Part shown: piece after piece, positions 1-32,089 of the stretch
How positions within the stretch are numbered: the first letter of the stretch is position 1
Layout: each line of letters starts with the position of its first letter
Translations under genes and position numbers: made by a program
NCBI GenBank assembly: GCA_949373255.1
Contig: CASICS010000026.1
Span: 1-32,089 of the forward strand
Direction of reading: 5' to 3'
DNA length: 32,089 nt
Source: an uncultured SAR86 cluster bacterium
Lineage (GTDB): Bacteria > Pseudomonadota > Gammaproteobacteria > Magnimaribacterales > AG-339-G14
Notes under the pieces: model-generated
Told to the model about the DNA's origin: nothing
Database searches by the model: none
The model's input: only the letters and a program-made list of their open reading frames with translations

Positions 1-565
1 CGTTAAATTTGCTTTCAATTAGGCCTTTTAATTGAAGAATTCGAATAAATTTAATTTGCGAATCCGAAACTCTCCTCGATTCTTCCGGTAAAAGAACATC
101 TATATTCCCTTTAAGCAACATATCTATCTCGTCATCCAAAGGCAACCAGAGATCTAATGTTTTATTTATTAGAGAAGGATCATTTACAACTAAGTTTTGA
201 ATTTCAATTCCGGCAGATGAACTTAAAATATTTCTTAATTTTCTTTTCTCTGCTCTTGAGGTTACTTCAGGAAAAAGATCATAAAGACTTTGAAAGACTA
301 GACCATCAAAATTTCCATAACGAATTTCTTCTATGTCTCCTGTTTTTCCAGGGTCGATGAATTCCTGATCCATATATATAGACAGTCTTATTTCTGATTG
401 ATTAAAAGCGGTATAACCTTTTGAAATAATATCCGTAAAAAAAATAACTAAGAAAGAAGCTGCTAACAAAATACTGATTTGTCCATATCGCTGAAAAGAA
501 GCTTCTTTTTTATACCTCTTCTTTAAATTCTTATTAACTATTTCAGTTATAGAAGCATCACTCAT
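1..565 (-). CDS. pstA: Phosphate ABC transporter permease PstA (N-terminal part, runs off the left edge)
   Basis: This is the second membrane subunit of the high-affinity phosphate importer PstSCAB. The reading frame starts with ATG at 565 and stays open to base 1, giving 188 codons of the N-terminus; the permease core lies outside the window. One membrane segment is visible at about residues 27-47 (ISILLAASFLVIFF). It is followed by a long extracytoplasmic region rich in charged residues, as in the extended PstA proteins with a DUF3333-type N-terminal domain. The start overlaps the end of pstC by 8 bases (ATGAGTGA), implying translational coupling. The assignment rests on this position and on the extended N-terminus that matches the equally extended PstC; the diagnostic permease motif itself is not visible. 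Confidence 0.85.
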   Translation of the reverse strand, partial: MSDASITEIVNKNLKKRYKKEASFQRYGQISILLAASFLVIFFTDIISKGYTAFNQSEIRLSIYMDQEFIDPGKTGDIEEIRYGNFDGLVFQSLYDLFPEVTSRAEKRKLRNILSSSAGIEIQNLVVNDPSLINKTLDLWLPLDDEIDMLLKGNIDVLLPEESRRVSDSQIKFIRILQLKGLIESKFN

Positions 566-1934
566 ATTGTTCCCTATATTTTCTAACCACTCTCAAAGCA
601 ATAAAATTTAAAAATAAAGTAAAAATAAACAAAGTTAAACCTAATGCAAAAGCTGCCAATGTTTTAGGGCTATCAAATTCCTGATCACCTGTAAGCAGAG
701 TAACTATTTGAACAGTAACGGTAGTGACAGCATCAATTGGATTAAATGAAAGTCTAGCTGATAATCCAGCAGCCATAACTACAATCATTGTTTCTCCTAT
801 AGCTCTAGAAGCCGCAAGAAGAATTCCACCAACTATCCCAGGTAAGGCAGCTGGTAAAATAACTTTTTTAATTGTTTCTGATTTAGTAGCTCCTAAACCA
901 TAAGATCCTTCTCGCATTGCTTGAGGAACCGCGGATATTACGTCATCTGATAAAGACGAAACTAAAGGAATTATCATAATTCCCATCACTAAGCCAACTC
1001 CTAAAGCGCTTTCAGATGCAATATTCAACCCTAAAAGATCTCCAGTCTCTCGAATAAAAGGTGCCAAAGTAACAGCTGCAAAAAAGCCATAAACGACGGT
1101 TGGGATGCCTGAAAGTATTTCCAACATTGGTTTAGTTATTGATCTTATTTTAGGATGGGCATACTCAGATAAATAAATTGCAGTCATCAAGCCAATCGGT
1201 ACTGCTAAAATTAAAGAAATTAGAGATATTAAAATTGTTCCTAAAAAAAGTGGTACAGCTCCAAATAAACCTGAGGAACCAACTTGCCCTTCCCTAATGG
1301 CTATTTGAGGACTCCAAGTTAGCCCAAATAAAAAATCTGAAAAATTAATGATTTCAAAAAATCTAATTGCTTCGAATAAAACTGATAACAAGATTCCAGC
1401 TGTAGCAAAAATTGCTACTGAGGCTGAAGAAAAAAGAAATACATAAATTATATTTTCAATTTTATTTCTTGCCCTGAAATTGGCTGTGATTGATCTAAAA
1501 GCATATAAAAATGTGAAAAGTCCTAATATCAAAGAACTATAAAAAACTACTTGGTTTAAAACTACATATTGATTGTTATAAAACTGAGCTGCTTCATTGA
1601 TACTTAAAAAAGATTCGCTATTTAAAATATTTCCTACAGCTAAATTTTTAATATCATTTAAAATCAACACCAATTCGTTGTCAGGCAAAGATTGAACTTC
1701 AATTGGAAGACTATTAATTAGGTTATTGGTTATAAATGATTCAGCAAATAGTAAGTAACAAATTATTATCAAAATACTAGGTAATAAAAACCATAAACTT
1801 GCGTAATATCCATAATATTTTGGTAAAGAATGTAATGATCCTGTGGAACTTTTAATTTTTAGAGCTTGTTTTTTGCCAAAAAAATAAAAAACTATTCCTA
1901 AACAAGCTGCGGTAAATATCAAGAAAGTGATCAT
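558..1934 (-). CDS. pstC: Phosphate ABC transporter permease PstC, extended form
   Basis: PstC forms half of the inner-membrane channel for phosphate import with PstA, energised by PstB. The protein has 458 residues, longer than the roughly 320 of E. coli PstC. The extra length is an N-terminal region of about 200 residues with membrane segments near residues 1-18, 47-65, 130-150 and 165-190. The binding-protein-dependent permease core follows from about residue 225. It contains the EAA-type cytoplasmic loop that contacts the ATPase (REGSYGLGATKSETIKKVIL, about residues 341-360) and the family motif AIGETM. It lies 117 bp downstream of pstS and overlaps pstA by 8 bases. No clear ribosome binding site is seen before the ATG. 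The combination with PstS makes the call firm. Confidence 0.96.
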   Translation of the reverse strand: MITFLIFTAACLGIVFYFFGKKQALKIKSSTGSLHSLPKYYGYYASLWFLLPSILIIICYLLFAESFITNNLINSLPIEVQSLPDNELVLILNDIKNLAVGNILNSESFLSINEAAQFYNNQYVVLNQVVFYSSLILGLFTFLYAFRSITANFRARNKIENIIYVFLFSSASVAIFATAGILLSVLFEAIRFFEIINFSDFLFGLTWSPQIAIREGQVGSSGLFGAVPLFLGTILISLISLILAVPIGLMTAIYLSEYAHPKIRSITKPMLEILSGIPTVVYGFFAAVTLAPFIRETGDLLGLNIASESALGVGLVMGIMIIPLVSSLSDDVISAVPQAMREGSYGLGATKSETIKKVILPAALPGIVGGILLAASRAIGETMIVVMAAGLSARLSFNPIDAVTTVTVQIVTLLTGDQEFDSPKTLAAFALGLTLFIFTLFLNFIALRVVRKYREQYE

Positions 1935-1960
1935 TTTTTAAATAGTTCTTTGTAATAGCA

Positions 1961-2042
1961 AAGTGCAGGTATCATTGTAAAGATATCTGCACTTATTATA
2001 AGTTAATTCTAAAGATCTCAGGGGGAGAGAGTCATTTTAGAA
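1961..2042 (-). promoter_or_regulatory. Two tandem stem-loops in the pstS-pstC gap
   Basis: Read on the transcribed minus strand, the first hairpin (2042-2007) pairs TTCTAAA with TTTAGAA. It continues, after a two-base bulge, with GA(C)TCTC against GAGATC around a TCCCCCT loop. The second (1994-1961) pairs AAGTGCAGATATC with GATACCTGCACTT, 13 positions with one A-C mismatch, around a 7-base loop. Neither is followed by a T run, so they do not look like simple terminators. Inference: they act as 3' stabilisers or partial attenuators that let PstS be made in excess over the membrane subunits, as is common for binding protein genes. Confidence 0.6.
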
Positions 2043-2051
2043 CCAACTAAT

Positions 2052-3101
2052 TTATAAACCCTGTAAAGGAGATAAATTTTTAGCAGCAGATACAAACGAC
2101 TTGTACTCTGCACTTGGCATAGGTATCAAACCTTTATCAGATAGATAGCCATTTTGACCAATTGCAGTGCTACTAGTAAATTCTTTTAAATATTCTTTCA
2201 TTCCAGGAATTGTTGCTACATGAGCATTTTTGACATAAAAATATAAAGGTCTAGAAACTTTATATTTACCCTCAGCAATATTTTCAAAAGTAGGCAAAAT
2301 ACCATCGACTTTATTACCTTGAATAGTATCTGAGTTTTGATCTAAAAAACTGTAGCCGAATACTCCTAACGCTTCAGGATTAGCGTTTAGCTTAGAAACT
2401 ATTAAGTTATCATTTTCACCTGCTTCGATATAAGGCCCATCTTCCCTGACAGATCGACATATTCCTTTGTATTTTTTCTTATTTTCTTTTTTAATCGCTT
2501 TTAACCAACCAAAAGTCTTGCAACCGCCTTCCATTGCAAGTTCAGCAAAAGCATCTCTTGTTCCAGATGATGGGGGTGGCCCAAGAACTTCTATGGCAAT
2601 ATTAGGTAAAGAAGCATCAACATCTTTCCAAGTTTTATTAGGGTTTTCAATCAATTGTTCAGCACCATTTGGATGAGGAATTCTAGGAGCCAAAGCTAAA
2701 AAGATTTGTCTTTTAGTTAAACTAAATTTAGGTCCTTTCCTAGAATTTGCCATCACTATTCCGTCGTATCCTATTTTTATTTCTGTAATATCCGAAATTC
2801 CTACCGCAGCACAATTATCTATTTCCTTTTGTTTAATTCTTCTAGATGCATTTGTAATGTCCGGGTGCTCAACACCTATGCCTTTACAAAAAAGCTTTAA
2901 ACCTCCTCCAGATCCAGTTGATTCAATAACAGGTGTATTAAATTTAGTAGTCTTTCCGAATCTCTCTGCGACAACAGTTGCGAATGGATAAACAGTTGAA
3001 GAACCTACTATTTTAATAGTGTCTCTTGCAGCTGAATTAGCTGTTACAGAAAAAAGACCTATAAGCGAAAGACTTAAAATGTAAACAAATATTTTTTTCA
3101 T
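2052..3101 (-). CDS. pstS: Periplasmic phosphate-binding protein PstS
   Basis: PstS captures phosphate in the periplasm and delivers it to PstCA. The 349-residue protein begins with a signal peptide (MKKIF then a hydrophobic stretch, likely cleaved after about residue 25, NSAA). The phosphate-contact segments of the family are visible: GSSTVYPF near residue 33, STGSGGGLK near residue 61, and SSGTRDAF near residue 178. The gene is first in its own transcription unit, because a Pho-box-like site and a TATAAT lie directly upstream (3125-3158). It is followed by two hairpins and pstC. The length and motifs fit the PstS family well; no truncation is seen. Confidence 0.97.
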   Translation of the reverse strand: MKKIFVYILSLSLIGLFSVTANSAARDTIKIVGSSTVYPFATVVAERFGKTTKFNTPVIESTGSGGGLKLFCKGIGVEHPDITNASRRIKQKEIDNCAAVGISDITEIKIGYDGIVMANSRKGPKFSLTKRQIFLALAPRIPHPNGAEQLIENPNKTWKDVDASLPNIAIEVLGPPPSSGTRDAFAELAMEGGCKTFGWLKAIKKENKKKYKGICRSVREDGPYIEAGENDNLIVSKLNANPEALGVFGYSFLDQNSDTIQGNKVDGILPTFENIAEGKYKVSRPLYFYVKNAHVATIPGMKEYLKEFTSSTAIGQNGYLSDKGLIPMPSAEYKSFVSAAKNLSPLQGL

Positions 3102-3124
3102 TAATTTCTCTTTTTAAAAATATC

Positions 3125-3158
3125 ATTATAGAAAAAAATTGTTACGACATTGTTACAG
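3125..3158 (-). promoter_or_regulatory. Pho box and -10 element of pstS
   Basis: On the minus strand, CTGTAAC (3158-3152) and TCGTAAC (3147-3141) are spaced start-to-start by 11 bp. A TATAAT at 3130-3125 lies exactly 10 bp further downstream. This is the geometry of a PhoB-activated promoter, where the box replaces the -35 element (known consensus: two CTGTCAT-like heptamers separated by 4 bp). The predicted transcript start is near 3118, leaving a leader of about 17 nt. PhoB itself is encoded at 7823-8521. Confidence 0.75.
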
Positions 3159-3180
3159 TTATGAAAAGAGTCTGAAAATA

Positions 3181-3594
3181 TCAAATATATTCTTCTATGT
3201 TTAAGATAAATTTCTTTATTTGATCTCTTACTTCCCTATAAATTTTTAATTGTTCATCTTCGTCTTTTAATGATTTTGTTAATGTTGGAGGATCCTGAAA
3301 ACCTACATGAGTCGTAAGACCATTAAAAACTAATGGACACTCTGAATCAGCATCTGAACATAATGTAAATACTTTGAAGAAATTTTTATCTTTTAAATCA
3401 CTTATCGTTTTAGAAGTATGAGATGAGATATCAATACCGTCTTCAGCCATTACTCTTATTGCTTTTTTGTTTACATAAGATTTCTGAGTGCCCGCAGAAA
3501 ATATCTTATAGTCTGTAAATTTTTTAGCATATCCTTCAGCCATTTGTGACCTGCAAGAATTTCCCGTACATAGGAATAAAATTTTATTTTTCAT
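3181..3594 (-). CDS. arsC: Arsenate reductase, thioredoxin-coupled ArsC type
   Basis: The product reduces arsenate to arsenite in the cytoplasm using a cysteine relay recycled by thioredoxin. With the start placed at 3594 (MKNKILFLCTGNSCRS) it has 137 residues, close to the classic Staphylococcus ArsC. The P-loop C-X5-R is Cys9 to Arg15. The two relay cysteines are Cys79 and Cys86 in LCSDADSECP, and the general-acid Asp101 is in QDPP. Presence of both relay cysteines separates it from plain low-molecular-weight tyrosine phosphatases. An upstream ATG at 3624 would add ten residues that family members lack. The chosen start overlaps the end of the aquaglyceroporin gene by 11 bases, so the two are surely co-transcribed. 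No arsR regulator is seen nearby. Confidence 0.9.
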   Translation of the reverse strand: MKNKILFLCTGNSCRSQMAEGYAKKFTDYKIFSAGTQKSYVNKKAIRVMAEDGIDISSHTSKTISDLKDKNFFKVFTLCSDADSECPLVFNGLTTHVGFQDPPTLTKSLKDEDEQLKIYREVRDQIKKFILNIEEYI

Positions 3595-4234
3595 TAATTG
3601 AAATGCGAAAAATAAATAAGGCAATTAATGCTCCGATAATTTGCGCTGGAATAAAATAAACTACTGAATCTGGAGAAATACCAGTAAAAGTGTCAGTGAA
3701 AATTCTCGCTATTGTAACTGCTGGGTTTGCAAAAGAAGTTGATGAGGTGAACCAATAACCAGCAGAAATAAATAATGCTACTGTCATTGCTACATTTTCA
3801 GGACTAAATTTACTAACATACAAAATACAACAAAGTAGCCCAAAGGTAGCTACTATTTCACTCAATAGAAAAGGCAGTCCAGCACGATCTTTATTTGATA
3901 TTTGATAAACGTCTAATTGGAAAATAATATGAATAAAAATTACAGCAACTAAGCCGGCAATAATTTGGGTCAAAATAAATAAAATAGTTTCTCTTAACTT
4001 TATCTTGCCCTCTAACAGCATTATCAAACTAACTACAGGATTAAAATGTGCGCCAGAAATAGTTGAAAATGATCTTATTATTACAAATAAAATTGCCCCA
4101 GTGGCAATAGTGTTTGCAAGTAGAGCTATTGCATCATTTCCCTGGCTAAGATTTTCACCCATTATTCCTGAACCAATGACCGTCATGACAAGAAAAAAAG
4201 TGCCTAAAAATTCTGATATGAGTTTAGGTAACAT
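3584..4234 (-). CDS. aqpS: MIP-family channel, AqpS-like arsenite aquaglyceroporin
   Basis: This 216-residue inner-membrane channel of the aquaporin superfamily has six hydrophobic segments. The two pore half-helices carry NPV (residues 65-67, in SGAHFNPVV) and NPA (170-172, in FANPAVTIAR). The usual selectivity-filter arginine directly after the second NPA is valine here (Val173), suggesting a wider pore than in water channels. Established precedent: in Sinorhizobium, aqpS sits beside arsC and lets arsenite produced by ArsC leave the cell. The 11-base overlap with arsC supports the same role here. It could alternatively pass glycerol or another small neutral solute. Two Pho-box-like repeats lie upstream; no ArsR gene is present. 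Confidence 0.85.
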   Translation of the reverse strand: MLPKLISEFLGTFFLVMTVIGSGIMGENLSQGNDAIALLANTIATGAILFVIIRSFSTISGAHFNPVVSLIMLLEGKIKLRETILFILTQIIAGLVAVIFIHIIFQLDVYQISNKDRAGLPFLLSEIVATFGLLCCILYVSKFSPENVAMTVALFISAGYWFTSSTSFANPAVTIARIFTDTFTGISPDSVVYFIPAQIIGALIALFIFRISINEK

Positions 4235-4261
4235 GTTGTTTTTATTTACTTATTTTTAATT

Positions 4262-4279
4262 GTGTCATTTATGTGACAA
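4262..4279 (-). promoter_or_regulatory. Pho-box-like repeat upstream of the aquaglyceroporin gene
   Basis: On the minus strand TTGTCAC (4279-4273) and ATGACAC (4268-4262) are 11 bp apart, 28 bp upstream of the ATG at 4234. The first heptamer is a close match to a Pho half-site, the second is weaker. The same bases also form an inverted repeat TGTCA-N6-TGACA, so another dimeric regulator is possible. No good -10 hexamer is seen in the expected place. Confidence 0.4.
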
Positions 4280-4302
4280 ATTTGTTGTGTTTTTAACTAT
4301 TA

Positions 4303-4320
4303 TGTAACATAATTGTCACA
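4303..4320 (+). promoter_or_regulatory. Pho-box-like direct repeat
   Basis: TGTAACA (4303-4309) and TGTCACA (4314-4320) are spaced start-to-start by 11 bp, and both resemble the heptamers of the pstS box. The forward orientation points away from the aquaglyceroporin gene and abuts a possible 31-codon reading frame starting at 4320. No -10 hexamer follows at the usual distance. It may be a distal PhoB site for the leftward gene or serve a rightward transcript. Confidence 0.4.
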
Positions 4321-4415
4321 TGAATTTTAGAGAAACTATTTCTTATTTTTTGTTTAAATCCCTTTGGTTAGGTAGTTCTTTTTTTGTTTTTGTAGCAATT
4401 CTCAGTTTGATTTAA
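4320..4415 (+). CDS. Possible 31-aa membrane peptide, not recognised
   Basis: A short reading frame starts with ATG at 4320 and ends with TAA at 4413-4415. The peptide begins MNFRETISYFLFKSLW and continues as one hydrophobic segment to its end (residues 14-31). The layout, a charged amphipathic start followed by one membrane span, is typical of genuine small membrane proteins. Against it, no ribosome binding site is visible and the ATG abuts the Pho-box-like repeat, so any promoter would have to lie further upstream (a weak GTGACA at 4273 and TATTAT at 4298 with 19 bp spacing). It fills an otherwise empty gap between two leftward genes. I do not recognise a family. Confidence 0.25.
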   Translation: MNFRETISYFLFKSLWLGSSFFVFVAILSLI

Positions 4416-4423
4416 CTCTTAAT

Positions 4424-4480
4424 AGAAAAGACCAGAATTACTTAATTCCGGCCTCTTCAAGTTTGTATTAACTTACAAAC
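4424..4480 (-). terminator. Terminator region after the porin gene (two hairpins)
   Basis: On the minus strand a perfect 7-bp stem GTTTGTA/TACAAAC with a 6-base loop (4480-4461) is followed by a longer stem (4457-4428). The longer stem pairs TAATTC and TGG and TCTT with their complements, around a 2-base bulge, and ends in TCTTTTCTATT. The arrangement fits a rho-independent terminator for the porin. The stem could also work for a rightward transcript, though the T run on that side is weaker. Confidence 0.6.
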
Positions 4481-4491
4481 GGAGAAAGAAA

Positions 4492-5463
4492 TTAAAACTT
4501 AACTTCAATACCTACTCCAGTATATTCTTTAGGCTGATTTGAAGCTGAAATTACGCCATCTTCATGCTCAGTATCATAAAAGAATAATTTTACTTTTTTA
4601 TTCAACTTATAATCTATACCAAAAGAAGATATATCGTCTTGGGTGACGCCATTTTCATCTTCTTTATCCATAGTTTGAAACTTAGCAGTTAACTTATCAG
4701 TTACTTTCCAGGCAATGCTAATCATGGTTGAATCATCTTTTGAGGTCCCTAGTTCAGTTTCTTGATCAATAAATCCAATTTTAACCGGTCCAATAGGAAC
4801 TTGTATCACAATTCTTGTGTGATCCTCTCCGCTTTTCTTTGTGCTGTTATCTTCGGAAGCGTAGGCAGCATAGATTTTTTTAGTTTTGTAAGAAATAGCA
4901 TAAGCCTTGGCATCTCTATTTCCTTTACCGCCGTTAGCTGCAGATCCACCATCACTTAAATTATATTTAAATTGAAAGCCGTCCCCAAAGACTGGAGATT
5001 CGTAACCTAGAAAATCTGACGTTCTATCTTCTCCACTGAAAGCAGTTTTAATATCACCTCTTAGATCATTGAATAAATCAACTTTACCTTGAGAAAGTTT
5101 CAAGTAAGTATCGTGAAATCCTAGCTTAACTGTTCCCCAAGCACCCTTGAGACCAACAAAGGTATTTCTTTGTTTTGCAATCTGGCCTGATTTTGTAACA
5201 AATCCATTCGAATCTTTTACTTCATCTTGCGCGTAGCCATCGGTAGGATCTATTTCGAATTCAACTTGATAAATTCCAGTCAATCCATCAAGATCCATAG
5301 TGCCTTTTACCCCGAGTCTAGAAGCGTTGCTAACATAATCGTCAGTTCCATTACCATCATCAGCTGCAATATTTATTTTTCCATAAACCTTAAGTGCGGC
5401 AATAGAATTGGTAGAAAGCAAGGAAATAAAAATTGTTAGTAACAAAAAATTAAGTCTTTTCAT
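4492..5463 (-). CDS. Outer-membrane porin (Gram-negative general porin type)
   Basis: The 323-residue protein starts with a signal peptide (MKRLNFLLLTIFISLLSTNS, cleaved near residues 22-23). It then shows the alternating beta-strand pattern of trimeric porins, beginning LKVYGKINIA and ending in GVGIEVKF with the terminal phenylalanine needed for outer-membrane insertion. The segment SRLGVKGTMDLDGL and the later GTVKLGFHDTYLK match the porin family seen in proteobacteria. The start is fixed by a strong AGGAG five bases before the ATG. A TATAAT lies at 5499-5494 and a Pho-box-like repeat further up (5571-5554). The context between PhoB-type sites and pst genes suggests a phosphate-starvation porin with a role like PhoE or OprP. 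It is not homologous in any detail I can show to OprP, and solute specificity is inferred only. Confidence 0.88.
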   Translation of the reverse strand: MKRLNFLLLTIFISLLSTNSIAALKVYGKINIAADDGNGTDDYVSNASRLGVKGTMDLDGLTGIYQVEFEIDPTDGYAQDEVKDSNGFVTKSGQIAKQRNTFVGLKGAWGTVKLGFHDTYLKLSQGKVDLFNDLRGDIKTAFSGEDRTSDFLGYESPVFGDGFQFKYNLSDGGSAANGGKGNRDAKAYAISYKTKKIYAAYASEDNSTKKSGEDHTRIVIQVPIGPVKIGFIDQETELGTSKDDSTMISIAWKVTDKLTAKFQTMDKEDENGVTQDDISSFGIDYKLNKKVKLFFYDTEHEDGVISASNQPKEYTGVGIEVKF

Positions 5464-5493
5464 ATTTCTCCTAAAAATTTAATTTATTGGAAT

Positions 5494-5499
5494 ATTATA
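5494..5499 (-). promoter_or_regulatory. -10 element of the porin gene
   Basis: A perfect TATAAT reads leftwards 31 bases before the porin ATG. No good -35 hexamer is visible about 17 bp upstream, which would suit an activated promoter. Confidence 0.4.
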
Positions 5500-5553
5500 T
5501 TTTTCCTTTATTAAGTTTTGATTGCGAAAATGGGAAAGATAAGCGAAGAATAT

Positions 5554-5571
5554 GTGACAATTTAGTGAAAA
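5554..5571 (-). promoter_or_regulatory. Pho-box-like direct repeat in the porin-ppk2 divergent gap
   Basis: On the minus strand TTTTCAC (5571-5565) and TTGTCAC (5560-5554) lie 11 bp apart, the spacing of a Pho box, oriented towards the porin. The nearest TATAAT for the porin is some 54 bp further on; a poorer -10 (TTATCT at 5542-5537) is 11 bp from the box. The site could serve either of the divergent genes. Confidence 0.45.
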
Positions 5572-5621
5572 AGTTATTCTTCCTTTAAAACTTAGCTAGA
5601 ATATATTTTTGCCAAAAAAAT

Positions 5622-6455
5622 ATGATTGAATTTGATATACCAAACTACAGGAGAATTGATTCTAAGCTTTATGAAAAAGAAAAAAGAAAGCTTTTAATTG
5701 AACTTGTCAAACTCCAGAATTGGATCATTCAAGAGAAAAAGAAGATTGCCGTTGTATTTGAAGGAAGAGATACAGCCGGTAAAACCGGGAGTATTTCTAT
5801 TTTATCTAGGTACTTAATTCCAAAACACTGTCGCCTTGTTAAATTAGGAATTCCAACTGAAAGAGAATCAAAACAATGGTTCAAAAGGTATGAAAAACAG
5901 ATGCCAACTACGGGTGAAATTGTTTTTTTTGATAGGTCTTGGTACACAAGGGCTTTAGTTGAATCCACAATGGGTTACTGTTCTAAAAGACAGTACACCT
6001 CCTTTATGAATAAAGTTGTTCCTTGGGAAAAACAAAAAAAAGATGAAGGCACTGAGATTCTCAAATTTTATCTTTCTATCGAAAAAGGAACGCAAAAAGT
6101 AAGAATTGATAAAAGGCAAAATAGTCCTCTAGTTTATTGGAAGATTTCAGAAAATGATTTGAAAGGCCTTGATAAGTGGGATGTTTTTACTTTGTATAAA
6201 GAGCAAATGTTCAAAAAAACCTCTTACGAAGAATCGCCTTGGATTGTATTAAATGCAAATGATAAAAAAATAGCGGTGCTTCATGCCTTAAGATATATAT
6301 TAGGTCACTTTGATTATCCTAAAAAAGATCTTCCAAAGCCTAAAATATGGACTGAAGGGATAAATGATTACAGCTTAAAAATTAATAAAGTTCCTTTTAC
6401 TAACCTAAGCTATCAGCAATATAAAACTTTAAAAATATTTGCCGATGATGATTAG
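5622..6455 (+). CDS. ppk2: Polyphosphate kinase 2 (class I PPK2)
   Basis: PPK2 enzymes move phosphate between polyphosphate and nucleoside diphosphates, usually favouring nucleotide synthesis from polyphosphate. The 277-residue protein has a single PPK2 domain: a Walker A loop at residues 48-55 (GRDTAGKT), a Walker B and adjoining motif at 101-109 (VFFDRSWYT), and a lid-module segment RQNSPLVYWKIS with basic residues. One domain of this length fits class I. It is transcribed away from the porin with a possible -10 (TAGAAT, 5597-5602), and ends only two bases from the converging phoR stop. Its location inside the Pho cluster suggests that stored polyphosphate is mobilised when phosphate is scarce. 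Preference for ADP or GDP cannot be read from sequence. Confidence 0.93.
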   Translation: MIEFDIPNYRRIDSKLYEKEKRKLLIELVKLQNWIIQEKKKIAVVFEGRDTAGKTGSISILSRYLIPKHCRLVKLGIPTERESKQWFKRYEKQMPTTGEIVFFDRSWYTRALVESTMGYCSKRQYTSFMNKVVPWEKQKKDEGTEILKFYLSIEKGTQKVRIDKRQNSPLVYWKISENDLKGLDKWDVFTLYKEQMFKKTSYEESPWIVLNANDKKIAVLHALRYILGHFDYPKKDLPKPKIWTEGINDYSLKINKVPFTNLSYQQYKTLKIFADDD

Positions 6456-6457
6456 TG

Positions 6458-7822
6458 TTAAGCCACTTGTTTAGATTTTCTATTATCCGATTTAATATCT
6501 ATGAAGAAAATAGAGCCTTTAGGTTCGTTTGATTCAACGCCAACCGAATACCCCATCATTAGGGCTAGGTTTTTGCATATGGAAAGCCCTAAACCAGAGC
6601 CTCCTTTATCTATTGATCTACCCTTGTCAATTCTATAGAAACGCTCAAAAACTCTATCTTTGTATTTCTTTGGAATCCCTTTGCCGGCATCAACTACAGA
6701 AATCCTTAAGACGTCTAATGAAGGTTTGTTTTCTTCAAAAATGATTCTTGATTTTTTTGGAGAATGCTTGATTGCATTACTTAAAAAATTTGTAAGTATT
6801 AGTTTTAAGGCTGGCCTGTCAGCAAAGACCTTAGAATTCTCTTCCACTAAATTCTTTATTTCTAATTGATTGTCTTTAATGATTTGATCATGCTCTTCTG
6901 ATAGCTCTTCAATAATCTTATGAGGGAATAGGCTTTCAACAGAAATTGGATATTCGCCTGCCTCCATACTGGTAATCTTTAATAAATCATTAACAATATC
7001 AGTCATTCTTTCAGATTGAGAAAAAATAGCTTTAGTAAAAATTTTTGCATTTTCATCATCTTTTAATAGATCGCCCTCAATTAAAGTTTCTGCATTTGCT
7101 TTGATTACGCTTATAGGAGTCCTAAGCTCATGAGACACATTACCGATAAAATCTTCTCTCATTTTTTCCATATTTTTCATCTTTGAAATATCACTAAAAA
7201 CAATTAACATCTCATCTCTGAAAATATCTTTCTTTGCGCTCACAAGATAAACTGTTTTTATTGACTTAGGTCCAGATATCTCTTTAATTAAATCTTTTTT
7301 ATCCCAGGCTTTTTCTATAAATTTTTTAAATAAAGGGTAGCTAATATTTTCAAATAAATTGTCACCAATCTTTAGTTCTGAGAAAAATTCAGTGTTAATC
7401 GTTTTGTTCAGAAACAAAACTTTTAGGTCTTTATTTATCAAAATAACTCCCTGGCCCATTTTTGATAACACTGAACTAAATTGATTTGTTTGCTCAGTAT
7501 AAAAAGCTAATTTATTTTCTACTTGACTAGATTGATCAAATATTTCTTCAAAGATCTCTTCAGAACCTTTTATTCCATCTTTTATGGATGGATTCAAGGT
7601 ATCTTTATGTGCCATTAATTGAGCGGCTGTATTGACCAGTTTTTTAAAGTATTGATAGATAAAGTAAGTTGCAATTAATGAGGCTAAAAATAATAAACTT
7701 ACTCCCAGTAAGATATTTTCGCTGAGAAAATCTCCTCTGAAGATAACATAATTGACTAATGTTGAAAAAAGAATAGTTCCAGAAACCCAGAGAAATAATT
7801 GACCCTTTAAAGATGATTTCAT
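6458..7822 (-). CDS. phoR: Phosphate-regulon sensor histidine kinase PhoR
   Basis: PhoR is the membrane kinase that phosphorylates PhoB when phosphate is low, under control of PstSCAB and PhoU. The protein has 454 residues. Two closely spaced membrane helices lie at about 11-28 and 37-55 with almost no periplasmic loop, as expected for a kinase that senses through the transporter. A PAS-like region follows at about 110-215. The dimerisation domain has the phosphorylated His231 in NVSHELRTP. The ATPase domain shows N (NFLSNAIKHSP), G1 (DAGKGIP), F (FERFYR) and G2 (GGSGLGLSI) boxes. phoB ends on the base next to the phoR start, so the two are one operon, and the gene converges on ppk2. Confidence 0.95.
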   Translation of the reverse strand: MKSSLKGQLFLWVSGTILFSTLVNYVIFRGDFLSENILLGVSLLFLASLIATYFIYQYFKKLVNTAAQLMAHKDTLNPSIKDGIKGSEEIFEEIFDQSSQVENKLAFYTEQTNQFSSVLSKMGQGVILINKDLKVLFLNKTINTEFFSELKIGDNLFENISYPLFKKFIEKAWDKKDLIKEISGPKSIKTVYLVSAKKDIFRDEMLIVFSDISKMKNMEKMREDFIGNVSHELRTPISVIKANAETLIEGDLLKDDENAKIFTKAIFSQSERMTDIVNDLLKITSMEAGEYPISVESLFPHKIIEELSEEHDQIIKDNQLEIKNLVEENSKVFADRPALKLILTNFLSNAIKHSPKKSRIIFEENKPSLDVLRISVVDAGKGIPKKYKDRVFERFYRIDKGRSIDKGGSGLGLSICKNLALMMGYSVGVESNEPKGSIFFIDIKSDNRKSKQVA

Positions 7823-8521
7823 CTATTCTGACTTATTAAATATATAACCTTCACCTCTAACAGTTTCGATTTTATTGCCAAATTTGCCTAACTTCGATCT
7901 CAATCTTTTAACATGAGTGTCTACAGTTCGAGTCGTTACATCACTGCTGTAACCCCAAACTTGGTCTAAAAGTACGTCTCTATTTTGAACTTTGTCAGCT
8001 TTAACTAAAAAGTGCTTCAGCAGCTTAAATTCTTTTGAAGTGAGACTAATCTTTTTGTCTTTTAAGTAAACTTTGTGTTTATTTAAATCAATCTTTAAAT
8101 CTTCAAAATTTAAAATTTCTAGGTTTTCTTCAGGTGCACTCTCTTTAGAATTTCTTTTTATCAATCCGTTTGCTCTCAAAAGCAATTCTCTGACGCTATA
8201 GGGTTTGACTAGATAGTCGTCTGCGCCTATTTCAAAACCGACCACTCTATCTAACTCTTCGCCCTTCGCAGTGACCATAATCACGAATATTTTTTTTAAA
8301 TGGGAAGTCGCTCTGATGTGTCGACAGACATCTAATCCACTCATATCTGGCAACATTAAATCTAGAATAACCAGAACAGGAGGGTTATCGCCGTCAAGAA
8401 CTTCAAGAGCTTCAGCGCCATTAGAAGCCTCGGTTACTTCATAACCCTCATTTGTAAAATTAAAAGCTAAGGTCTGAAGCAAATCCGGCTCGTCTTCTAC
8501 TATCAGTATACGGTTTGACAT
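7823..8521 (-). CDS. phoB: Phosphate-regulon response regulator PhoB
   Basis: PhoB is the OmpR-class transcription factor that binds Pho boxes. The 232-residue protein has a receiver domain (residues 1-125) with the acidic pocket EDE at 9-11, phospho-acceptor Asp54 in LVILDLMLP, and Lys106 in VKPYS. A winged-helix DNA-binding domain (about 135-230) includes LTSKEFKLL, RTVDTHVKRLRSKL and the closing VRGEGYIF. It is directly followed by phoR. Its likely targets inside this window are the 11-bp-period repeats near pstS, the aquaglyceroporin gene and the porin. The assignment as PhoB rather than another OmpR-type regulator rests on the neighbouring phoR and pst genes. Confidence 0.95.
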   Translation of the reverse strand: MSNRILIVEDEPDLLQTLAFNFTNEGYEVTEASNGAEALEVLDGDNPPVLVILDLMLPDMSGLDVCRHIRATSHLKKIFVIMVTAKGEELDRVVGFEIGADDYLVKPYSVRELLLRANGLIKRNSKESAPEENLEILNFEDLKIDLNKHKVYLKDKKISLTSKEFKLLKHFLVKADKVQNRDVLLDQVWGYSSDVTTRTVDTHVKRLRSKLGKFGNKIETVRGEGYIFNKSE

Positions 8522-8616
8522 AATTTATTTATTTGATTTGGCGATGTTAATAAAATTGATGTTTAAAAGCTAACTCTACATTAATGTAATGACGATATTT
8601 TTCGTGAAAATAACCA

Positions 8617-8629
8617 GATTGTCACAATC
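8617..8629. promoter_or_regulatory. Perfect 13-bp palindrome upstream of phoB
   Basis: GATTGT-C-ACAATC is a perfect inverted repeat 95 bp upstream of the phoB start. It contains TTGTCACA, the same octamer seen near the aquaglyceroporin and porin genes. No second heptamer 11 bp away is present, so it is not a full Pho box. It may be an operator for a dimeric regulator or a single PhoB half-site. Confidence 0.3.
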
Positions 8630-8641
8630 AAGAGACCTTCA

Positions 8642-8746
8642 TTAAAAATAGAAGTCTACTAAATATGCAATAAGACCTAAAAATACTGTGATTGAAATCA
8701 GCAACAGAAGCAGCCCCTTCAAGTTAAACTCTTTATCTTCGCTCAT
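8642..8746 (-). CDS. Small single-span membrane protein, not recognised
   Basis: A 34-codon frame runs from ATG at 8746 to TAA at 8644-8642. The peptide has a charged cytoplasmic-type start (MSEDKEFNLKG), a 20-residue hydrophobic helix (about 11-31) and ends VDFYF. This is the profile of a real single-pass small protein. It also accounts for most of the otherwise unexplained phoB-infA gap. It lies upstream of phoB on the same strand with 120 bp between, and its start is only 41 bp from the divergent infA start. An AAGGA lies 12 bases before the ATG, farther than ideal. I do not recognise the family and infer no function. Confidence 0.45.
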   Translation of the reverse strand: MSEDKEFNLKGLLLLLISITVFLGLIAYLVDFYF

Positions 8747-8787
8747 GATCTGTCATAATCCTTTGTTTAAAACACTAACATTAACAT

Positions 8788-9006
8788 ATGGCTAAAGAAG
8801 ATTTGATAGAAATGGAAGGCGAAGTTATAGATACCATGCCTAATACCACTTTCAAGGTGAAATTAGAAAATGATCATGTAATTACTGCTCATATTTCAGG
8901 GAAAATGAGAAAAAACTATATAAGAATTCTGACAGGAGATAAAGTCAAAGTCGAGTTAACTCCTTATGATCTTTCGAAAGGGAGAATTACTTTCAGATCT
9001 AAATAA
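8788..9006 (+). CDS. infA: Translation initiation factor IF-1
   Basis: IF-1 binds the ribosomal A site during initiation. The 72-residue protein is exactly the standard length and forms a single S1/OB fold. Hallmark stretches are visible: [13 protein letters not shown] at the start, [13 protein letters not shown] in the middle, and [11 protein letters not shown] at the end. It stands alone on its strand, 41 bp from a divergent small gene and with one base between its stop and the converging clpA stop. Neighbourhood with clpA-clpS is typical of gammaproteobacteria. No Shine-Dalgarno sequence is apparent before the ATG. Confidence 0.98.
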
Positions 9007-9007
9007 A

Positions 9008-11272
9008 TTAGTTTTTTTCTTCTTCTTTTTCTTGTTTGATTTCAGCAGCTTCAAAAGTAATCTTTAAATCATTTTTAGCAGCGCTTACGTTTACAATTCC
9101 GCCCTTCTTGGATAAATCTCCAAACAGTATAGATTCAGCCAGGTTCTTTTTAATTTTATCTTGAATTAATCTCTGCATAGGTCTGGCACCCATTTTTTCA
9201 TCGTATCCATTTTTGACAAGCCATTCTCTTGCTTTAGCATCAACCTCTAAAGTTACTTTTTTATCGTCTAGTTGAGCCTGTAACTCCGTAAGAAATTTAT
9301 CTAAAACAGTATGTATCACTTTCTCTTGCAGAGGATCAAATTGCACAATAGCATCCAATCTATTTCTAAATTCTGGAGAAAAGGTTTTTTTAATTGCTTC
9401 AGAGCCATCGGTAGTATTATCTTGTTTTTGAAAGCCCATAGATTCTCTAGCCATTTCTTGTGCGCCAGAATTTGTTGTCATTATCAAAACACAATTTCTA
9501 AAACTCGCTTTTCGACCATTATTGTCAGTCAGCGTACCGTGATCCATTACCTGAAGAAGAATATTAAATACTTCTGGATGAGCTTTTTCTATTTCATCAA
9601 GCAAAATAACTGAGTGAGGATTTTTAGTTATAGCCTCAGTCAATAAACCTCCCTCATCATATCCAACATAGCCTGGAGGCGCTCCTATTAGCCTTGATAC
9701 AGTGTGTCTTTCCATATATTCAGACATATCAAATCTAACTAATTCTACTCCTAGTAACTTGCCTAATTGTCTTGATACTTCAGTTTTTCCAACTCCAGTA
9801 GGTCCAGAAAATAAGAAAGAACCCATTGGTTTCTCTTCATTTCCTAAACCCGCTCTGGACATCATGATTGAACTAGATAATTTATTAATAGCTGCATCTT
9901 GTCCAAAAATAACTCTTTTGAGATCTTCTTCTAACTTGCCAAGTGAAACTCTGTCTTTGGTTGAGATGCTCTTTTCTGGGATTCTAGCTATTTGAGAAAT
10001 AACTTTTTGGATATCTTGTTCTCCTACAGTTTTTCTTTTTTTATCTGAAGATAATCTAATTCTAGCGCCTGCTTCATCAATCACATCAATTGCTTTATCA
10101 GGTAAAAATTTATCATTAATATGTTTTGCCGATAATTCTGCAGCTGATTTTAAAGCAGCTTGGGTGTATTTGAGATCATGATGTTCTTCAAATCTAGATT
10201 TTAAACCTTCAAGAATCTTTATTGTCTCAGCAACAGACGGCTCATCTAAATCTACTTTTTGAAATCTTCTAGCTAACGCTCGATCTTTTTCAAAGACGGT
10301 TCTGTATTCTTTGAAAGTGGTTGAGCCAATAAATTTAATTGGACTTTTACCTAGTACGGGCTTCAATAGGTTTGATGCGTCCATGACGCCTCCAGATGTT
10401 GCGCCAGCACCAATAATTGTATGAATCTCGTCAATAAATAAAATAGCATTATCTATTTCTGAGAGATCTTTAAGGATAACTTTCAATCTTTTTTCAAAAT
10501 CTCCTCTGTATTTAGTTCCCGCTAATAGGGACCCCATATCCAAGGAAAAAATCTGTGCATCCAATAAAGATTCTGGAACTTTTTTATCAACTATATTTTT
10601 AGCAAGGCCTTCAATAAGAGCTGTTTTTCCTACTCCCGATTCGCCCACTAAAATTGGATTGTTTTTAGACCGTCTCGCAAGAATTTGAGAAATTCTAATT
10701 AGCTCATCTTCCCTTCCAATGACGGGGTCTATTCTTCCTTCTCTCGCTTCCTCATTTAAATTAAGAGCAAATTTAGATATATTGGAATCTAATTTTTCAT
10801 CGGATTGATCTTCTTCGGAATTTTCAGAAAAATTTTCGTCTTCAGCAGAGGTTTCTCCATGGCTAAGGAATGCAACTGCATCAAGTCTATTCATACCTTG
10901 TTTTTTTAATAAATAGACACTGTGACTTTCTTTTTCACTAAATAATGCAACTAAGACGTTAGCACCGGTAACCTCTCCAGCGCCTGTTGATTGAACATGA
11001 AAAACTGCCCTCTGAATAACTCTTTGATAGCTCAAAGTAGGCTGTATTTCTTTTTCTTGATCCTCAGATAGAGGCGTATGTTCCTCAATAAACTTTAATA
11101 ATTCTACTTTTAGAATTTCAGTATCAATATTACAAGACGAAAGGACCTTTATTGATTCTTCGTTATCTAACAGAGACAAAAGCAAATGTTCTGTGGTTAC
11201 AAATTCATGCTTTTCGCCATGGGCATACTTGAATGAATTATTTAAACAAGTCTCTAAATTTTTTTCTAGCAA
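9008..11272 (-). CDS. clpA: ATP-dependent Clp protease ATP-binding subunit ClpA
   Basis: ClpA is the AAA+ unfoldase that feeds substrates to ClpP, including N-degron proteins delivered by ClpS. The 754-residue length matches E. coli ClpA (758). The N domain (1 to about 145) is followed by an acidic linker. The first ATPase module carries Walker A GESGVGKT at 210-217 and the DEIHT Walker B. The second carries GPTGVGKTE and LLDEIEKAHPE. The ClpP-docking loop, IGL or IGF in relatives, reads MGF here in ESMGFQKQD. The C-terminus is a run of Glu and Lys. It follows clpS with no spacing and converges on infA with one base between stops. clpP is not in the window. Confidence 0.97.
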   Translation of the reverse strand: MLEKNLETCLNNSFKYAHGEKHEFVTTEHLLLSLLDNEESIKVLSSCNIDTEILKVELLKFIEEHTPLSEDQEKEIQPTLSYQRVIQRAVFHVQSTGAGEVTGANVLVALFSEKESHSVYLLKKQGMNRLDAVAFLSHGETSAEDENFSENSEEDQSDEKLDSNISKFALNLNEEAREGRIDPVIGREDELIRISQILARRSKNNPILVGESGVGKTALIEGLAKNIVDKKVPESLLDAQIFSLDMGSLLAGTKYRGDFEKRLKVILKDLSEIDNAILFIDEIHTIIGAGATSGGVMDASNLLKPVLGKSPIKFIGSTTFKEYRTVFEKDRALARRFQKVDLDEPSVAETIKILEGLKSRFEEHHDLKYTQAALKSAAELSAKHINDKFLPDKAIDVIDEAGARIRLSSDKKRKTVGEQDIQKVISQIARIPEKSISTKDRVSLGKLEEDLKRVIFGQDAAINKLSSSIMMSRAGLGNEEKPMGSFLFSGPTGVGKTEVSRQLGKLLGVELVRFDMSEYMERHTVSRLIGAPPGYVGYDEGGLLTEAITKNPHSVILLDEIEKAHPEVFNILLQVMDHGTLTDNNGRKASFRNCVLIMTTNSGAQEMARESMGFQKQDNTTDGSEAIKKTFSPEFRNRLDAIVQFDPLQEKVIHTVLDKFLTELQAQLDDKKVTLEVDAKAREWLVKNGYDEKMGARPMQRLIQDKIKKNLAESILFGDLSKKGGIVNVSAAKNDLKITFEAAEIKQEKEEEKN

Positions 11273-11623
11273 TTACTCATCCTCCGCTGGTTCTATTTCG
11301 CTGATTAGTGGATGTTCATTTTGCTGAGCAAAATTATTAATGTGTGAAGATTTTGTTTCTGCAACCTCTTTTGTAAAAACTCCACAAATACCTTTGCCCT
11401 TCGTATGAACTGCCAACATAATCTCTGTTGATTTCTCTTTATCATACCCAAAAAAGGACTGAAGAATATATATCACAAACTCCATTGGTGTGTAATCGTC
11501 ATTCAATAGAACTACATGATATAAGGGCGGCCTTTTTAAAATAGGCTCAGAAGGCTTTACTAAGACAGAAGAATTATCTTCAGGATCACTTTGACTGTTA
11601 TTTTGCAATAACTCTCTTGTCAT
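11273..11623 (-). CDS. clpS: ClpS adaptor for ClpAP
   Basis: ClpS recognises proteins with N-terminal bulky hydrophobic residues and hands them to ClpA. The 116-residue protein has a disordered N-terminal extension (about residues 1-33) that engages the unfoldase, then the folded core. Pocket residues are visible in [12 protein letters not shown] (Asn-Asp-Asp and Met). The [10 protein letters not shown] segment carries the conserved histidine. The gene begins two bases after the icd stop and ends directly at the clpA start, so icd-clpS-clpA read as one unit. In many gammaproteobacteria the cold-shock-like gene cspD lies next to clpS; none is here. Confidence 0.97.
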
Positions 11624-11625
11624 TT

Positions 11626-12900
11626 TTATCTTATTATCTCCTCGTTCATTCCCTTAATTATTGAATCTCCAAATTCAGAACATTTCAAGAGAGTTGCGCC
11701 TTCCATTAATCTATCAAGATCATACGTAACGAGCTTGGATTTAATTGACCAACTTATACCTTTTAAAACTAAATCAGCGGCTTCTTGCCAGCCTATATGT
11801 TCTAGCATCATATGAGCGGAGAGTATCAAAGAAGATGGATTAATTTTATCTTTCCCAGCATATTTAGGAGCCGTTCCATGAGTGGCTTCAAATAAAGCTA
11901 CAGACTCTCCAATATTAGCTCCTGGAGCTAATCCTAATCCGCCAACTTTTGCAGCCAAAGCATCGGAAATAAAGTCTCCATTTAGATTCATAGTAGCAAC
12001 CACATCATAATCGACGGGTCTTATAAGTATTTGCTGGAGAAAATTATCAGTAATTACGTCTTTAATAATTATAGGTCTTCGAGTTTTAGGGTTTCTAATT
12101 CTCATCCAATCGCCACCATCAAGAGAAAGAGCTCCAAACTCTCTTTCCGCTAATTCATAGGCCCATTGTTTGAAAGAGCCCTCGGTATATTTCATAATAT
12201 TTCCTTTGTGCACAATTGATACTGAAGATCGATCGTACTCAATAGCATATTCTATTGCTTTTCTTACAAGTCTTTCGGTTCCTTCTTTTGAAATATTCTT
12301 GACTCCAATTCCACAATTTTCTTCAAAACGTATATTAGTAACTCCCATTTCTGTAGTTAAAAAATTTATAACTTTTTTAGCTTCATCGCTACCAGCTTCA
12401 AATTCAATTCCTGTATAAATATCTTCTGAATTTTCTCTAAAAACAACCATATCTGTTAGTTCAGGTCTCAATACTGGAGTAGGAACCCCATCAAAGTATC
12501 TAATTGGTCGCTGACACAAGAACAAATCTAATTTTTGTCTGAGTGCTACATTTAGAGATCTGATGCCTCCGCCAATTGGAGTTGTTAAAGGTCCTTTTAT
12601 TCCAACTACAAATTCATTTAAAGCAGAAAGAGTTTCATCAGGAAGCCAAGCATCATCTCCGTATACTTTTAAGGATTTCTCACCAGCATAAATTTCCATC
12701 CAATTTATTTTCTTCTTATCTTCGTATGCTTTTCGGACAGCATGATCGATAACTTTGATCATAACTGGAGTAATGTCAGTACCTATTCCATCCCCTTCAA
12801 TGTAAGGAATGATGGGATCACTTGGAACATTCAAAGCACCAGATTCATCGAAGGTAATTCTTGTTCCACTTTCAGGAACTATTATTTTTTTAAATTTCAT
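11626..12900 (-). CDS. icd: NADP-dependent isocitrate dehydrogenase
   Basis: Icd oxidatively decarboxylates isocitrate to 2-oxoglutarate in the TCA cycle. The 424-residue protein is close to the E. coli length (416). The isocitrate-binding helix with the regulatory serine is RSLNVALRQ. The metal-binding aspartates lie in the [12 protein letters not shown] segment, and the NADP-binding region is HGTAPKYAG, whose Lys-Tyr pair matches NADP rather than NAD enzymes. It is the first gene of a leftward unit with clpS and clpA. A TATAAT reads leftwards in the 57-bp gap shared with divergent mnmA. The kinase/phosphatase aceK that controls Icd in E. coli is not in the window. Confidence 0.97.
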
Positions 12901-12957
12901 ATAAAAGATTTAGAATGAGGAAAGGATTATATATTAACATTTTGAAAACTCTAAATT

Positions 12958-14025
12958 ATGTCTAAAAAAGTATTAGTCGGAATCTCAGGTGGAGTTGACT
13001 CATCTGTAGCTGCTGCGTTATTGATTGATCAGGGTTATAAAGTTACGGGCGCATTCATGAAAAATTGGGATGATGACGATGGAACGCCTTACTGTAGTGT
13101 AAAAGAAGATTTCCTTGACGCAGCTTCTGTATGTCAGAAATTAGGAATTGAATTAATTCAACTAAACTTTGCTAAAGAATATAACGAAAATGTATTTAGT
13201 TATTTTCTATCTGGCCTAAAGGAAGGTAAGACTCCTAACCCAGATATATTTTGTAATAAATTTATTAAATTTAAAGAGTTTTTCAATTATGCAATTGAAA
13301 ATAATTTTGATTATATTGCTACAGGTCACTACTGTCAGAGAATAAAAAAAAATGAAGAATTTCTTTTAACTAAAGCAATTGATCAGTCAAAAGATCAAAC
13401 ATATTTCTTGAATGATATTGATAAAAAAGTTCTTTCAAAATGCCTATTTCCAATTGGTGATATTAAAAAAAGTGAAGTAAGGGAAATTGCTAAAAAAAGA
13501 GATTTAATTACTCATAATAAAAAAGATAGCACTGGTATATGTTTTATAGGAGAAAGGCCTTTTCCAGAATTTTTGTCAAATTACCTTCCTTTAACTTCAG
13601 GGAAAATTATAGATGCTGATGATAATATCGTTGGAGAACATAACGGTTTATATTTCTATACCATCGGACAAAGACAAGGACTGGGGATTGGGGGAGTTAA
13701 GGGAACTTCAGAATTACCGTGGTATGTAGCAAAAAAAAATACGGAAGAGAATACTCTTATGGTTGTTCAGGATAATGAACATCCTTTATTGTTTGAGTCC
13801 AAGTTAGAAGTAAACAGTATTAATTGGCTAATAGATCAAAAACCAAATTTGAATAAGTTAACAGCAAAAATAAGATATAGGCAAAAGGATCAAGAGTGTT
13901 CTTTATTAAAAACTGAAAAAAATTGGCAAGTAAATTTTAAGATACCTCAAAGAGCCATCACATCAGGTCAGTCAATAGTTTTTTATAAGGATAATGTCTG
14001 TTTGGGTGGTGGAGAAATTATTTAA
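12958..14025 (+). CDS. mnmA: tRNA-specific 2-thiouridylase MnmA
   Basis: MnmA thiolates uridine 34 of Lys, Glu and Gln tRNAs, using ATP activation and sulfur relayed by Tus proteins. The 355-residue length is normal. The PP-loop is GISGGVDSS (residues 8-16). The two catalytic cysteines lie in NPDIFCNKFIKF (near residue 98) and STGICFIGERPF (near 197). The tRNA-contact segment FYTIGQRQGLGIGG is also present. It opens a rightward series with purB and aceA. In relatives hflD often lies between mnmA and purB; here only 50 bp separates them. Confidence 0.97.
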   Translation: MSKKVLVGISGGVDSSVAAALLIDQGYKVTGAFMKNWDDDDGTPYCSVKEDFLDAASVCQKLGIELIQLNFAKEYNENVFSYFLSGLKEGKTPNPDIFCNKFIKFKEFFNYAIENNFDYIATGHYCQRIKKNEEFLLTKAIDQSKDQTYFLNDIDKKVLSKCLFPIGDIKKSEVREIAKKRDLITHNKKDSTGICFIGERPFPEFLSNYLPLTSGKIIDADDNIVGEHNGLYFYTIGQRQGLGIGGVKGTSELPWYVAKKNTEENTLMVVQDNEHPLLFESKLEVNSINWLIDQKPNLNKLTAKIRYRQKDQECSLLKTEKNWQVNFKIPQRAITSGQSIVFYKDNVCLGGGEII

Positions 14026-14056
14026 ATTATCAAATAATCCATACTATTTTTTAATG

Positions 14057-14062
14057 TATAAT
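14057..14062 (+). promoter_or_regulatory. -10 element in front of purB
   Basis: A perfect TATAAT preceded by TG lies 13 bases before the purB ATG. If used, the transcript would start about 7 nt before the ATG, leaving almost no leader, which fits the absence of a ribosome binding site there. No clear -35 is visible. Confidence 0.4.
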
Positions 14063-14075
14063 CTTTTTTCTTCTA

Positions 14076-15440
14076 ATGCTTAAAGATACACTTAATTCAA
14101 TTTCCCCTCTTGACGGAAGATACCATTCCAAAGTCTATGAATTGGAGAAGTATTTTAGTGAATTTGCCCTTATAAAAAATAGATTTTTAGTAGAAATAAA
14201 ATGGCTTATTTTTATCTCTAAAAACAAAGACCTTCCGTTTGTTAAACCCTTTTCTAAGAAAAATGAAAAAATATTGGAAGATTTAATTGATAATTTTTCG
14301 ATTAAAGATGCTCAAGCTATAAAAAAAATAGAATCTAAAACAAATCATGATGTAAAAGCAGTAGAACTATTTATCTGTCATAAACTTAATGAACACAAGC
14401 TTGAAGAATATAATGAGATGGTTCACTTTTGTTGTACATCTGAGGATATAAATAATCTTGCTTATAGTCTTATGCTTAAAGGGTATCTAGATAATGAGTT
14501 TAAGGACATCAATAAATTACTATTGAAAGATTTAAAGAAAAAATCAAAGAAATGGGCAAAGATATCAATGCTATCTCATACTCATGGGCAAACCGCCTCC
14601 CCAACTACCCTAGGTAAAGAAATAGCAAATTTTCATGAAAGAATTAAATTTCATATTAATATCCTAAATAAGTTTATTCCTTCAGGTAAGTTTAATGGTG
14701 CTGTCGGAAACTATAATGCTCATATCCTAGTTAATGAAAAAGCTAATTGGCAAGGAATTTCTAAAAAGTTTGTTACCTCATTAGGTTTGAGTTGGTCAAA
14801 ATATTCAACTCAAATAGAACAAAAAGATGTAATGGTTACCATAATGTCTGTAGTGGAAAACCTAAATAATGTTTTATTAGATTTATCTAAAGATGCTTGG
14901 CTCTACATATCAAAAGGCTATTTAAAACAATTGGTGGTAGCTGGAGAAGTAGGCTCATCCACTATGCCTCATAAAGTGAATCCCATAGACTATGAAAATG
15001 CCGAAGGAAATCTTGTTTTATCGAATTCGCTGTTAATCGCAATGAAAGAAAAACTTCAGATATCTAGACTGCAAAGAGACCTATCAGATTCAACTACCTT
15101 AAGAAATCTAGGGTCTGGTTTTGCCTATTCGTTCTTGGCTTATAAATCACTTTTAAAAGGTCTATCTAAAATAGAACCCAATAAAAAACTAATCAATCAG
15201 GATCTAAATGATAGCTGGGAAGTATTGGCAGAAGCTGTTCAAACATTAATGAGAAAAAATGGCATTAAAAACAGCTATGACGTCATAAAAAAACTTTCTA
15301 GAGGAAAAGCATTTGATAAAAAAATCTATTTAGATATCATATCGAATTTGGAGCTATGTGAAGAAGATAAAGCTAAACTTTCTAAACTTTCTCCATTAGA
15401 ATATGCTGGCTTAGCCGAGCAGCTTGCGAAGGAAATATAA
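14076..15440 (+). CDS. purB: Adenylosuccinate lyase
   Basis: PurB acts twice in purine synthesis, releasing fumarate from SAICAR and from adenylosuccinate. The 454-residue length matches the proteobacterial long form. Visible landmarks are the N-terminal ISPLDGRY, the TSEDINN segment with substrate contacts, the HTHGQTASPTTLGKE helix with a catalytic histidine, and the fumarase-superfamily signature GSSTMPHKVNPID with the flexible-loop serine. It follows mnmA by 50 bp, with a TATAAT of its own, and precedes aceA by 24 bp. Confidence 0.97.
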   Translation: MLKDTLNSISPLDGRYHSKVYELEKYFSEFALIKNRFLVEIKWLIFISKNKDLPFVKPFSKKNEKILEDLIDNFSIKDAQAIKKIESKTNHDVKAVELFICHKLNEHKLEEYNEMVHFCCTSEDINNLAYSLMLKGYLDNEFKDINKLLLKDLKKKSKKWAKISMLSHTHGQTASPTTLGKEIANFHERIKFHINILNKFIPSGKFNGAVGNYNAHILVNEKANWQGISKKFVTSLGLSWSKYSTQIEQKDVMVTIMSVVENLNNVLLDLSKDAWLYISKGYLKQLVVAGEVGSSTMPHKVNPIDYENAEGNLVLSNSLLIAMKEKLQISRLQRDLSDSTTLRNLGSGFAYSFLAYKSLLKGLSKIEPNKKLINQDLNDSWEVLAEAVQTLMRKNGIKNSYDVIKKLSRGKAFDKKIYLDIISNLELCEEDKAKLSKLSPLEYAGLAEQLAKEI

Positions 15441-15464
15441 ACCCAAATCATTTAAGGAAAAAAA

Positions 15465-17045
15465 ATGCTTGATTACAAAAAAACTATAGAAGAGCTTAAT
15501 AAACTTAAAAATTCTGATGAAAAACTTTTTAAGAATATAAATTCTGAAAGTGCAGCGAGAATGAAGATGCAAAATCGTTTTCAGACAGGAATAGATATTG
15601 CAAAATATACTGCCGCTATCATGAGAGAAGATATGGACGCATATGACAAAGATTCTTCTTTATATACGCAATCTCTTGGATGCTGGCACGGATTTATTGG
15701 TCAGCAAAAAATGATTTCAATAAAAAAACACTTCGGAACCAACAAAAGAAACTATCTTTATCTGTCTGGTTGGATGGTAGCTGCATTAAGATCTGAATTT
15801 GGACCCCTTCCCGATCAGTCAATGCATGAGAAAACTTCTGTCGCAAGCTTAATTGCTGAGTTGTACACTTTTTTAAGACAAGCCGATGCGAGAGAACTAG
15901 GCGGATTGTTTAGAGAATTAGATCAGACAGAGGGAGCAGCAAAGGACGCAGTTCAGGAAAAAATAGATAATTTTCAGACTCATGTCGTTCCAATTATTGC
16001 TGATATAGATGCAGGTTTCGGTAACGAAGAAGCTACATATTTGATGGCTAAACAAATGATTGAAGCTGGCGCTTGCTGTATTCAAATAGAAAATCAAGTT
16101 TCAGATGAAAAGCAGTGCGGACATCAAGATGGAAAAGTAACAGTGCCTCATTCTGATTTCTTAGCAAAAATAAATGCTGTTAGGTATGCCTTCTTAGAAT
16201 TAGGTGTAGATGATGGTGTTATTGTTGCTAGAACAGACTCGTTAGGAGCTGGTTTAACTAAACAAATAGCAATAACAGAAAAAGTTGGAGACCTTGGTGA
16301 TCAGTACAATTCTTTTTTAGATCTGGAAGAGGTTTCTGATTCTGATATGAATCATGGTGATGTTTTAATAAATCATCATGGCAAAGTTGTTAGACCAAAA
16401 CGTTTACCAAGTAATCTATATAGATTTAGGGAAGGTACAGGAGAAGCTAGATGCATTCTAGATTCAATAACTAGTCTTCAAAATGGTGCTGATTTAATAT
16501 GGATTGAAACTGAAAAACCACATATTGGTCAAATTGGTGCAATGATGGATGAAATTAAAAAAGTTGTTCCCAATGCTAAACTTGTCTACAACAACAGCCC
16601 TTCTTTCAATTGGACTTTAAATTTTCGTCAACAGGTTTTTGATAAAATGACAGAAAACGGAACTGATACTTCTTCTTACGAAAGAGAAGCTTTAATGGAT
16701 GAAAAGTATGATGATACTGATTTAGGCAAAGAAGCAGATGAAAGAATTAGAACTTTCCAAGCTGATGCAGCTAAAGAAGCTGGAATATTTCATCACTTAA
16801 TTACTCTGCCAACTTACCATACAGCAGCTTTATCTACCGATAATTTAGCTAAGGAGTACTTTGGAGACAAAGGTATGCTTGGTTATGTGCAAGGAGTTCA
16901 GAGAAAAGAAATTCGTGAAGGTATAGCCTGTGTGAAGCATCAAAATATGGCAGGTTCAGATATGGGAGATGATCATAAGGAATATTTTGCTGGAGATGCC
17001 GCTTTAAAGGCTTCTGGTGAAGATAATACTATGAATCAGTTTTAA
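15465..17045 (+). CDS. aceA: Isocitrate lyase, long form
   Basis: AceA splits isocitrate into succinate and glyoxylate, the first step of the glyoxylate shunt used for growth on acetate and fatty acids. At 526 residues it belongs to the longer form known from Pseudomonas (about 530) rather than the E. coli form (434). The catalytic cysteine is Cys218 in KQCGHQDGK. Metal-binding residues appear in IADIDAGFGN, and ARTDS and NNSPSFNW line the active site. AAGGAA before the ATG is a good ribosome binding site. Its stop overlaps that of the converging nqrM by sharing TTAA. Acyl-CoA dehydrogenase genes in the window fit a cell that burns fatty or branched acids, though no malate synthase is seen here. 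Confidence 0.96.
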   Translation: MLDYKKTIEELNKLKNSDEKLFKNINSESAARMKMQNRFQTGIDIAKYTAAIMREDMDAYDKDSSLYTQSLGCWHGFIGQQKMISIKKHFGTNKRNYLYLSGWMVAALRSEFGPLPDQSMHEKTSVASLIAELYTFLRQADARELGGLFRELDQTEGAAKDAVQEKIDNFQTHVVPIIADIDAGFGNEEATYLMAKQMIEAGACCIQIENQVSDEKQCGHQDGKVTVPHSDFLAKINAVRYAFLELGVDDGVIVARTDSLGAGLTKQIAITEKVGDLGDQYNSFLDLEEVSDSDMNHGDVLINHHGKVVRPKRLPSNLYRFREGTGEARCILDSITSLQNGADLIWIETEKPHIGQIGAMMDEIKKVVPNAKLVYNNSPSFNWTLNFRQQVFDKMTENGTDTSSYEREALMDEKYDDTDLGKEADERIRTFQADAAKEAGIFHHLITLPTYHTAALSTDNLAKEYFGDKGMLGYVQGVQRKEIREGIACVKHQNMAGSDMGDDHKEYFAGDAALKASGEDNTMNQF

Positions 17046-17200
17046 TCTTTTATTTTTCCACACACACTGCAAGAATCACCTTTATCTAAATAAATTCCTC
17101 CACAACTAGGTTGGAGGGGTTTATTTTGGAGTATTAAACCAATAGACATTCCGCCTATTGATAAAGCAACCACGATTATTGCAAATATTGCTGTAGCCAT
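17042..17200 (-). CDS. nqrM: NqrM, Na+-NQR maturation protein (short form)
   Basis: NqrM (DUF539 family) is needed to build the Fe centre bound by NqrD and NqrE. This 52-residue protein starts with ATG at 17200 and has one membrane span (about residues 3-23), then PSCGGIYLD and CSVCGK. Its cysteines are Cys33, Cys44 and Cys47, and Cys33 has the same number as the essential cysteine of the known Vibrio protein, in the same SCGG context. Relatives are usually some 65-80 residues; the C-terminal tail is missing here. It is the last gene of the nqr operon, four bases after apbE. Its stop overlaps the aceA stop in the other direction. Confidence 0.85.
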   Translation of the reverse strand: MATAIFAIIVVALSIGGMSIGLILQNKPLQPSCGGIYLDKGDSCSVCGKIKD

Positions 17201-17204
17201 AAAT

Positions 17205-18047
17205 CTATTCTATCAACTCATTCCATTTAGAGGTACTAGAAGATACTGTTTTTCCTGACTCTCTATAAATAAAATAAGCTGCAATATTATTTTTATTTGC
17301 TAACTGCATCCATTCATTGTTTGGTGTCGCATACAAGGCAGTAGCCCATGCGTCACTAGTAGCCGTAGAAGTTTCATTTAATACCGTTACTGACATTAGT
17401 TTAGTAGCAATTGGTAAATCAGTTAATGGATTCATTATGTGTCCTGGATTTCTATAGTCTCCAGATGTAGCAATAGATAAATTTCTTTTTACGTCAAAGT
17501 ACTTATGAATGGATTTACTTAAAGATGGTTCTATTACTGCAAAATTCCAATTTTTAGTTCCTTTGGAGCCTTCAAATCTTATTTCTCCACCTATTTCTAT
17601 CATAAAATTTGTAATATTTTTTGAATTTAATATTTTTGCCAAATTGTCCACGGCATAGCCTTTTGCTATGGCATTAAGATCATACTGATTGTTAATATAA
17701 ATATTAAAGAAGCCGTTCGATTGATTTTTAATTTTTAAAGACAGATTGATCAGTTTTAAAAATTCATTATTTTCAAACTCAGAAACTTCACCTCTATTAA
17801 CTTTTGATATATATGAGTCGTCAATATAAGTTGAAAAAATTTTGTTAATTCTATTTAATTCATAAGTCAGAGATTTATTTAAATCTTCAAGATCATTCTG
17901 ATTATCCACATACTTTACTTGCCAGGTTGTCCCAAAAATCTCTCCTTGAATGCTTTTTATTTCAGAAGTTGAAGAACATCCAAAAAGAAATAGTAAAATT
18001 AAAGATATCTTTAGAAAGAATTTAAACAACTTAGCCGCCAAAATCAT
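17205..18047 (-). CDS. apbE: FAD:protein FMN transferase ApbE (lipoprotein)
   Basis: ApbE covalently attaches FMN to threonines of NqrB and NqrC in the periplasm. The 280-residue protein has a lipoprotein signal with lipobox LFGC (Cys24), so it should be anchored to the membrane. Family landmarks include FGTTWQVKY, the FAD-contact [11 protein letters not shown], the HIMNP segment (HxxxP-type, metal and pyrophosphate site) and [12 protein letters not shown] with the metal-binding Asp. It is shorter than E. coli ApbE (351), mainly at the ends of loops. It overlaps nqrF by 17 bases and stands four bases before nqrM, the usual place at the end of the nqr operon. Confidence 0.94.
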
Positions 18048-19263
18048 CGAACATAATGTTCTCCGGCTCTACTCCTAAGTCATCAAGCATTTTAAAACAG
18101 GCATCCATCATCATTGGGGGACCGCACATATAGTATTCAGCATCTTCTGGTGAGGAATGATCCTTTAAGTAGTTATCATGCAGAACTTGATGAATAAAGC
18201 CGGTCATTCCCTCCCAATGATCTTCAGGTTGAGGATCAGATAATGCTGCATGCCAAGAAAAATTTTCATGTTCTTCCTGAAGTTTATTGAACTCATCTAC
18301 ATAAAACATTTCTTTAAGACTTCTAGCTCCATACCAAAAAGTTATTTTTCTAGACGAATCTAAGCTTAATAGTTGATCAAAGATATGAGACCTCATCGGA
18401 GCCATACCAGCTCCACCGCCAATAAAGACCATCTCATTACTAGTTTCTTTTGCCATGAACTCTCCAAATGGTCCAAATATAGTTATGGGGTCTCCGGGTT
18501 TAAGATTAAATAAATAAGATGAGGCTTCGCCAGGAGGAAAACTAGATCCCGGAGGTGGTGATGCGATTCTAATATTGAACTTCATTACTCCTTTTTCTTC
18601 AGGATAATTAGCCATCGAGTAAGCTCTGATAACAGGCTCCTTGACTATCGATACATTATCTAAGACTTTAAATTTTTCCCAGTCTTCAATGTAGTCTCCC
18701 TCTATTGTAAAATCTTTATAATCCGCTTCATAAGCGGGTATTTCCATTTGCACATATCCCCCAGCATCAAAGCCCACGGCTTCGCCTTCTGGTAATTTCA
18801 ATACTAATTCCTTGATAAATGTTGCTACATTTTCATTAGATAGAACAGTTGTATCCCATTTCTTCGCTCCAAATACCTCATCAGGAACGGTTATTTTCAT
18901 ATCACTTTTAACTGGTACTTGGCAGGATAAACGCCAGTTATCTTTTTTTTCTCTATTATTGAAATGAGCTTCTTCTGTAGATAAAATTGATCCCCCTCCA
19001 TCATAAACCTGACAACGACATTGAGCGCAAGTTCCACCGCCTCCACAAGCTGAGGATAAGAAAAGATTTTGATCGGCTAATGTTTGTAAAAGCTTTCCCC
19101 CTGCAGGAACTGTGATAGTTTTTTCAGGGTCTCCATTAATTTCAACTGTTACGTCTCCTGTTGAAACCAATCTAGTTCTAGCAAATAGGATTACAAAAAT
19201 CATTAGATTTACTATTAAAGTAAACGCGATTATTCCTAGCGATATTTCTATGAGATCAATCAT
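18031..19263 (-). CDS. nqrF: Na+-NQR subunit F (NADH dehydrogenase, FAD and 2Fe-2S)
   Basis: NqrF takes electrons from NADH through FAD to a 2Fe-2S cluster. The 410-residue protein has one N-terminal membrane helix (about 5-27). The ferredoxin domain binds its cluster with Cys73, Cys79, Cys82 and Cys114. The FAD site contains RAYSMANYP, and the NADH site contains [12 protein letters not shown] and YMCGPPMM. Length and motifs match the Vibrio subunit. Its ATG overlaps the nqrE stop by one base (ATGA/TAATG type junction), and its end overlaps apbE by 17 bases. Confidence 0.98.
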
Positions 19264-19874
19264 TAAAGGCTAATTCCTCCAAAAGACATGAATCCAAAAC
19301 ACATCAGACCCACAGTTATAAATGTAATTCCTAAACCTTCCAAACCATCAGGTATATCACTGTATTTAAGCTTTTCTCTGATTCCTGCCAACATGGCAAT
19401 TGCTAATGCCCAGCCAATTCCTGCACCTAATCCGTAAACTACGCTCTCTCCAAAGGCTAAACTTTTTTCAACCATAAACAAAGAAGCTCCAAGAATTGCA
19501 CAGTTTACAGTGATCAAAGGTAGAAAAATTCCTAATGCGTTATATAAAACTGGTACATATTTATCAAGAAACATTTCAAGTATCTGAACTGTTGCTGCAA
19601 TAACCCCTATGTAACTTATTAAACCTACAAATTCTAAAGATACATCTGGATATCCTAACCAAGATAAAGCACCTTCTCTCAAAATATATGTATAAATTAA
19701 ATTATTTAATGGAACTGTTATTCCGATGATTACTATAACTGCAATCCCCAACCCAATAGCAGCATCAATTTTCTTTGATATAGCAATAAATGTACACATT
19801 CCTAGAAAAACCGACAGAGCTATATTCTCTATAAAAACTGCATTAATAAAAATACTTAGATAGTTTTCAAGCAT
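19263..19874 (-). CDS. nqrE: Na+-NQR subunit E
   Basis: NqrE is a six-helix membrane subunit that pairs with NqrD around a buried Fe centre. The 203-residue protein keeps the cluster cysteines Cys27 ([13 protein letters not shown]) and Cys125 (TVNCAILG). The glycine-rich helix [14 protein letters not shown] is typical of the RnfA/NqrE family. It overlaps nqrD by 8 bases and nqrF by one. RnfA is the close homologue, but the surrounding nqr genes settle the name. Confidence 0.98.
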
Positions 19875-20538
19875 GATCTACCTTTATTTCTTTGGGGGCA
19901 TTTTTGCTCATTTTGAATTCAGAAACTTCTATTTGATCTGTTTTCCAAGATCTCAAAAACCAGATAAATAAACCGATTATTATGAAAGAACTAGGCGGAA
20001 GTAAAAAGAAATTATTGCTTACATACCAACCGCCATCTGAAGCTAAGGGTAATATTTGCTTATCTAATAACTGCCCGCTTCCAATAAGCTCTCTTATTGA
20101 GGCAACAATTATTAAAATAACGCTATAGCCTAATCCGTTTCCTAGTCCATCCAATAAACTCATATATGGTCCATTTTGCATTGCATAGGCCTCTGCTCTT
20201 CCCATGACTATACAGTTTGTAATTATTAAACCTACGAAAACCGATAAAGTCTTACTTGTTTCATAGTCATAGGCTTTTAATAATTGATCCACGATAATCA
20301 CCAATGATGAAATTATTGTCATCTGAACAATGATTCTTATATTACTTGGGGTTATATTTCTTATTAAGGATATAAAAAAGTTAGATAACGTTACTGTGGC
20401 CGTAAGGGCCACACACATAATTAATGTAGGATATAGCTTGCTGGTAACTGCCAAAGCAGAGCATATTCCTAAAACTTGAAGCGCGATTGGATTCTCTTTA
20501 AATATTGGAGAGAATAAAACATCCGAAGATTTAGCCAT
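19867..20538 (-). CDS. nqrD: Na+-NQR subunit D
   Basis: NqrD is the membrane partner of NqrE. The 223-residue protein has six hydrophobic segments and the Fe-centre cysteines Cys26 ([10 protein letters not shown]) and Cys109 ([14 protein letters not shown]). The segment [13 protein letters not shown] is characteristic of RnfE/NqrD. The start overlaps nqrC by 8 bases and the end overlaps nqrE by 8 bases, so all are translated as a coupled set. Confidence 0.98.
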
Positions 20539-21307
20539 TAATTTTTTCCTTTTTTAAATTATCCAAAAAAGGCTTAAACCCATTTTCACCTAACCAATAA
20601 GCTAAAAGATTTGAGACTCCTTTGCTGGTGAGTGTTGCACCAGATAAACCGTCAACTTCATAAGAAGACATATCCATACTATTATCCACCTTTCCCTTTA
20701 TAACTTTAATAAGAATTTTTCCATTTTCGTCATAAATTCTTTTTCCTCTCCACAAAGCCTTCCACTTTGGATTATCTACCTCAGCTCCCAAACCAGGAGT
20801 TTCTTTGTGATCATAAAATTCTAATCCAATAATAGTATTTAAATCATTCGAGATTGCTAAATATCCATACAGAATTCCCCAAAGGCCATAACCTCTAACA
20901 GGCACAATCACTGTGTTTAATTGACCTTCACGGTATTCTAGGAAAACTTTAGAAAAGTTTTCTCGTTTCTTGATGGTTGCTATATCTTCTACTGATGATA
21001 ATTCAATAAACCTATTTGGATCTCTAAGCTCTTTAGACAGATCGTATTTTTCACTGGATTGATTAGTAATAAGCCCTGCTTCTATATCAATAATTTTTTC
21101 TTCTATAGAGGTAAAAGCGTTATTTACTGAACCATAGAATGATTCTAGATCAGCAGCTGCTACTATTTTTTTTTGCTGATCTAAAATAGCATTGTTTTTT
21201 TGTCTTTCCTTAAGACCGACAGCTATGATTGAAATTATTGCAGCACATATCAAGCATAATCCTATCCCTATAAAAATTGTATTTTTTATACTGTCTTTAT
21301 TTTGCAT
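20531..21307 (-). CDS. nqrC: Na+-NQR subunit C (covalent FMN)
   Basis: NqrC is anchored by one N-terminal helix (about residues 10-32) and carries FMN on its periplasmic domain. The attachment motif is DGLSGATLT with the acceptor Thr225, the same number as in the Vibrio protein, and ApbE for this reaction is encoded in the operon. Length is 258 residues, normal for the family. Other conserved pieces are [13 protein letters not shown] and [14 protein letters not shown]. It overlaps nqrB by 11 bases and nqrD by 8. Confidence 0.98.
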
Positions 21308-22517
21308 CTAAAACCTTGATTCTTTCTTTTATATTTCCAGTTACAACATAGTGATCAATCAAGGGTGAGACAAGGTTTGCAAATAATATTGCCAACATCA
21401 TTCCTTCTGGATAAGCAGGATTGAGAACTCTTATCATGATAACCATAAATCCAATGATAAAACCGTAAATCCATCTACCTTTATTAGTGTGCGATCCAGA
21501 AACTGGCTCTGTTGCCATAAATACAAGACCAAACATATAACCACCCATTACCATATGCCACCAAAATGGAACGGCAAACATTGGATTTGTGTCGCTTCCT
21601 GATAAATTAAAAAGGGTAGCTGTAAAAATTGTTCCTATCACTGCACCGGACACTATTCTCCAAGAAGCGATTTTTGTGTAAAGAAGAATAGCTAAACCAA
21701 TTAAAATTGCGACTACAGACGTTTCCCCTATTGAACCAGGAATAAACCCAAAAAAAGCGTCTGTCCATGAATAAGGCATGTTCATATAAGACTCTTGAGC
21801 AGACATTCCCAACATAGTTGCTGCTGTATATCCATCAACTGCAATCCATGACATATCGCCTGACCAAGAGGCAGGATATGCAAAATAAAGAAAAGCTCTT
21901 CCAGTTAATGCAGGATTAAGGAAGTTCTTTCCAGTGCCTCCAAATATTTCCTTTCCAATAACCAAACCTACACTTATGCCCATTGCGACCTGCCATAAAG
22001 GCGCATCTGGTGGACAGGATAAAGCAAATAAGATGGTTGTTACGAAAGCTCCTTCACTAATTTCATGTTTTCTTATTACTGCAAAAATAACTTCCCAAGC
22101 TATTCCAACTATGAAGGTTACTAAATAAATCGGAACGAAATATATTGCGCCATAACTTATACAATCTAGAATACTATTAGGATTTAAGCCGGAAACCATT
22201 TGAATGAAAGGCCAATGCCAGTCTTTTTCAAAAACCTCACCATTTAAGCTGACAATCTCAATAGCCGTTAAAGCTTGGTAACCTAAGTTATACATCCCAA
22301 AAAACATTGCGGGAAAGGCAGATAACCAGACCACAACCATAATTCTTTGGATATCACTTCCATCTCTAATATGAGTTAATCCAGAAGTCTTTCTATCAGA
22401 TGAGTAAAATAAATTTTCGAATACATCAAAAATAGGAAAGTATTTTGATAATTTTCCAGAGCCCTCAAAAGAAGGTTTTATTTTATCCATTAAGTTTCTT
22501 AGTGGATCAGCCATCAA
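21297..22517 (-). CDS. nqrB: Na+-NQR subunit B (covalent FMN, riboflavin, Na+ path)
   Basis: NqrB is the large membrane subunit that carries Na+ and hosts FMN and riboflavin. The 406-residue protein has about ten membrane helices. The FMN attachment motif reads DGYTAATML, with Thr234 as the likely acceptor. Conserved pieces include GKEIFGGTGKNFLNPALTGRAFL and EPVSGSHTNKGRWIYG. Only residues 1-50 before the first helix are soluble. It overlaps nqrA by 4 bases and nqrC by 11. Confidence 0.98.
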   Translation of the reverse strand: MMADPLRNLMDKIKPSFEGSGKLSKYFPIFDVFENLFYSSDRKTSGLTHIRDGSDIQRIMVVVWLSAFPAMFFGMYNLGYQALTAIEIVSLNGEVFEKDWHWPFIQMVSGLNPNSILDCISYGAIYFVPIYLVTFIVGIAWEVIFAVIRKHEISEGAFVTTILFALSCPPDAPLWQVAMGISVGLVIGKEIFGGTGKNFLNPALTGRAFLYFAYPASWSGDMSWIAVDGYTAATMLGMSAQESYMNMPYSWTDAFFGFIPGSIGETSVVAILIGLAILLYTKIASWRIVSGAVIGTIFTATLFNLSGSDTNPMFAVPFWWHMVMGGYMFGLVFMATEPVSGSHTNKGRWIYGFIIGFMVIMIRVLNPAYPEGMMLAILFANLVSPLIDHYVVTGNIKERIKVLDAK

Positions 22518-23866
22518 CCTTCCTCTTCAATTTTTGTGAGCATTTCTCTCAATAAAGATCCGTAATCATATTTACTTGGGCAGGAGTAAGTGCAAAGTGA
22601 TAAATCCTCTTCATCTAATTCAAGGATTCCCAGTTGCTGAGCTAGTTCTGTGTCACCAATTACAATGCTTTTTAAAAGCTGAGTAATCATAATGTTGTAA
22701 GGAAAAATGTCTTCAAATATTCCAATTGGAACAATAGCTCTATCTGCACCATTCATAGCTGTTGTATATTTAAGTTTAAGATATTTTTCTTTAAATTTAG
22801 TTAAAAATAGATTTAAGGATGAATGTTTTAATAGCCCCGGTCTTAAAAAATTTAATAACTCTCTATCACCTTTATTAACTTCTCTCAAAGCAGATACTTG
22901 ATAGTCAAATCTACCTAGATAGTTAACTGATTTTCCTGACTCTTTTCCGCATAAAACAGATCCAGAAATATATCTATTTTCACCCTCTTCTTCTTTACCA
23001 ATGATTATTTCGTCAATACATGCGCCTATCTCAGAATTCAATCTACATGGATTTTTTATTTGAGGGCCGCATAGAGCTATCATTCGTGAGGTGTCTAAGA
23101 TTCCTTTTTTAAATAGTTTTCCTATCATTGCTACATCCTGATATCCAATTGTCCAAACTGGATTTTTTGAACTCACAGGAGAAATATTATGAATTTGCGT
23201 GCCTACCAAACCAACGGGATGTGGCCCCACAAATTGATAATACCGAATCTTATCAGAATCAAGTTGAGTTAAATTAAAATCCATACTAGTTGAAATATGT
23301 ACACAATTTTTAGGAATATGAGATAAAACTTCTAAACCATAGTTAAATTCATCAATATTCTCTTCTAAATAAATTTCAGGGTTAAGGCTAAGAGGATCAG
23401 AGCCAATTAAAGAGATAAATATTTCATTAGGAATGGCATCAATTTTTGGCACCTTACTAAAAGGCCTTGTTTTAAACGATGTCCAACAACCAGAACTCAA
23501 TAAATTTTTTATAATAAAATCTCTGGATAAATTATCATCAGGAATTGAGTCAAAATTTACTTGATCAGAATTTTCTAAATCTTTTTCAATCACCAAAGAT
23601 AAAAAAGCTCTTCTTTCTCCTCTATTAATTTCAATAACTTTTCCGGAAGCAGGAGAGATAAAATTCACTCCAGGATTTTTCTTATCTTCAAATAAAGGCT
23701 GACCTTTGATGACCGTGTCTCCTTCCTTAACCAGCATTGTTGGCTTCAAACCATGATAATCCTCTCCAAGAAGAGCTATTTTTTTTGCATTTACAGTTTC
23801 AATAGATGAAAGATCTATATCACCACTTATAGGAATAGTTAAACCTTTAGAAATTTTAAATTGCAT
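22514..23866 (-). CDS. nqrA: Na+-NQR subunit A
   Basis: NqrA is the cytoplasmic subunit that helps form the ubiquinone site. The 450-residue protein begins MQFKISKGLTIPISG, the normal NqrA start. It includes a biotinyl-like segment (LVKEGDTVIKGQPLFEDK, about 46-63) and ends near TYSCPSKYDYGSLLREML. Upstream the sequence is CCCCCTCTGCCA with no ribosome binding site, so translation may depend on the gap gene 25 bp earlier. Its stop overlaps nqrB by 4 bases (ATGA). Confidence 0.98.
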   Translation of the reverse strand: MQFKISKGLTIPISGDIDLSSIETVNAKKIALLGEDYHGLKPTMLVKEGDTVIKGQPLFEDKKNPGVNFISPASGKVIEINRGERRAFLSLVIEKDLENSDQVNFDSIPDDNLSRDFIIKNLLSSGCWTSFKTRPFSKVPKIDAIPNEIFISLIGSDPLSLNPEIYLEENIDEFNYGLEVLSHIPKNCVHISTSMDFNLTQLDSDKIRYYQFVGPHPVGLVGTQIHNISPVSSKNPVWTIGYQDVAMIGKLFKKGILDTSRMIALCGPQIKNPCRLNSEIGACIDEIIIGKEEEGENRYISGSVLCGKESGKSVNYLGRFDYQVSALREVNKGDRELLNFLRPGLLKHSSLNLFLTKFKEKYLKLKYTTAMNGADRAIVPIGIFEDIFPYNIMITQLLKSIVIGDTELAQQLGILELDEEDLSLCTYSCPSKYDYGSLLREMLTKIEEEG

Positions 23867-23891
23867 TGGCAGAGGGGGTTTTTTTCATTTT

Positions 23892-25376
23892 TTACAAAAA
23901 GTTAGGTAACTTTTTATATTTAATTCCTGACATTTTTTTAATGACTTTTAATAGCTGCGCGCAGTATCCGATTTCGTTGTCATACCAAACATAAACAATT
24001 ACATTTTTATCGTTAACAATAGTAGATTGACCATCTATGACTCCAGCATATCTACTACCAACGAAATCCGAAGAAACATTTTCATTTGAAACAGACAAAT
24101 CTACTTGATCTTTTAAAACACTATGATTTGATGTTTTCCTTAAAAAATTATTGAATTTATCTAAATCTGTAGATTTTTCTATGTAAAGTTTTAAGATAGC
24201 TAACGAGACATTAGGAGTTGGAACTCTTATAGCATTTGCTGTCAACTTGCCTTTAAGATTTGGTAATACCTGAGCGACGGCTTTGGCCGCGCCTGTTTCC
24301 GTGATGACCATATTTAAGGCAGCGGCTCTTCCTCTTCTCGATTTAACGTGAAAATTATCAATTAAATTTTGATCATTCGTATAAGAATGAACTGTCTCAA
24401 CATGTCCATTACTTATCTTGAATTCGTTATCTATAGCAGAAAGCAGAGGAACAATTGCATTAGTTGTGCAAGATGCAGCTCCAATTATAAAATCTTCTTC
24501 ATTAATATCGTCATGGTTAACACCATAAACAATATTTTTTAGACCGCCTTTTACCGGCGCAGTCAAAAGAACCTTTTTAATTTCTTTGTTTTCTAAATGA
24601 ATAGACAAACCTTCTTCGTCAGAAGCTATTCCAGTATTATCTATTAGCAATGCATCTTTGATTCCATATTTTGAGTAATCTATATTTCCTGGATCATTTG
24701 AATTTATAAATTTAATGACATTTCCATTCATGATCAAAGAATTTTCTTCTTCATCAACTCTAATCGTTCCTTTAAATCTTCCATGCACGGAATCTTTTCT
24801 CATTAACTCGGCTCTTTTTAGAAGGTCATTACTTGTTTTTTGTCTAGTAACAACAGCTTTTAATTTAAGAGTTTCGCCGGCACCACTGTCTTCAAGTAAA
24901 AGTCTTGTAATCAATCTTCCAATTCTTCCAAAGCCAAATAAAACTATATCTTGAGATTTATCTAATATCGGGTCATGTTTTCCCAAAACATCTTTTATTT
25001 GATCTTGGACAAATTCATCTATTTCCATGCCTTTATCTTCAAACATATAACCTGCAGCCATAATTCCGATATCAATTTGACAAGGTCCTACATCTAGTTT
25101 GTCTAAAGCAGCTAGCATCATCGAAGACTCGTATTCACTTAGTTCATTACTTTCAACTTCTCTAACTCTTCTATGTAACTGCATTATTTCAATTACTGAA
25201 AGATTCATTAAGGGAGTTCCGTAGAGGAGAATTCGAACGTTATTTCTATGCCATTTTCCAATGATTGGAATCATAGCTTCAGTTAAGGCCTGTCTTTCTA
25301 TCCAGTTCTCTAAATAGTTATCAGGTTTATCTCTAGATCTTTTATCAGGATTTTTATCCGAATCGGTTGGGGTCAT
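23892..25376 (-). CDS. gap: Glyceraldehyde-3-phosphate dehydrogenase, long form with N-terminal extension
   Basis: GAPDH interconverts glyceraldehyde 3-phosphate and 1,3-bisphosphoglycerate. The 494-residue protein is about 160 residues longer than ordinary GAPDH. The catalytic core starts at about residue 142 with the Rossmann motif GFGRIGR (148-154). It has the active-site Cys303 in ASCTTNAIVP, the histidine in HSYTNDQNLID and the closing WYDNEIGYCAQ. The first 140 residues (including NWIERQALTEAM and HRRVREVESNE) form a helical domain found in a Pseudomonas/Vibrio-type GAPDH; its role is not known to me. That type is encoded between mfd and nqrA in Pseudomonas, as it nearly is here. It starts 4 bases after the preceding acyl-CoA dehydrogenase gene. 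Confidence 0.94.
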   Translation of the reverse strand: MTPTDSDKNPDKRSRDKPDNYLENWIERQALTEAMIPIIGKWHRNNVRILLYGTPLMNLSVIEIMQLHRRVREVESNELSEYESSMMLAALDKLDVGPCQIDIGIMAAGYMFEDKGMEIDEFVQDQIKDVLGKHDPILDKSQDIVLFGFGRIGRLITRLLLEDSGAGETLKLKAVVTRQKTSNDLLKRAELMRKDSVHGRFKGTIRVDEEENSLIMNGNVIKFINSNDPGNIDYSKYGIKDALLIDNTGIASDEEGLSIHLENKEIKKVLLTAPVKGGLKNIVYGVNHDDINEEDFIIGAASCTTNAIVPLLSAIDNEFKISNGHVETVHSYTNDQNLIDNFHVKSRRGRAAALNMVITETGAAKAVAQVLPNLKGKLTANAIRVPTPNVSLAILKLYIEKSTDLDKFNNFLRKTSNHSVLKDQVDLSVSNENVSSDFVGSRYAGVIDGQSTIVNDKNVIVYVWYDNEIGYCAQLLKVIKKMSGIKYKKLPNFL

Positions 25377-25380
25377 TTAT

Positions 25381-26508
25381 TTACAAAGATGAATATTTCT
25401 TTAAATGGTAATCAGAATTTCCAAATATAGTTCTTATCGTTGTAAGTCTTTTAAAGTAATGTCCAATACTCATTTCCTCTGTAACTCCCATTCCACCATG
25501 AAGCTGAATAGACTCTTCACCAATTAATTTAGCTGCATTACCTACTTGATATTTCAAAGCAGAAATTGACTTAACCGCATCTTCGGCTTGATCGTTTAAT
25601 TTAGTTGCAGCCATTAACAAAAGAGATTTGGTTTGTTCGTGGACCATAAAACAATCCACCATTCTATGTTGCAGAGCTTGAAATTGACTAAGAGCTTGTC
25701 CGAATTGTTCTCTTGTTTTTGTATACTCTAGAGTTAATTCATTCATTTTTTGCATGATACCTATAGCTTCAGCTGAGATAGCCAATGTTGCTAAGTTCAC
25801 AACATGCTCAATTGATGAAAAAGCATTTCCTTCTTCACCGAGCATTGCATCTTTAGATAAAACTACATTTTCCAAAGTAAGTTCTGAAGCCTTGCTTCCA
25901 TCTATATTTGAATAATCTCTTAAAGAAACTCCTGAAGTGTCTCGGTCAACTATAAAAAGGCTTATACCGGACTTATCTAATTGATTGCCTGAGGTTCTTA
26001 CAGATACGATTAATTTATCCGCGGCAGGACCATTCATTACCACTGATTTGTATCCATTAATCTTAAAATTGTCTCCATCTTCTTCAGCTGAAGTAGTCAC
26101 ATCATTCAAATCAAACCTACTTTGCGGTTCTGCAAAAGCAAATGCTAAATGCATGTCTCCTGAAAATAAATTGGGTAAAATTGCATCTTTTTGATCTTGT
26201 GTCCCAAGGTTACTGATCAAATTGCCAGATAATACGATATTTGGAATATAGGGTTCAACTATTAATCCTGTACCAAAAGCTTCGAGAATAACCATTATGT
26301 CTACTGGTCCGCCGTTATAACCTCCATCTTCTTCAGGAAATGGCATTGCCAATAATCCAAAGGTAGAAAAGGTTTTCCAGAATTCTTTACTGAAGCCGTC
26401 TTCAGATTTGACAAGCTTCTCTCTTACATCAAATGGATAATCCTTTTGAATAAATTGCTGAATCAAATCTTGAAGTTGCTTTTGCTCATCACTAAGTAGA
26501 AAGTCCAT
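25381..26508 (-). CDS. Acyl-CoA dehydrogenase, small non-catalytic-type subunit
   Basis: A 375-residue acyl-CoA dehydrogenase fold: helical N-domain (MDFLLSDEQKQLQDLIQQF), beta middle domain (about 120-225) and helical C-domain with TREQFGQALSQFQALQHRM and QLHGGMGVTEE. The base position used by isovaleryl-type enzymes, glutamate in the partner gene, aligns with Ala240. The C-terminal position used by medium-chain enzymes reads TIFGNSDYH, also without glutamate. That points to a subunit that binds FAD but lacks the catalytic base, working with the neighbour encoded 21 bp upstream. Substrate is unknown; related heteromeric pairs act on steroid side chains and dicarboxyl or branched acyl-CoAs. 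Confidence 0.9.
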   Translation of the reverse strand: MDFLLSDEQKQLQDLIQQFIQKDYPFDVREKLVKSEDGFSKEFWKTFSTFGLLAMPFPEEDGGYNGGPVDIMVILEAFGTGLIVEPYIPNIVLSGNLISNLGTQDQKDAILPNLFSGDMHLAFAFAEPQSRFDLNDVTTSAEEDGDNFKINGYKSVVMNGPAADKLIVSVRTSGNQLDKSGISLFIVDRDTSGVSLRDYSNIDGSKASELTLENVVLSKDAMLGEEGNAFSSIEHVVNLATLAISAEAIGIMQKMNELTLEYTKTREQFGQALSQFQALQHRMVDCFMVHEQTKSLLLMAATKLNDQAEDAVKSISALKYQVGNAAKLIGEESIQLHGGMGVTEEMSIGHYFKRLTTIRTIFGNSDYHLKKYSSL

Positions 26509-26529
26509 ATTATCTCCTTAATAAAAAGA

Positions 26530-27723
26530 TTAGAGGCCTAAAACAGCTTTCGCTATTACGTTTCTTTGCACTTCGTTACTTCCACCATAGATTGATACTT
26601 TTCTATAGTTTAAATAATGAGGCATTACTGTTGCAGCAAAGTCTGGACCTATTCTTTTTTCATTAGATAGAAGATCGCTTTCACTCATAAATGGATGAGC
26701 ATAGTAGCCTAAAGCTTCTACAAAGAGCTCTGATAAGGATTGCTGTATATCAGTTCCACCAATTTTTAAAATAGATGACTCTGGTCCTGGGTGACCTCCA
26801 GCCGACATAGCAGCTAAAGTTCTAAGCTCTGTGTATTCAGCAGATACTAAATCTATTTCTATTTTATTTAGCTTATCCATAAACAAAGAATCGTCTTTTA
26901 AAAAACCTTCGTTCAAAGGAAGTTCTTCAGTTATATCTCTTAATCTTCTGATTTCTCTCTTTAAATGAGGTATACCACCTATTCCAGTTCTTTCGTGAGC
27001 AAGTAAAAATTTAGCTATATTCCATCCAGCACCTTCTTCGCCTATTAAATTTTCGGCAGGCACTTCAACATTATCAAAAAATACACTATTAACTTCATGT
27101 GAACCATCGATTGTAATAATCGGTTGAACTTCTACTCCAGGTGTTTTCATATCTATAAGAAGAAAGCTAATACCCTGCTGCTTAACTCCTGAGGAGTCTG
27201 TTCTGACTAAACAAAAAATCCAGTCCGCATTTTGAGCAAGAGTAGTCCAAGTTTTAGAACCATTCACGATGTATTTGTCGCCTTTTTTTTCTGCTTTAGT
27301 TTTTAAAGATGCTAAATCTGAACCCGATCCAGGCTCTGAATATCCTTGGCACCACCAAACATTATTATCTCTGATGTCAGGCAAAAATTTTTCTTTCTGC
27401 TCTTCATTTCCAAAAGTATAGATTACTGGGCCACACATGCTTACTCCAAAAGGAACAATATTTGGAGTGTTTGCTTCTGCCAGCTCGTTTTGAAAAATAA
27501 ATTTTTGAGTTACTGACCAGCCAGTCCCTCCATGTTCTTCTGGCCAATTAATAGCGAACCAACCTTTTTCACTTAATATTTTTTGCCAAGTGACAATATC
27601 TTCTTTAGTTGTTGGTATTCCTGTATCCATTTTTTCTTTTATATCAGATGGATAATTTTCTTTAATAAAGGATCTAACTTCTTGTTGAAATTTTAAATCT
27701 TCTTCTGAGAATGATAAGTTCAT
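26530..27723 (-). CDS. Acyl-CoA dehydrogenase, large catalytic subunit
   Basis: This flavoenzyme removes two hydrogens from an acyl-CoA. The chosen start at 27723 (MNLSFSEEDLKFQQEV) is preceded by AGAGG at good distance and gives 397 residues; an ATG at 27792 would add 23 residues of no family resemblance. The N-domain carries WFAINWPEEHGGTGWS, and the middle domain has CQGYSEPGSGSDLASL and NGSKTWTT. Glu244 in LLAHERTG sits where isovaleryl-type enzymes keep their catalytic base. The C-terminal YGGSNEVQRN lacks the medium-chain-type glutamate. It is the first gene of an eleven-gene leftward run, with a TATAAT at 27772-27767. It pairs with the next gene, so a heterotetramer is likely. Confidence 0.92.
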   Translation of the reverse strand: MNLSFSEEDLKFQQEVRSFIKENYPSDIKEKMDTGIPTTKEDIVTWQKILSEKGWFAINWPEEHGGTGWSVTQKFIFQNELAEANTPNIVPFGVSMCGPVIYTFGNEEQKEKFLPDIRDNNVWWCQGYSEPGSGSDLASLKTKAEKKGDKYIVNGSKTWTTLAQNADWIFCLVRTDSSGVKQQGISFLLIDMKTPGVEVQPIITIDGSHEVNSVFFDNVEVPAENLIGEEGAGWNIAKFLLAHERTGIGGIPHLKREIRRLRDITEELPLNEGFLKDDSLFMDKLNKIEIDLVSAEYTELRTLAAMSAGGHPGPESSILKIGGTDIQQSLSELFVEALGYYAHPFMSESDLLSNEKRIGPDFAATVMPHYLNYRKVSIYGGSNEVQRNVIAKAVLGL

Positions 27724-27765
27724 TTTTAAACCTCTTTTATGTGTTTGATTTGTCGTAGACGTAGG

Positions 27766-27772
27766 TATTATA
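27766..27772. promoter_or_regulatory. Overlapping divergent -10 elements (acyl-CoA dehydrogenase operon and mfd)
   Basis: The near-palindrome GTATTATAC gives TATAAT on the minus strand (27772-27767) and TATTAT on the plus strand (27766-27771). Leftward transcription would start near 27760, with a leader of about 37 nt to the ATG at 27723. Rightward transcription would start near 27778, about 34 nt before mfd. No strong -35 hexamers are visible. Confidence 0.45.
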
Positions 27773-27811
27773 CACACAGATTTATTCATCAAAAGAAGAA
27801 AAATATCTCAT

Positions 27812-30754
27812 ATGCATAGAATTTTAGAGTATCAAAAAACTATTGTGATTTGTGAAAATCAGTTTTTTTTAAATCATGTCGAACATTTTTTAAATGAGAA
27901 AGGTGTTTCTAATTACGTAAACCTTAATGATTTGGAAACCCTGCCTTATGATATTTTTTCCCCACATCCAGAAAAATTAGCTAATAGACTTGAAACAATG
28001 GCTGAGATTGCAAATAAAGAAAAGTTAATAGTACTTACCACTATTAACTCTTTGATTCAGCCATATTTTGATAAGGCCTCTATTAATAATTTTTCATATA
28101 AATTTTCACAAAACGATAAATTAGATAGAGAAAAACTTTTGAACTCTCTCGCTTCTGCTGGGTATAGCTCTAGTGAAGTGGTTACTGAAAGATCTGAATT
28201 TGCTGTGAGAGGATCAGTAATTGATATTTACCCTTCTAATTCTAAACTACCTATTAGGATAAATTTAGACGATGATTCAATTGAATCAATAAGATTATTT
28301 GATAAAGACTCTCAGATATCTATAAGTAAAATAGATCAATACCAGTGCAGAGCGACTAAAGGATTTCAATTGGATGAAGAATCCATTGCTGTTTTCAAAA
28401 AAAACTGGAGACAAATTTTTTCTCAAGACGGAGAATTTTTTGACCAAGTTTCATCTGGTAAGTTTCCTGAAGGTATAGAATCATACTTTCCATTGTTTTA
28501 TGAAAGAAAGCCGCTGTATGAAGACTTCTTTAAAAATTATTCAAAATTTTTATATGGCAATGTAAGTAAAGGAGCTGAAGCTTATTGGAATCTCATAAAC
28601 AGAAGATATGAAGATTTTATTTCAGATTTAGATAGGCCTCCTTTAAAACCGTCTTTTTTATATAATGATCCTCAAAAGATTCTTTTAAATAGTGAACAAA
28701 TTTTGCATCCAAAAGATGAAAAACTAAATGAATCTTTTGATTCTGAAGAAAATTTTATCCCTCAAACAAAAAGATCAAATTCTGAAGTTATAAATAATCA
28801 GTATGAATTCAAAATAGGCAATAGGCTTGTTCATACTAATTATGGAATTGGTTTATACCGAGGATTAAAAAATTTAAACAATACCGAATGTTTTGTTATT
28901 GAATATGAAGGACAAGAAACTTTATATGTTCCTGTAGATGCAATGAATTTACTAACTCCTTATGTCGGAAATCAAGATATAAAACTTGATTCTTTAAGTA
29001 GGAATAATTGGAAAATTAAAAAAGAAAAGTCTGAACAAAAAGCATACGATATCGCTGCAGAACTTTTAGAAGCTGAAGCGAAAAGAAAAATAGATAAGTC
29101 AGATGTATTAAAAATTGATGATATTGAATATCAAAATTTTGCGAAAGGTTTTGGCTTTCAAGAAACAATTGATCAAGCTAAAGCAATACTAGAAGTAAAA
29201 GAAGATTTAGCTAGTTCAAAACCGCAAGATAGATTAGTTTGTGGAGAAGTTGGCTTTGGCAAAACAGAAATTGCTCTAAGAGCAGCGTTCATCTGTGCAA
29301 AAAACTTAAAGCAAGTTTGTGTACTTGCTCCTACAACTCTTCTTGCGAGACAACATTACGATTTATTTAAAGATCGTTTTCAAGAAAGTAAAATAAAAAT
29401 AGATTTTCTAACGCGCGAAAGAACACCAAAAGAAAAAGAAAAAATTATTGAAGAATTATCGAATGGGGAAATATCTATAGTAATTGGAACTCATGCCTTA
29501 TTAAATGATGCAATTAAGTTTGAAGATTTAGGATTATTGGTTGTAGATGAAGAACACAAATTTGGTGTAAGGCAAAAAGAGAAATTAAGAAAAATTAAAA
29601 AAGGAGTAAATGTTATTTATTTGTCTGCAACCCCTATCCCAAGATCGCTAAATATGGCCTTATCAAAAGTAAGAGATATTTCCATCATAAGTTCTGCTCC
29701 TCCTGGCAGAAAAGCAGTTGAAACAGTTATCTCAAGATATTCAGAAAGTTTAATTCAAGAGGCTCTCCAAAGAGAATTTCATAGATCAGGTCAGTCTTTC
29801 TACTTAATTAATAATGTAGCGAGTTTAGAAAATAAAGCCAAAGAATTAAAAAGGTTAATGCCTGAAGCATCTATAGCCATTGGACATGGGCAAATGCATC
29901 CCAACGATTTAAAAGATATTATGTTTAAATTTCATCATCATGAAATTGATATTCTCATCTGCACAACAATTATTGAAAGTGGTCTAGATATTCCAAATGC
30001 AAATACTTTGCTGATAGAAGATGCCCAAAATTTTGGACTTTCTCAGCTTCATCAAATCAGAGGCAGGGTTGGCAGATCTAAAAGACAGGCCTATGCATAT
30101 TTTCTTACCTCTAATGAAAAACAACTTACTAAAAACGCAGCAGCTAGAATTGAAGCTTTAAAATATGGAGACTCCTTAAACTCTGGCTTCAATTTGGCTA
30201 TGAGAGATTTAGAAATTAGAGGTGCTGGTGAAATTTTAGGAGAAAAACAGAGTGGTGCTATTGATTTTGTGGGCTTAACTTTATTCACTTCAATGATTGA
30301 ACGATCCATAAAAATGCTTAAGGGAAGTATAGATTCTGAGATAAATGATATAGAAATAAAAATTGGTACAAATGGTTACATTACTGAAAAATATATTCCT
30401 CAACCGGAAGTTAGACTTACTCTTTATAAGAAAATTTCTTCAATTAAAAAATTAGAAGATCTTAGTGAAATCAAGAAAGAACTAGAAGACAGATTTGGAT
30501 CAATGCCAAAAGAAACGACCGACCTGTTAACTCTTACTCAAATAAGAATTTTGAGTAGTAAGTTATCCATTAATAGAATTTCAAGTAACAAAGAAAAAAT
30601 TTCTTTATTTTTAGATGAAAATAATCTTTTAACTCCTCCAAATTCTAAAATAGAGAAAATAATGATCAACCTTCCTGAATCTGTAATTGATAAAGTAGAT
30701 TTTCTTTTAAATAAGTTAAAATCATTTCATGAGCAGCTTCAAAAGGCATCTTAA
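27812..30754 (+). CDS. mfd: Transcription-repair coupling factor Mfd, short form
   Basis: Mfd pushes stalled RNA polymerase off damaged DNA and recruits UvrA. The 980-residue protein is shorter than E. coli Mfd (1148). The UvrB-like N-terminus (LETLPYDIFSPHPEK, FAVRGSVIDIYP) is present. The RNA polymerase interaction domain begins near residue 330 (RLVHTNYGIGLYRG). The translocase has Walker A GEVGFGKTE near 478, DEEH in VVDEEHKFG, and GRVGRSKRQAYA. The C-terminal D7-like domain is complete. Nearly all missing length falls between about residues 290 and 330, where E. coli has domain D3 and the end of D1b. The frame is continuous and motifs are intact, so it is a functional short form rather than a pseudogene. 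Confidence 0.95.
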   Translation: MHRILEYQKTIVICENQFFLNHVEHFLNEKGVSNYVNLNDLETLPYDIFSPHPEKLANRLETMAEIANKEKLIVLTTINSLIQPYFDKASINNFSYKFSQNDKLDREKLLNSLASAGYSSSEVVTERSEFAVRGSVIDIYPSNSKLPIRINLDDDSIESIRLFDKDSQISISKIDQYQCRATKGFQLDEESIAVFKKNWRQIFSQDGEFFDQVSSGKFPEGIESYFPLFYERKPLYEDFFKNYSKFLYGNVSKGAEAYWNLINRRYEDFISDLDRPPLKPSFLYNDPQKILLNSEQILHPKDEKLNESFDSEENFIPQTKRSNSEVINNQYEFKIGNRLVHTNYGIGLYRGLKNLNNTECFVIEYEGQETLYVPVDAMNLLTPYVGNQDIKLDSLSRNNWKIKKEKSEQKAYDIAAELLEAEAKRKIDKSDVLKIDDIEYQNFAKGFGFQETIDQAKAILEVKEDLASSKPQDRLVCGEVGFGKTEIALRAAFICAKNLKQVCVLAPTTLLARQHYDLFKDRFQESKIKIDFLTRERTPKEKEKIIEELSNGEISIVIGTHALLNDAIKFEDLGLLVVDEEHKFGVRQKEKLRKIKKGVNVIYLSATPIPRSLNMALSKVRDISIISSAPPGRKAVETVISRYSESLIQEALQREFHRSGQSFYLINNVASLENKAKELKRLMPEASIAIGHGQMHPNDLKDIMFKFHHHEIDILICTTIIESGLDIPNANTLLIEDAQNFGLSQLHQIRGRVGRSKRQAYAYFLTSNEKQLTKNAAARIEALKYGDSLNSGFNLAMRDLEIRGAGEILGEKQSGAIDFVGLTLFTSMIERSIKMLKGSIDSEINDIEIKIGTNGYITEKYIPQPEVRLTLYKKISSIKKLEDLSEIKKELEDRFGSMPKETTDLLTLTQIRILSSKLSINRISSNKEKISLFLDENNLLTPPNSKIEKIMINLPESVIDKVDFLLNKLKSFHEQLQKAS

Positions 30755-31550
30755 TAAGGTATTAATAGCGCCTTTTATTTTTCATTGTTCTCTAATTCTG
30801 GCTGATGATGTCTACAGGATCGATCTAATCGTTTTTCAATTTCTTCCAGAACTAAATATTAAAGAAAAGTTTGAGAATCCTTTAGTTGAAATTTCAGAAA
30901 CCTCTATTAGTATTTCAGAACTCAATTATCCTGAAATTATTGAACCGAAATCTATAAACTACGACCTGCCCTACAAAGAACTTTTTCAAGATATAACAAT
31001 ATCCTCGATTTTAAGTGATATAAATCAGCAAGAAGAAGGCATTGATCCTGAGCTCATAGAAATGTCAACTAAACAGATTTTTTTTCAAGAAGACTCTGGA
31101 GTTATTTTCCCTTTGGAAGGTATTAGTAAAAACCTGAAAAAAAGTAAAAACTATAGATTAATCTCATCTAAGTCGTGGTTTCAACCTGTTAAATCAAAGG
31201 AAGAGTCAAATTCTATTTTGATAGTTTCTGAAAATATAAAAGGAGTTAAGATTTTTGGAGAAATAACTCCTTATAAAAAAAGATTTCTCCACCTTGATCT
31301 AAATTTATATTTCTCAGAAAAAATGAATAGTGCCGACGGGGCTTTGAATTTAGAAATAAAAGCTAAAAAATATAATAAAAATGGTTTGTTCGATGAAGAG
31401 TTAATAAATATATTTAATGCCGAAGAGGAATTTTTTAAAACTCTATACCAAATTAAAGAGTCAAGGAAACTAAGATCTAAAGAACTGCATTATATTGATC
31501 ATCCGAAATTTGGAGTAATATTTCAAATATCTCCACTTTCAAAAAATTAA
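30729..31550 (+). CDS. csiV: CsiV-like exported protein
   Basis: CsiV is a periplasmic peptidoglycan-binding lipocalin-like protein known from Vibrio, where it supports filamentation caused by D-amino acids; its wider role is unclear. The 273-residue product has a signal peptide (basic start, hydrophobic 11-24, cleavage after Ala25). The mature protein begins DDVYRIDLIVFQF, the characteristic CsiV opening, and has a C-terminal half with RFLHLDLNLYF and HPKFGVIFQISPL. In Pseudomonas a CsiV-family gene also follows mfd. The start overlaps the mfd end by 26 bases, and the stop overlaps that of the converging sbcB. The middle of the protein is poorly conserved, so the family call rests on the ends and on synteny. 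Confidence 0.75.
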   Translation: MSSFKRHLNKVLIAPFIFHCSLILADDVYRIDLIVFQFLPELNIKEKFENPLVEISETSISISELNYPEIIEPKSINYDLPYKELFQDITISSILSDINQQEEGIDPELIEMSTKQIFFQEDSGVIFPLEGISKNLKKSKNYRLISSKSWFQPVKSKEESNSILIVSENIKGVKIFGEITPYKKRFLHLDLNLYFSEKMNSADGALNLEIKAKKYNKNGLFDEELINIFNAEEEFFKTLYQIKESRKLRSKELHYIDHPKFGVIFQISPLSKN

Positions 31551-32089
31551 GCTTTTTTTTGCCTGTAATGATCAAGTAAACTTTCTAAAACCTGATTCAT
31601 TTCATCATCTTCTGAGTCAGCTAAAGAGCTTTCGGCCTCAGTAATAGCCTGATCAATAGTCTGACCTCTATCTTTCAACCAAGGTCCTTTTGAATATAAC
31701 CTCGTCTTAACAAAATCGTTATAACTATCCAGCATTTTTGAAGATGCAAATTCAGGTTTTTGATAGCAAATAATTCTCGCAGCTAATTCTCTATATCTTG
31801 CATCTTCAAAACCTTCTACTAAAGAGGCTTTGTCTGCCCAAGGTGCTATTTCAAACCTTTCCATCCATAGTTTGTCAGCATCAGATGGAAATCCATCATA
31901 AATTCTTTGTTCTACTATTTCTTGTGGCGGCCAATTTTTTACATTTTCTCCTAAAATAATAGAAATTTTTTCTTGGAATTCAAAATTATCTCTAATCATT
32001 TCAGCTCTTTCTATTAAAGTCTGTTCAGGTTCATCTATAAATTTAGAGAGGTTTGGAATTTTTTTTGCGTTTATTAAGGGGATGGTTTT
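31547..32089 (-). CDS. sbcB: Exodeoxyribonuclease I, C-terminal part (runs off the right edge)
   Basis: Exonuclease I digests single-stranded DNA 3' to 5' in repair and recombination. The frame is open from base 32089 to the stop at 31549-31547, giving 180 residues. It starts KTIPLINAKKIPNLSK and continues RAEMIRDNFEFQEKIS, EQRIYDGFPSDADK, RYRELAARIICYQKPE and LLDHYRQKK, the order of segments of the C-terminal domain of E. coli ExoI (there NCPVLAP, QLYNGFFSDADR, LLFNYRARNFP). The catalytic exonuclease domain lies outside the window. The internal methionine at 31999 is not the start. The stop overlaps that of csiV through a shared TTAA. Confidence 0.9.
   Translation of the reverse strand, partial: KTIPLINAKKIPNLSKFIDEPEQTLIERAEMIRDNFEFQEKISIILGENVKNWPPQEIVEQRIYDGFPSDADKLWMERFEIAPWADKASLVEGFEDARYRELAARIICYQKPEFASSKMLDSYNDFVKTRLYSKGPWLKDRGQTIDQAITEAESSLADSEDDEMNQVLESLLDHYRQKKA

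Follow-up and report, generated by a model that had tools for sequence, protein, structure and literature searches.

The window, the whole stretch of 32,089 nucleotides from an uncultured SAR86 cluster bacterium that was analysed here, carries two neighbouring acyl-CoA dehydrogenase genes followed on the same strand by a GAPDH gene and a set of nqr genes. The features of the locus are as follows.

27812..30754, forward strand: presumably an mfd-like gene (980 aa), divergent neighbour of the pair and outside the enzyme
26530..27723, reverse strand: large (catalytic, alpha) subunit, PimC-like acyl-CoA dehydrogenase, 397 aa (TIGR03204, 507 bits; cut-off 623.85)
25381..26508, reverse strand: small (helper, beta) subunit, PimD-like acyl-CoA dehydrogenase, 375 aa (TIGR03203, 371 bits; cut-off 652.7)
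23892..25376, reverse strand: glyceraldehyde-3-phosphate dehydrogenase (GAPDH), long type, 494 aa (NF006139, 690.9 bits; cut-off 431)
18031..23866, reverse strand: nqrABCDEF, Na+-translocating NADH:quinone reductase (nqrA and nqrF above NCBIfam cut-offs)
17205..18047, reverse strand: ApbE-family protein, last gene of the same-strand run (PF02424, 166.5 bits)

For the large subunit the ATG at 27723, preceded by AGAGG, was taken as the start, so that the TTG at 27792, which gives the longer frame in the open reading frame list, was not needed. The profile scan covered nqrA and nqrF, and nqrB to nqrE were named from position and likeness. ApbE is a flavin transferase and the usual companion of Nqr. 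The genes are tightly spaced, with gaps of 21 bases between the large and small subunits, 4 between the small-subunit stop and the GAPDH start codon, and 25 between GAPDH and the nqr genes. No terminator-like site was found on the strand of the pair between 17100 and 28000 (5.1 expected by chance, both strands), and the run may be co-transcribed.

Alignment of the two proteins from the shared GEEG motif placed Glu244 of the large subunit (codon 26994-26992) opposite Ala240 of the small subunit (codon 25791-25789), confirming what the earlier note had claimed. It had also stated that neither protein has the C-terminal glutamate of medium-chain enzymes, and indeed the MCAD-type base column is glycine in both, Gly380 in the large subunit (codon 26586-26584) and Gly363 in the small one (codon 25422-25420). 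In one alignment, whose rows include many near-identical SAR86 copies and so are not independent cases, the base column held Glu in 59/59 large-subunit rows and an acid in none of the 65 readable rows among 66 small subunits (36 A, 14 G, 6 T, 4 V, 4 S, 1 N, 1 gap). Another acidic residue at this position, which the earlier note had named as one observation that would speak against a half-site enzyme, is not seen in the alignment. All eight single acyl-CoA dehydrogenases used as controls had an acid in one or other base column (four Glu at the E244 column; two Glu and two Asp at the MCAD column).

The motifs that bind FAD are likewise distributed over the two subunits. The R and F of the RxxF motif were found in 65/65 readable small-subunit rows and 0/59 large ones, and the Q of QxHGG in 61/65 small versus 1/59 large rows; conversely, the S/T of the EP..(S/T)D motif was present in all 58 readable large-subunit rows and in no small-subunit row. 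The small subunit of the window retains REQFG and QLHGG. The solved heteromers ChsE4/ChsE5 (4x28) and Tcur3483/Tcur3481 (6wy8/6wy9) show an identical division, and for both enzymes the available text of PMC8399759 describes a catalytic Glu in one subunit only and one FAD per dimer interface. Because the motif pattern of the window pair is that of these solved alpha2-beta2 enzymes, a half-site heterotetramer, as proposed in the earlier note, is well supported by inference from the sequences.

Structure prediction was consistent with this assignment for the large subunit, whose four best PDB matches by Z score were all chains of heteromeric entries: 6wy9_A (Z 35.8, rmsd 2.6, 350 aligned), 6wy8_B (34.2), 8hk0_A (33.9), and 4x28_B (32.6), the last three lying less than 2 Z units from many homomeric ones. 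Modelled alone, the small subunit adopted the whole acyl-CoA dehydrogenase fold at high confidence (mean pLDDT 93.5) and matched homomeric SCAD best (Z 47.1), with heteromer beta chains slightly lower (4x28_C 44.7, 6wy8_A 44.5), so the fold of this subunit does not separate the families. This complete fold and its homomeric best matches are what might be expected of two separate homotetrameric enzymes encoded side by side, the small one being inactive or using another base, as is the occurrence of E or D one column before the base column in 17/66 small subunits, all from other species, that of the window not being among them. Such an arrangement is nevertheless highly improbable, and a homomeric reading of either subunit was rejected, because each lacks motifs present in the other: the large subunit alone would have neither RxxF nor QxHGG, and the small one alone neither the base nor the serine of the FAD site.

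The conserved pairing of the genes also argues against independent enzymes. The large gene lay within 400 bp upstream of the small gene in 47/53 loci, and in two more at 806 and 1889 bp. In three of the remaining four the small gene was cut by the contig end, and locus L032 had no large gene within the ~970 bp remaining on its contig. This near-constant adjacency spans SAR86, Alphaproteobacteria, Halieaceae, and Marinobacter, and in SAR86 loci from four families the pair directly precedes the GAPDH-nqrABCDEF run.

The best NCBIfam matches were pimC_large for the large subunit (507.2 bits) and pimD_small for the small one (371.4 bits), both under the equivalog cut-offs (TIGR03204, 623.85; TIGR03203, 652.7). 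These cut-offs are narrow, since PimC and PimD of R. mucosa, encoded within a pim operon, likewise fall under them (597.8 and 491.8 bits). No pimA, pimB, or pimF gene adjoins the pair, and the pim operon context (pimF-pimA-pimB next to pimC-pimD) is absent, the neighbours being the mfd-like, GAPDH, and nqr genes. As neither the cut-offs nor the operon context support the outright name PimCD, that name was rejected and we call the pair PimCD-like. In the small-subunit tree, the window and SAR86 sequences grouped with annotated PimD in a single clade (support 100/98). AU tests on this subunit rejected a grouping of the SAR86 locus with ChsE5/Tcur3481 (p-AU 0.0003) and one with pairs that neighbour KshA genes (p 0.005). 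For the large subunit, the tests gave p-AU 0.064 for the ChsE4/Tcur3483 clade, 0.076 for the steroid-neighbour pairs, and p 0.533 for the PimC-like clade, so that none of these placements was rejected and the large-subunit tree does not decide among them. Two residues of the large subunit, K238 and R374, were constant in 49/49 PimC-like rows and non-basic in two steroid references, which offers a lead to putative dicarboxylate-binding residues.

A steroid acyl-CoA dehydrogenase acting on sterol or bile-acid side chains was weighed against these results. The accessible text of a 2024 SAR86 genome paper reports fadE26,27-like genes and proposes that in three of four SAR86 families homologues of fadE26/27 and fadE34 have a steroid role (PMC11582366); among relatives of the large subunit, those with solved structures are steroid enzymes, and the large-subunit AU tests are compatible with such a placement. 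In Halieaceae and Alteromonadaceae-like MAGs, moreover, distantly related pairs adjoin a KshA-type oxygenase and a ligase, the latter matching steroid-24-oyl-CoA synthetase best among NCBIfam profiles, under the cut-off. The small-subunit tests, however, reject both steroid groupings, no steroid gene adjoins the pair, either in the window or in those SAR86 loci that were read, and KshA was not found in the genome of the window (77% complete). That genome carries two further large/small pairs, on contigs C15 and C16, with small subunits outside the PimD clade; these are better candidates for steroid or cyclic substrates, and the IpdE2 profile came out best for just one small subunit, that of C15 (173.9 bits, cut-off 450). 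A ChsE/FadE26-27-like name was rejected on the small-subunit tree, the large-subunit tree leaving it undecided, and we regard a steroid function of the window pair as unlikely. The Pro-loop, said in the available part of PMC11153573 to accommodate bulky substrates in ChsE4 and LCAD, was discarded as a steroid marker: two prolines occur there in the window, but PimC-like rows from other contexts have them as well.

We therefore consider it probable, at roughly 70%, that the pair encodes one heteromeric alpha2-beta2 acyl-CoA dehydrogenase with two active sites per tetramer and substrates that are likely medium-chain acyl-CoAs rather than sterol side chains. The earlier note had not chosen between sterol side chains and acyl-CoAs of dicarboxylic or branched type; a dicarboxylic or straight-chain substrate is now favoured by the PimCD-like character and sterols are disfavoured, short of proof. 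In the proposed mechanism, Glu244 of the large subunit would act as the base, removing the alpha proton as the beta hydride passes to FAD; the acyl-CoA pocket and the site for the isoalloxazine side of FAD would belong to this subunit too. The small subunit, in which no base residue is left at either position and the FAD/substrate-motif serine is gone, would reach across the dimer interface with REQFG and QLHGG to secure the FAD of its large partner. The substrates may be omega-carboxylated, as for PimCD-like enzymes. Electrons would pass to ETF, ETF-QO, and the quinone pool, which the co-directional Nqr would also feed. ETF-QO, etfB, and etfA lay close to the pair, within a few kb, in 4/4 SAR86 regions read from three families (ETF-QO assigned by Pfam in one of the four). 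A search for ETF genes in the genome of the window (77% complete) yielded none, and the contig stops at about the place expected for them.

The 77% complete genome of the window also gave no PF00725-type 3-hydroxyacyl-CoA dehydrogenase, so a full beta-oxidation round would need another enzyme. In the reduced family f4, probably CHAB-I-7, each of five genomes has 3-4 acyl-CoA dehydrogenase genes, two of them forming one neighbouring large/small set; no HSD17B10-like match was found in this family and PF00725 matches were few (two genomes, G183 and G198). Retention of the pair where other acyl-CoA dehydrogenases are gone, the scarcity of these later enzymes, and the close same-strand spacing with GAPDH and nqr would all suit a chiefly electron-entry or redox-balancing dehydrogenase, co-regulated with GAPDH and Nqr and acting on a short acyl-CoA of central or amino-acid metabolism instead of in lipid beta-oxidation. 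We find this improbable, as relatives of known phenotype are dicarboxylate or fatty-acid enzymes and adjoining genes need not belong to one pathway. Tentative, and less likely than not, is the idea that the PimCD-like half-site dehydrogenase is the core and oldest acyl-CoA dehydrogenase of SAR86, forming one expression unit with GAPDH and Nqr, draining to ETF/ETF-QO, and kept in f4 seemingly without the usual third beta-oxidation enzymes. If so, the enoyl-CoA product in f4 must enter a route other than classical beta-oxidation, and some of what has been published as steroid side-chain use in SAR86 would have to be reinterpreted as use of dicarboxylic or medium-chain acids.

According to the accessible text of PMC11582366, SAR86 accounts for a few per cent of the microbes in the surface ocean. 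The food of these bacteria is inferred from genes alone, and whether their many acyl-CoA dehydrogenases are labelled steroid or dicarboxylic/medium-chain acid changes that inference; the fixed genome place of the pair and its likeness to dicarboxylic-acid, not cholesterol, enzymes are clues to their diet. With a universal locus, a clear mechanism, few candidate substrates, and two proteins that can be made and assayed, the pair is a clean test case; should the steroid label prove wrong for it, related pairs that were labelled from similarity only would need re-examination.

The two-subunit design is already known, and the pair is a further case of it. ChsE4-ChsE5 (FadE26-FadE27; 4x28) of Mycobacterium tuberculosis, described in the available text of PMC8399759 and PMC11153573 as alpha2-beta2 with the base Glu in one subunit and FAD across the interface, shares the motif split; it differs in that its phmmer match to the large subunit reached 172 bits, the PimC profile giving 507, and in that the small subunit of the window belongs to another clade (p-AU 0.0003). 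Tcur3481-Tcur3483 of Thermomonospora curvata (6wy8/6wy9) shares the architecture and provides the top structural match of the large-subunit model, but it is a bile-acid enzyme that forms a separate clade with ChsE4 in the large-subunit tree (99/98). The bile-acid and ring-degradation heteromers Scd1AB and IpdE1-IpdE2, as far as available descriptions go, share the two-gene architecture, and the IpdE2 profile scored 111 bits on the small subunit of the window against 371 for PimD.

Closest are the pimeloyl-CoA dehydrogenase PimC-PimD and its relatives. The plasmid-encoded PimC and PimD of R. mucosa, used as a stand-in for those of Rhodopseudomonas palustris, are ~53% (large) and ~41% (small) identical to the window proteins. 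The large-small gene order, the motif division, and the small-subunit clade are the same; the window pair differs in having no adjacent ligase, thiolase, or pimF-type gene and in adjoining GAPDH-nqr. The R. palustris pim operon is reported, in the available text of PMC3223731, to be induced by C7-C14 dicarboxylates and a C8 fatty acid. In Ralstonia CL21 (Burkholderiales), the adjacent PimCD-like genes ABZR87_RS14790/RS14795, for which the accessible text of PMC12543098 suggests a possible heterotetramer, gave strong fitness defects on C8-C12 dicarboxylates; this pair is likened to that of the window by description, the sequences seen being plasmid relatives from Cupriavidus and Paraburkholderia.

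The window corresponds to contig C26 in a genome of 928 kb that is 77% complete, and SAR86 single cells and MAGs were the source of near-identical loci. Both open reading frames of the acyl-CoA dehydrogenase pair were real and lay where the earlier note had placed them:

25381-26508, minus strand, ORF of the small (helper, PimD-like) subunit
26530-27723, minus strand, ORF of the large (catalytic, PimC-like) subunit

The genes are separated by 21 bases, each has a Shine-Dalgarno-like AGAGG or AAGGAG ahead of its ATG, and both proteins contain all three acyl-CoA dehydrogenase Pfam domains. Elsewhere, the small-subunit gene was broken across two frames in the Pelagibacterales MAG SP299 (L053:6001-7126). 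In Hyphomonadaceae JAD_PAG50586_4 (CP096134.1, L033:2904-7143), the large and small genes flanked a reverse transcriptase of the TIR-retron type (623.8 bits to NF042941, above the cut-off of 600; RVT_1 and TIR_2 domains), all three being on the same strand.

A gap-free alignment starting at GEEG placed Glu244 of the large subunit opposite Ala240 of the small one, which confirmed the residue observation made earlier. The wider alignment comprised 59 large rows, 66 small rows, and 8 single enzymes, with redundancy among the rows since many SAR86 loci are near-identical. All 59 large rows had Glu in its base column, and no small row had an acid there (n = 66, one gapped); E or D occurred one column ahead in 17 of the 66 small rows, the window's small subunit not being among them. 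The C-terminal Glu of medium-chain enzymes was missing from both subunits, as had been claimed, and its column held Gly in 59/59 large and 64/64 readable small rows. In each of the eight single enzymes, one or other of these columns still held an acid. Beyond what had been seen before, the FAD-contact motifs are divided between the subunits: R and F of RxxF were retained in 65/65 readable small rows, with RxxF in 0/59 large rows; the Q of QxHGG was found in 61/65 small rows and 1/59 large rows; and in the EP..SD motif, Ser was replaced in small subunits, while Ser/Thr and Asp were retained in large ones. The one-sided Glu and the divided motifs argue for the putative half-site alpha2-beta2 arrangement that the earlier note had proposed.

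AlphaFold2 models of the single subunits, built on alignments of window and locus sequences, reached pLDDT values of 93.5 (small) and 82.4 (large). The large model was unsure at residues 131-138 (EP..SD motif), 377-388, and 391-397, suggestively where FAD and the partner would be expected. Its top structural matches came from heteromeric entries (chains 6wy9_A, Z 35.8; 6wy8_B, 34.2; 8hk0_A, 33.9; 4x28_B, 32.6), with homomeric enzymes close behind; matches of the small model did not discriminate between the two types.

Downstream of the pair, on the same strand, lie a long-type GAPDH gene (after 4 bases), nqrA (after 25 bases) to nqrF, and apbE. No terminator-like site was found on this strand in 17100-28000, which is weakly suggestive of a single transcript for the pair, GAPDH, and nqr. 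GAPDH directly followed the small gene in all 21 SAR86 loci containing one and in none of the other loci of the relatives' set. In four SAR86 regions (two from family f1, that of the window, one from f2, and one from f3), etfQO, etfB, and etfA were located beyond mfd, followed by the pair, GAPDH, and nqr; ETF-QO was verified by Pfam in one of the four. In the f2 genome G079 (L124:4669-5840 and 12294-14615), the large gene of the locus was fragmented; another, diverged set of large and small genes, the large one in two ORFs, directly adjoined etfA. ETF genes were present in 33/40 f1 genomes and were not found in the window's own 77% complete genome, probably owing to an assembly gap, because the contig stops inside the exonuclease gene that precedes mfd in relatives.

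Using names from excerpts of PMC11582366, we infer that f1 corresponds to RedeBAC7D11 (AG-339-G14) and f4 to CHAB-I-7 (TMED112 in GTDB). Matches to the PimD profile at E 1e-100 or better, counted by hand, occurred in 34/40 f1 and 33/35 f3 genomes, the f3 count mixing paralogues (two copies possible); none of 203 genomes exceeded the curated cut-off. Five f4 genomes carried 3, 3, 4, 3, and 3 acyl-CoA dehydrogenase N-domains, of which two per genome made up a neighbouring set; one genome each from f1, f2, and f3 carried 12, 10, and 18, respectively.

The proposed search for partner genes recovered hydratases, thiolases, and ligases in the window's own genome, along with three single acyl-CoA dehydrogenases and two further large/small sets (C15, L065:8108-10466; C16, L066:10653-13009), in which the catalytic Glu is split likewise. 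A hydratase and a gene resembling flavin monooxygenases lie in the vicinity of the C15 set, and a proteorhodopsin-like ORF was recognised by eye on the C16 contig (L066:19325-19960). A 3HCDH (FadB/FadJ-type) domain was found in 0/40 f1 genomes (G000-G039) and in 123/202 genomes overall. On contig C10, a 255-aa SDR (L091:3683-4450) adjoining a hydratase matched solved type-II 3-hydroxyacyl-CoA dehydrogenases of the HSD17B10 kind (best E 4e-84) and may perform step 3 in place of the 3HCDH enzyme. Such SDRs occurred in 33/40 f1 genomes, with no f4 genome among the 146 matches; the excerpted PMC11582366 reports the step-3 enzyme as absent in CHAB-I-7 only, which fits these data if such SDRs were counted. 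A C10 ligase gene (L091:6122-7871) was split over two overlapping frames, a real break or an assembly error, and its first part best matched a steroid-24-oyl-CoA synthetase model, far under the cut-off.

An earlier survey lists SAR86 as a steroid degrader (PMC4810484, in excerpt), and fadE26/27 homologues are named in three SAR86 families, without CHAB-I-7, in the consulted portion of PMC11582366. The present pair also occurs in TMED112-type loci (L043-L050, L061); the published label may therefore derive from different pairs, for example those on C15 or C16. Among NCBIfam profiles, PimC scored best on the large subunit (507 bits) and PimD on the small one (371 bits), both far above other profiles and under their cut-offs; R. 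mucosa PimC and PimD, encoded in a pimF-pimA-thiolase-pimC-pimD operon, likewise fell short of these. In Halieaceae-like MAGs, pairs located close to a CasG-like ligase and KshA reached only 223 bits (large) or had no match at E 1e-60 (small). Trees were built from 36 large and 38 small rows, the four steroid references being partial sequences on long branches. The phylogeny proposed earlier grouped SAR86-locus small subunits with PimD in one 28-row clade (support 100/98), apart from the steroid enzymes; small-subunit clades joining the locus with ChsE5/Tcur3481 (p 0.0003) or with KshA-neighbour pairs (p 0.005) were rejected. The large-subunit tree, however, rejected neither grouping (ChsE4/Tcur3483, p 0.064; KshA-neighbour pairs, p 0.076). 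Overall, the pair is likely PimCD-like rather than steroid-type, with a putative substrate. Available portions of two studies describe a PimCD-like pair of Ralstonia CL21 that matters for C8-C12 dicarboxylates and weakly for heptanoate (PMC12543098), and induction of the R. palustris pim operon by C7-C14 dicarboxylates and a C8 fatty acid (PMC3223731).

The solved steroid heteromers ChsE4/ChsE5 and Tcur3483/Tcur3481, read from partial sequences, showed a motif split identical to that of the window pair. According to excerpts of PMC8399759, these enzymes have Glu in one subunit per heterodimer and one FAD at the interface, so that each tetramer has two active sites. Given the shared split, the window pair very likely works as a half-site heteromer like them, and it is an additional member of an already known kind of enzyme.
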